From Bolinopsis microptera (taxonomy: Eukaryota > Ctenophora > Tentaculata > Lobata > Bolinopsidae): a stretch of 64,000 nt of DNA. The notes under the pieces were generated by a model. The model was given only the letters and a program-made list of their open reading frames with translations, did not search any database and had not been told where the DNA came from. Of the stretch, positions 1 through 64,000 are shown in pieces. The DNA lies in NCBI RefSeq assembly GCF_026151205.1, contig NC_087073.1, positions 20,970,658 to 21,034,657 on the forward strand, read 5' to 3'. Both the position numbers and the translations under genes were made by a program. Positions within the stretch are counted from its first letter, which is position 1. Each line of letters starts with the position of its first letter.

Positions 1-1022
1 GCTTATTATATGGAGTGGCCTAAGTGTAGGAGATAACATCCACTTTAATTAAGCAATCTCTCCTACTCCGACTAACTTGAGCTCTGCGACTAAATCAATA
101 CAATAATTGAATATTGTATTCAATGTAGTCCGAGGAGTCCTAACTCTCCTCGCGTCCTACGTTTCTTGTATACATTATTCCACTGTCCCTCTTTAACTTT
201 CAGGTGGGTTGTTCGAGACAGCTACTGCATAATTATGAGGATAATTAAATTCTGTCGTAATCTATTACAGTAGACAATCTATTGAGGCACATTACCCTGA
301 TAGCCCGCTTATAATACGTATTCAAATTACGTATGTTAACTACACCTGTTGATTGCGTATATTAAATAGTTACGTATGTTAATGATACACATAATGGGCA
401 GCCCTATTCTAAAACGATCAATTGACAGTATATGTCGGTGATCCAGCAAGTATTTCATTTGACTGTTTGTTGGTTAATTTTGTGCAATTCTAATCTTAGT
501 TATTGGAGGATATCAAAATTAAGAGAACTGCTGGATATTTGCGATCGTTGACACTGGCAGTCTGCCAGTAAAGAAATCTGTAGCGTTTATTCTCTAAAAT
601 CGGCTGTTAGAAACCATAATTTTAGTCAGCATCTGAAATTGGCTAATAACCTCGAAGCCAGATGACTGAAGTGAAATAATAGAGATAAACGAGAAACTTA
701 ATCGCCATATTAGATAAACAAATTAGTTATATATAACAATATGTTAATTGGTAAGACCACGTTTAATTAGACTAATTACGCTTTCTCTTACAATTAATAC
801 TGAAACTGTTTGAAAATAATTGACTGATTAGTATTTCTTGAAATTAGTCCTGCTGTGGGCCACCACCTGTCCATAATTATCTTTACATTTCTTTAAATAT
901 TACAACAACTTAGCCACCGTAGTTGACTCACCCTATCAAGGGGTGAAACTTAGTTTCAAGTTTTCATCACTAATTTTGTTTGCGATTCAGATATTAGTTG
1001 AGTCTTACTTATCATTTCAGGA
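1..1022. other. Non-coding flank upstream of the first GPCR
   Basis: No coding exon is recognised on either strand. Positions 131-152 form a short hairpin (CGAGGAG, spacer, CTCCTCG) that recurs at about 40362-40385. The last bases, around 1008-1020, look like a splice acceptor (pyrimidine-rich, TTTCAG) just before the GPCR start codon, so an upstream untranslated or short coding exon of that gene may lie here; its donor could not be placed. C-terminal exons of the dynein host were looked for on the minus strand and not found. Confidence 0.5.
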
Positions 1023-1946
1023 ATGAACGTGTCAAATAGTGTGTCCATAGTTTGGTGCCACTGGTCATTGCTGATGGGGCTTGCTGGAAACAGTTTCGTG
1101 CTCTACTCCACCATTTACCACAGAGCCATCAAGATGGACAAGCTCTCAGTGTGGATCATACAGAACTTGGCAGTCACTGACCTCGTTAACTCCATTCTTA
1201 TCTTATCTCCAGTTATTGTATCTCTCTACGCCGACAGTCAGTGGGTTTTTGGGGAGCCTCTCTGCAAAATAACGTACATTTACAAGTACTTGGGGTTTAC
1301 TGCTAACGTGGTGCTAATAAACGCTCTGTCCTTCAATAAGATGGTGAGATGTGTCTCCCCACTACGGAACCTAGGGTGCTCCAAAACTAGAAGGTGGTTA
1401 GTAACAGCTATCACTGCAGCCACTTCCACCATAATTCCTGTTTTCTCTGTCTACAGATCCACAGTGGACGAGAAGTTTGCCGTGGTTTTCTCAACGTCCC
1501 AGTGTATGTGCTCATCGGTCCCTGTCACTGAGATTGGAAGTTTGCAAAAGATCTTGTACCTTGTTTTTGCTGGATCTCTCAACGGATTGCCTTGCTTTAC
1601 GTTGTGCGCCATGAACACTTTCCTTGTGGTATATGCGCTGAAGAAGTGCAACAGAGTCATGGATAAAGGGAACATTGTGATTGTGCTCTTAGTGACAAGC
1701 TCCTTTCTAGTCAGCGGACTGCCTTATTTCTTCTACTCTGTAAAACACGGACATACCTCCAACAATAACGACACTTTCCTCAGAGTTGTTACTTTCATCA
1801 CGTTCATATCTCTGTGGTCAAATCCCGTTATTTACCTGGTGACGAACAAGCATTTCAGGACATTTACTGCAGATTATGCGAGAGGTATCAGCAGGATAAC
1901 CATGGCAGTAGTGCAACCTCACAATCAATCGTTATCAAGAGTGTAA
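1023..1946 (+). CDS. Rhodopsin-like (class A) GPCR, tandem copy 1
   Basis: Predicted seven-transmembrane receptor of 307 residues in a single exon, acting at the plasma membrane; ligand unknown. TM1 carries GNS (N1.50 position). TM2 has LAVTDL, with the conserved Asp. A Cys sits at the start of TM3 (EPLCK) and a likely disulfide partner in the second extracellular loop (SQCMCSS). The DRY position at the end of TM3 reads NKM (ALSFNKMVRC), so the usual Asp-Arg-Tyr is lost. TM6 has GLP in place of CWxP, and TM7 ends with canonical NPVIY. The N terminus is very short, with no extracellular domain. TTTCAG lies directly before the ATG and suggests a 5' UTR intron. A paralogue of identical length follows at 2920. 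It lies 3' of the last visible dynein exon, on the opposite strand. The GPCR fold is clear; the subfamily is not. Confidence 0.88.
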   Translation: MNVSNSVSIVWCHWSLLMGLAGNSFVLYSTIYHRAIKMDKLSVWIIQNLAVTDLVNSILILSPVIVSLYADSQWVFGEPLCKITYIYKYLGFTANVVLINALSFNKMVRCVSPLRNLGCSKTRRWLVTAITAATSTIIPVFSVYRSTVDEKFAVVFSTSQCMCSSVPVTEIGSLQKILYLVFAGSLNGLPCFTLCAMNTFLVVYALKKCNRVMDKGNIVIVLLVTSSFLVSGLPYFFYSVKHGHTSNNNDTFLRVVTFITFISLWSNPVIYLVTNKHFRTFTADYARGISRITMAVVQPHNQSLSRV

Positions 1947-2919
1947 CTTGTTATCAAGTGTTTAACTTGTAAATCACTGGTGACTTGCGAAGATCCATAC
2001 TTTAATTCTCTCTTAGACATTATTACATTATGGTTACTAGCGGTATTGATGAGAATAATAATTTACTTACTATTTGTCTATTTGTCTCAAAACTACAAAA
2101 TGATGAACAATTACGCGAACAAGTGTTTTTTAAATATATATTTAGTTTTGACTGATGTTTATTTGCTGACTTTAAGATTAATATTAAGATATCTGGTCTG
2201 TGTATATCTGTGAAGAGCTAAAAGATAAGAGTAATATCTGCCAGATGCTTTCTCCTCATTTCGGCGCGTTCATGTAATTCTAATGTGTGCGCTTATCCCC
2301 CATACGCCTCATGATTCCAGCTGGTTAACTTAATCTCCCACATAAAACAAAAGCTCCTAAGAAATGTTACATTCAGCTAAACTCTGGATTTGCTCTTACA
2401 AAACGTCTTATTATGTAAATCAAACCGAGCCATTCAGCGCATCTATACAACCTCATACACATTACATAGGACCTGCTTAATCATGAATGAGGACATTGTC
2501 ATTGAGAGACCTACCTCTAACCTGATTACACGTCACAACATTCTTAGCTTCTTAGATTGCGAGTTACTCGAAATAGTGTGGTGTTGTGATTATCTAAATA
2601 ATGATAGATGTTTGTTTGAATATAAAATGCTATTATGATAATAACTAATCTTATTATGATATACAATGCTATTATTTAGTTGAGCAATGCTTCGTAACTC
2701 TTTTGTAAACCTAATACTCGGCTTCGGAGTATTAGCTTTGATACGTTGATAGACTTGGTTAATAGAATATAGAGCTTAACTTATCAGCAACCAATCATGT
2801 TTACCCTCCGTGGGTATAAGCAGCTCTTTAAGCCTTGTGACACTAAGTGATAAGTTTACCTTAACTTGGCGCCAGTTAGCATCTGATATTTCCTGTTCAT
2901 TGCTCGTTATTCAGGTAAC
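1947..2919. other. Spacer between the tandem GPCRs
   Basis: AT-rich sequence without a recognisable gene. Short open frames at 1980-2213 and 2390-2638 have no family features and look fortuitous. The end (TTATTCAG at about 2907-2914) resembles a splice acceptor six bases before the next ATG, the same arrangement as in the first copy. Confidence 0.45.
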
Positions 2920-3843
2920 ATGACATTAGCAGACATCTTATCACAAGTTTGGTGTCATTGGTCCTTCATAATGGGAGTTCTTGGTAACAGTTATGTGATT
3001 TACGCAACAGTTATCAGCAAAGCGATCAGATTGGATAAGATGTCAGTATGGATCATACAGAACTTGGCGGTAATTGATTTGGTGAACACGTTCCTTATCT
3101 TGGTTCCTATCATTACATCTCTTTATGCTGGTGATCGATGGATTCTCGGAGACACTTTCTGCAAAGTGTTTTACGTATATAAATACGCGGGGTTTACTGC
3201 TAACGTAGTACTGATAAACGCTCTATCCCTCAATAAAATGATGAGATGTTTGTTTCCACTACGGAATTTGGATTGCTCCCGAACACGGAAGTGGGTGGTA
3301 ACAACAATCACAACCCTCACTTCTACCATTATTCCCGTGTACTCATGCTACCGAGCAATTTTGGACGACAAATTTCTGGTGGTATTTTCAGCATCCCAAT
3401 GTATGTGCTCTTCTATACAGATCGCAGAAGCAGGAGGTTGGCATAAAGTTGCTTACTATTTCTTGGCTGGATCTCTGAACGGGTTACCGTGCCTTGTTCT
3501 GTGTGCAACAAACTCTTTTCTGGTAATCTATGCTCTGAAGAAATCCAACAGAACTGTAAACAAAAGAAACATTGTGATAGTGATTTTAGTAACCGCATCT
3601 TTTCTTCTTTTCGGACTGCCTTATTTTGCTTATTCTGCAAAACACGGTCAAACTGCGAGCAATAACGACACTACTTTAAGAATTGTGACCTTTACTACGT
3701 TCATATCTCTGTGGTCAAATCCTGTCATATATTTGGTAACTAACAGAGGCTTCAGAACATTCACTGCAGCTTCAGCAAGGAGGCTAAGCCGAGCCCACAG
3801 AACTTCCATCCATCCAGCCCAGAGCGCTGCAGTATGTCAATAA
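2920..3843 (+). CDS. Rhodopsin-like (class A) GPCR, tandem copy 2
   Basis: Single-exon receptor of 307 residues, the same length as the copy at 1023 and alike along its whole length (about two thirds identical by eye). Landmarks are LGNS in TM1, LAVIDL in TM2, a Cys at the TM3 start, NKM instead of DRY (ALSLNKMMRC), FGLPYF in TM6 and SNPVIYL in TM7. The shared loss of DRY together with a kept NPxxY suggests an inherited change in G-protein coupling in this subfamily, not a decaying gene. The reading frame is intact and AATAAA overlaps the stop codon at about 3842. A splice acceptor lies just 5' of the start. The ligand is unknown; a small lineage-specific expansion (chemosensory or peptide-like) is a guess. 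Confidence 0.88.
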   Translation: MTLADILSQVWCHWSFIMGVLGNSYVIYATVISKAIRLDKMSVWIIQNLAVIDLVNTFLILVPIITSLYAGDRWILGDTFCKVFYVYKYAGFTANVVLINALSLNKMMRCLFPLRNLDCSRTRKWVVTTITTLTSTIIPVYSCYRAILDDKFLVVFSASQCMCSSIQIAEAGGWHKVAYYFLAGSLNGLPCLVLCATNSFLVIYALKKSNRTVNKRNIVIVILVTASFLLFGLPYFAYSAKHGQTASNNDTTLRIVTFTTFISLWSNPVIYLVTNRGFRTFTAASARRLSRAHRTSIHPAQSAAVCQ

Positions 3844-4541
3844 TAAAATTGTGAACAATCTTCCGAGGAAAATTCAAGTCATCTAAAATTCATCTGAATT
3901 ATGTTTTATTACTTTGTTGCAAAATCTTGTTTATCTAATATGTATTTTAAAACATGGCTTTTACTGTCCAATGTACAGTTACACAGATGAAAGTTTATTT
4001 CATAACCTATATCGCAAGTAATTTGAATCATAAGTTAAAGTGGCACTGTCAGTGCATCATGAGCATGAGCATGCAGCATACGACAATCTTATTTCACCAT
4101 GAAATGTAAACTGTGTTCACTTTGTCCTATTGAAGGCTGTTTATGCTTACACAAAATCTCAGAGCTTAGAATGTGACATTCTTAAGAGACTTCTCACAAA
4201 GATGCAAATGTTTATTCACAAGTGACAGGTTATATGGAGACTATCTGGAGGTAACCAAACAAGCTAATTTCCATAATTATACTATTATTCAAATCTCATC
4301 ACACACGCTAGATCCTAACAACCCAGGTTCTTTGAGCACTATGCAGCCAAGTTGTCATAGCAACCACGCCACGTGACTGCGCCAAAATATCAAAATTTTA
4401 AAGAGCGCGCGTAACATCTGCTTCGCGCTGTAGACCTTTTCAAGGTTAACGCATTTGGTGGTAAGTTTACAGCTGCTTACTGCTACTATATTTACTGCTA
4501 CTAGACTTCCAAACGCGACAGTTCAATCCCGGTTGATTTAC
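3844..4541. other. Non-coding, dynein intron or 3' flank
   Basis: No exon found on either strand. It follows the donor (gtaaat on the minus strand) of the last visible dynein exon, so it should be intron. The remaining AAA6 and C-terminal exons must lie left of the window or be too short to recognise. Confidence 0.45.
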
Positions 4542-5897
4542 CTGTGAATAACTTTTTGAAGGTTCTGGAGCCACGAGTGTCCAAGATGACAATTTTGTAG
4601 GAAAACCCACTTTCCACGTTGCATGGCGTTTCGGAGAATCTCTTCGATTCGAGGTCCTTGGCCGCGTCCAAGTGACAACATTTCTAACATGTCAACATTT
4701 TCGTTCAGGTCTTTTAGCAGTCTTTGTAGCTTCGTTGTCGGATCAACGCCTGTCACACAACAATGGTCATGAATTAGGAATTATAGTCTGATAATTAACC
4801 CGACAATGATAACATCCTGTCCATGAAAAGATGCCAATACTAATATTCAAAAGTACTACATTTCAACAAACCAGGAGAAAGAATAAAGAGTATGGGATTC
4901 TGAGGCTTGCTGCTTTTGTAGATATTGTTCAGACTTTGTTCATGTGAGCCGATGTAATGTTCTCCCAGGGTTAAACTGACAAATGTGCTGCTACTTTCAG
5001 TCAGGGCATCCATCCTCAGGATCTTTATCAACATCAGCTTTTGAAATGACGTTAGTGTCGACCATTTCCAACTTGGGCGTGTCTCTGAAATTTAAAAACT
5101 TAACAAAAACTGAAATGTTCTATTTAACATCTTACTTATATAGATTAAGTTCAGCTAATAGTTACAAGTTTAAGGATTACCAGCGATTTGTGAGGCACTG
5201 AGAGAGTGAGGTTCCGCCTCACTATCCTCAGAAATATGTTCCAGTGAACTGTCTGCTCTGCAAGATTTGAGAGAGCCTATAGAACTGGATCTGGATCTGG
5301 TTTGTTCGAACATGTAGTACGGGTTATCTGACGCCAACATCGCCTGCCTGGATTAAGCAGGGTCAATAAGTCAATTATGCAATTAGTCAATTAATTAATA
5401 GATAGACCTCGTAAGATAGAGCGTGAGTTATTAACATCGAAGTGTTTAGTAAGAATTAGATTGCCTGAATAATTCAGACAATTCCAACACTGTTGATTTA
5501 ACACAGTGGCGTAACGTTGCCTGTTGGCGCCCCCCTGTTGGCGCCCCTTCCCCTTTTGGTGCCCCTCCCTAAAATTGAACAAATTAGGTGATTTTAGAGG
5601 ATACGCCGGTAAAATCTCTAAAAAAGTATGTATCTAGATGCAAATAACGTAATATGGAGTTGCTAAAACCACCACCTTGTTAAGTAAAATTGCCACTATA
5701 TATTATATATATATTATACTCTATATACTAACCAAAACTCAGGTTTATCGATCATGTTTTTAGAGAGGCCCTGGAAAGCGGGGACGGTGTTTTCCAACAT
5801 ATTAGTCGCCTCCCACTGGGTAGTGGTCAGCCAGCAGGGTTTACCCAGGATCCTCTTACTCCTCACTTTGTTCATCCTCTTAGCTTGGTACGTGACT
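4542..5897 (-). CDS. Dynein exons 38-41: AAA6 (incomplete)
   Basis: 5733-5897 encodes [11 protein letters not shown] and [13 protein letters not shown] (family NP.PDWL....W......L..F). 5181-5347 encodes ASDNPYYM followed by about 40 Ser-rich acidic residues ([20 protein letters not shown]), an insertion before the conserved W. 4872-5084 encodes [20 protein letters not shown] and PILFILSPG. 4542-4749 encodes [31 protein letters not shown] and [19 protein letters not shown], the AAA6 signatures. The donor after LQKVIH is gtaaat. The rest of AAA6 and the C-terminal domain are not visible. Confidence 0.94.
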
Positions 5898-8800
5898 CTG
5901 GATATTAAAGTTAATTAGTTATTAAGTGCTGGAGAACTGTTATGGAGTATCAGGCTGAATGTCCAGCGTACACAGCGCAATCAAATGATTGAAAATATAT
6001 ATATATCTAATATCTATACAATATTTTAAACTGGACGAAATCTCCTCGGCAACGGCTAAAAAGTTTTCGACTAGCGGGTGTCTAGTAGTAAATAAAAGCA
6101 CGTAAAGAAACTCTTACCCAGAGCTCTTCTGGAAAGGTTGTGGTATGATATCTTCTTCCATTACGGGCACGAACTCGGACGACTCTGAAACGTATTATCA
6201 TAATTATTAAATGATCCTTTGTATAAACGAACATAACTGTGATCTTTAAAAATCTTTCAGGCAAAACTGATATTTTTAAAGATTTAAGAACACAAGATTA
6301 AAATCTTACTGAATGTATAAGAGAACAAGATAACAATCTCAAATAATATCTTTAAACACACAAATATTGAAGAATATCTAAGAACAGAAGATAATAATGT
6401 AATTGTTAGAAACGCACTGCTCATAAGTTTGAGGGTGCCGCCGTGTAAGAACACGTCCCATTCGTTATCAGTGATAACGGTGGAGTTCCTCAACACCTGT
6501 ACACAAACTAACACCGAGTAAACGAGATGATGCCGAGAGTACAGAGAACATACCACCTGAAGTAGAGTCATTTATGAAGGAGTAACTCGGATATTATAGC
6601 TGGAGAGATAAATATACCTATTTTGTGGTGATGTGGTCAACAAGAGATATATATTCTAAAGTTCTAAATAACAGATAGTCAATAGTGTAAACATACCGCT
6701 GCTATCTAATCTTTTCCTAAAAAACAGAATCAGAAGGTTTGCATTCTGCGCCAATTTACTGTTTTAACAGCAACAAGAGATGCTAGATGTTGTTACTATG
6801 TTGTTACTATGTTGTTACTATGTTGTTACTATACCTGTTTGTGCAGGTTCATTGTGATGTGGTCAACAAGAGACGCCACATGTTTGTCGACCTTGAAATC
6901 GAGCTGTCTGTCCCTGTTAACAGTGTTAAAGTTGAACTCCAGGACAACATCCTCCTGATCAGGTGACAGATAAGAGTTTCCCAGACTAAAGACTGTGGTC
7001 TTAAACACGCTCATAAACATTTCCAGAGAGAAGTTGTACATGCAGTTCAGGAGAGTCAGATCCGATATTATGAAGTAGATTATCGCACCACGTGTTGCAA
7101 CCTGGGGGTATACAACTACTTAAAGGGAGAGGTTCTGAAGAAACTGTTAAACAAATGGTTATCTAAACAAAGACTTGAACTTTCATAAAATGAACTGTAA
7201 TATTCAAACACGTTTACTTACCGGGAGGTACTTTTTACGGGTAGATTCTATCTTGTTCTGCATTTGTTCTGATTCTGTAACTCGGCTCTGAATCTCCCTA
7301 GCAGTCTTTTTACACTTGTCTAGAGTATGCACTAGATCCTGATCATCTAAAATGTCAGTTTGCACGGAAGACAGAGTGGTCAGGATATCGTCCTCGAGCT
7401 CACGCAGCTTTCTGTTGTCCTCAAACAACTGCTTCAGAAGTGAGTCCTTCTGCTGCTCAAGCCACGGTCTCTCCTGTAATAAATCAAGAGTAGTGATAGA
7501 GAATAGATAATAACAATTAACAAGTTAAAAGTAGACACAATCTCAATCAGTAATGTGGGGTTAGAGGGGGCCGGGGGAAGGTTAGGGAGGGGGGAGGGTT
7601 AGGGAGGGTTAGGAAGGGGTTTAGGGACTAGGGAGGGGGGTTACTCACCATCTTAACGACCCGACTCAGCAGTTGCTCCTGCAGCCCAGTAAAAGTAACA
7701 GTAAAGTTAATGATGGTGAGCTTGATACAATCCTCTGGAGGGTACTCAGGATTACTGAGACTGGTAGAGAGGTAAAGTTTAAACTCCTTGTTGTACTCTA
7801 TATCTATATCCACTATTGAAACAACGCCTGTCTGTTCACACTGTCTTCTGTTTAGAATGGGGTACAAGGTCGCGTCTATGTAGTCCGGTACACCCTGAAC
7901 AGGGGGAGACACTGGTGAAAGATAAGTTTATAATTATTGAGCTGTACTAGACGCAAATCAGATGATAAGAAACAAGAGTGCTCTAATCAAAACTATAAGT
8001 CTAAATACCTCAAGTAAGACACTAGTGCCGAGTCTGATCGCGTTCTCAATATCAGTCAACATGTGCACACTACCGTAGGGTATAACCGCCAGATTCTCCT
8101 TCTCCAGTCCCAGCAACCAACATTTGCCCTGACCTTGTGGGTCTATAAGCAGGGGCCAGCGGTGACAGTTCCTCAGCAGCACCGCGTTCTCAGTGGAGAA
8201 ATGGTCACGTGGGAGCCCCTGAGTGAAGTACTCCTGGACCTCAATAGGAGCTGACAGCAGGCTGATGTAGTCCTTCTTGGAGACAGATATCTGCTTCTTC
8301 AGACAGATGTCTAACCAGGAAGACCAAAGACGGTCTCTGTAAGTCTGGGTAAACGGTCCTATGTACACTGAAATTGGAACATTTGTTAACGATTGAGGGT
8401 GACAAAATCCAAACACAATGATGAAGTCAAATACCAAATGATGCCACCAAATGAACCTATAATTGTGGGGTGCAGGTGTAGAGGAGAAAACATTACCTAT
8501 TGCGGCAGTAGAGACGAGAGTGTCTCCCATAAGAGAAGGGGCCGCCACGTTCAGACCCGCCACAAGGTCTGTCCACCGATCCTTCTCCCCAGACAGCGCT
8601 TCAATCAGCACATTAGCTCGGTCCAGTCTCTTCTTTGTTTGTAGGATCCTGTTCTCTAGTTTATCACGGTCTATTCTAGTGTTGTTATACTTTGTTTGTA
8701 GGGAGGTCAGTTCATCCTGCACCTGTGCCAGTTCCTCTTGTTTCTTTAACAGTTGTCTCTGTGCAGCTTTCAGATGTTCCATTGATTCCTGAGATATGAT

Positions 8801-11800
8801 TTATTGGTCGTTGCTTTATATGTTGAAATTTATCCTAATCAAAAATAATCTATGATACGAAAAATAACCCATATCAAACTTCCAGCACCTCAAACGTGTC
8901 ATATATGCCATGAGTCATCTATAGTTGACTATCTAGTTGGTTGCGGGTGAGAAATTCAGTCAAAACTGTAAAATTTCGGCCCTGGATATTTAATCTTCAA
9001 AAACTGAAAATGGGACAGAAAATGGGACAATATGATATTATTAATTTTCTTCGGAATTTTGAGTTCCAGTACCTCAATTTGATTTTATACTATCATTAAT
9101 TAACTGACTAATTGGTCTTTGGGGCACAAATTTCATCCAATCCGTCAAATTTGTGTTCAGAAATTTTCATATTTAAAAATAGGACAGAAATGGGACAGAA
9201 AAAAAATATGAATTTTCGTTTTGTTAAGCTTTCTGTTGTGAGCTCCCTCCGACCCATCACAAATTTCTCCAATAAAACCATAGTAAATGAAGTAATCCAG
9301 TTTAAATTATCTCTGCCACCCACCTGGAATCTCTCCTTTTTGGGGAGCACGTATCTGTAGACTTTAGCATAGTTCTCGATGGCAATAACCCACATACACA
9401 TGCTCTTACAGGCCACAGATATCTTCCCTACATTCTCTGGTGTAAAGTCTGGACTCTCTGTGAATTGTTGTAGACGAGATAACGACTGAAATAATACTTG
9501 GTTACAGGTAAGGTGTGAGCTTAAACTCCCAATCAGAGATTAGGTGTAATCAGAGATTAGGAATTAATATCACAAATTAAAAGTGGTTTAAATTCCACAC
9601 TAACCCCCCCCCCCCCCCCGCACTAAAACTTATTAGTCCTGGAAATTTTTAAACCCCTAAAAATCAAACTCTTAATTACATTCCAACAAGATGTTATCAA
9701 ACCTTCAGAGGGATATTATCTTTATCAAAGTTGGTGAGACGTTTGAGAAGGCCAGGATCCCCGAGAAGCTGTTTTGCAGAGTTCCAGTTGGGTTTCTCTT
9801 TAAGCAAGACACACACCGCTTCCATAACCTTCCGTACCATCTCCGGGGGGGAATTGTACACTCTGTACAGGGTTCAAATATTAACAATTCATCTGTTGTA
9901 TAAAATAAAGATTTCGTAAATATTGTAGTCAGCCGTGATATAGTTTGGTACAGCATTTCGCCGTTTTATGGCTAAGATTAAAAGCGACTATCGCACCGTA
10001 TTTTAATCAAATAATTACCGTATTTCAGAAATGTCCTGTTTGTCTAGCGCATCTAATGCAGCAATGGCGCCCTCCAATGAGGGTAGAGCAGCTGCTAGAT
10101 CCGACTCTGCTTCAGCGGCTATTTTACCTGAAATATTGAATTATGATACGCAGAACTAACCAGATAAAAAGGAGGTTAGCCGAGCATATTAATGATATGA
10201 ATGCCATTATTTCAATTTTACTATTTAATCTTTGAGAGAATCTTTAGAGTCCAGTGAATACGACCAGTTTTACAACGATACCAGATTTATGTTACTGTGC
10301 GCCGTATTCTATAAAATGCATCTGTCTCAAAATTTAATTTGCTCGGTGACTCAATTAATAAACGTTCTGGCTATTTAGAAACACCTGCTTCATGTTCAGA
10401 AAATTTAACGCACAGAAATTCTTTCGTATTGTTTCTCGAGCACAGTTTTAATATTTCAAGTCTACTTTACCACTAGCCTCTCAGTTGTATAGTTGTAAGC
10501 ATGCCGCCTCCAGACATTGGCCTGTCATATCAGCAGATAATATTTGGGACAGTAGAAACTGTGAGTATTCTAGTTGGAGGAGTAGTGAACCTACTGCTAC
10601 TGACATTCCACACGAAACAAACAAACAAGACCACCACAGTGCTTCTCTACTGCCTCATGAACGGAACTGATCTTCTCATTTGTTTCCTCATGATTCCAGC
10701 TGTTATATCTTGCTGGTCTGGTTCTCAACCTCTTCTCTTTAAAACCAGGCTAGCCCGGGAAATCTGGCTCTTTATCTGGGAAGTTTCTGGAAGAACTTCA
10801 GTTTTTCTGATTGGACTTCAAAGTGTACTCAGAACGAGGGCCCTACTCTTCCCTTTCTCAAGACGACTCAATATAAAGGCCCTAGCTTCCATAATATTCG
10901 TCTACATGACCATTTTATGCGGTATCCAAAGTGTTCACTTTTTCTACAACGTATACAGCGTATTTAGTCCTAATACTAACCGGTCTACTATGGTGATGCA
11001 GTGGATTCAAAGAGCCATGGGACTTGAAAGCACAGCGTCCATATCATTTCTAGTTCTCAACAACCTCTTTGGTTACGTCGCTCCTTTCCTACCCATAACA
11101 ATATCCTGTGTAATCTCCGTGTATTGTATCAGGAAGTCCGGGAGTGGAGTAAGGCGGTGTGGCCCAGCAGGAACGGGCCGACAACACCACCAAACTGCAA
11201 CGATCACTGTAATACTTCTAACTCTTGTCTACATCGTAACAAATGCACTGCCATTCGTTTTGGAGCTCAATGAGATGTTGGTCAGTATCTCAAAGATTTT
11301 GAAGAAGACTGTCCGCTTTATAAATTGGAACTTAATAAGTTCTCTCCATTTCGTTATTGTTTATGTGACATCTTATAACGTGTGTATTCTCCTCAACTCA
11401 ACTCTCAATGGTTTTGTATTTCTTATCCGCACAGCTACCATCAAGCATTTCATAGTGAAGAGTTTTCAGAACATTATGCGAACATTACACCTAAATAAAG
11501 ATGAGGCAGATATGGTGCTGTCTAACAGGTCAATAGTCGTGGAGACACAAGTCTCTAGAACAGACACAATGGCAGAGACCTTGGCTTAGTCGTGGAGACA
11601 CAGGTCTCTAGAACAGACACAATGGCAGAGACCTTGGCTTAGTCGTGGAGACACAGGTCTCTAGAACGGACACAATGGCAGAGACCTTGGCTTAGTCGTG
11701 GAGACACAAGTCTCTAGAACATACACAATTGCAGAGACCTTGGCTTAGTCGTGGAGACACAGGTCTCTAGAACAGACACAATGGCAGAGACCTTGGCTTA

Positions 11801-14800
11801 GTCGTGGAGACACAAGTCTCTAGAACAGACACAATGGCAGAGACCTTGGCTTAGTCGTGGAGACACAAGTCTCTAGAACAGACACAATGGCAGAGACCTT
11901 GGCTTAGTCGTGGAGACACAAGTCTCTAGAACAGACACAATGGCAGAGACCTTGGCTTAGTCGTGGAGACACAGGTCTCTAGAACAGACACAATGGCAGA
12001 GACCTTGGCTTAGTCGTGGAGACACAGGTCTCTAGAACAGACACAATGGCAGAGACCTTGGCTTAGTCGTGGAGACACAAGTCTCTAGAACAGACACAAT
12101 GGCAGAGACCTTGGCTTAGTCGTGGAGACACAAGTCTCTAGAACAGACACAATGGCAGAGACCTTGGCTTAGTCGTGGAGACACAAGTCTCTAGAACAGA
12201 CACAATGGCAGAGACCTTGGCTTAGTCGTGGAGACACAGGTCTCTAGAATAGACACAATGGCAGAGACCTTGGCTTAGTCGTGAAGACACAAGTCTCTAG
12301 AACAGACACAATGGCAGAGACCTTGGCTTAGTCGTGGAGACACGAGTCTCTAGAACAGACACAATGGCAGAGACCTTGGCTTGAAGGGTAACAAAGTGAA
12401 TCTTAGACCTGTCATATGTTCATTTCCCGAAGCCAGTTTCTAAAATGCTTAAGTGAAACGAAAGCATTTGCAATAATGTTACGCACAGGGTACCGTATTA
12501 TATTTAATTTGATAGTTGGAATAATTTGCTTTAGCACGTGTTTATAAAGTTTAAGTTATATTATACTTTAAATTAAATTGACTGATTCAGATACAAATGT
12601 CTTGTGTAGTATGTGTAGTATGTGTAGTATGTATACAGATGATCATCATTAATTTTATAACATAAAGACTATCGTTTGTCACCATTGAATCAAAATGAAC
12701 TAAATTACAGTCCATAAAGTTGATACAAGAACATACCCTCAATTTAAGAGGTCAGATAGTGTCTCTAACTCTCTAACTCTCTTACTCTCTAACTCTGTAA
12801 CTCTGTAACTCTGTAACTCTGTAACTCTCTAACTCTGTAACTCTCTAACTCTCTAACTCTCTAACTCTCTAACTCTCTAACTCTCTAACATGGCAGTAGA
12901 TTGTGGGTGTTATTCAGTTATTGCACCTAAATCTAACAAGTCACAACACACTGCTTGTTTTGTGGCGGAATCTGCCCACTTTTCATGTATAACGAAGTAA
13001 AGATTTATAATACTGTACCACTAAAATATGACGCCCGCATAATATTATCATAATTAAGTGAAAGGATCTGTTAGCAGAGGACGCAGCGGTTAACAACTTA
13101 TACATAATATTATGTAGTTTATTTATTATTTTATAAACTTATTAAGAAACTGTTTGCACCATTAAAATATTCAAAACCCCTAAAAGAAATCAAGTCATCC
13201 TAAAATGGTGATCAGTACAGATCAAGACAGCTAGAGTTAAAATTTGTTTCTCCAAGCAACTCTATCATCGGCTAATATCTTAAGCTTATTAAGATCATTC
13301 AAAGAGTTAAGTTTTAAACCTCTACGGGTCAAATCATTCACAATAATCTTGAACAAATTCTTACGATGCGCACCGACGCGCCCTTTACAGTTTGTTGTGA
13401 CAGCAAACTTTAACGCTAATGCAGCGGGGGAGTCATCAGCACTACGCAAGATATGACCTAGGAGCTTCCACCTTGCTTTAGGGACACGATCTGATAGCTT
13501 AACTGAGTTACATCTTAGGTATAAGTTTGCATTGGATATTGTTCCATGAGGCCAATAAATGTTCAGTAATGATCTAAGGTGTTTTCTATGGCAAATGTCT
13601 AGTTTTTCTAGTGACTTTGCAGTAGGACACCAACTTCTGCAATTGTACATGATGATTGATACGATTTGGGCTTCGTAAACTGCTATCTTTCTGGTAACGG
13701 AGATATTCTGCTGAGACCAGATCTTGGTGAACTTATAGAAGGCATTGTTCCCAGCAATGCATCGAGCAGCTATATCACTTTCACTACACAACAATGACCC
13801 AAGAATCTTACTCTTCCGCCAATCTTCATTTCCACGTAACATGGTATCATCACGACCAGGGATTGTTTCTCCAACAGGAGCGAGGAAAACATGGGTAAAT
13901 TCTGTTTTCTCTGTGTTAATGAACAGGTTAAACTCCTTGAAGACTTCCTTAGCTATTGGTAGGATAGCTTCTAAGGATTCTTTTTCCACGTTCATGAAGT
14001 TACAATCATCTGAATACGCTGACTCCAGTGGCATACCTTCTTTTGAAATAGGGGGATTGGGTATGTGTGGGGGAGACTCAGCTAGTCGATGGCGTAGTTC
14101 TATAAGAGCTCCTGCTAGGACAAGAGTGAAAAGCTTGCCGGAGAGACTGTCACCTTGAAAGGACTCAAGAAGACTCTCGAATACAGCAGATAGTTCTCCT
14201 TCCACTCTGACCTTGAGCATGGTGTTGGTTAAGAGGAGTCTTACTAGCCTGAGGTCGTCGTCTGTGCATCCAGCTTTGACAAGAAGGTCAAGTATAGTCT
14301 GGCGTTTGATTGTGTCAAATGCTCGAGACATATCTATGCCCATCTTGTGATACTGGAAGTGTTTACGCGTGACAACCGATATCAACATCCGCTCAGCCCA
14401 CACTAGATCACCACAACTTCTACCATGTTTGTACCCCGCCTGCGTGCTACCAGTGAAAGCATCAACTTTGTCTTCAATTCTCTTCAGTACAATCATGGAT
14501 AATATCTTACGAGCACCATTTGATAGACATAGAGGTCGTAGACTAGTGACAGGACCAGCTGGTTTGCGAGGTTTCGGTAAGGGGGTGATGATGGCTTCAC
14601 CTATAACATCAGGAAATGAATTGGTCTCCAATGCGCTATTGATGATCTCGGCATATTTTGACCAGAATTTTGTACCAGCATTTTTCAACCACTCGTTGTA
14701 GACTTTATTTGGACCAGTGGCTTTGTTGTTCTTGAGAGATTGGGCGGCTTTCTTTACTTCATCACATGTGATGGGTATGTCTAGGCAGCGTCCATCCCCT

Positions 14801-17800
14801 ATAAATGCTTGAAGTGGTTCATCCTCACACGTGAACTGCTTTTCGTAGTAGTCTCTGATCACTTGAGCTTTACCAGCATCTGTGGCAACAAAGTTACCTT
14901 CTTCATTGTGGACACTGATAGTAGATTTGGGCTTAGTGTCAGCTAGAGTACGCACAGCTTCAAACATCTGCCTTGTGTCATCTGTTGACATGATGGTTCG
15001 AGCGATGTCATCGGCACGTGTGTCAGCAAGGTTCTTGAGATGCTTACGGATGTCTTTCTGTAACCTGTTGATCCTTGTACGGACTTGAGTTCTGTCAGCA
15101 ACTTGGTTGTTACAGTTAAGTGCAGCTTGCAGGGTTTGTCTCTCTTTTACAAGGGCTTCAACAGTTGAGTCACTACTGAAGTTACGGTTTCTGGAGCGTG
15201 GTAGTGTCCCGATTACTTCATCAGCAGTTGTCTTAAGGACATCCATCAGGTTAGTGAGATCATCATTAGGGTTTGATGTTACCTGAGAGTTGTTGACTTT
15301 CTGTTCGACTGAAAGTTGGTATTTGACTTTGGTGGGAAGGTCAGTGGTGAGCAGGGAGTTGTTATATCTCTTAACTACTGAACTTATCTTTTTTGTAGGA
15401 AAGATTTTGTAGTAGGGGGCTAGTTTGATCTTACAAGCAACGAGTCTGTGGTCTGAGTTAGTAGCAAGACCGCCATATGCTCTACAATCTTGGAACATGA
15501 ATCTGCTGCGTGTTCTGCACAGAATATAATCTAATTGGGCAAAGACTGGACGAGTAAGTTTGCTACCTTTAGGGCGACCTTTGGCAGAAATACACATAGA
15601 GAAAGTAGTTCGATGTCTACAAGGATGATCAAAATAGGTATTGGTAGCAAACAGTTTGTTTAAGCACATGAAGTTTAATAAATGTTCACCGTTGAAATTC
15701 CTTGTACCCATTCCAAACTTGCCCATATACTCTGTTACACCATACTGATAGTCCAAAGGAGATAAGGTTCCCAACTTACTGTTGAGATCACCACAAACAA
15801 ACAATTCATGAGATGCAGGAACTGAAATAGCATGGGTGAGTTCTCTGTAGAACTTTCTAAGAAGGGCAGGGTTTCCTTCTGCTTTAGGATTAGTCGGGCC
15901 ATAACCGTTAACAATTCTGATATTTTTAGGATGGGATGAGAGATTAGAAGGAATGACGACATTAAGATAGGAAACCCGGTCTGAGGTATACTGATAGTCT
16001 GTGACATAAGGTAGTAATCTAGGACTTATGATGAAACCTAGTCCACCATGTCGTCCTTGATTTTGCTCCATCATGATCAATTTGTAATTGTTTCTGAGAT
16101 ATCTAGTGGAATGATTTTTGACTTTTGTCTCTTGAACGCACAAGATATCAACACTATATTCAAAACAATCCGTTCCGAGTTCTTCCTGTTTCTCCGTCTT
16201 AGAGAGCCCTTTTGCATTCAGTGATGCTAGGCTCAGTAAGGAAGTAGAAGAAAACTTTGAACTCATAACTGTCTCTTTCTGCTTTAACGTCTGCTTCGTC
16301 ACACCAGTTTTCGCTGATGCTTGTGTCACGCGTCACCGTGTCATACCACCATAAACTTACAGTGAGGATCAATATATTTGTCGGTAACGATTTAATTACT
16401 AAGAGTAACTTATTAGAGGCAAATTTTTTATTAAAAAACATACGACATTATGCCACTGGCTATCTTGTTATATCATGCTGCACCAAAGTGGGCGTATTCT
16501 TCCAAAGACGAAGTAAAATTGTAAAAAAAGGATCCCTATCATCTGACTTTCCTAATGAACATGGTCTATAATAACCGTTATAACTGATAATAATAATTAA
16601 TATGTTTGATGGGGTGGCTGATGAGGGAGATTAGTTTCAGAGGAACTATATAGTTATTATTACTACATTTATAGTTATTATTACTACAGACGTTGGGATA
16701 GTGCCTTTACTAAAGACTTGACCTAATGGAAGTCACGAGAAGGTCTCTATATATATTATTATATAATCTGTCAGAAGAATTCAGTTTGTATTTGCGTGTA
16801 CGTGTCTTTCTGGGGTTAATAGTTGGGAATTTGGTAATCTAGCTAGGCACACTTCGGGCTCAAAATTGAAATTCCTCGGGCGCACTTGGGGCAAAAAGTT
16901 ACTTGGGGCATAGTTGGGGCAAATACAGTTGGGACACAGCTGGGGCACACTTGCTCACTTGGGGCACACTTGGGGACACGAAAGAAATTTTTCAACTCTT
17001 AGTTCAAAATTTGAAAAGTTGAACGTCAGGTGCTGAGAAAATAATCTCCTGCACAGCACAATTCTAGGAGTGAGGTGAGAAACTAAGCGAGCTAATTTTC
17101 CGAGCTTCGACTTAAAAAATCGTAATCGACAATTTGCTCTCGTTTTTGACGTAATTATTGTATCTGAAAATCATGTCTTTAGCCACAAAAGTACCATTGC
17201 CGAAGCATTAGAGCTGGGGCTTATTTTCCAAGAAACGTTCATGCAGATGAAAATTGTTCCCAATTTTTAACTTATGATTACTTTTAGATTTTTTGAAAAA
17301 TAGATGATCATGATCGTAAGTTATATGAAGAAGCCACTACTATAGTATCACGAAATAAATAAGAAGCGGGCACTACATTCCTCACCATCTCGGTCCTGCT
17401 TATAATTCCAGCAACAGAAGATAAATTCACCACTCAAAGAGCACCAATATTACTTCAAGATGTCATTATTTCAATTGTAAAGGTCTCTTTCCAATATTCC
17501 ATTATACTAATATGGATATACGTTCCAGGTCCGACCTATCTTGCGCTTAACCACACTGTTATGATATCTGATGTCAATTAATTAGATAATTTTAGGACTT
17601 ATTGCCCCCATTTTGCTAGCTTCAGTGCGTCTCCTAATAATCTTACCAGCATGTCATGTAATTATAAACCCCTCCGGGTCATAATAAGATTCTGATAATC
17701 CCGGCTCCCGCTGTTAGTTTTTTCCCGCTGAATAAATAACCCCGGCACAGCTTTTATAATCCCGCCCCGGTAATTTGGCTCAACTAGATTTGTTTTGTTT

Positions 17801-20800
17801 TGATATTTCGTGAGAATTTCAACCGCGCACTGTCACGTGTTTTGATGACGTGTATCACGTGACTAACTACTAGGACGCGCATTGGTAAAAAATGTCACGT
17901 GACCTATGGCCTAACGTAAGAACTATTTAATACACTTGATCTACGTATCGGTCTAATTGCAGGCGCTGGCAAAACTCCAGCACACTGCTTACATTACTTA
18001 AACTCTTATACATTAATTGGACCAGTTCCAGAACTTGTCTCGACAGTTACATTTGATTTTGTCCGGTTAATTTTGTCGTGTTTGTTATAATTATAAGCCA
18101 TGTATTATATTATACATAGTCGTCTACTTTGCTGGACTTCATGACACGATATCATTATTAGCTCCACCTTTTATCGCTTGCCAGGCTTAACTCGACGCCC
18201 CTTATCGATATTCATATTCATTCAACGTTCTTGACATACGTTGCATGCCACTTTTCGCGCGCGAAGCGCGCGCCGCCGAAGGCGAAACATGTATCAACAA
18301 CGTTCTGACTGAGGAATAATGTTTAGATATAACGCCAATTTCAAATGTCATAGTACCTTAGTTGTATTAATTTGGTAGTCCCCAATTCCATTTCATATTT
18401 TCCATACTGATCTCATATAGCTAGAATTAAGAGTGAAATGTCAAATTGCTGGTCTTAGCACTAACCCGGAGGGGTTTATAACACATAACACCGGCACGCT
18501 TAAGTTATATTAAAATAACCCCTCGTGCTAAAGCACGTCGGGGTTATTTTCATAATAATCCCTCGTGCTTCGCACTCGAAATTATTATAAATTTTTCCCG
18601 CGCGTCGCGGGAAAAATTGAAATATAATCCCTGCGCTTGCCGGGGTTATGTGTGTTATACTGTTCAGGGAATCAGGCGGTCTCTAATTCAGTAGTCTCAG
18701 TACAGGCTGATTGCTCAGGTTTATCTGGACACGTGACACTTGACAGCTCTATTGTGTGGAGCTGGTGTTTTTATTTAACTGGTGTTAAGTATCTGGTAAT
18801 TGTTTGTTCTTGTCAAACTTGAACACTTGTTCACTTGTACAGGCTAGTGCCTTTATCATCTCGTAAAATTTCTATTTTAGCCTGAGCTAGTCAGAAATCA
18901 GAAAGTTTCATTGTTTTGACGTTTTGGTCGTCAGGTGAGATCGCACCTGTGTTCAATCTTTAAACAATGTGAACTATCCAAATAAAATTCTGGAAAAAAA
19001 CGGCAGTTGGGCTGCTACATCATTCAGTTCGTTGATTTATTCAGCAGTGTTGTGGAATGTTAACATGAGGATATAGTCATTAGTTATTTCTTAAGAAACT
19101 TTTATTAAGTTTTGTAATTTGTATTAGAAATATTTCGCACTCATCGTTATTTTCCCGTGAGCATTAACTGTTTATTCCTAGATAGACCAGATTAACGATG
19201 CAGTATGAATACGACCATCTCAAACCACAGCTCATGTTTTTTGGGACAGTAGAAACTGTAAGTATTCTAGTTGGAGGAGTAGTGAACCTACTGCTACTGA
19301 CATTCCACACGAAACAACCAAACAAGACCACCACAGTGCTTCTCTACTGCCTCATGAACGGAACTGATCTTCTCATTTGTTTTCTCATGATTCCAGCTGT
19401 TATATCTTGCTGGTCTGGTTCTCAACCTCTTCTCTTTAAAACCAGGCTAGCCCGGGAAATCTGGCTCTTTATCTGGGAAGTTTCTGGAAGAACTTCAGTT
19501 TTTCTGATAGGACTTCAAAGTGTACTCAGAACAAGGGCCCTACTCTTCCCTTTCTCAAGACGACTCAATATAAAGGCCCTAGCTTCCATAATATTCGTCT
19601 ACACGACCATTTTATGCGGTATCCAAAGTGTTCGTTTCTTCTACCAGGTTTACAGTGTTTTCAGTCCTAGAACCACCCGACCCACTCTGATTTTCACATG
19701 GGTCCAAACAGCGATGGGTCCTAGGAATGTTGGCACGAATATTTTCATGTTTCTGAACAACCTGTTCGGTTACGTTATACCGTTCCTACCTATCATGGTA
19801 TCATGCGGTATCTCAATATATTGTATCAGGAAGTCCAGTAGAGCTACCCAGAGACGCCAACTTAACAACAACAACCCCCCTCCAGATAAACCTGCTTCTC
19901 ATACCCTCCAACATAGAACAGCCACTACAACAGTTCTCATCCTTACTCTCGTCTACATCCTTACTAACGCTCCTTTGTTCGTTATGGAGCTGAACGAGAT
20001 GCTTTTAGCAGTTTCTATCAGTCTCAATAAAGACATACGCTTCATAAACTGGGCAATGTTTATCGAGAAGGGACATTACCTGGAGTACGTGTTTATATAT
20101 GTAACAGTATACAATGTAGCAATGTGTGTGTGCTGCTCAATTCTACCCTCAATGGTTTGGTGTTCCTCAAAAGAACAGCCCTAATCCGGGACTACATAGC
20201 TCTCACATTCCAGCAGTTAGTTAGAAGGTTGCAGTGTAAGAAGGGGAGCAGCAATGTGGTTCTTGCTAATAGGTCTGTAGGTGTAGCTGTTACTGAGCTG
20301 TCCAGAACAGAGACTGTAGGTGTAGCGGGGACTGAGCTGTCCAGAACAGAGACTGTCATGTGAGACAGGGAGATCTGAGTTTACTGAGTTTCTAAAACAG
20401 GGATAACTGAGCTGATTGACTGTCACGTGACTTAGTAAGGCTAATCTATCGGAAGATGACTCCAGATATCCTTTCTACTCCGATTGCAACAGTTTTATCG
20501 ATTCTGTCCCAGCATAAATTTCCAGAAACTAAAAACAAAGGTAACAAAGCTATACTATAACTATACTAAACAAAGGTAACACTAACTAACTAAAACTATA
20601 CTAACCGATCCTGACGTTCTCTCTGTTAACAGCCGCCTCCTCACGACTCACATTCTGCTTAGTTTGGTCAACAGACACTTTCTCCTGCTCCAACTTAATC
20701 ATCAGCTGCTGTGTCAACTGGGGAAGGGAACATGTCAGCTTGGATACCCTGTGATTAATAAATAAACAGTCTGCAAGCGAAGAAGTTCCTTTCAGTACAC

Positions 20801-23800
20801 ACTACGTCATGTATTAGTACCTTAGCTTTGTGTTCAAGTTGTGGTTCCAAAGCGATGAGCTCTTCAGACATTCTCTCAATCATACTGCTGGACATGTTCA
20901 GCGCTTTTATTCCGTTCACTAACCGCTGTCTGAATGAGTCTTTTGATTATTTTAATTTTAGTTCAACCTTCGTTTAACATTTAAGATTCAGATGGTCTTG
21001 TTTTGAAATTATAATCTTTAAAAAATGATTACTCAAATTGAAAATAATAATATCTTTATTACTATTAGCTGAGTCCGTTATGTAACTTTATAACGGACTT
21101 GTTTTAGACTTGATTTTTATAGTTGCAAATCCATTGACGATGCTGTAGTAAAAAAAAGAAACATAGTAAATATGATAAATTTACCTTGACACAGTGAGGG
21201 TTTTGTTTTGTCTCTTGACCTGGTTACCTGGTTACCTGGTTACCTGGTTACCTGGTTACCCCACGTAATGATTAATTTACCTTGACACAGTGAGGGTTTT
21301 GTTTTGTCTCTTGAGCATGGTTACAAAGTGCTGGAGAAGTTCAAGGTAAGAAGATGGCGTGATGTGGAAGTGACGGTTAGCTTTCAGTTTGTACCTGGGT
21401 TAAAGTGACGGTTAGCTTTCAGTTTGTACCTGGGTTAAACTGTTAAAGTGACGGTTAGCTTTCAGTTTGTACCTGGGTTAAAGTGACGGTTAGGTTTCAG
21501 TTTGTACCTGGGTTAAAGTGACGGTTAGCTTTCAGTTTGTACCTGGGTTAAAGTGACGGTTAGCTTTCAGTTTGTACCTGGGTTAAAGTGACGGTTAGCT
21601 TTCAGTTTGTACCTGGGTTAAAGTGACGGTTAGCTTTCAGTTTGTACCTGGGTTAAAGTGACGGTTAGCTTTCAGTTTGTACCTGGGTTAAAGTGACGGT
21701 TAGCTTTCAGTTTGTACCTGGGTTAAAGTGACGGTTAGCTTTCAGTTTGTACCTGGGTTAAAGTGACGGTTAGCTTTCAGTTTGTACCTGGGTTTAAGTG
21801 ATATTTATCAAATAAATATCCTTAAAAAATTTTAAAATAAAAAACATTTAAAAAAAATTTAAAAAAAAAGAAAATTTATCCTGATCAAAGTGATATTAAT
21901 TAAATCCATTAAAGAACTATTCTGATTTTAAATTCCCCAATGATTAAATAAATCGATTATAGACGTAAAACATAATATTAATGATTCTTACTCGTCGATG
22001 ATTTTCTGCACGAACATGTGTATCTGTACACAAACAGGGGCTAGCTTCTCTTTTATAGCCTGACAAGAGAATCAACAATAGTGTCATTGAGTTTAAGAAT
22101 ATATTTTTATATTGCGTAATTAATTCTTTAATAACTCCAGCCTTCATACCTGGGCTGGAAACTGTGCTGCTCCGAGAGTGTGATGCTTAAAGAAAACCAC
22201 AAAACAGAAAACATCACATATAAAACAGGAAAGTAAGCTTAACACGTGGACAGACAATAGTGACGTCAACTTGACGACACTGAGTGACAAGAATATGTGA
22301 CCAGGTGAAGAACAGGAAACCACTGGAATGGGAACACAACAGACCTTAAACTGGTCCCTTTCCTCTTCAGTCAAATGACCGTACGCTCGGGCTAGGGCTG
22401 GGTTTAATACTTCACCTTTCTGTAAATTTACTATAAACCAATTCCAAGTCTTTAATTAGAAAGTTATGGCACAAATTCCGAATTTAAAGACCCTGAACTG
22501 TGAAATAATAATATTGAAAGTAAGACCCTTCTCTACACCAACTTTACACGTGATGCCCATATAAGGAGTGGGGTGCTCTACTCTACACCTACCGAGCTAG
22601 TAGCAACAGATTTGGTGTTGGCGATGATCTTGTCGAGTTGGTTGTGTTTGAAGAAAGTGTTGGCTACAGCCAGAAGCGCTGCCTCCGGCCACTCGCTGTA
22701 GAAATCAATGAAACAGTTGGAGAGGATTGCGGGGTGCATTCTGCAGTACCTCTTGAAGTTGGTACCGGTGGGGGAAATACTGATCACTATGTGCAAGCAC
22801 TGGTAGATGTTCTGAAAATGGGTTTTAGTTTAGATCACGTGCGTTCTATATTGTACACGTGTTGTTCCGCATCCTAAACATTCCGTCGGTTATTTAATCC
22901 CCACCATGACCATATGTTAGAAATCATGAAAATGATTGATGAGTAGATATTTGAAATATTTGACCATCTTACACCCACATTTTTGATTAATTCTGTAACT
23001 GAGAATTCAAAATAATGTGCTGACCGTGATAAAGCTGGACCAGATGTGAGTATTGTTTGCATTCTCGTGCACCGTGTCTTGTCGGTTCTTCATAGCGCTC
23101 ACGATGTACTCCTTCTCTTCGTTGTCAAACCAGTGCTGTATCTGCCCTCCCCCCATTAACTCTCTATATCGCACATAAACTCGTCCTACATAAAGTTAAA
23201 TCTAAACATTTCACATTTAACCTTTCGTTTTCCTTGCCAACGTGAAATACAGACAAATTGAACGAATACTCTTTTTCTATGAAGAACAGTCTTGTTTTGA
23301 CAACCAGTTAAAGTGTTTGAACTATACGCTACTATACCTGTAAAATATGTAGCTCGCTAATAAAGAGGGTGCACATTTTCTTCTGAGAGCCACACTTCAG
23401 TAGAATAGCCTTGAGATCGTCTCTCAAATCAAACAGAGTGTAGTTTCTTCTGATGTTGAGTTCATGATAAGCTGAGCCAGCTATAAAGGTAGCTAGTCTT
23501 GCGGAGGAGGAACGACCTGTTCCACCTACTCCTAGCTGGGATAATGTGGTAGGTAAATACTATGATGATTAGGATTATATAAAATTTAACCTTTTTTAAT
23601 TATAATTTATCAAATCGTCCAGTTTAAAAAAACTCGCTCTTTTAAATCATCTGAAGAAAGAATTAGGCTCATTTTGATTGCTGAGTTTGAGTAATCCATA
23701 TATTTATTAGCCTTCAGCCAAATCTTTTAAATTCAGGCCAATTAGGCTTCAAGGAGCCATTGCTTCAATACTCAGTAGTACTCCTCCTTTCAGCGAAAAA

Positions 23801-26800
23801 TCGCGAATATTTCCGTTTTTAACGTAAGATCGTGAAATTCCTTTACCATTTACATTACGCGAAATTTAAAGATCAAATTCAGTGCGCGTTAAGGTACATA
23901 GGGGGGGGGGGGGGGGGGGGGGGGGGGGTGTCATGTCCGTCTATGTCCGCCTATGTCCTGTCCTTTTTGGATTCTATGAGACAACGGACGTGTTTTTTGG
24001 GACATTGGCGGACACGGACGGACATTGGCGGACTCGGACGGACATTGGCGGACTCGGACGGACATTGGCGGACTCGGACGGACATTGGCGGACCCGGACG
24101 GACATTGGCGGACTTGGATGGACATTGGTGGACATTAGCGGACATTGGTGGACATTAGCGGACAAACATTTTGAGGACTGAAGAGTACTGAAGAGTACTG
24201 AAGAGTACTGAGGAGGATGGCTGAGAAGGATGGCTGAGGAGGATGGCTGAGGAGGATGACTGAGAGGGAGGAGGAGGAGGCAGAGGAGGAAGAGGACTGA
24301 GGAGGAGGAGGAGAAGGACTGAGGAGAAGGAGGACCCAGGAGGAGGAGGACCCAGGAGGAGGAGGACCCAGGAGGAGGAGGACCCAGGAGGAGGACCCAG
24401 GAAAAGGCCCCAGGAGGAGGAGGAGGACTGGGGAGGAGGAGAACTGTTGAGGACTGATGAGGAGGACTGAGGACGAGGAGGAAGAGTAGGAGGAGGACTG
24501 AGGAGGGGAGGAGGAAGAGGACTGGGGAGGATCAGGAAGACCCAGGAGGAGGAGGAGGAGGAGGACCCAGGAGGAGAAGGAGGACTGAGGAGGAGGACTG
24601 ACGATGACTGAGAAGGAGGAGGACTGAGGAGTACTGAGGAGGATGGCTGAGGAGGACCCAGGAGGAGGACGACTGAGGAGGACTGAGGAGGATGGCTGAG
24701 GAGGATGACTGAGAGGGAAGAGGAGGAGGAGGAGGAGGACTGAGGAGGACTGAGTAGGAGGAGGATGAGGAGGAGGACTGAATAGGAGGAGGAGGAGGGG
24801 GACTGGGGGAGGACTGAGGAGGAGGATGGAGGACTGAGGAGAAGGATGAGGAGGAGGACTGAGGAGGACTGAGGACTGAGGAGGAAGAGGAGGAGGATGA
24901 AGAGGAGCCAGGAGGAGCCAGGAGGAGGACTCAGAAGGAGGACTCAGGAGGAGGAGGAGGACTGGGGAGGAGGAGGACTGTTGAGGACTGATGAGGAGGC
25001 CTGAGGACGAGGAGGAGGAGTAGGAGGAGGACTGAGGAGGGGAGGAGGAAGAGGACTGAGGAAGATCAGGCAGACCCAGGGGGAGGAGGAGGAAGAGTAG
25101 GAGGAGGAAGCATCTAAATGTAATTTCCATTTTTGTCCGTTTTTGTCCTTTTTTGTCTGTTTTTGTCCGCTCTATTTTTTGTCCGTTTTGAAAATATAGG
25201 GTACCGAACGGACAAAAAAATGATCCCCCTATAACAGCAAAAATTGAACATTTTATTTAGCAATTTAGGTGTCCATTAATGTCCGCCTATGTCAACCTAT
25301 GTCCGCCTATGTCCGTCTATGTCCGCCTATGTCCGCCTATGTCCGTCTATGTCCGCCTATGTCCGCCTATGTCCGCCTATGTCCTGTCCTTTTTGGATTC
25401 TATGAGACAAGCGGACATAGACGGACGTGACACCCCCCCCCCCCCTACATAACACTATTTTTATTTATTGTTAATGTTATGTACTCTGTTGTGTGTGTCT
25501 TACAATCTTAAATATAATCTCGGGTACTAAAATTGACGCGATGTTTAGGCTCAGTTTGGTCAAGTTAATAAGCTTATAAGAGTAGCTGAGTGGTGTGGTG
25601 TGGTGTGGTGTGGTGTGGTGTGGTGTGGTGTGGTGTGGTGTGGTGTGGTGTGGTGTACCTGAATAACGAGATATAAGATCATTACCTGAATAACGTGGAG
25701 ACCTTTGTTTCTGAGTGCTCGGCAAAGCCTCACTAAATGCTGTACTGCGTCGTTGAAAAACACAAGGTGGTAATCCTGGGGTAGTATTAATTAAGGAACT
25801 AGAATTAGTTAGTATTAAGTTAGAATATTATAAATAGATTATGAAGAAATTAATAATCAATTTACATTAAATTCATTAAGAAACATGAATGATCCGTACT
25901 TTGATTGACAATTTTAATCTTTTAATTATCTCCAGTTCGTGGTAGCGAAAAGCATAATTTCATGGGCAGCACAGTGGTGCATCGCGCTACAACGTTTAAT
26001 TAATTCTCAGATTTACAACTGAGCCCGATTTACTGCCCCCACGTACTGGTTTTAAGTGTTTTCAGCTTGGATTACTAGACGTTACTATATTTCCGGTAAA
26101 TGGAGGATCTACTTTAAATGACAGGTTAAAGCAAGGTACCTTACGAGACATATTTATATGGTACGAAATTTGGGGATTTTTGGAAAAAATGGGAAAAAAT
26201 CCCCATATTTTCGTACTGAATTTCTGAAATTTCGTACTGAATTACTGTATTTCTGAAAAAAATCCCCATATTTTCGTTCCCCCATAATTTCGATCCCCGC
26301 TAATTATGATCCACATAAATATGTCTTGTAAGGTAGACAGGTTGGGAACCGGTTCCTGACCGGGTAGAGCCGGTAAAGAACAGGTTCAACTCGATTAAAC
26401 CATTTAGTGACCTAAGCTGCGACTATATATAATACTACAGCTGAACCAGTTGCGAGTTTAATCGACTTGCTATATATCGTGCCAAGAACCACAATATTAC
26501 CCTAAAAGGACGGATCATTCCTATAAAAGCTGAACCCGTCAGAGCAGCTTCTTTATTAAACCTGAGATTCGCTGACATTGAATCTGTTCTGCATATCAGT
26601 GAGCGTCTGTATGAGCTGTTTGTTGTCCGGGACTATCCGGTATCTTTTAACTGTTTCCTCTGATGACAACTGGATGTGGAAATCTGTAAACATTATCCGA
26701 GCGTCATTGAGGTGCCGTTTGGTAAATACCATCTTCGTCGCTAACTCCTGGGGAAATAGTATGTCTGGGCTGCTATTACAAGCGTAAACGAAGCTGGTGA

Positions 26801-29800
26801 GCGATCATCGGTTTTGTGAAAATTATAATTTATTTATGTTTTAAATTTTCGTACCAATAAGTTGACATCCTTTCGGGGTTTAAAATGTCATTTTTAAACG
26901 ACAACTTAGCTTTAAAATCAACGTTTGCATACCATTGAAAAATAGAACTAGCACAAACCTTGAAATATTTTTGCATGGAATCGACCTGAAAACCACAAAA
27001 CTTTTCCCTCTCCTTTTCTGAAGTGAGTTTATCACAGAATACCCGTGATGTCTCGTGAGCGTAGAGTCTAACTACAGCGTCCTGGGAAGTTAGATCCGCG
27101 GCTCCACAGCTCATCATTCCCAGATAGAACTGAGAATAGGGACAATTTAATTAAGATTACAATTTTAAGACTAAGTTTTCAAGACTAAATCGAGGCTATT
27201 TAATCATTCGCTAGATCGCCACATATCATAGGTCTGCCTTTAGCGAATTATCCTAATGATCAGGGTCACAATCATAGTCATACAGTACGACGAGCCACCA
27301 CCGAACCCTGGCCTTAGCAACCCGGCCTTAGCAACCCTGCCTTAGCAGCACCAACTAATGCACAAACTAATGCACAAAGTAATGAACAAACTAATGCACT
27401 TTGTCTGAAGAAGAACGCCGTCACTAGTTTACCCCTTATTCCTTAACAGGGACAAAAGGATTTCGCGATTATTTTGGCCAAAAATCGCGGTACCGCGAAA
27501 TTTAACAGGCTATACATTAAACTATACATGAAATTTGTCGCGGAGAATGGGAAATTTCGCGATTTCGTACATGCCGCGAAATCCTTTTGTCCCTGTTCCT
27601 TAAACATCACTCACACGAGCAAGTTCAGGTTGTTGTTTTGTAAGGGTCCCTCTATTGGATCCTTTTGCAACCTCCTTATTAACCGGTATTGACACTTTTT
27701 GGTTTGATAACATTTACTGGTAACGGATTTACTGGTAACGGATTTACTGGTAACGGGTTTACTGGTTACGGATTTACTGGTTACGGGTTTACTGGTTGAG
27801 GATTTCTCTTTGGATTTCGGATTTGATTTTAGTACCGCTGATCTGATATTATCTACGTTGTAATTATATAGATATATTTTCATAAAACTTGTAAAACTAT
27901 TTTGAGCGCAATACCGACCATTATTACATGTGAAGTACCTGTCGGAGAGAGTGCATGTTGAACATGTAATGTAGTTTGGAGGGTTTAGGTTTGAAGCTCA
28001 TCATGACCTGTTGATAAAGGTACAGTCCGGCTGTACACAGCGGTCCAACTGTTCTCTGGACCTCCTCCGGGAAACTGAGGAGACAAATAGTTGTTAACAA
28101 GGTGAATACGGGGGGGGGGGGGGGGCCTGAATACCTGTCCATAGCTAGTGTTAACAAGGTGAATACGGGGGGGGGGGGGGGGGCGGGGGCTGAATACCTG
28201 TCCATAGCTAGTGTTAACAAGGTGAATACGGGGGGGGGGGGGGCGGGGGCTGAATTTACCTGTCCATAGCTAGTGTTAACAAGGTGAATACGGGGGGGGG
28301 GGGGGGGGGGCGGGGGCTGAATACCTGTCCATAGCTAGTGTTAACAAAGTGAATACGGGGGGGGGGGGGGGGGGGCGGGGGCTGAGTACCTGTCTATAGC
28401 TAGTGTTAACAAGGTGAATACGGGGGGGGGGGCTGAATACCTGTCCATAGCTAGTGTTAACAAGGTGAATACGGGGGGGGGGGGGGGCGGGGGCTGAATA
28501 CCTGTCCATAGCTAGTGTTAACAAGGTGAATACGGGAGGGGGGGGGGGGCGGGGGCTGAATACCTGTCCATAGCTAGTGTTAACAAGGTGAATACAGGGG
28601 GGGGGGAGGGGGCGGGGGCTGAATACCTGTCCATAGCTAGTGTCAACAAGGTGAATACGGGGGGGGGGGCGGGGGCTGAATTTACCTGTCCATAGCTAGT
28701 GTTAACAAGGTGAATACGGGGGGGGGGGCGGGGGCTGAATACCTGTCCATAGCTAGTGTTAACAAGGTGAATACGGGGGGGGGGGGGGGGGCGGGGGCTG
28801 AATACCTGTCCATAGCTAGTGTTAACAAGGTGAATACGGGGGGGGGGGAGGGGGCGGGGGCTGAATACCTGTCCATAGCTAGTGTCAACAAGGTGAATAC
28901 GGGGGGGGGGGGGGGGGGCGGGGGCTGAATACCTGTCCATAGCTAGTGTTAACAAGGTGAATACGGGGGGGGGGGGGCGGGGGCTGAATACCTGTCCATA
29001 GCTAGTGTTAACAAGGTGAATACGGGGGGGGGGGGGGGGGGCGGGGGCTGAATACCTGTCCATAGCTAGTGTTAACAAGGTGAATACGGGGGGGGGGGGG
29101 GGGGCGGGGGCTGAATACCTGTCCATAGCTAGTGTTAACAAGGTGAATACGGGGGGGGGGGGGGGGGGGGCTGAATACCTGTCCATAGCTAGTGTTAACA
29201 AGGTGAATACGGGGGGGGGGGGGGGCGGGGGCTGAATACCTGTCCATAGCTAGTGTTAACAAGGTGAATACGGGGGGGGGGGGGGGGGGGAGAGGGGGCG
29301 GGGCTGAATACCTGTCCATAGCTAGTGTTAACAAGGTGAATACGGGGGGGGGGGGGGGGGGCGGGGGCTGAATACCTGTCCATAGCTAGTGTTAACAAGG
29401 TGAATACGGGGGGGGGGGGGGGGGCTGAATACCTGTCCATAGCTAGTGTTAACAAGGTGAATACGGGGGGGGGGGGGCGGGGGCTGAATACCTGTCCATA
29501 GCTAGTGTTAACAAGGTGAATACGGGGGGGGGGGGGGGGGGGCGGGGGCTGAATACCTGTCCATAGCTAGTGTTAACAAGGTGAATACGGGGGGGGGGCG
29601 GGGGCTGAATACCTGTCCATAGCTAGTGTTAACAAGGTGAATACGGGGGGGGGGGCTGAATACCTGTCCATAGCTAGTGTTAACAAGGTGAATACGGGGG
29701 GGGGGGGGGGGGGGGCGGGGGCTGAATACCTGTCCATAGCTAGTGTTAACAAGGTGAATACGGGGGGGGGGGGGCGGGGGCTGAATACCTGTCCATAGCT

Positions 29801-32800
29801 AGTGTTAACAAGGTGAATACGGGGGGGGGGGCGGGGGCTGAATACCTGTCCATACCTAGTGTTAACAAGGTGAATACGGGGGGGGGGGGCGGGGGCTGAA
29901 TACCTGTCCATAGCTAGTGTTAACAAGGTGAATACGGGGGGGGGGGGGGCGGGGGCTGAATACCTGTCCATAGCTAGTGTTAACAAGGTGAATACGGGGG
30001 GGGGGGGGGGGGCGGGGGCTGAATACCTGTCCATAGCTAGTGTTAACAAGGTGAATACGGGGGGGGGGGGCTGAATACCTGTCCATAGCTAGTGTTAACA
30101 AGGTGAATACGGGGGGGGGGGGCGGGGGCTGAATACCTGTCCATAGCTAGTGTTAACAAGGTGAATACGGGGGGGGGGGGGCGGGGGCTGAATACCTGTC
30201 CATAGCTAGTGTTAACAAGGTGAATACGGGGGGGGGGGGGGGCGGGGGCTGAATACCTGTCCATAGCTAGTGTTAACAAGGTGAATACGGGGGGGGGGGG
30301 GGGGGCGGGGGCTGAATACCTGTCCATAGCTAGTGTTAACAAGGTGAATACGGGGGGGGGGGGCTGAATACCTGTCCATAGCTAGTGTTAACAAGGTGAA
30401 TACGGGGGGGGGGGGGGGGGCGGGGGCTGAATACCTGTCCATAGCTAGTGTTAACAAGGTGAATACGGGGGGGGGCGGGGGCTGAATACCTGTCCATAGC
30501 TAGTGTTAACAAGGTGAATACGGGGGGGGGGGGCGGGGGCTGAATACCTGTCCATAGCTAGTGTTAACAAGGTGAATACGGGGGGGGGGGGGGGGGGGCT
30601 GAATACCTGTCCATAGCTAGTGTTAACAAGGTGAATACGGGGGGGGGGGGGGGCGGGGGCTGAATACCTGTCCATAGCTAGTGTTAACAAGGTGAATACG
30701 GGGGGGGGGGGGGCGGGGGCTGAATACCTGTCCATAGCTAGTGTTAACAAGGTGAATACGGGGGGGGGGGGGGGGGGGGGGGCGGGGGCTGAATACCTGT
30801 CCATAGCTAGTGTTAACAAGGTGAATACGGGGGGGGGGGGGCGGGGGCTGAATACCTGTCCATAGCTAGTGTTAACAAGGTGAATACGGGGGGGGGGGGC
30901 GGGGGCTGAATACCTGTCCATAGCTAGTGTTAACAAGGTGAATACGGGGGGGGGGGGGGGGGGGGGGGGGCGGGGGCTGAATACCTGTCCATAGCTAGTG
31001 TTAACAAGGTGAATACGGGGGGGGGGGGGGGGGCTGAATACCTGTCCATAGCTAGTGTTAACAAGGTGAATACGGGGGGGGGGGCTGAATACCTGTCCAT
31101 AGCTAGTGTTAACAAGGTGAATACGGGGGGGGGGGGGGGGCGGGGGCTGAATACCTGTCCATAGCTAGTGTTAACAAGGTGAATACGGGGGGGGGCGGGG
31201 GCTGAATACCTGTCCATAGCTAGTGTTAACAAGGTGAATACGGGGGGGGGGGGGGGGGCGGGGGCTGAATACCTGTCCATAGCTAGTGTTAACAAGGTGA
31301 ATACGGGGGGGGGGGGCTGAATACCTGTCCATAGCTAGTGTTAACAAGGTGAATACGGGGGGGGGCGGGGGCTGAATACCTGTCCATAGCTAGTGTTAAC
31401 AAGGTGAATACGGGGGGGGGGGGGCGGGGGCTGAATACCTGTCCATAGCTAGTGTTAACAAGGTGAATACGGGGGGGGGGGGGGCGGGGGCTGAATACCT
31501 GTCCATAGCTAGTGTTAACAAGGTGAATACGGGGGGGGGGGGGGGGCGGGGGCTGAATACCTGTCCATAGCTAGTGTTAACAAGGTGAATACGGGGGGGG
31601 GGGCGGGGGCTGAATACCTGTCCATAGCTAATGTTAACAAGGTGAATACGGGGGGGGGGGGGGCGGTGGCTGAATACCTGTCCATAGCTAGTGTTAACAA
31701 GGTGAATACGGGGGGGGGGGGGGCTGAATACCTGTCCATAGCTAGTGTTAACAAGGTGAATACGGGGGGGGGGGGGGGGGCGGGGGCTGAATACCTGTCC
31801 ATAGCTAGTGTTAACAAGGTGAATACGGGGGGGGGGGGGGGGGGGGCTGAATACCTGTCCATAGCTAGTGTTAACAAGGTGAATACGGGGGGGGGGGGGG
31901 GGCGGGGGCTGAATACCTGTCCATAGCTAGTGTTAACAAGGTGAATACGGGGGGGGGGGGGGGGGGCTGAATACCTGTCCATAGCTAGTGTTAACAAGGT
32001 GAATACGGGGGGGGGGGGGGGCGGGGGCTGAATACCTGTCCATAGCTAGTGTTAACAAGGTGAATACGGGGGGGGGGGGGGGGCGGGGGCTGAATACCTG
32101 TCCATAGCTAGTGTTAACAAGGTGAATACGGGGGGGGGGGGGGGGGGGGGTAGGAGTTCTGGCTGTGACTGGTTGACTAACATGATTACTTATTAGCCTA
32201 GATATTAGATAGGTGTTTTCAATAATAACAGTATTGGACCTGTTGATGATGTAGTATCTGCCAAGTTTAGCCTGTAGAATGTGTTGGGTGGTGGAGAGAG
32301 TGGGTGTGGGCATGTTGATAACACTGAAGTATTGGAGAAGTCTGCTCGGGATGTTGACTGGTACTCGACCTGATACCGTACAAGTAGCTGCGATCGTGAC
32401 GTCGTCTACTGACTGCGGGGATATAGTCAGACTTGGCAAACAGCCAAAACAAAGATATAATTTGACACTCGTTTTTTATGATCTGAGAAATTGATAGAGG
32501 TGGCAGTTAACAGCAGATATTTTGGAGGTATTTCTACAACTGAATCGGCTAGTTATTAAATAACCTTGTTGAATGGGAAAAATGTCGGATAGGCCAAGGA
32601 ATTTCTTAAATGAGATTGTCGGTCTACTTGCTCAGAATTCAGATATTTTAAAGTAAAAAGGACCTTCTACTACTCTTATTCTGTATCACATATCGTCCAC
32701 TACAATCACTCATTTCCCAACTGCAAGTGTTGAAGGCTACAGTATGCACTGCATACTAGACATTATCAGTGAAGTATTTGACCCGGACCTCACGTACGCG

Positions 32801-35800
32801 AGTTGTGGAGACATGGGAAATATGTTATCTAAATATTCCACCCGATTTGTTAAATTCCTGGTGAGGTCAGAGATTTTCTAACCAAGCGGCAAGCTTCTTT
32901 ATAATTCTACACATGAGTTTATTCGCGTCTATGATATTATTCGCTTGAAAGTAAGGAGAATGCAGCCACGCCCCACTGCACAAGCCCTCATTGTGGAGCC
33001 ATGGATAAAAGATAAGCTTGCTCATACTGCAGTTTTATATCTTCTTTATATTTACCATGATATAATGTATATAAGTATTATACTTATATAGCTATTTAGC
33101 GCGAACCCGTCGAAATGTAGAGCTCATTAACCAGACTTATAGCAGTGAACACTCCGTGTTTAAAGAGCTAGCATTCTGCAAGATTGGATGACTACCAGAT
33201 CCTGGTGGAACCTAAGCGATCCATAATATCATGACAGGCCCTATTAGTTTGGGGAGATTTTCCATTCGTTGGGTCAGGTGCTCATAGTTAAGGTTGCAAT
33301 TATCTTTTCATCATTCCAGCCGAGTTCAATACCGGAGAGCACGTGATGCCCAAATAAGGGCATTCAAATTTTAATTTTGAGAGGGAAAGTGCTCAGAGCA
33401 AGGACCATTCCATATAGACCATGTTAACTGCGAAACCTCATCTACCAGCTAACTAGCTTACCAGGGGACATAGCAAGGGGCCCATTATACAATTAAACCA
33501 ACTCCGTATCAGTTGGGTCCGTGAGTTTAGGGAATGATCAAGTTAGTGTGGGATTAAAGTTTAACCAGGCCACTTCACATCATGGTTCAATAATACGAAC
33601 GTTTTAATTCTAACTGAAAAGCTTCACCTTCCAACTGTAGCGGTTGATGTCGTAGAATCCGTCATTTCCGATGAACTGCCTTAGAAACTCTAGGGGAGGT
33701 TGTGCACCGTACTGTTCTGGTAGAGGCATGTTTAGGTCTTCCACGAACATCACCAGCTGCGGATAAAACAAGGTTTCGCTATCTAGATACTATCTGATAC
33801 CCCAGTATAAAGGTATAATCAGCTAGATAGGGTGTAAGTCTTATCGTGCGTCATATTTGTTGATTACGAAATTTAATTTTTAAATCCAAATGTTTTGTAC
33901 TTTCAGTTGGTTTTACCGTTTTTCCGACAGGAGGTCCCATAAGATCTCGTCCTAGTTTGTTGAGATTCCTCGCAAAAAACGCCTGGATGTTCTCTGCTTT
34001 AGTTTGGCCGTTCATCAGCATTTTGGCAGATATAAATTCTTTTTTGTTTCCGAATAAAAATTCGTCCGGAGCCTTTTCCTCCTCAGGTTTGATCCACTCC
34101 TGGATATTATCTGCCAGTGTTGAGTGGCAGCTGGGTATCCCTGCTATGTCGTATAGATGAACCTGAAAATATTGTTCCATTCTTAAATTCCTTGTTTCCC
34201 CTGATACCAATTTTAGAATGTTTAGGCTCGATATAATCAGTGAGTTTGATAATTAATTGATCATTAGATGATCATAGAATAGAAAGTAAACAACAATCCT
34301 TACGGTTAATTATAAATTGAGCCGTAATCTGATCATTGTTTAAATAATCGGTAGGAGTCTGGGACATGATATTGCTATGAAATCAATTAATTTTGAAATT
34401 GAATGGTTGAAATATTTACTTTGGGCGTAAGAGTCAGGATTGTAACAGTTACGTATTAATTAAAGGTGGAATGTTTCCTCTGATAAGGGGAGTTCGATTA
34501 AGATCAATTCGGTTCTTGTTTCGATAATTTCAAGTTAGTTAATGTTGAGGCTCATAGACTGCGAGTAGTATTAAACTTTCTAGGCTCATAGACTGCGAGT
34601 AGTATTAAACTTTCTATATACGGCTCGTACTTTATACCCATCTATGAATTTATGTTGTTGAATTAAATTAAAACACCACGCTTCATCTTACAAACAAATT
34701 GAGTTTTCATTGTCATATTAGTCTATTAGTCAATTAATAGATTATGCCGCATAACGATGGAAATCTCAACAGTTTTTAAAGCAATAAGCGATCCCATTCA
34801 CAACTCTAAACATTTTAATTTAAATTTCCCTTCGGACTGCAGCTCCACGATTATACTCCTGTATTCAATATCTTTGTGGGTATATGATCAGACTCAAACA
34901 AGATATAATTTCTACTTAATTAGAGGACCATGCTTAAAGATGGATCCAAACTTGTAGGATACAAACTTACAAACTTGTATAGTACTTTAGTCGGATATTT
35001 CTTCGGGTACCAAAGATACTCCGCATGAGCGTTTGTTGATGCATTATTATGTCACTAATTAGCTCGAAATATACATAATACATCAATTTAATACAATAAA
35101 TAAATATAATAGTCAACACAATATTAAGTATTTCCTTAATTAGCTTCATTACAATCTAAATAGAAGTCTTCATTTCACTATGATCGTACGATCGTTTCTT
35201 TTTCTTTTTCATGACGATCATAGAGTGAAGACAGTGAAGTCTTCATAGCAGTTGATAACAATGGATATGTTATCCTGACATCAAAATAAGCGTCTTGGCC
35301 AGCTCTCCAAAAGCCTTTCGCCCTGATGTCCAATTCCGCTGCATCGGCCGTATTTCTGAATTCATCGGATTGAGCCTCTATTATTGGCTGGAGAGGTGGC
35401 TCCGTTTGAACATCATGTTGCACGATTTCGAGAAGTCCTGCAATGAAGTCTCTGATATTATCGTGTCTCATGTGAACAAATCCCCCTCTCTTGCAATTTA
35501 GTGCGTGTGTTATCATGAATTTTTGGGAGCAAGGACAGAATGTTGGAAATCCTTTCAATTTCCGATGGTAACGCATATTTATTGCGTCCTGGAATTCAGA
35601 TCGGTTGAGATCGAATCTCTGCCTTTTAATAGGTAGGACAGCCAACCAATTTGACGCTCCTTTTTCCCTTGCCAGTTCTATAGACCTTTTAACTCTTCTA
35701 GTTCTTATATATAATACACCTTTGGGTACCCGCTACCTTTGTTAATTGTATTAAATGATTGGAAGTAGAGGGAATTGAGCTGCTTTGGTCCTTTATTTTT

Positions 35801-38800
35801 TATTCGACTAATGCCTTTGTGATTCTATTAGATGCCGCAAAATCTCTTGGAGCCATCTCATTAGCTCTAAATTGATTTACTCCCGATTAATGTTCCTTCC
35901 TGGTTGACGTCTTACTCATTAGATGGCTCCTAGAAAGAGAATACAGTTTCCTTCAACCATTTTTGTAGTCCAACTTACGAGAGTTTTTGTGAAACTAACA
36001 ATTTCGATTGTACTTTGAAATTACTTGTAACAATTAAAATTTGTCATTAAAACCACCCGGGCACCGTCCCGGTTTACAACCAATCAATGTGTCGCCCCGA
36101 GTGCAGCACATTAATCTCATTTACAATAATAGATGCGAATTGGTGGTGAAACAAAATAATTTAGATGCGTAACAATGGATCTGGGAATTGACTTGTCAAT
36201 GCTGGATGCTGATTGGTTAATCACGTCCCCGCCAGTATCCAGATCTATTAGTTTTGCTAAACTCGACCTAGTGAAGCATTCATAATTCATATGTGATCTG
36301 TAAATTGTAATTTACATAAACGATGCTTTAATGTTTATGATGTTTGGTTATGAGGCATCTGATCACGTATATATTTATATTATATAAGGTTCATTTGTGG
36401 CGATACATACCCCACATCATCCCATCATAATATAAGACAACTGTTTTTAAAATAAGCATCGAGTTTTCATTCAAGTTTAACAAAATGTTTATTCCTAGCT
36501 TGCTAGATTTTGTTGATACAGGGTGTTCCAAGACTCTATTTTATGAAGGAGCAAATTAGATGCAATCGTTTTAGGAATGCTTCATAGGTCTTACATTTTC
36601 GTTATTTCTTGCAAAATCGTCTCAAAACTCATTTTTTTCTTCACAATTTTGCATTCTTTTAAAATTTCAAAATCTGCTATATCAGACGATCACCCCTAGG
36701 GCGCGAGGTACAGAGGCCACAGCTGTAGTCCTTTATAACGGGGTAGACTAGTTTAAAGCCAGATCAGCAAATCAATAAAATAAAATCATGAGCAAATTGG
36801 TTTTTATCAAAATATTATCATCTAGTTTCGCCAATTGTCAATATCTGATTCAGTTTTGAAAAATGGATCATGAAATTTAGTTATGAAGGGAGGAAAATTC
36901 CAAGGTTCCACCCCTCAGTGATTCAAAGACTCAAAATATTTTTTGAGGAGAAAGCTTTGTGCCATCCATTTTGCATTCCTTGATTGTGCAGTAAAGTTTT
37001 TACAGGCCCTAAAATTACAGGCCCTTAAAAGCTTAATTACAGGCCCTAAAATGACGACCTGTTTCTCACCAGATATTATCAACTAATCGTTTTCTTCAGG
37101 GGCTGCTTGCTGCTTAATTAATGACATTATTGCTGTAATGACATTTGTCAAGCAATAATCGGCATCATGCTCAACGTCTGATTTATGAAATCTTCCCATA
37201 CATTATTATTAATTGGATTAGCTTATTAGGCGGGCAAGCAGCAAACCCTTTTTACATCGTCTCAACTCGTTCTAGACTTGATCCTCATGTGTCTTTACAC
37301 TTTATCACGCAGAAGGTCAGTCCTCTATTATCTTATTTTCCCAAAATGCTCTTGGTTTGTTCTCAAGATATTGATCGGCTCTGTAATTTATGAACTATTA
37401 GAAAACTCGAACTGCTCACGCTCACATCATGCAGTTACATTGATGAGTTGTTTGACAGTTGACTGACAATTTTGACTACAGCAGTGCCACAGAACAATAA
37501 TCTTCTATCGCAAAAATTCTATAGATTGAATAATTAATATTCTTTGCGTCAAAATATATATCTGTTATTTTTATTCTGTCTCGGTAATAGAGCAATTAAT
37601 ATATTACTAAACGGCTTCCATCAGTTATTCAGATAAAGGACACATTTATCAGTTTCAAAATGAAAACCAAAAGCAATTTTCATAGCCTATAAACAAGTGA
37701 GAGAGTTATGGCAGATGAAGAGGTGGACACGAAGCTTAATGTGGTCGGTATGGTCGGACTCATTGTCTTCTATCTCATCATTTTCTTCGCTGGAATTCTT
37801 TCACACAAGTAAGCATTATATATTAATTACTCGACTGAATTTTTTTCGATATCGTTGCTTTACAGTTTGCACGACTAAGTAGGCAAAGTAATCTTATAAT
37901 TATTAAAGATTATTAAGCCCACCACCAAATTCAGAGTGCTAAAGAGGAAAGGAAGGAAGGAAATCCAAAAGACCCAGGTGGCTAACCATACTGAAGACAT
38001 GATGTTGGCTGGTCGGGACATCAACTACTTCGTGGGCGTCTTCACCATGACAGCAACGTGGGTTGGGGGAGGTTATATAAACGGTAAGCCCCAGTAAACA
38101 TCAGTCTGCATCAGTACACCATGGAAAAGGCATCAACTTCATCGTTAGTTGGCGTCTCTTCTGTATCGACCTGCGTGAAGGGCCCTGGATGGTAAGCTTA
38201 AATTGTCGTTGATTTTTTGATCTAAATGTTCGTGATGTTATGATATCACGTGATATTATGATCTGCCTGTCATTTTAATTCGAGCATTTTGATGTTTTTC
38301 GCTCTGATCAGACTCGAATAGGGACAATTTTTATTAGAGAAAAAGTTTCGTTTAATCGTGAAATATCTTATCCGAAGTTCATTAAAAATATTCGAGTCCG
38401 ATCAGGCAACAACAAGAAATCCGAACTAAATGCTAGAGACAAAAGGAGGCTGCACTATGAGACATGAGACTTCTGCTTCAAACGCTTTCAAAGCAGAGTT
38501 TACCAACTTTTCTCAACGAGACTAATCATGCTAACTATGAACTGCTTTTCAGAAAGGTTCAGCTAATGACATCATTTTCCTTCAGCAAGGCACATTGGCA
38601 GACAAAGATTTCTTGCAAACCCGCATTTTCAGTTCATGACAGAAGAAAGTCAAAAAATCAACGACAAAAATATTTAAGCTTTACTTAGTAAACCGAAAAT
38701 CCCCGAAAAATATACTTTTATGTTATGTCCAGTTGTGATATTTAATCTTGATAAACATGTATTTATTATTCTTTTTAACAATCATGTAACAACAAACCTC

Positions 38801-41800
38801 TTCTCATCAGACTTTCTCAATCCAGATTTCGAAGTGTTCCCACTTTTATTAAGGTTACTGAATACTCAACCGATTTATACCCAGATAATAACTTTTAACT
38901 TTTTAGGGACAACCGAGTCCGTTATCAAGAATGGGTTAGTCTGGACACAAGCCCCTATCGGTTACTCAATTTCACTGTTTTTGGGTGGCCTTTTTTTTGC
39001 CGAGAAGATGAGATCAAAGAGTTATGTGACGATGCTTGATCCACTGCAAATAAAATACGGCAAACCCCTCGGAGCTTTCTTTTACATCCCTGCTTTTGCT
39101 GGAGAGGTTGGTAACTTTCACTTTCACTTTCATAAAATATTAACAAGAGGATCTGGAAATATAGTAAAAAAAGTTAAATTCAAACATAATTGACCTTAAA
39201 TAATTTCAGATTCTTTGGTCCGCATCCTATCCTAGCTGCTCTGGGAACTTCTCTCCGAGTAATCTGTGGTATTAATGACACGGCCTCCATTATCGTCAGT
39301 GCTGCAATTGCTATGACCTACACTCTTTTCGGAGGTTTGCAACAGGGTTTTGTCTTTGTGTGATCCGCGATCGTGACCAACATTATAACCCAATAATCAA
39401 TCCAACCTTATAATCAAGAATTTAACTAAATTTTATATTTAGATTTCAGTTCCATTTAGCATACTATTATGTTAAACATATAATTTTCAGGATTATATTC
39501 GGTTGCGTTCACAGATATTATCCAGTTGATCTGTATCTTTGTTGGTCTTATCTTCTCGATACCTTGGATGACAGGAAATGCTGCTGTGACCATGCCACTC
39601 CAGGCTGGTAACGTGATCATGTTCCAAGGAAAGCCAGGAAACTTGGAGTACAGCAAGTTTTATGGAAAGCTTGACAAGGACGATGTCGGAATTTGGGTAG
39701 GAAGGCTGTTTCAATAAACTTGAGAAACTTTGCGACAAGTTTGATCAATTATAATAATATCACCCAGCCATAAAGTAACTTATGTGGTATTAATAGGATT
39801 CTAAATCTTATATTTCAGATCGACTATGCCATTATGTTGATGTTTGGAGGGATCCCATGGCAGGCTTACTTCCAGCGTGTCCTCTCCTCAAGGGACGTCA
39901 GTGTTGCTAAAACCCTCTCTTTCTGTGCGGCATTCGGTTGCTTCTGTGCCGCCATCCCTTCAATTGTGATAGGTATGGAACTCATTTCGAGTTAAAGTTT
40001 AAGAGACACGTTTAAATGTGGACTGATAATTGACAGTTATTCGGAGAAATCCTGCTTGAACTTGAGTAAAAATCCCTGAGTGAACCTCTTATCAAAACCC
40101 TGAGTGAATGTCATTGAAACATTACAAATTATCCAACAGCTTTGATAACGATGAACACTGATTGGCCTGCTACTGAGTACGCAAGGGAGCTGATCCCAGA
40201 TAACTACAAACTAGCCGTCCCCCTGACACTACTCTATCTTACACCACCAGGCGTTGCTTTTATCGGTACGTTGGACTGACAGCTGGAAAACTTACTATTT
40301 TCTAATATTTACTCTTTCAACGCACCAATTAGATATTAGAACAAGGAGTCCTCGTTGGGTCCCGAGGAGTCCTAATCCTCCTCGCGCCCTGGATGTCGTT
40401 TCTCTTGTCTCTTATATAGCTACGATCCCTCATATTCATACTTCTTGATTTCTGATCCTATTTTAAATACCGCAGGTCTTGGAGCAGTCAGTGCTGCCGT
40501 AATGAGCTCAACCGACAGTTCAATCCTTGGAGTTAGTACTATGTTCACCAGGAATGTCGTTGTAAACGTATTCTACAAAAATGCAAGCGACAAGTACGTC
40601 TACGGTCTAATAGAATTATTTGGAACGAATGGGAGAAAATAGGGGGAGGGTATAGGGGGTATGGGGGAGGGGGTATGGAGGGGGGGGGGGGGGTTATGGG
40701 AAGGAGACATGGTAGGGATGCGGGGGAACAATAGTGAACGATTTTGAAAACTGTTTAATTGGGACCCTTTCGTACGGCTGTAATTAGTAAAAATACGAAA
40801 TCGATTATAATTGTATTCTTATACTTGTAAACACTATAATCTCAGAGTTACTGTATGAATTTAACCAATGCTCTTTTTAAATTTAAAATTACTACTCCTA
40901 TGATTTGGCGTATTTTGTTAATTTTTGCATACATCTACTAATTTCAATTACGGCAAATCCACTACTTTTCAGATTTACAACCTGGTTCCTCCGAGGCACT
41001 ATCCTTGTGAACACAATAATAGCTATGTTGATCGCTATATTCGTTAAAACTGTTTACGGTCTCTACCTCATCTGCAGGTAATTATATATATAGGTACTGC
41101 AGGTAAATGCATATTGTGGGGACACAACATCTGCAGGTAAATGTATATTATTGTGAGGAATTCACACCAATGAGTAAATATGCGGCAGTAAGTAATATTT
41201 CGTTAATTTTGACGACCTGTAATAAGATAACGAAGGCTACAAGAAGAGACAGTAATTAATTATTTCATTATAATATTGCCTGTAGAAAACAATGTCGCAA
41301 GATATCAGCATTCTGATGAAGGAGCACTAACAAATAATCACAATATCACATACAAAATATTGATTGGAATTTAATCAAATTTCGAATAATTTATAGGAAA
41401 TGAGCAGAACCGGTGTTGCATTTACCTTTCAGTGACTTGTAACAACACCGTGTACCCCTCAGTGACTTGTAACAACACCGTGTACCCCTCAGTAACTTGT
41501 AACAACACCGTGTACCCCTCAGTGACTTGTAACAACACCATGTACCCCTCAGTGACTTGTAACAACACCGTGTACCCCTCAGTGACTTGTAACAACACCG
41601 TGTACCCCTCAGTGACTTGTAACAACACCGTGTACCCCTCAGTAACTTGTAACAACACCGTGTACCCCTCAGTGACTTGTAACAACACCGTGTACCCCTC
41701 AGTGACTTGTAACAACACCGTGTACCCCTCAGTGACTTGTAACAACACCGTGTACCCCTCAGTGACTTGTAACAACACCGTGTACCCCTCAGTGACTTGT

Positions 41801-44800
41801 AACAACACCGTGTACCCCTCAGTGACTTGTAACACCACCGTGTACCCCTCAGTAACTTGTAACAACACCGTGTACCCCTCAGTGACTTGTAACAACACCG
41901 TGTACCCTTCAGTGAATTGTAACAACACCGTGTACCCCTCAGTGACTTGTAACAACACCGTGTACCCCTCAGTGACTTGTAACAACACCGTGTACCCCTC
42001 AGTGACTTGTAACAACACCATGTACCCCTCAGTGACTTGTAACAACACCGTGTACCCCTCAGTGACTTGTAACAACACCGTGTACCCCTCAGTAACTTGT
42101 AACAACACCATGTACCCCTCAGTGACTTGTAACAACACCGTGTACCCCTCAGTGACTTGTAACAACACCATGTACCCCTCAGTGACTTGTAACAACACCG
42201 TGTACCCCTCAGTGACTTGTAACAACACCATGTACCCCTCAGTGACTTGTAACAACACCATGTACCCCTCAGTGACTTGTAACAACACCGTGTACCCCTC
42301 AGTAACTTGTAACAACACCGTGTACCCCTCAGTAACTTGTAACAACACCGTGTACCCCTCAGTAACTTGTAACAACACCGTGTACCCCTCAGTAACTTGT
42401 AACAACACCGTGTACCCCTCAGTGACTTGTAACAACACCGTGAACCCCTCAGTGACTTGTAACAACACCGTGTACCCCTCAGTGACTTGTAACAACACCG
42501 TGTACCCCTCAGTAACTTGTAACAACACCGTGTACCCCTCAGTGACTTGTAACAACACTATGTACCCCTCAGTGACTTGTAACAACACCGTGTACCCCTC
42601 AGTAACTTGTAACAACACCGTGTACCCCTCAGTGACTTGTAACAAAACCCTGTACCCCTCAGTGACTTGTAACAACACCGTGTACCCCTCAGTAACTTGT
42701 AACAACACCGTGTACCCCTCAGTAACTTGTAACAACACCGTGTACCCCTCAGTAACTTGTAACAACACCGTGTACCCCTCAGTGACTTGTAACAACACCG
42801 TGAACCCCTCAGTGACTTGTAACAACACCGTGTACCCCTCAGTGACTTGTAACAACACCGTGTACCCCTCAGTGACTTGTAACAACACCGTGTACCCCTC
42901 AGTGACTTGTAACAACACCGTGTACCCCTCAGTGACTTGTAACAACACCGTGTACCCCTCAGTAACTTGTAACAACACCGTGTACCCCTCAGTGACTTGT
43001 AACAACACCCTGTACCCCTCAGTGACTTGTAACAACACCGTGTACCCCTCAGTAACTTGTAACAACACCGTGTACCCCTCAGTGACTTGTAACAACACCG
43101 TGTACCCCTCAGTGACTTGTAACAACACCGTGAACCCCTCAGTGACTTGTAACAACACCGTGAACCCCTCAGTGACTTGTAACAACACCGTGTACCCCTC
43201 AGTGACTTGTAACAACACCGTGTACCCCTCAGTAACTTGTAACAACACCGTGTACCCCTCAGTGACTTGTAACAACACCGTGTACCCCTCAGTGAGTTGT
43301 AACAACACCGTGTACCCCTCAGTGACTTGTAACAACACCGTGTACCCCTCAGTGACTTGTAACAACACCGTGTACCCCTCAGTGACTTGTAAGAACACCG
43401 TGTACCCCTCAGTGACTTGTAACAACACCATGTACCCCTCAGTGACTTGTTACAACACCATGTACCCCTCAGTGACTTGTAACAACACCATGTACCACTC
43501 AGTGACTTGTAACAACACCGTGTACCCCTCAGTGACTTGTAACAACACCATGTACCCCTCAGTGACTTGTAACAACACTATGTACCCCTCAGTAACTTGT
43601 AACAACACCGTGTACCCCTCAGTGACTTGTAACAACACCGTGTACCCCTCAGTGACTTGGTGTTCATCCTGCTCTTCCCCCATTTGATGCTGGTGGTCCA
43701 CTTCCCCAAGCGAACCAACAAGTACGGAATGTTCTGTGGCTTCTTTACAGCCCTCTTTCTGAGAGTTCTATCCGGAGAACCTGTGCTGAAGTACAACGCG
43801 ATTATCAAGTACGCAGGATACGTGGAACCTGGCAAGGATGACGAGGTAAGTTATTTCTTTTTATTATGCTTAAGTGGCAGCGTAAGTTATTTATGAGGTC
43901 ATCTTCTTTTAACAGTTCAATCTCAATTAATGTTCTTTAATTATATAACCCTAACTTGCCGTATAATAAATAAAACAATATCTTTCAATGCCAGGGCAAC
44001 GACACGTACGGTTATCAGCGGTTCCCGTTCCGAAACCTGATCATGATTCTCAATTTCATCATAACCCTATCCGTCACTTTTCTGTCACAGAAACTTTTCC
44101 AAACATGTAAGTTTTATGGAGGTTCCCTTTCCGTTATTTATTTCTGATTTTATAAGTAAACATTGAACTAATTAGTAAACAGTGAGATAATTAGTAAACA
44201 GTGAGCTAATTAATAAACAGTCCCATGATTTATAATTATCGCAGTGTTCATAGGATTCAAAATGATTCATTGCATCGAAATGAAAGTTGAACCACATTTT
44301 CAGACCCTGAACTACGAAAGTACGATTATCTAGGAGCGGTCAAAGATGGCGAACAAGAACTGGAGATGGAGAAGAAAAAGGGAGACTCAGGGAAGAAAAC
44401 CACTGAGGGTGATATCTAGACTTTCTAGTGATCAACTGAAGGATTGACCATCAACAATTTACCAACATGATATCATATCACGTGTTGTATGTAGCGTAGA
44501 TATAACTTAGTTCAGATCTTAATTTCCTATCAAATATGAATAAAAATATAAATTAGCTGTTTAACTAAATATTCGATATATTTTCCATGTATAATGTATA
44601 TATTCTACAGTTTTTCTACCTCGATTCTGAATTATGGAAATTGAGATGAACAGTGAACACCCAGCAAACCTATCAGCAGTTTATTTGGTTATCCTTCATG
44701 AGGCAAAGCTTTTTAACACGCCCTGTTTGGATAACCGTTAGAGTTTTAACGTTTTACTCGCGTAGTCACATGAGTATTTTGAGTATTATTACTATTAGTA

Positions 44801-47800
44801 GTATTTTGATTATTATTGTCTCAATGTTCCATAATTAGTACTAATTATACCTACTTAGGCTTGTTGTTTTTTGTGTGCTTATGTTTAAATAACATGTAAA
44901 GCTGTTTAATTAATCCCATTTTTACAAAAAGTTAAACATGAAATAAAGAGAAAGTGAAACTGGGATGTTAAACGCGAGTCACAAAGTCTCGTGATGAACA
45001 TTACGTATCATTATGCTGAAGACGTAGTTTATATAAACATATATCATCATAAACATTTAATGTTACACAGCGACCTTCCTTTACAGCTGGCATTCTCTCT
45101 TCTGCTTTTGTAGATAATTTGTGCTTTTTTCGCTATCAAATAAGTCTCTCAATTCGTTATTAGACATTTTCAGGCTTTTAAGCTAGACTTATCAACGAAA
45201 TAAGTAATTATAATTTGATAGTTGGGGACGAAGTGAGAGTCTAAACTCATTGTTTAATACAAATATTTGTCGACGTTTCGGCACACGCCTTTGTCATGTA
45301 TCAAATTATAGTTTCAAACTAATTACAACACTAGTACAAATCTATCACATTTATTGAGGACGTTACAGAAGGAATTATTTTAATGTCCTAACTCTCCTCA
45401 CGTCCGAATATGATCGGACCCAAAAACTCACAAGACCCAAAAAAGATTACTGAAATCAGTAATTATTTTACTGTCCAATTACCCGTCCAAATATCAGAAC
45501 GTGGGAAAAATAAATTATATTTAATTATACAATTCAGGAGTGTTGCTCTGCGTTTCAGCCGCTTACTTTAATGACGAAGACTGATTTAAATACAATATTG
45601 CAAAAACTGAAACAATTGTGTGATTTTGGCGTGTAACGTTTGAAAAGGTTCGTATCGTGTTCCGGTATTCGTCTCAATTTTTCCTTTCCAAAAATTATCA
45701 CTTTTTTATTATTTTCACTCTGCAGGCGTTTTTCAAAATTGTAATTCAAAATTTGGACATCTGTACCCCCCCCCCCCCCCCCCCCCCCCCCAGTCCACCC
45801 CGGCCCCCACTTCCTCCCCTGTTGCAGCATTGCACACTTATAAAGCACAGGTAGCAGCTTAGAACTAGGGCTTAGGAAACCATACAGATTTGTTTGTGTC
45901 ACATACCGCCGTACCTGTCGGTTTTTTGCCACAATTTTGAAAGAGTGAAAATTTGGAATGGGAAGAAAGCTTATAAAGTTTTTGAGAAAACACGTACACC
46001 AAAATTTTAAACTAAGAAACTCGCATTTCACGGAAACGGTACTTCACTTTTTGGTTTTTGGCAATAGTTTGAACTAAAGAATTTAAGAAATAGTAAGCCC
46101 AGTCCAATATGGCAGTTGTAGTGGACCTGTCCTCACTCTGGGATAACACATTTAAACATTGCTACTTTATCAGTTTATATTTATAGTGTCTCGGTGTTAT
46201 CATGCTTGTAAGATTACCTTAACCAGCTAATAGTTATACTAACCAGCCTGCCAGAGCGTGCAACCTGTATATTTAATTGCTAAATATGCTGCAATTATTA
46301 CAGTGTGTTGACTGTGTAATATTTAATAAACTGTGATATCTAATAGTTATAAAACTGTAAACAACATTTAACACTACCCTCCCTCATGGACCTACCTCTC
46401 CGTTCTCCTTATCGAATATGCTGTTTTTATTTATCCTCTTGAGTATAGCGTCGAGTATGACAGACTTGCCGATACCCGCGTGACCGGCTAGCAGTATTTT
46501 AGCGTTTCCCAGCAGAAGAAGTTCTACAACTCGTGCTAATTTCACCGAGTCCAGAGTTGGGATCGGCATGTCCACCTGGTGTGATTCGTTTAATACTTTC
46601 TAATATGTATGGGTTATTTACAACTGCAGAGTGCAGATAATAGAATATTAGCGTTACCTTTAATACTAATATTGATAAAATTGTGAAATTGTCATAGTAT
46701 TGATATGCACACAGTTTTAGTGTCAACCTTCTCATAATTCAACCTTGATCGACACGTTAGCTGATTCGTTTGATAAAACAAGTTCTAACCCATATTTAAA
46801 TTATCTGTAATGTTTAGTATTGTTGAAAGTTTTACAACTTTAACTTTAAAAGTTCAATTTAAAAGTTGTAATACTTTCAACACTACTGTAAAACAAAGAA
46901 TGGCTATGACGTTGTACGCAGGAAAAGAAACTTCTCTTATCCATTAAAACTTTGTCCACAAATTAATAGTTTTTATCTATCAAGGTGTTTTTTCGAGCGG
47001 CGCTGCAACTTTTCTTTAAACGCATTAAAAATGTTAAAATGCTGATAATCCATACCTGGTTACCTGGTTACCTGGTTACCTGGTTGCATGGTTACCTGGT
47101 TACCTGGTTACCTGGTTACCTGGTTACCTGGTTACCTGGTTACCTGGTTACCATACCTCCATCCAAGCGTTAGCTAGTGCACTGCTCCCCCCGGTTAGCT
47201 CGAACCCAGTCTTAACGTCGTCAATATAAGCGTTGGTTGCAGGCAGCAAGGTGTCCCACTGGGAGAAGAGACCGCTCTCTATGTCGAAGTAGTAGCAGAA
47301 AACACTCTTCACCCCCGAGGGTAGTCGCACACCATAGGGAGGCGGCAAGTCAAAGAAGTCTCGGACGAACAAATCGAATGAGGCTCTAGCGGATATGTCG
47401 GGGTTGGAACCCCATATCTTCATGAGAGATTGTTTGGAGTGACCTCCGAGTGCTGTGTGGGAGTCCATAGCCTCCAGTGCGCTGTCGTCCATGTCTGAAT
47501 CTCCTGAAATTAATAGATGTGTCAACTTTTGTGACTATTTATTTTAGCAGTACTAGTCGGACTTGAAATCTGCTCACGATACTGTGATTTGATGTAAACT
47601 TAATTAATAATTTGTAAAATATGGGTCACGATTAACGCAGTATCGTTGGATCGTAATTTACAAATCCGTAGCAAAGTAAAATACCTTGTAGTCGTATATA
47701 TTGTAAGAGTTCATTATGTCAAGATACAGACTAATACTAGTCTTAAACTCTGCCCAAATTGTGTCTAGTCTGGACCAATGCTCAGTGACGTCACATCTGA

Positions 47801-50800
47801 TTAACTCTGATTTACAGGTTTATAATAATACATACCTTCCGGGACGTTATAACTTCCTCCAAAGTGGTGTCTTATAATATGTGAGTATAATAGTATTAAA
47901 TATTATAGTTACCTAGTAACCTAACCGTTCATTGGTTAGTTTTTCTTTAAATAAAATGCTGTGCCAGTATCGAAATGTGAATTTTCAAAAAAACCAAATT
48001 TTTTCTTACGATATAGAATAAGGTTATAGCTTATAATGATGCTTTATTTTGGGTTTATTCCAATCAATATCTTTAAGGGCCGGGGTAATTCACAAATTAC
48101 GTAATCACTAAAAGAAAGGGTTTCTAAAGGTAAGTGTCATTTTAACACAATAGTGTAAAACTAATTACGGAGGGGGAGAAGGTTACAAATTGACCACAAA
48201 TTGACCACAAATCGTAGATTAAAGTTTGGGCATCTCTCACTATTTTTATAAAACTTCTAAACTTTAAGGTGGAGAGGAAGCCCTTTTTACTTTTCAAGAA
48301 CGGTATTATTATATATATAATATACAAATATTACAAATAATATATTCATTTTTGAATCTTTCACGCTGCATGAAGGCTGGCGGATGGTTCGATTCCAAGT
48401 TACAATTTTTAGACATTCTCTGTTAATTCTTTTATTCTTCAGTTGTTTCTCGTGAGAGGGATAACTTCAAATTCATTTTTAGGAAAGACCTTGTCTCAGA
48501 ATTCCATAGCACCAAAGTAAAATCCATTTTTTCAATATTCCAATAAATATAATATTTTGTCCACGTAAGCACAAGTAATACCCGTATTAAGTATTAAGTA
48601 TTTTTACCGCCAAATGTTTATAAAAAATAGTCCATAAACGATCATGACGTCAGAAAATCATTGTGTTGATTTGTTCCACAAAAATAGACAATAGTTGATG
48701 TTGCAAACTCGATTAATCATCGAGAAGAAGAGCTGAAAACACTCCGCAAAGCCAAATCGTTAGGCGTTATACAATACAAAGAAATAAATATATTGAACAC
48801 CGAACTGTTTCTTTCTTCCTTCGATAAAGTCACTCAAATATAAACCTTGATTCCGTTTTTTATGATTGATAAATAGATTAGTTTTTACTAAGATATAATA
48901 ATGAAATAATAATATTTTAAAGGAATTACCCTAAAACAAAGTAAAACCTTATTATTTCCCGATCAGTATTTGGAAGGTATCTAGCTTTACACTTCTAGAA
49001 TAAGGATATAGGTATTTGTTACCGACAACCTAGGTAGCTGTAGTTGCAGTCTTGTTCGCGGTACCGACTTTGTAAAATATGTGGAATGTTGACGGGGCAC
49101 ATTCCGTCCGTCCGCGGCCGTTAGAGTCTCATCTCTCTACTGTGCGTGATTGTGCGTGATCGCGTGTGAGTCGCGGCCTTTCATTTTGTAAAACATTATG
49201 TAATTTGAATAATGTTTCTCGGCCTCAAGTAGGTAATTGTTGTGTTTTGACGATTTGTTAGTTTGTTGTTATATGTCATTGTCAGCATGTTTCAAATTAC
49301 AGTTCTTTGCAGTTGGTTCAACTAATAGCTCAGAGGGTATAACAACTATGCAGATAATTACAAAACGATAGTTAATGAGGCTTTCGTCAATTTTCACGGA
49401 TATCGACCTTACATATTTCAACTTTAATAATATTTGGGCTTTTATTAACTGTGTCTATCGGCGTTTTTTGTGTTGGTAAGCTAGATTTTGAGCGACATTC
49501 TACCCAAGCTATATTTATATGGATTTGTGAGCTCATGATCTCGGATTATTAGTCTCTATCGCCATTACCTTTCAGCACCTGTGCAAAATAAATCTTAAGC
49601 CACATCGGCATTCTATCAGATTGCCCTTACATAATATATAGCATTGCGTTGGGATCTAATAAAAGTGTTTAAGTTTTATAACTGGTCACGTGGACTATAC
49701 TGATATTGTGCTCGTTACTAACGAGACTCGGATCAGATATTTATTATTTAACTAGCTGATAATTACTTGTATACTATTGAACAAGTTTTAAAACTAGGTT
49801 ATCATCTTTAAACTTTAAACCGTTTAGAATTGTCCCTTACCTTCCAGCACACTACCAAAGGCGATGATGTAGCAGAAGAGGTACATTTTGCTGAGGAAGG
49901 AGGGTAGTTGGGCGGGGTGTCGCTGTAGTACTGTCTTGTTTTTAGCCGCTCCTGGGTCCTCCGAGTTGGACACTGCCGCTACCACTTCAGCTAAATCTCC
50001 TGCAACGTTTGTATCCCATGACCATCGTCAATTAGTGGGGAACAATGTAATATTCAAACACCAGAACAAAACAATGCAATATTAATTGAAGATGCCACGT
50101 TCTCACGCGGTTGTGATGCCTTGATAAGGATTAATCTCAGCGATATAGTGATTCTAAGAAATGATTCATTTCAAGTTGTATAATTTTGTTACACGTACCG
50201 AATCCCCCGTTCTCGCTGACAATGTTGAGGTGAGCCAGCAGCAGGCTACACAGAGTCCTCACTATGCTTATATCCGGCACGATTATTGGAGTTAGACTGA
50301 GCTGTGTCTTCAGGAACTCTAGTCCAGCATCTACACTCATCTCCAGTAGTGTTATTATGAACTTCTTACCAGTTTCAGGTAGCTGAAATATGTGCACATG
50401 TTTAGTGTTTAGTGAAATATGCACATGTTTAGTGTGCACTGGGTCACACTACTAGTGGTCACACTACTAGTGTTTAGTGGTCACACTAGTTTATCAAGCA
50501 AATCAGAAGTTATGGTTGTAAATAAAGCCAACCTTTCTAACAAAAAACTGGGGTTCACTTAATTTGATCTGATAACAAAGTTAGTTGTGTTAGTTACAGT
50601 GGTCACTTCTTATTTCAATTATGCAGAGTTGTCACTATATAGAGTTGTCACTATATCTCTATATAGTGCGGAGTTTTACTCACGTTTGCAGGTAGCTCGT
50701 GTTTCCAGCGCTCAGCAAAAGGTCTCCAGCCCAGCTCAACAGGGTCCATGTAAACCATGCCGCACCGGGATATGGTAGCTGGGGAGGCAAAGGAGAGGTC

Positions 50801-53800
50801 GTCTACCTCAAACAGGATCCTCATTCGTGGGAGGAGCGGCACTCTCTCACCTGGGAGAGCAGATCTAGTGTAATTTTGAAAGGACATTAAAATGACCCCT
50901 CGAAGGCATTCATGACCAGGATTTAATTTAATTACTTTATCGGACTTTATTTGAACGGACATTAAAATTAACGCTAGGGCCTCCAGCGTCCAATTAATGT
51001 CCGTTCAAATAAAGTCCAATAAGGTAAATTTATGAATATCCTTCTGGAGATTTGTTCCTATTCATAAATAATGAATGAGACTAAAATATTGATGATAACC
51101 GAGTTTATTAACCGTTGGCAAGACAAAGGGTCCTGGTGTCATCTAGAACTGTGTTGAGATTCTCAACCCAGACTGGATCAACTGGCCCATCCAGCACCAA
51201 CCACTTCCAGTTCTGAAACGTCTTAGTGATTACATGCGACATTGTGACAAGAGAGCTATCAAATGGGCCTAATTAGGTCGTTAATTAGAGTAATAGCTTA
51301 ATAGAGTTGAGATAGATTAGAAACTTAGAAAGTTAAATAAAGTCGACAGATAAAATATGTTATGAATCTCACATTAGTAACGAGATCACTTTTAGCGTTG
51401 CTGGAAGGAGTCTCTGGAAGGGATCTGTGATCATCTGTCGGGGTCGGGGCACCTGTAAAAGGGAAATTTAAATCCTCTTGATAAATGTATTAGTAGTAAG
51501 ACTTCTCAGATACGTTTTAATCAAAATTATGACTTTAATAACGTGGCTGATGGTTTTAACACGCCCATTTCTCTTTGCATTTTCACGGTCTATTAGTTGA
51601 CAAGAATGCAATAGAGCAATAATTTTTTCTGAGTTGAGTAAGTTAAGTTAGCTAGCTGGAGAGTAACCCTCATCAAGTTAAGGAGATACTATCAATAATA
51701 TAATCTGCTAAAAACCCATAAAACGTCCGCGCTATAAAATAGAAGCTGCTATCAGCATACCAGTATTATGATACCACACATACGAATGTATCCGTGGACT
51801 AGTAAAGTGCTGTAAACTATGTGGCTTCTCCAGTGCTGAGTAAGCACTCATATTATCGTCTGAGTCAACTTAGCATTTCCTTGAATTATCGTGTTCTATC
51901 AAAGTGCTCACCTATCGTTTAGAATTTGAGGTGCTTCAAAAAGTTTTCAACGTGTTAACGGATAAATATTTCTAAAACTTGAATAAATCAGGGAAAGTCA
52001 AATTATTCGAATACCCGTCGGAATTTCCGTCAAACCAATGACGTGGAAACCTCCAGTTAGATGACTTTTAATTGCATTAGAATTTGTATAGTGTAAACTA
52101 GTAAGTTTTTAATGCAGTAGCTGTGTTACGATAGGAGGTTGTAAGAAGTGTCACTCGGGAACCACTCCAACCATCACTTGGGAACCACTCCAACCATCAC
52201 TTGGGAACCACTCCAACCATCACTTGGGAACCACTCCAACCATCACTTGGGAACCACTCCAACCATCACTTGGGAACCACTCCAACCATCACTTGGGAAC
52301 CACTCCAACCATCACTTGGGAACCACTCCAACCATCACTTGGGAACCACTCCAACCATCACTTGGGAACCACTCCAACCATCACTTGGGAACCACTCCAA
52401 CCATCACTTGGGAACCACTCCAACCATCACTTGGAAACCACTCCAACCATCAATTGGGAACCACTCCAACCATCACTTGGGAACCACTCCAACCATCACT
52501 TGGGAACCACTCCAACCATCACTTGGGAACCACTCCAACCATCACTTGGAAACCACTCCAACCATCACTTGGGAACCACTCCAACACTCACTTGGGAACC
52601 ACTCCAACCCTCACTTGGGAACCATTCCAACCATCACTTGGGAACCACTCTAACCTTCACTTGGAACCACTCCAACACTCACTTGGGAACCACTCCAACC
52701 CTCACTTGGGAACCACTCCAACCCTCACTTGAGAACCACTCCAACCTTCACTTGGAGACCACTCCAACCCTCACTTGGGAACCACTCCAACCATCACTTG
52801 GAAACCACTCCAACCATCACTTGGGAACCACTCCAACCATCACTTGGGAACCACTCCAACCATCACTTGGGAACCACTCCAACCATCACTTGGGAACCAC
52901 TCCAACCATCACTTGGGAATCACTCCAACCATCACTTGGGAACCACTCCAACCATCACTTGGGAACCACTCCAACCATCACTTGGGAATCACTCCAACCC
53001 TCACTTGGTAACCACTCCAACCCTCACTTGTGAACCACTTCAACCCTCACTTGGGAACCACTCCAACCCTCACTTGGGAACCACTTCAACCCTCACTTGG
53101 TAACCACTCCAACCCTCACTTGTGAACCACTCCAACCCTCACTTGGTAACCACTCCAACCCTCACTTGTGAACCACTTCAACCCTCACTTGGGAACCACT
53201 CCAACCCTCACTTGGGAACCACTTCAACCCTCACTTGGTAACCACTCCAACCCTCACTTGTGAACCACTCCAACCTTCACTTGGTAACCACTCCGACCAT
53301 CACTTGGGAACCACTCCAACCATCACTTGGGAACCACTCCAACCATCACTTGGGAACCACTCCAACCATCACTTGGGAACCACTCCAACCATCACTTGGG
53401 AACCACTCCAACCATCACTTGGGAACCACTCCAACCATCACTTGGAAACCACTCCAACCATCAATTGGGAACCACTCCAACCATCACTTGGGAACCACTC
53501 CAACCATCACTTGGGAACCACTCCAACCATCACTTGGGAACCACTCCAACCATCACTTGGAAACCACTCCAACCATCACTTGGGAACCACTCCAACACTC
53601 ACTTGGGAACCACTCCAACCCTCACTTGGGAACCATTCCAACCATCACTTGGGAACCACTCTAACCTTCACTTGGAACCACTCCAACACTCACTTGGGAA
53701 CCACTCCAACCCTCACTTGGGAACCACTCCAACCCTCACTTGAGAACCACTCCAACCTTCACTTGGAGACCACTCCAACCCTCACTTGGGAACCACTCCA

Positions 53801-56800
53801 ACCATCACTTGGAAACCACTCCAACCATCACTTGGGAACCACTCCAACCATCACTTGGGAACCACTCCAACCATCACTTGGGAACCACTCCAACCATCAC
53901 TTGGGAACCACTCCAACCATCACTTGGGAATCACTCCAACCATCACTTGGGAACCACTCCAACCATCACTTGGGAACCACTCCAACCATCACTTGGGAAT
54001 CACTCCAACCCTCACTTGGTAACCACTCCAACCCTCACTTGTGAACCACTTCAACCCTCACTTGGGAACCACTCCAACCCTCACTTGGGAACCACTTCAA
54101 CCCTCACTTGGTAACCACTCCAACCCTCACTTGTGAACCACTCCAACCTTCACTTGGTAACCACTCCGACCCTCACTTGGGAACCACTCCAACACTCACT
54201 TGTGAACCACTCCAACCCTCACTTGGAACCACTCCAATACTCCTAATTTGCCACCGTAATCTGTTGGAGCATTTTGAGCTTCTCGGAAAGGTTCCAAATG
54301 CGGTCAAATGTTGAGGTCACAGCATGGAGGATTGAGTTGTTGCCAAGAGTTTTAGTATTTGTGTTTTCCTTGTTTATCGAGCAGTTTGGTGGTCACGCAT
54401 CATGTGACATGTATACTGAAATGATAAAGTAACGGAACTAGAAGTCCCCAGTTCATAGTTTGCTTGCTTCATTAGTTCATTAAGAGATGTGTCTTTATCA
54501 TGTTATGAAAACAAATGTCTCTCCCTGGGCTCTCTCCCTTGTTTAATTGTTTTCGCATGTATCCCTCAGTATTTCATACGCTGTGTTAAATACCTTTCAC
54601 TCTTTAGTTGGAGATACTTCCTCATTCATGTTATTACTACTACTACTACCTTATTCATGTTATTACTACCACCTTATTATTACTACTATTTACTATCACA
54701 GTTACCGCTAGCCACTTCGCTCTGTCTATCTTTCTACAACTTCATAATAATATGACATTATGCTCCGGCTTATTAATTAAATTAAACGGAATGGAATAAG
54801 CCTTTATTTACAGAGCAGCCCTGGTCAGCCGCGTAGCCGCAATGGAACTTGTGGTTTTGAGGTTGACTGAGCCCGGACAGTGACTAGTGCCGGTTTATCG
54901 CCAGCTTGCACCGTGGTTAATGAAATGCACCACGGCCCGGTGCTTTCTCGCTTCGTCTAGCTATTTGTTCAATTAGTTTCACCAAAATTCAACCTTTTTA
55001 TTGCACAGTAAATCGAATTTATCGCAAGTGTGAAGCTTTTAGTTTGTAAATGTTTGTATCTCAGCACAAGCAACCGTTTCCGCAACGTTACCCTATCTTC
55101 AACTTACAACAAGGATATTTAATTACCGGGCTGTGTTTTTATATTCGAGTTGTGTTTTTCTGCTCAAATATTTAATTTAATATCCTAGCTTGTGTCTATG
55201 GAAAACTTTTTTCACACTAGTTATATATCTAGGTAGGTTAGGTATCTTTTGCATTTAGTTAGGCGTCTTTTGCATTTTTCGTTCTGCCCGTTTTTGTTTG
55301 TTGAAACGAAGAAATAAGTGTAAAATGATACAATTGGCAGAGCACAGAACAAAGGTTTATTTCATGTTCATTTCCCACCTTTAAATTGGAAATAAAGCGA
55401 CCAGTTCAATATATACTATACAGTATAATAGTTGGCACAAACTTTCGAGCGGCCAATTAGAAAGTTCTATCTACATCCGTAGTGCACTTCCAGCACACAA
55501 CTTCAAAAGAGTGGTAATAACAAAAGAAGCTTGCTCAGTGGGGTGTTAGCTAAGCTACACTCTGCTTATATCAGAACTAAGAGTCTAACAGCTATTGTCT
55601 GATACACTGCCACCCCTCCACGCAGTACACTGCCACCCCTCCACGCGGAACAATTAAACGACTGTTGGAGATTTACCGTACACAGGGTGGTACAGCGTCT
55701 CCAATAAGATCTTATAGTCTCCTTTATTGTCATATTTCTCACATTGTTTCTAGCCGAGCAATTAATTTCATAGAAGAGCAGTTTAACTTAAGCTAAAGCA
55801 GAAACTTGTTTGATCTTTGCGCTTTACTCGTCATTTGTTATATCCAACATTGATTTAGTTTTATGAGCGGTATTACTAATGTTATTATATTAATTACAAC
55901 GTTTTTAGCCCTTCTTATGTGATCCCGTTATCTTTATAGGCGGTGGTAATTGGTATGAATGAGTGACTAAGGCCACTTGGTAATGTAGCTAGGCGCAGTT
56001 GGGGCATACTGCATAGTTGGGGCACAAAATTAAAATTCCTGTCTAGTGTCTACGGTTAATGAAATGCGAAAATATAGCAAGTGCTTGTTCATGTTTCTTG
56101 TTAAAAAGTTCAGCAAATATTTCATTTACGAATAAGTTGACAGTAAGGAAGTTATAGCAGGCCTGTCAGCTCATCAAATTATTTTGCGCTAAACATAAAA
56201 AATATTATATGTTTAACTTCACTATTTAGATATGCGACTGCTGTAGTATTATAATCACTTTTTGCGACTACACAATTTCATCTTTTTCAAAATGATATTA
56301 ACCGTTTTACTTTTATAAACTATTTACAACCTTTGTTTGTTGTTATCAGCTTATTAATATCAGCCGGATGTTTAGTCTTATCTTAGTGCTTATCTTTATG
56401 GTGTGCGGTTAGTTGTCATTCGTCGTTTACATTCAGTATTACCTAAAATATATTCTGATGTTGTTTGAATGAGTAAGTCGTATTTTATCGGATTATATTA
56501 TTATATACTTACTTACTTTACTTTACTTTATATACTGGTATATATATATTATATTACTAGATCAAGTTGAAACATTATAATGTCTGAACTGGACTATTAT
56601 ATTATATTACTGGATCAAGTTGAAACATTATAATGTCTGAAGTCAGAAGTGGTCATTTCAATATTTTTACTTCTCTCGATATATTTACTAAAATTCGATC
56701 AATAAGTTTATCAAAATATCATAAGTCGTTTTGATTAGATCTATGGTAAACAACTCAGTGTACTCTCCCTTTCAGCAGTATTCGTATTAGTTCTTCCTAT

Positions 56801-59800
56801 TTTAGCTGCTTATTTCATGTTCTTGTCTCTTCAGATAAACTTATTTCTAGAAGGCAGTTTTTCCCAAGTTCCCACGTTTTAAAAATGGTAAATAGAGCAC
56901 AATATATACCTGATTTTCACAATTTTAGTCAGTCATTCTAAAAGTCAGATTTTAACCGATGAATGTACAGTACAGTTAGCACGATAAGATAGATACGAAA
57001 ACATGGCCGACGTAGAAGTAGATCCTATCGATGTCCCGGATAAGCTGGAAAAGAAGCTGAATGTCGTTGGCATGGTCGGACTCATCGTCTTCTATCTTAT
57101 CATTTTCTTCGCTGGAATTCTTTCTCACAAGTAAGTAATATTTGATGCTTTATTAGTAAACGATTAAATCGCATGTAAAACGTAACCATCGCCTCCCCAT
57201 AAAATCTGGGTAAGGGGCCAAAAAGGGCCAAATTTTTATTGAGGTTTCTAAACATTTTGGGGAAAAAAAGTCAAATATTTGTTCGGTTTTCGAAGTCCGC
57301 ACCTACCCTTCGATGTACGATTTTGGACTCGAGGTTCCCCTTTGCAATGCTATCTCGGAAGGCAGGCCTCCCCTCCGCAATACGAGCTCGGAAGCGGGAG
57401 CTCGGAAGCGGGAGCTCTGCCTTCAGAGGTACGTATCAAGAATGAATCAGACCGACAATTTTTCAAAGTTTTTCTAGAAACTACTTTTGTTCATGTTTCA
57501 TGCTACCCTGATCATTATGAGCCGAAAATATTATTTCGGTTTTCTGAAGTCTGTACCTACATTCGGTCTTCGGAAGGCTGTGGATGTGATTGGTTTCATA
57601 TACTTATACAAAACGTGATATTTGGCCCGCAGATTTAAAGGAAAATACGCGAATTTGGTCCTCAGATTTAAAGGAAAAATCGTGATTTGTCGCGGAGAAC
57701 TGAAAAATCACGATTTGTCGCGAGGATCTGAGAAAATCGCGATTTGTTGCGGCAAACGTGAAAAATCTTCACTCTACGAGTTTAACAATTTCCTAATAAT
57801 AGAGTGCTGAGGAGAAAATCAAGAAAAGATATCAGGAAGACACAGGTTGAAAATGAAACTGAAGACATGATGTTGGCTGGTCGGGACATCAACTACTTCG
57901 TGGGCGTTTTCACCATGACAGCAACGTGGGTTGGGGGAGGTTATATAAACGGTTAGTTTCAATAACAACTTTTGTGTGTCTAAAATACTGAACACTGACG
58001 ATGAAGTATGAATACAAGATTAAACCTCATTTTATACGGCTTGCTTTTAATCTGTTATTTAAAATAACTTATTTTACTTACAAAATATGAATAAAAAGTA
58101 AAAACTCCTATTTTCTTCTTTCTTTCTTTTTTAAACAAATATACCAGGAACCGCGGAGTCTGTGATAAAGAACGGTCTTGTCTGGACACAAGCTCCGATA
58201 GGTTATTCAATATCTCTCTTCCTGGGGGGCTTGTTCTTTGCGGAGAAGATGAGGAAGAGAAAGTTCGTGACAATGTTAGATCCTCTGCAGGAGAAATACG
58301 GAAAACCTCTCGGAGCTCTCTTCTACATCCCCGCTTTCTCAGGCGAGGTACGCTTACAAATACAACTCACATGCATGAAACACTGTACATGCAATGCTTA
58401 CTTATAAGGTTTAGATAGCTTGCCAAGATATAATCAAATAGTTGATGTGGTTTTATAATTCCTGGATTTGATTTTTAAACAATTTCAGATTCTTTGGTCC
58501 GCATCCATCCTAGCTGCTCTGGGAACTTCACTCAGAGTCATCTGTGGTATTGATGATACTACGTCTATCATTGCCAGTGCAGCCATAGCAATGACCTATA
58601 CTCTGTTCGGAGGTATGCATGTACATTATACATTACTTGTACTTTGTTGCAAAATTCAAATATTGCAGGGGTTTTTCGTTGAAGATCGACTTTAGAGTAA
58701 CCATCACAAAATAGCGAGGGAGTTATTTGTTGAACGTTTAACTAACAACAGCTAAATTCTATTTCAGGGTTATACTCCGTGGCCTTTACCGATGTTTTCC
58801 AACTGATATGTATATTCTTTGGATTGATATTCGCCATTCCATTCATGGCAACTAGCCATAATGTGGATATTCCTCTGAGGAGTTCCAATTTGACCATGTT
58901 CATGGATCAGGACCAAACTTACTCCAAGTTCTTTGGAAAGCTTGACAAGGAAGATGCAGGAGTTTGGGTAAACGATGATTATAACAATAACTTTGTAACA
59001 AATGGTATTACCTTTACAGGGGTCGGGGAGAGCGCCACCTCAGTCAGGGATCCCCAATCCAGCTTATTTAACTGAATGCTATAATAATTTACCTCATTAA
59101 CACACTTCATACAAAGGGGCAGTCTTCTATTCTTCTCAGAGTTCCGAGTTAATCATTACAAATTCCCTCCTCACGTCCATTTCTCAAGACTAGTTATTAT
59201 TCAGGTTGACTATGCCATCATGCTGATGCTTGGAGGAATCCCATGGCAAGCGTACTTCCAGCGAGTCCTGTCAGCTAGAGATGTCAGCGTTGCTAAGACC
59301 CTTTCCTTCATTGCTGCTTTCGGGTGCTTCTCTGCTGCTATTCCTTCTATTGTAATTGGTGAGTTGTGTGTGAGACAGAATCGAGACAGAAATTAAAATA
59401 CTTAGGTATCTGCAAAACTAAATTCACAGATAAATAGATTATATCCTTATTTTTATAACATCCCTGGTAATTGTAATTTGTATGCGCTCCATATAATGAC
59501 GTCTTTAAAAACAGAAAACAACAATTTTTCAGATTATTAGTTTCTTTAACCAATAATAATTTCCAGGTTTGATAACAATGAACACAGATTGGCCAGGCAC
59601 TGACTACGGAGAAATGCTCCTTCCAAAAGATTACAAATTAGCTGTTCCTTTGACTCTGCTCTATCTAACGCCGCCAGCCGTTGCTTTCATAGGTTGGTTA
59701 TTGTTAGCTAATACATATTTTACTTTAAACACAGTAACAATTAATAACTATAGGATTATTTGTATGACAATGAAGAGCATGATCTCCATGATTATCTAAA

Positions 59801-62800
59801 TACCCCAGGTCTTGGAGCAGTAAGTGCTGCCGTAATGAGCTCAACCGACAGTTCAATCCTTGGAGTTAGTACTATGTTCACCAGGAATGTCTTTGTAAAC
59901 GTAATCTACCAGAAGGCATCCGACAAGTACGTCTAATCGAATTATTTTGGACGAATGGGGAGAAAATAGGGGGATATAGGGGTATGGGGGATATGGGGGG
60001 GGGGGGGGGGGGGGTATGGGGTATGAGAAGGAGGCATGGTAGGGATGCGGCCCGGGGGAAGAATATTGAACGATTTTGAAAACTGTTTAATTGGGACCCT
60101 TTCGCACGGCTGTAATTAGTAAAAATAAGACGAAATCAATTATAATTGTATTCTTCATCTTGTAAACACTATAATTTCAGACAGACTATTTGGTTTTTGC
60201 GAGGAACAGTTTTCGTAAACACGGTCATTGCTATGATCATAGCTATATGCGTGAAGACTGTGTACGGACTCTACTTGATATGCAGGTAGAAAACAAATAC
60301 ATACCATCAATTTACCTGGGGACCTCAGGCTATTATGTTCATAAACATAACGGCCAGGTAGCGTAGTTGGTTAATCATCGGATTTGTAATCGTGAGATTG
60401 CGAGTTCGAAACCCACTGCCTGCCTAGTCGTGGGGTGAGTGTCGTCGACATTCAGCTAAAGATCCTGAGTGGTCTATGCAGCCCCCCGGTCTACTCAGCC
60501 GAATATTCGAGAAATCGTGTGTGAGGGTTAAATGAGAAGCTGTCCATTGCAGCGAAGTCTCGGGCGAAGAAAGTATGGTACACACTACCTTAACCGTCAC
60601 TGGCCTAATTAAAATCCTTCTGCTTCCTGTAATTGGCTAGTTACACTTGTGTAACAATGTGGCTGTTGGAATACTCCGAAGTAAAATAAGTGTGAGATAA
60701 AAAAAATAGAGATTCGGCGGAATGACAGGCTGAGCGCGGCCCAGTAAACCATCATTTAGCATCTGTTTATCCTTTCTGTTTTATCACTTGCAAAACAATA
60801 CATATAATATATACAAACGAATTTAATCCTTCAGTGATTTGGTGTTCATCCTGCTGTTCCCCCACCTGGTGATGGTGGTGCACTTCCCCAAGCTCACCAA
60901 CAAGTACGGAATGTTAGCTGGATTCACTGTAGCGCTCATTCTAAGAGCGCTATCAGGGGAACCGGTACTGAAGTACAACGCCATCCTCAAGTTTCCTGGT
61001 TACCTAGAACCCCATTACGATGAAGCTAACGTGAGTTATGCTAATTTTTAAATGATCAAACGTGATAAGCGATAAGAAGTCTGAGAAGGTCAAATATTTT
61101 CAAGATATATTTACGATTCTATCGTATTTAACTTTAAAAGTAATTTCGTACATATGTATCAAATTATGCGATACCAGAGTAATATTATTTATTTAACAGG
61201 TATACCAGTATGGAAGACAGAGATTCCCCTTCAGGAATCTCATCATGATTCTCAACTTCCTCATAACACTCTCTGTTACATTCCTCTCTAAAAAACTCTT
61301 CGCCAAATGTGAGTTTAGTATACAATACAGTATCAGAAGGCTATGTTAATACAAATTCCTCAGAATTTGGAATGTGGCGTTTAGTTTTTCAGACTACGAT
61401 CATTTTTATGTCCTTTATTTTCAGACCCTGATCTGCAAAAGTACGATATTCTGGACGCTGTGAAGGACCAAGAAACAGACAAGAGAGAACGTCTTCAAAA
61501 TGAGAAGGAAGGAGAAGAATGCATATAAACTCGAGTTCGTAGAGGTCCACACTCCACAAGCTTGTAAAGTGAGGTTCTTAGAGCTTCAATTAAGCTGTGA
61601 TCGTGGATCTGTTGTAATCTATTTGAAATAGAATTATAACAATAACATTGAGTAACAGCTGGGTTATTATAATGACAGTATCTAATGGGTGAGTCACAGG
61701 ATGTAGGAAATGACTAGTTTAGGCACTAAAACGAGTTACTAAAAACTAAACCCGTTTTTTCTTGGATATGTGCACAAAATAAGGACATGAAGAACAAGAT
61801 GGGAAGTAGAATTACCTGCACTTTTGCTGGTGTTGTAGCTAGACCTGGACACACTTTTAGCTGAGAAGCGACTTTTAGCTGAAGCCCCTGTTCTACTTGG
61901 TGTACCTTCCATCTGGTAGGGCGTGCTCTCCTGAAATTGTATATTTACCTTTTCGTAATCACAATTCAGGCTTTTCGGCTTGCGTGTTTTTGAAAATTGT
62001 AAAATGGTAGATCTACGGATCAGCATATATCCAAGAAAAAACTCACTAGGTTAATTTGACTAAGATATTTAAGAGATTTAAGTTTTACTTTTATTTAAGC
62101 AGGACAATACATTTATTCCGTGCATTTTGTTTCAGTTACATAATATACTAATATATAGTTGATATTTCAATAAATGAGTCAGTGGGCTGTTTTGGTTATT
62201 TGCATGATATAACTATTGATCCTGATAAACAGATGAAAACTAGATAGAATCTGATCAAAATAGCCCAAGAGTCATTCAACAAAAACTATTTGTCGATTTA
62301 AAATAAAATTAGAACTCGATAAGCGTTCAATTTCTCTATCATTAATTCTTGACTTTCAAGATTTTGAACTTTATAATTCATTAAAAACTGAGGATCCAAA
62401 TTCACAAGAGTGAAAATTCCAGAATAATTGTTAATTATTTAACGGAAGTATCATTACTAATAGTTAATTAACGACAGCAGTGGGTTATCTAATATCGACG
62501 TATTGTTTATTTAACCTAGACATTATTGTGTTTATCTGGTATCGTTTTAATAAACATATTTTACCAAAATCTTCGTTTCATTCTCGCTGGAGCTTCATAA
62601 TAATACCGTGCATTCGCTCTATATCTTTATCTGCAATTTCTGCATACAACTTTTTGAAGGGCGCAAAATGGGCTGGGTAGTTTGAATTCTTTGGTTTTTT
62701 GTCTCAAAACATGCTTTTAATTTCAAAGCAGGACTTATAGTAGTAGTCATAGCACAATTTATTTTAAAAATCTGTCGCCAAATTTCCCTACCAAAGACGG

Positions 62801-64000
62801 TTAATTCTGAGGGTTAATCGTAAAAAACTTACTTTAGCAAATCTTTGTAAGTTTGTATGATTAATGATGGTACTTACTTTAGCAACTCTCCGTAAAAAAC
62901 TTACTTTAGCAAATCTTCGTATGATGGTAGCGAGAATTCCATCTGACCACTCGTAAGAGTCCTTGTCGAACTGTCCGTACAACTTCTCCAGAGACACGCA
63001 CTTCGGGTTCAGTGTCATACACTTTATACTGTCATTAAACTGCAGTATTATTAGTTTGTTAGTGACGTGAAAAGAGTACAGTAAATACTGTATTGATAGA
63101 ATGATAAAATGGAATGACTGTTGTGATGGTTAGGTGAAATGAAGTAATTACTACTAATTACTACTAATTAATTAGTAATTAGTAGTCATGACCTACTGTT
63201 GCAAGAAGATTGAGAATGACCCACCTTATTTTTATTATTCTTATTCTTTATTTGATCAGCTATATTGTTAGAAAAACTGCTGAGTCTCCTTCGTGTCATC
63301 CTGTGTTGCGCGAACCTGCTGTTCAGACCCATAGCTTTAGTGAACATGCTAGGATCTAGGATCATACTCGGATCTAACACCGACTTTTTACTTGATCGCA
63401 TGTTTTTGCCCTGACCCTCCCGCATTTGAGATAACTTTGCAGCGTTCCCTTTGTTGGTGCAGTGACAATTGAATGTGTGGAAACATGTCCCTTTGATTGG
63501 TCCTATTCCCTATTTAAGGGTGAGGGTGAGTGGTATGTTAGTGGTACTGGTATGTTAGTGGTATGTTAGTGGTATGTGAGTGGTATGTTAGTGGTATGTT
63601 AGTGGTATGTTAGTGGTATGTTAGTGGTATGTTAGTGGTATGTTAGTGGTATGTTAGTGGTATGTTAGTGGTATGTTAGTGGTATGTTAGTGGTATGTTA
63701 GTGGTATGTTAGTGGTATGTTAGTGGTATGTGAGTGGTATGTTAGTGGTATGTCAGTGGTATGTTAGTAGTATGTGAGTGGTATGTTAGTGGTATGTGAG
63801 GTGTCATAATATACTAATATAGTGAAAAGAAATAAATATTTAAAAGTTGAAAGTTAATATCTTCACGAGCCTATAAAGTACTTTATACTACTAAGTACTA
63901 AAATAATTGTGAGAGATAACTCACGGAGGGGGGAGCGTTCTGGTTGAAGAGAGGCTCAGTGTTGGCAAGTTTCCCCAGAGCATGAGCCAGGATGGTCCGA
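4542..64000 (-). CDS. Dynein heavy chain, axonemal type (partial, 41 exons visible)
   Basis: Motor subunit of a ciliary dynein: a AAA+ ring ATPase that walks on microtubules. Exons, 5' to 3' on the minus strand: 63925->64000, 63225-63434, 62905-63039, 61816-61930, 51373-51452, 51113-51212, 50684-50850, 50199-50382, 49841-49999, 47157-47503, 46396-46575, 33917-34162, 33628-33756, 32240-32412, 27939-28074, 26959-27129, 26562-26747, 25686-25775, 23338-23535, 23025-23159, 22593-22811, 22345-22419, 22150-22185, 21992-22059, 21281-21394, 20821-20929, 20606-20717, 10019-10127, 9703-9862, 9324-9485, 8497-8788, 8009-8367, 7649-7894, 7222-7473, 6835-7101, 6418-6496, 6118-6184, 5733-5897, 5181-5347, 4872-5084, 4542-4749. 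All have GT-AG borders and agreeing phases. Coverage runs from just after the AAA2 P-loop to mid-AAA6. Long introns host other genes. The isoform class is not assignable from this part; the extra insertions are unusual. Domain blocks follow as separate entries. Confidence 0.93.
6118..8367 (-). CDS. Dynein exons 32-37: AAA5 and the start of AAA6
   Basis: 8009-8367 encodes [29 protein letters not shown] and [15 protein letters not shown], the AAA5 signatures. 7649-7894 starts after an internal CAG (the better-phased acceptor) with [14 protein letters not shown] and continues to [17 protein letters not shown]. 7222-7473 encodes [11 protein letters not shown]. 6835-7101 encodes [20 protein letters not shown]. 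6418-6496 ([14 protein letters not shown]) and 6118-6184 are short linker exons. 6118-6184 plus the start of the next exon appear to add about 20 residues compared with ordinary chains. Confidence 0.92.
8497..10127 (-). CDS. Dynein exons 28-31: stalk, microtubule-binding domain, CC2
   Basis: 10019-10127 encodes [20 protein letters not shown] and [11 protein letters not shown], the classical end of CC1. 9703-9862 encodes [16 protein letters not shown] and [20 protein letters not shown], the microtubule-binding domain core. 9324-9485 encodes [20 protein letters not shown], the conserved W...ME.Y..V block. 8497-8788 is the CC2 coiled coil ([18 protein letters not shown]), ending in [12 protein letters not shown] at the start of AAA5. 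No long extra flap is present in the microtubule-binding domain. Confidence 0.94.
10128..10500. other. Dynein intron, 5' flank of GPCR copy 3
   Basis: No gene seen. CTCTCAG at about 10475-10481 looks like a splice acceptor, so GPCR copy 3 may have an untranslated first exon somewhere here, as the other GPCRs appear to. Confidence 0.4.
10501..11589 (+). CDS. Divergent rhodopsin-like GPCR, copy 3 (intact)
   Basis: Single-exon seven-helix receptor of 362 residues. TM1 has [11 protein letters not shown]2 has [12 protein letters not shown], with the conserved Asp. TM3 ends [11 protein letters not shown], where the DRY triad is replaced, with Arg-Thr-Arg nearby. TM5 has [10 protein letters not shown]6 has TNALPFV, a relic of CWxP, and TM7 has [11 protein letters not shown] in place of NPxxY. 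A cytoplasmic tail follows, ending with [14 protein letters not shown]. The last 53 coding bases including the stop are the first unit of a 16-copy minisatellite. Nested in a dynein intron on the opposite strand. Bases from about 10537 to 10932 are almost identical to copy 4, whereas later sequence is much more diverged. Ligand unknown; not closely related to the pair at 1023 and 2920. Confidence 0.85.
   Translation: MPPPDIGLSYQQIIFGTVETVSILVGGVVNLLLLTFHTKQTNKTTTVLLYCLMNGTDLLICFLMIPAVISCWSGSQPLLFKTRLAREIWLFIWEVSGRTSVFLIGLQSVLRTRALLFPFSRRLNIKALASIIFVYMTILCGIQSVHFFYNVYSVFSPNTNRSTMVMQWIQRAMGLESTASISFLVLNNLFGYVAPFLPITISCVISVYCIRKSGSGVRRCGPAGTGRQHHQTATITVILLTLVYIVTNALPFVLELNEMLVSISKILKKTVRFINWNLISSLHFVIVYVTSYNVCILLNSTLNGFVFLIRTATIKHFIVKSFQNIMRTLHLNKDEADMVLSNRSIVVETQVSRTDTMAETLA
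11537..12382 (+). repeat. 53-bp minisatellite, 16 copies, seeded on a stop codon
   Basis: Head-to-tail units of 53 bp beginning TCGTGGAGACACAAGTCTCT and ending GACCTTGGCTTAG. Each unit has an internal inverted repeat (GAGAC, spacer, GTCTC). The first unit is the C-terminal coding end of the GPCR at 10501, and the TAG at the unit junction is its stop codon. Because 53 is not a multiple of three, frame changes from copy to copy. Copies differ by single bases (for example acaag/acagg), so the array is young. Confidence 0.95.
12383..13236. repeat. Spacer with an 8-bp CTCT(C/G)TAA array
   Basis: From about 12763 to 12889 the sequence is an imperfect tandem array of the octamers CTCTCTAA and CTCTGTAA. 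A minor three-copy TGTAGTATG repeat lies at 12605-12632. The rest is AT-rich and contains no recognisable exon. The 3' end of the LINE (its 3' UTR, read on the minus strand) should lie just left of 13237, but no poly-A tail or target duplication could be fixed. Confidence 0.6.
13237..16329 (-). CDS. Non-LTR retrotransposon polyprotein (AP endonuclease + reverse transcriptase)
   Basis: Uninterrupted ORF of 1,030 codons. The N-terminal part is an apurinic-like endonuclease: [24 protein letters not shown] (catalytic Glu), [13 protein letters not shown] (D.N) and [11 protein letters not shown] (SDH). Reverse transcriptase follows: [39 protein letters not shown] (catalytic Asp), [14 protein letters not shown] and YSDD in place of YADD. 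The C-terminal part contains [16 protein letters not shown] and [14 protein letters not shown], a tail found in one-ORF LINEs such as RTE-like elements; the clade is tentative. No separate ORF1 is seen. Met 16329 is the longest start and [13 protein letters not shown] an internal alternative. It lies in a dynein intron in the host's sense direction. The absence of stops suggests a recent insertion. Confidence 0.92.
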   Translation of the reverse strand: MTQASAKTGVTKQTLKQKETVMSSKFSSTSLLSLASLNAKGLSKTEKQEELGTDCFEYSVDILCVQETKVKNHSTRYLRNNYKLIMMEQNQGRHGGLGFIISPRLLPYVTDYQYTSDRVSYLNVVIPSNLSSHPKNIRIVNGYGPTNPKAEGNPALLRKFYRELTHAISVPASHELFVCGDLNSKLGTLSPLDYQYGVTEYMGKFGMGTRNFNGEHLLNFMCLNKLFATNTYFDHPCRHRTTFSMCISAKGRPKGSKLTRPVFAQLDYILCRTRSRFMFQDCRAYGGLATNSDHRLVACKIKLAPYYKIFPTKKISSVVKRYNNSLLTTDLPTKVKYQLSVEQKVNNSQVTSNPNDDLTNLMDVLKTTADEVIGTLPRSRNRNFSSDSTVEALVKERQTLQAALNCNNQVADRTQVRTRINRLQKDIRKHLKNLADTRADDIARTIMSTDDTRQMFEAVRTLADTKPKSTISVHNEEGNFVATDAGKAQVIRDYYEKQFTCEDEPLQAFIGDGRCLDIPITCDEVKKAAQSLKNNKATGPNKVYNEWLKNAGTKFWSKYAEIINSALETNSFPDVIGEAIITPLPKPRKPAGPVTSLRPLCLSNGARKILSMIVLKRIEDKVDAFTGSTQAGYKHGRSCGDLVWAERMLISVVTRKHFQYHKMGIDMSRAFDTIKRQTILDLLVKAGCTDDDLRLVRLLLTNTMLKVRVEGELSAVFESLLESFQGDSLSGKLFTLVLAGALIELRHRLAESPPHIPNPPISKEGMPLESAYSDDCNFMNVEKESLEAILPIAKEVFKEFNLFINTEKTEFTHVFLAPVGETIPGRDDTMLRGNEDWRKSKILGSLLCSESDIAARCIAGNNAFYKFTKIWSQQNISVTRKIAVYEAQIVSIIMYNCRSWCPTAKSLEKLDICHRKHLRSLLNIYWPHGTISNANLYLRCNSVKLSDRVPKARWKLLGHILRSADDSPAALALKFAVTTNCKGRVGAHRKNLFKIIVNDLTRRGLKLNSLNDLNKLKILADDRVAWRNKF
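16330..17661. other. Dynein intron with a degenerate repeat stretch
   Basis: No gene recognised. From about 16850 to 16985 there is a run of loose repeats around CTTGGGGCACA and TTGGGGCA. The lead-in (AGCTAGGC, then CAAAATTGAAATTCCT) recurs at about 55988-56040, marking a dispersed repeat family. The remainder is AT-rich. Confidence 0.5.
17662..18481. mobile_element. Candidate foldback element bounded by 18-bp inverted repeats
   Basis: Positions 17662-17679 (TTATAAACCCCTCCGGGT) and 18464-18481 are perfect inverted copies of each other about 0.8 kb apart. The interior is non-coding and includes a GC-rich self-complementary stretch at about 18256-18290 (CGCGCGCGAAGCGCGCG). Directly beyond, 18512-18550 and 18590-18618 are further strong hairpins (the latter has 13-bp arms, AATTTTTCCCGCG). 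No clear target duplication was found, so the exact limits and class are unsure. Confidence 0.55.
17834..17901. promoter_or_regulatory. Cluster of CACGTG E-boxes
   Basis: Three CACGTG palindromes lie at 17834, 17856 and 17896, each in a TCACGTG context, plus TGACGTG at about 17847, all within 70 bp. CACGTG is the site of bHLH-ZIP factors (Myc/Max, USF, MITF type). The cluster lies 1.3 kb upstream of GPCR copy 4 and inside the foldback element. Regulatory use is inference only. Confidence 0.3.
18482..19197. other. Hairpin tail and 5' flank of GPCR copy 4
   Basis: Contains two perfect or near-perfect hairpins (18512-18550; 18590-18618) and then unremarkable AT-rich sequence. TTCCTAG at about 19175-19181 could be a splice acceptor before the GPCR start codon. 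Confidence 0.5.
19198..20363 (+). pseudogene. GPCR copy 4, frameshifted in TM7 by an 8-bp duplication
   Basis: Paralogue of the receptor at 10501. The frame from 19198 is open through TM1-TM6 and into TM7 (TVYNV), then leaves the family reading and stops at 20184 after 328 codons. The family sequence ([12 protein letters not shown], then the tail with ELSRTETV) continues in another frame to 20363. The break coincides with an imperfect tandem duplication of eight bases (CAATGTAG at 20112-20119, CAATGTGT at 20120-20127) absent from copy 3. The product would lose the end of TM7 and the cytoplasmic tail. The tail region carries a two-copy 39-bp repeat ([12 protein letters not shown]). It could be a young pseudogene, an allele or a sequencing artefact. 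Confidence 0.8.
20364..20605. other. Intron tail between GPCR copy 4 and dynein exon 27
   Basis: No exon. A TCACGTGAC E-box-like palindrome lies at about 20422. The dynein donor (rc gttagt) is at 20600-20605. Confidence 0.4.
20606..20929 (-). CDS. Dynein exons 26-27: first half of the stalk coiled coil
   Basis: 20821-20929 encodes [20 protein letters not shown] and [10 protein letters not shown], the CC1 start (family R...GL.KL......V..M...L..L.P.L). 20606-20717 encodes heptad-rich charged sequence ([17 protein letters not shown]). The phases connect through a 10.5-kb intron to exon 10019-10127. That intron holds two GPCR genes and a LINE. Confidence 0.92.
21181..21256 (-). repeat. Duplicated exon end and donor with an ACCTGGTT microsatellite
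   Basis: Bases 21181-21218 repeat almost exactly 21277-21314, the 3' end of dynein exon 21281-21394 plus its donor (minus-strand sense: exon end TGTCAAG, then gtaaa). Between them run about five copies of ACCTGGTT. The offset of about 96 bp is approximate; the second donor is not expected to keep the normal phase. Confidence 0.8.
21281..23535 (-). CDS. Dynein exons 19-25: AAA4 through to the start of the stalk
   Basis: 23338-23535 starts with the AAA4 P-loop GVGGTGRSS; Arg replaces Lys, as occurs in some axonemal chains. 23025-23159 encodes [17 protein letters not shown]. 22593-22811 encodes [20 protein letters not shown] and [14 protein letters not shown], the SP.G..FR and W...AL..VA blocks. 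22345-22419, 22150-22185 (36 nt) and 21992-22059 are small exons of the following helices. 21281-21394 encodes the family signature [11 protein letters not shown]. The last exon's acceptor lies inside a 35-bp minisatellite, and its donor end is partly duplicated at 21181-21218. Confidence 0.9.
21368..21795 (-). repeat. 35-bp minisatellite carrying a splice acceptor, about 12 copies
   Basis: Tandem 35-bp units (plus-strand start AAGTGACGGTTAGCTTTCAG). The leftmost unit is the real 5' end of dynein exon 21281-21394. In minus-strand sense it reads ...ttaacccag|GTACAAACTGAAAGC.... The acceptor choice at 21394 is confirmed by phase (GA|G TAC with exon 21992-22059). Every unit therefore repeats the polypyrimidine/AG acceptor together with about 25 coding bases. 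One copy has a small insertion (about 21432), and one differs in GTTAGG. Confidence 0.93.
23536..23900. other. Dynein intron between AAA4 P-loop exon and foldback element
   Basis: No gene. AT-rich sequence ending in TACATA (23895-23900), the left target-site copy of the element that follows. Confidence 0.45.
23901..25445. mobile_element. 1.5-kb foldback element with poly-G termini and TACATA duplication
   Basis: The left end is 28 G followed by TGTCATGTCCGTCTATGTCC. The right end is the inverted copy (GCGGACATAGACGGACGTGA, CA, then C13), with one mismatch in the non-homopolymer part. TACATA stands directly outside both ends (23895-23900, 25446-25451) as a candidate 6-bp target duplication. 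Just inside, GTCCTGTCCTTTTTGGATTC occurs as a direct repeat at both ends (about 23956 and 25381). The interior is all repeats: 20-bp GACATTGGCGGACTCGGACG units (24001-24165), about 930 bp of purine-rich GGAGGA/ACTGAGG sequence, TTTTTGTCCGT repeats and 12-bp GTCCGCCTAT(GT) units (about 25270-25390). No transposase is encoded, so it is non-autonomous. Long open frames here are composition artefacts. Confidence 0.75.
25591..25656. repeat. (GGTGT)n microsatellite beside a duplicated dynein donor
   Basis: About 13 perfect GGTGT units. It abuts the second copy (25659-25670) of the exon-end/donor sequence of dynein exon 25686-25775. Confidence 0.9.
25686..28074 (-). CDS. Dynein exons 15-18: AAA3 C-terminal part and start of AAA4
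   Basis: 27939-28074 encodes FPEEVQ and [17 protein letters not shown], equal to the family's PTP.K.HY.FNLRDL. 26959-27129 encodes [20 protein letters not shown] (family W.HE..RVF.DRL). 26562-26747 encodes ARIMFTDF (family LMFGDF) and the helix after it. 25686-25775 encodes [20 protein letters not shown], which leads straight into the AAA4 P-loop. The 3' end and donor of 25686-25775 are duplicated 27 bp downstream (alternative end at 25659). That alternative would add nine in-frame residues just before the P-loop. Confidence 0.92.
25776..26561. other. Dynein intron with a small TIR element
   Basis: No exon. Contains the 199-bp element at 26137-26335. Sequence at 25961-26042 has loosely tRNA-like pairing ends (GGGCAG ... 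CTGCCC) but no usable B box. Confidence 0.45.
26137..26335. mobile_element. 199-bp MITE-like element with about 25-bp inverted ends
   Basis: The left end TACCTTACGAGACATATTTA and the right end (reverse complement TACCTTACAAGACATATTTA) match with about two differences over 25 bp. The interior is AT-rich, with repeated CCCCATATTTTCGT blocks and no ORF. No obvious target duplication, so the superfamily is unassigned. Confidence 0.75.
27130..27446. other. Dynein intron, left part, before the hAT-type MITE
   Basis: No gene. A short repeated stretch (ACTAATGCACAAA, CCTTAGCA) lies at about 27310-27400. Confidence 0.4.
27447..27595. mobile_element. 149-bp hAT-type MITE with perfect TIRs and 8-bp TSD
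   Basis: Terminal inverted repeats begin CAGGGACAAAAGGATTTCGC and are perfect over about 21 bp. The direct repeat TTCCTTAA flanks both ends (27439-27446 and 27596-27603). CAGGG-type ends with an 8-bp duplication are the hallmark of hAT transposons. The interior is CpG-containing and non-coding (TTTCGCGAT, ATCGCGG). The perfect ends imply a recent insertion. Confidence 0.9.
27596..27938. other. Dynein intron, right of the MITE, with a 15-bp array
   Basis: About five copies of a 15-bp unit (GGTTACGGATTTACT and variants such as GGTAACGGATTTACT) lie at 27715-27800. Nothing else is recognised. Confidence 0.5.
28093..32149 (-). repeat. 4-kb poly-G minisatellite (units about 50-70 bp) filling one dynein intron
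   Basis: Roughly 70 head-to-tail units. Each has a constant part of about 40 bp (AACAAGGTGAATACGG and CTGAATACCTGTCCATAGCT) and a variable G run of about 9-25, often interrupted as G(n)CGGGGG. It starts 18 bp from the acceptor of dynein exon 27939-28074 and ends 90 bp from the donor of exon 32240-32412, so the intron is essentially only array. The plus strand is G-rich; the dynein pre-mRNA would be C-rich. On the minus strand each unit contains CAG|GTATTCAG, resembling donor and acceptor consensus. The Pro-rich or Gly-rich open frames in it are not genes. Confidence 0.95.
32240..34162 (-). CDS. Dynein exons 12-14: AAA3 body with an insertion
   Basis: 33917-34162 begins with about 50 residues that have no clear family counterpart ([18 protein letters not shown]) and then gives [16 protein letters not shown] and GPPVGKT, matching the SAQT...GPP.GK block before Walker B. 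33628-33756 encodes [20 protein letters not shown], the AAA3 Walker B with its acidic pair, then [10 protein letters not shown]. 32240-32412 encodes [20 protein letters not shown] and [13 protein letters not shown], the sensor I/II region. Its donor (gtccaat) opens into the intron that is almost wholly the poly-G minisatellite. Confidence 0.92.
32413..33627. other. Dynein intron
   Basis: 1.2 kb between exons 32240-32412 and 33628-33756. No exon, repeat array or element was recognised. Confidence 0.4.
34163..35177. other. Dynein intron before the retroelement fragment
   Basis: AT-rich, no gene. A direct repeat of about 32 bp (CATAGACTGCGAGTAGTATT) occurs at about 34552 and 34587. Confidence 0.45.
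35178..35707 (-). pseudogene. Retroelement fragment (C-terminal Cys/His and nuclease-like region)
   Basis: The open frame reads, from about 35707, [20 protein letters not shown], then [35 protein letters not shown] and [10 protein letters not shown]...YFDVRITYP. This order (GAS.WL.VLP, C.C...F...HAL.C..GG....RH..IRD, LDI...GFW, FDVR) is a recurrent signature of retroelement-derived proteins abundant in cnidarian and other invertebrate genomes. The LDI/FDVR part may be a PD-(D/E)xK-like endonuclease. The element name is not certain. No reverse transcriptase motifs flank it, so it is a truncated relic. It sits on the dynein sense strand. Confidence 0.7.
35708..37707. other. Dynein intron, 5' flank of choline transporter copy A
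   Basis: No exon recognised on either strand. Short open frames (for example 37145-37393) have no family features. The promoter of the transporter gene should lie toward the right end. Confidence 0.4.
37708..44419 (+). CDS. High-affinity choline transporter-like (SLC5A7 family), copy A, one-base frameshift
   Basis: Sodium-coupled solute symporter at the plasma membrane; SLC5A7 (CHT1) takes up choline for acetylcholine synthesis. Twelve exons: 37708-37808, 37935-38083, 38907-39106, 39210-39334, 39491-39696, 39819-39972, 40140-40265, 40476-40593, 40973-41077, 43653-43845, 43995-44106, 44304-44419. Matches to CHT1 include [80 protein letters not shown] and [20 protein letters not shown]. Exon 4 has one extra T at about 39228 compared with copy B, which shifts frame and gives an early stop. 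Without that base all exons sum to 568 codons. The last intron before SDLVF contains a 2.2-kb array of the acceptor. AATAAA at about 44539. Either a very young pseudogene or a base error. Confidence 0.88.
41078..41430. other. Start of choline transporter intron 9 with duplicated donors
   Basis: The exon-9 end CTGCAG|gtaa at 41072-41081 is repeated at 41097-41106 (CTGCAGGTAAATGCATATT) and 41131-41140 (CTGCAGGTAAATGTATATT). The first one gives the correct phase with exon 10. The remainder has no feature. Confidence 0.6.
41431..43652 (+). repeat. 30-bp minisatellite carrying a splice acceptor, about 74 copies
   Basis: Exact 30-bp units starting AGTGACTTGTAACAACACCG and ending TGTACCCCTC. The unit junction reads CCCCTCAG|TGACTTG, identical to the functional acceptor and first seven bases of exon 10 (43653: TGACTTGGTG). 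Homologous intron 9 of copy B has no array, so the array arose in copy A after duplication. Variation is mainly AGTGAC/AGTAAC and CACCG/CACCA. Because 30 is a multiple of three, all frames without a stop stay open and give artefactual 751-aa (plus) and 669-aa (minus) frames. Confidence 0.96.
44420..46395. other. Dynein intron, 3' flank of choline transporter copy A
   Basis: No exon. Contains a 24-base poly-C run at 45768-45791, a GTCGACGTTTCGG motif at 45279-45291 and a possible relic of the 131-152 hairpin repeat (CCTAACTCTCCTC) at 45387-45399. The 158-codon minus frame at 45555-46031 spans the poly-C run and has no protein features. Confidence 0.45.
46396..49999 (-). CDS. Dynein exons 9-11: entry to AAA3 and its P-loop
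   Basis: 49841-49999 encodes a helical stretch ending [17 protein letters not shown], matching the family's hydrophobic helix before AAA3. 47157-47503 encodes [19 protein letters not shown], the FDY...W..W block before AAA3. 46396-46575 encodes [20 protein letters not shown] followed by the AAA3 Walker A, GHAGIGKS (GxxGxGKS kept, but unlike the common GxTGTGKT form). The donor of 47157 opens straight into an 8-bp ACCTGGTT array. The 12.2-kb intron after the P-loop exon houses a choline transporter gene on the other strand. Confidence 0.9.
46576..47048. other. Dynein intron
   Basis: AT-rich, no gene recognised. Runs into the ACCTGGTT array. Confidence 0.4.
47055..47152 (-). repeat. ACCTGGTT octamer array at a dynein donor
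   Basis: About 12 octamers. In minus-strand sense the unit reads CCAG|GTAA, a near-ideal donor consensus. The array starts a few bases after the real donor of exon 47157-47503 (GGAG|gtatggtaaccag). The same octamer array occurs beside exon 21281-21394. Confidence 0.9.
47504..49840. other. Dynein intron
   Basis: 2.3 kb between exons whose phases fit directly. No gene, array or element recognised. A short GC-rich stretch (CCGTCCGTCCGCGGCCG) lies at about 49106-49122. Confidence 0.4.
50199..51452 (-). CDS. Dynein exons 5-8: AAA2 core
   Basis: Four exons. 51373-51452 carries the end of the Ser/Pro-rich insertion ([16 protein letters not shown]). 51113-51212 encodes [20 protein letters not shown] and [10 protein letters not shown], the AAA2 Walker-B-like block. 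50684-50850 encodes [20 protein letters not shown] and CGMVYMDP, the highly conserved SPAT(I/V)SR sensor block. 50199-50382 encodes the helical linker toward AAA3. The phases 1/2, 1/2, 0 and 1 match across the junctions. These blocks make the dynein identification secure. Confidence 0.93.
51453..52147. other. Dynein intron left of the 23-bp array
   Basis: No gene or element recognised. Confidence 0.4.
52150..54235. repeat. 23-bp minisatellite with a 1,011-bp higher-order duplication
   Basis: About 90 units of 23 bp (CTTGGGAACCACTCCAACCA + TCA), with variants such as CCCTCA, GAATC and TTGTG. A stretch from about 52240 to 53103 recurs nearly unchanged 1,011 bp further on (to about 54114), including the same rare variants, so a whole block was duplicated recently or mis-assembled. 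The open frames ([20 protein letters not shown]) are array artefacts. Confidence 0.95.
54236..57002. other. Dynein intron, 5' flank of choline transporter copy B
   Basis: No exon. Small duplications: CACTGCCACCCCTCCACGC twice at 55607-55647, and a stretch of about 50 bp with TCAAGTTGAAACATTATAAT twice at about 56563 and 56614. The 55988-56040 stretch is a second copy of the dispersed repeat near 16850. Confidence 0.45.
57003..61528 (+). CDS. High-affinity choline transporter-like (SLC5A7 family), copy B, intact
   Basis: Sodium/choline symporter of 570 residues (human CHT1 is 580). Exons: 57003-57130, 57803-57951, 58148-58347, 58489-58612, 58768-58967, 59205-59358, 59567-59692, 59809-59926, 60181-60285, 60835-61030, 61200-61308, 61425-61528; they sum to 1,713 nt with all phases agreeing. 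Motifs in order: [19 protein letters not shown] (TM1), [134 protein letters not shown] and [20 protein letters not shown]. An acidic and basic tail follows. The gene lies antisense in a 10.4-kb dynein intron and shares its exon-intron layout with copy A. It probably supports cholinergic uptake; the substrate is inferred from family only. Confidence 0.92.
57131..57802. other. Choline transporter copy B intron 1, repeat-rich
   Basis: Contains AGATTTAAAGGAAAA and ATCGCGATTTGT(C/T)GCG direct repeats (57610-57770). The GATTTGTCGCGGAGAA motif resembles the interior of the hAT-type MITE at 27447-27595. Likely a decayed relative, with no clean ends. Confidence 0.4.
60352..60707 (+). mobile_element. 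tRNA-derived SINE in intron 9 of choline transporter copy B
   Basis: The head has an RNA polymerase III A box (TAGCGTAGTTGG at about 60359) and B box (GAGTTCGAAACCC at about 60400), with a TTTGTAA loop reminiscent of a UGU anticodon. The anticodon stem pairs poorly, so it is not a working tRNA. A unique body of about 280 bp follows, and the tail ends GTGAGATAAAAAAAATAG. This head-body-A-rich-tail order is that of tRNA SINEs. It lies in the sense direction of the transporter gene. Target duplication not established. Confidence 0.75.
61529..61815. other. 3' flank of choline transporter copy B
   Basis: AT-rich, no exon before dynein exon 61816-61930. No clear AATAAA was identified. Confidence 0.35.
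61816..61930 (-). CDS. Dynein exon 4: Ser/Thr-rich insertion within AAA2
   Basis: A 115-nt exon with CAG acceptor and gtaatt donor. It encodes a low-complexity Ser/Arg/Lys segment ([18 protein letters not shown]). It enters in phase 0 and leaves one base that joins the two leading bases of exon 51373-51452, so it fits the gene exactly even though that exon is 10.4 kb away. Together the two exons insert about 65 residues between EWSDGIL and the conserved [12 protein letters not shown] of AAA2. The segment is probably a surface loop; whether it is phosphorylated is only a guess from composition. Confidence 0.75.
61931..62832. other. Dynein intron
   Basis: AT-rich and without recognisable genes. 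The right end holds the third copy of the GCTAAA|gtaagt donor repeat of exon 62905-63039. Confidence 0.4.
62833..64000 (-). CDS. Dynein exons 1-3: start of AAA2 with a basic insertion
   Basis: The edge exon (63925 to beyond 64000) encodes [11 protein letters not shown], which in the family follows the AAA2 P-loop; the P-loop itself is just outside. Exon 63225-63434 encodes about 70 basic and Ser-rich residues ([24 protein letters not shown]) with no counterpart I recognise in ordinary heavy chains. Exon 62905-63039 returns to conserved sequence with [15 protein letters not shown] and EWSDGIL, the typical NPK...YG.FD motif of AAA2. Its 3' end has three tandem copies of GCTAAA|gtaagt, so the donor could be at 62905, 62878 or 62833. 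All three keep frame, adding 0, 9 or 24 residues. Confidence 0.85.
63531..63800. repeat. TGGTATGTTAG 11-bp array in a dynein intron
   Basis: About 24 tandem copies of an 11-bp unit (AGTGGTATGTT), with variants TATGTGAG and TATGTCAG, filling most of the intron between exons 63225-63434 and 63925 onward. No splice site is included in the unit on the host strand. Confidence 0.93.

Follow-up and report, generated by a model that had tools for sequence, protein, structure and literature searches.

We observed that a gene related to the high-affinity choline transporter 1 (CHT-A) carries, across the boundary of intron 9 and exon 10, a minisatellite of 74 units, in which the acceptor and the start of the exon are repeated. 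The array is likely to be a junction-spanning repeat of the 'mirage' type, which would have expanded neutrally and would need no function. The features of CHT-A and of its paralogue CHT-B in the window (the whole stretch of 64,000 nucleotides that was analysed) are given below, a slash in a motif marking the boundary.

37708..44420, + strand: CHT-A, 12 exons, related to high-affinity choline transporter 1 (homology, paralogue alignment; end approximate)
39210..39334, + strand: exon 4 of CHT-A, with 125 nt one longer than the 124 nt of CHT-B (frameshift relative to the paralogue)
40973..41077, + strand: exon 9 of CHT-A, with the end ATCTGCAG/GTAATT (paralogue alignment, splice signals)
41072..41140, + strand: donor of intron 9, three copies of CTGCAGGTAA at 41072, 41097 and 41131 (sequence)
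41413..41432, + strand: tract GTGTTGCATTTACCTTTCAG ahead of unit 1, the putative original intron end (sequence, score)
41433..43652, + strand: 30-bp array, 74 units of TGACTTG/TAACAACACCGTGTACCCCTCAG (TRF, genome search, unit-by-unit reading)
43653..43845, + strand: exon 10 of CHT-A, adjoining unit 74 (homology, reading frame)
57003..61528, + strand: CHT-B, intact frame of 570 residues, homologous intron of 549 nt without an array (sequence)

A preliminary description of this DNA had estimated the minisatellite at about 74 units. TRF placed it at 41429-43659 (period 30, 74.4 copies, 96% matches, 0% indels), and the unit-by-unit reading gave exactly 74 indel-free units of 30 bp, with exon 10 directly 3' at 43653. 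Each unit consists of an exon-10-like start, followed by TAAC, a C-rich tract and CAG, and the right end of the array is TGACTTGGTGTTC, the first bases of exon 10. The units fall into 15 types, the consensus (TGACTTGTAACAACACCGTGTACCCCTCAG) accounting for 35 of the 74, and the mean pairwise difference between units is 3.5%. The statement that every unit holds the exact acceptor plus TGACTTG was true for only part of them: the ending CCCCTCAG was seen in 72 of 74 units (TCAG in all 74) and the start TGACTTG in 55, the others beginning with TAACTTG (17), TGAATTG (1) or TGAGTTG (1). The invariance of TCAG was not significant (P 0.14), so that nothing pointed to selection acting on them. When we searched the genome (264,652,675 bases in 232 contigs) for the 30-bp unit with up to 2 mismatches, 74 matches were obtained, all the listed ones lying inside the CHT-A array, and the unit read backwards had 0 matches genome-wide. 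An assembly artefact, in which the length or even the existence of the array would be wrong, is highly improbable, given the 15 unit types, the lack of any indel over 74 units and an exon joint that is confirmed by homology, although the copy number could still be off.

The position of the boundary was examined through homology. The peptide from joined exons 9 and 10 aligned to the high-affinity choline transporter 1 structure 8j74 without a gap at the junction (E 2e-18), and both 8j74 and 9bfi matched across the junction (E about 2e-18, 108 residues). By this sequence match to the solved CHT1 the host gene is SLC5A7-like. AG/TGA(C or T) was found at the same junction, without an array, in four relatives from the same genome, namely CHT-B, L010, L012 and L014; a fifth match, L016, was left out, being partial and without the exon start. 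The junction in the four relatives and the gapless homology together indicate that the boundary is correct, and that the array is specific to CHT-A among the copies seen. Homology thus sets the start of exon 10 at 43653, and the earlier claim that the homologous intron of the paralogue has no array is borne out, in L010, L012 and L014 as well.

The gene had also been described as offering about 75 near-identical 3' splice sites. We did observe 75 acceptors in a row, but the first is not like the rest: it is preceded by GCATTTACCTTTCAG and not by the unit's own tract, and this tract is probably the original end of the intron. With an acceptor matrix built from 31 other acceptors within the window, the first acceptor scored 5.44 and the true exon 10 acceptor 0.75. 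The latter value was below all 31 local acceptors, and 20 of the 74 other sites scored higher. Joining exon 9 to any of the 74 upstream acceptors led to a stop, after 3 codons at 73 sites and after 13 codons at one, and so the claim that only the last acceptor gives good coding sequence was correct. Intron 9 of CHT-A, with 2575 nt, is the longest of the 22 that CHT-A and CHT-B have together (median 182.5), and use of the first acceptor would give an intron 9 of 355 nt. At the other end of this intron there are two extra CTGCAG/GTAA donor copies 3' of exon 9, which the earlier account did not mention. We also considered 6-nt microexons produced by resplicing, and rejected them, the internal GTAAC donor scoring -3.5, which is lower than any of the 34 local donors.

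Across 41390-43687 one forward frame has no stop, as would be seen if the array were itself an exon coding for a 10-residue repeat. The chance of this is next to nil, since the open frame enters exon 10 out of frame and stops, and any stop-free 30-bp unit yields such a frame; further, acceptors joined to exon 9 enter another frame, with stops.

Decoy acceptors, a molecular ruler and neutral expansion had been put forward as three options for the array. Neutral expansion fits best, with the recurrent anatomy (below), the known amphioxus class and the P of 0.14 for TCAG, while decoys and ruler are without support, as the homologous introns of the four relatives have no array. If the 74 acceptors were functional decoys, they would serve as binding sites for splicing factors or give rise to a truncated isoform, and in this way tune the amount of full-length transporter. 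The stop within 13 codons from all 74 upstream sites and the first site outscoring the true one would suit such a role. It is nevertheless very unlikely: the array is absent from four relatives, the constraint on the AG is not significant, and similar arrays in unrelated genes resemble a mutational habit. As ctenophores add spliced leaders to many mRNAs, the spare acceptors might also be targets of trans-splicing, the distant ones taking the leader and giving 5'-truncated messages. In the ctenophore Hormiphora such leaders are common (PMC8527503, in the part available), but the inner acceptors are followed by TAA in the exon 10 frame, and we give this explanation hardly any credence.

A neutral origin by expansion at the junction would involve the following steps. 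A tandem duplication across the boundary of intron 9 and exon 10 would have occurred in one copy of the choline transporter, and slippage or unequal exchange would have raised it to 74 units. Reconstruction of the seed duplication gave no significant result (P 0.09 and 0.17). An array that straddles the junction would leave an intron end at its left edge and an intact exon at its right edge, as is seen here. The outermost copies thus keep the junction, so that growth of the array would merely lengthen the intron and be tolerated. If CHT-A is expressed, the reading frame demands that exon 10 be joined at the last acceptor, any other leading to an early stop; on its intron side this acceptor does not differ from the decoys. 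The choice of this acceptor may be made by exon definition, through the complete exon and the donor downstream of it. Correct splicing is not assured, however, since the true acceptor scores lowest and the first scores higher, and since the introns of CHT-A and CHT-B are short, a setting in which intron definition would take the first copy.

As to the state of the host gene, CHT-A as assembled does not have an intact frame, owing to one extra nucleotide in exon 4, on which the earlier account was likewise silent, while CHT-B does. The earlier identification as a choline transporter gene stands with regard to CHT1 homology, but the host may not be intact. The exon 4 frameshift may be an allele, a pseudogene mutation or an assembly error, and CHT-A may be dead. 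If CHT-A were a dead or dying pseudogene, the array would be without consequence for splicing, and the mechanism of its birth would be unchanged. In favour of this are the extra base, which breaks the frame relative to CHT-B, and L014, which is apparently frameshifted in exon 10, so that damaged copies of the family may exist. Against it, the other CHT-A exons are open, and the dN/dS of CHT-A against CHT-B was 0.127 (0.10 in exons 1-9, 0.20 in exons 10-12), the stretch around the exon 4 frameshift having been left out of both the open-exon check and the dN/dS. Junction arrays are also present in other genes; moreover, an allele or an assembly error is possible. Judging by the long open frames of dynein, assembly errors of this sort appear to be infrequent. 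On balance we consider a pseudogene rather unlikely, yet a serious alternative. The relative rate of exon 10 was contradictory between the outgroups, with L014 out of frame.

Repeats of this kind have been described before. The term 'mirage' denotes a tandem repeat spanning an exon-intron boundary; it was named in the amphioxus gene Adh3 and applies also to the globins BflGb6 and BflGb9 (PMC3087553, in the part available, as for the following statements on amphioxus). There, the repeats can lie at either boundary, AG/GT signals are present in many of the units, and lengths are unstable with regular splicing reportedly undisturbed. The CHT-A array likewise spans the boundary, and its units contain splice signals. 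As in BflGb6, the CHT-A unit comprises the acceptor and the 5' part of the exon; unlike the BflGb6 haplotypes, which have 6 and 3 units (PMC3087553), the CHT-A array has 74 and belongs to another phylum. Length instability and undisturbed splicing have been reported for the amphioxus mirages (PMC3087553); the CHT-A array is known from the sequence of one assembly. Intron gain by tandem duplication of AGGT-carrying sequence (for example PMC4974935) is similar in that a duplication copies splice signals; it differs in that CHT-A shows no new intron, an existing one having been lengthened. An intronic tandem array possibly affecting splicing is also known from human ABCA7, whose VNTR changes splicing (PMC5954066); the CHT-A array, for its part, contains the gene's own splice site. 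No report of mirage-type arrays in ctenophores was found in the literature searched, mostly papers outside subscription, including the available portions of PMC11797021 and PMC8527503. The CHT-A array is real and large, of a kind already known but in an apparently new phylum for it, and is most likely neutral.

CHT-A itself sits between dynein heavy chain exons on the opposite strand, which apparently belong to a single gene. In the ctenophore Hormiphora, genes nested within others are common, as far as the part of PMC8527503 available indicates. Arrays at or near splice junctions were also observed at dynein exons.

21368..21801, - strand: dynein acceptor array, 12 units of 35 bp, TAACCCAG/GTACAAACTG..., the last leading into a 114-nt dynein exon (TRF, alignment, Pfam)
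21180..21281, - strand: donor side of the 114-nt dynein exon, an 8-bp array and one further copy of the exon end, donor included (TRF, sequence)
47053..47157, - strand: 8-bp CAGGTAAC-like array, starting 4 nt past the dynein donor GATGGAG/GTATGG (TRF, sequence)

The 114-nt exon (21281-21394) matched AAA_8 (E 8.1e-9). The array at 47053-47157 adjoins its dynein junction and does not contain it. Another array, at 6787-6832 near a probable dynein donor, was not counted, the exon having no Pfam support and the units no junction.

We also drew 20 stretches of 10 kb at random, among them one (L020) that was all N, and TRF found 32 arrays in this sample (period at least 6, copies at least 3). Of these stretches only L026 was examined closely, having been chosen for its splice-site-like units. 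It contains a gene for an ammonium transporter (Pfam E 3.4e-7) with arrays at both ends of one intron: 14 copies of TTAGAG/GTGAGT, including the exon end, at the donor end, and, by TRF, 18 copies of a unit of 64 bp that carries TATTTCAG/GTGGGGT at the acceptor end. In addition, we inspected the sequence on either side of seven donor-motif arrays, those that come first along the genome. Two of these lie on exon ends, two have a dispersed unit in common and no exon, and at the other three no exon was clear. Of the two on exon ends, L044 resembles a ubiquitin protease (UCH, E 3.6e-4, below the Pfam cut-off), and L041 is sushi-like by eye, its best Pfam match being C2-set_3 (E 0.01) ahead of Sushi (E 0.048), both below the cut-offs. 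Boundary-carrying arrays are thus also present in dynein, ammonium transporter, probable ubiquitin protease and sushi-like genes.

We further evaluated whether arrays are in excess at junctions. In the window, a local copy was seen at 4 of 67 junctions, and when the positions were shifted, in eight ways, at 2-7 of 67; among 18,230 control positions, 21% had a local copy, many of them within large arrays. Array edges in the window lay within 10 nt of a junction in 3 of 22 cases (0.93 expected, P 0.08) and within 50 nt in 8 of 22 (3.6 expected, P 0.049), and rotation in these edge-distance tests gave P values of about 0.05-0.10. Junctions were assigned by eye, on the basis of homology and splice signals, and their set is incomplete for dynein; some arrays were known before the dynein exons were chosen. 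The four junctions with local copies fall into two pairs of neighbours (P 0.008, post hoc).

Genome-wide, three AGGTRAGT in a row gave 2085 hits against 194 for the reversed motif, the single motif outside arrays occurring 13 times against 18 reversed in 235 kb. A scrambled motif gave 1030 against 443. As one array alone can give at least 100 hits, we replaced the triplet hits by counts of arrays. Among the first 100 of the 2085 places listed there were 7 donor-motif arrays with 6 distinct units, all within the first 9.4 Mb; among the first 100 of the 194 reversed places listed there were 5-6 arrays in 39.7 Mb. The rate for donor-motif arrays was 4-6 times that of the reversed ones (P 0.003-0.015, from counts by eye over the places listed). 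The acceptor motif (186 against 84 reversed) was not above its single-copy ratio of 17 to 5. When 54 array units were compared with the same units reversed for splice-motif content, P was 0.05 for donors and 0.0007 for acceptors. This comparison was not relied on, since TTTCAG exceeds its reverse outside arrays as well (287 to 147). Together, there is no clear excess at junctions in the window; genome-wide, the data are suggestive of one for donors only, and for acceptors, the kind to which the CHT-A array belongs, an excess is not shown.

The CHT-A array hints that junction arrays recur in this genome. It would be a bolder step to propose that minisatellites in this ctenophore arise by preference at splice junctions, mainly at donors and in many cases at both ends of one intron or exon, independently of amphioxus, and that exon definition finds the correct one among dozens of nearly identical sites despite short introns; this we regard as doubtful. 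The array is in any case a natural test of splice-site choice, offering 75 acceptors whose intron sides are almost alike (the first alone stands out) and whose position and downstream sequence vary. Intron definition or first-come splicing would select the first acceptor, with the 355-nt intron and an early stop, and exon definition the last. The finding further suggests that mirage repeats exist in a phylum far from amphioxus, and bears on the lengthening of introns and possibly on new boundaries.

The reported range of mirages is the cephalochordates, which is not part of their structural definition, and this genome lies outside it, the photoproteins pointing to a ctenophore. Searches with COX1 and with GFP (the latter without a positive control) gave no match. 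There are 55 aequorin-like matches in the genome, many in tandem clusters, and an open frame of 207 residues matched the ctenophore proteins Berovin (E 1.1e-123) and Mnemiopsin 1 (4.6e-121) much better than Obelin (2.5e-18).

In CHT-A, the choline transporter 1-like gene that carries the acceptor array, we observed a break in the reading frame, which falls in the following exon.

39210-39334, + strand, CHT-A exon 4, one base longer than the corresponding exon of the paralogue, so that the frame is broken

This break may reflect a pseudogene, an allele or an assembly error.

One 32-bp unit containing a donor consensus makes up two separate arrays on one contig of the genome (G000:C1:36576-37703 and G000:C1:761375-762150), and the flanks of these two arrays are related to each other. 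This unit is a dispersed satellite. Units containing GGTAAC were also common to several unrelated arrays, both in the window (21218-21260 and 47053-47152) and in two stretches of the random genome sample (L036 and L030). In another stretch of that sample, a single intron of an ammonium transporter gene had arrays at the donor and at the acceptor (L026:962-3191).

The window contained other arrays. The minisatellite at 28092-32149 (68 units of about 63 bp, strongly G-rich on the + strand) lies within a dynein intron, and its end is 18 nt from an acceptor. For the array at 52151-54237 (91 units of 23 bp), the closest of the window's mapped junctions is 1 kb away, and among these junctions no exon was tied to it. 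The array at 11534-12382 (16 units of 53 bp) starts within the final codons of an intronless GPCR-like frame, with the result that the tail of the coding sequence and a TAG recur in its units.

Photoprotein-like frames were clustered in tandem on contigs C1, C3, C5 and C13 (L040) of G000, with 55 photoprotein-like matches in total in this genome.
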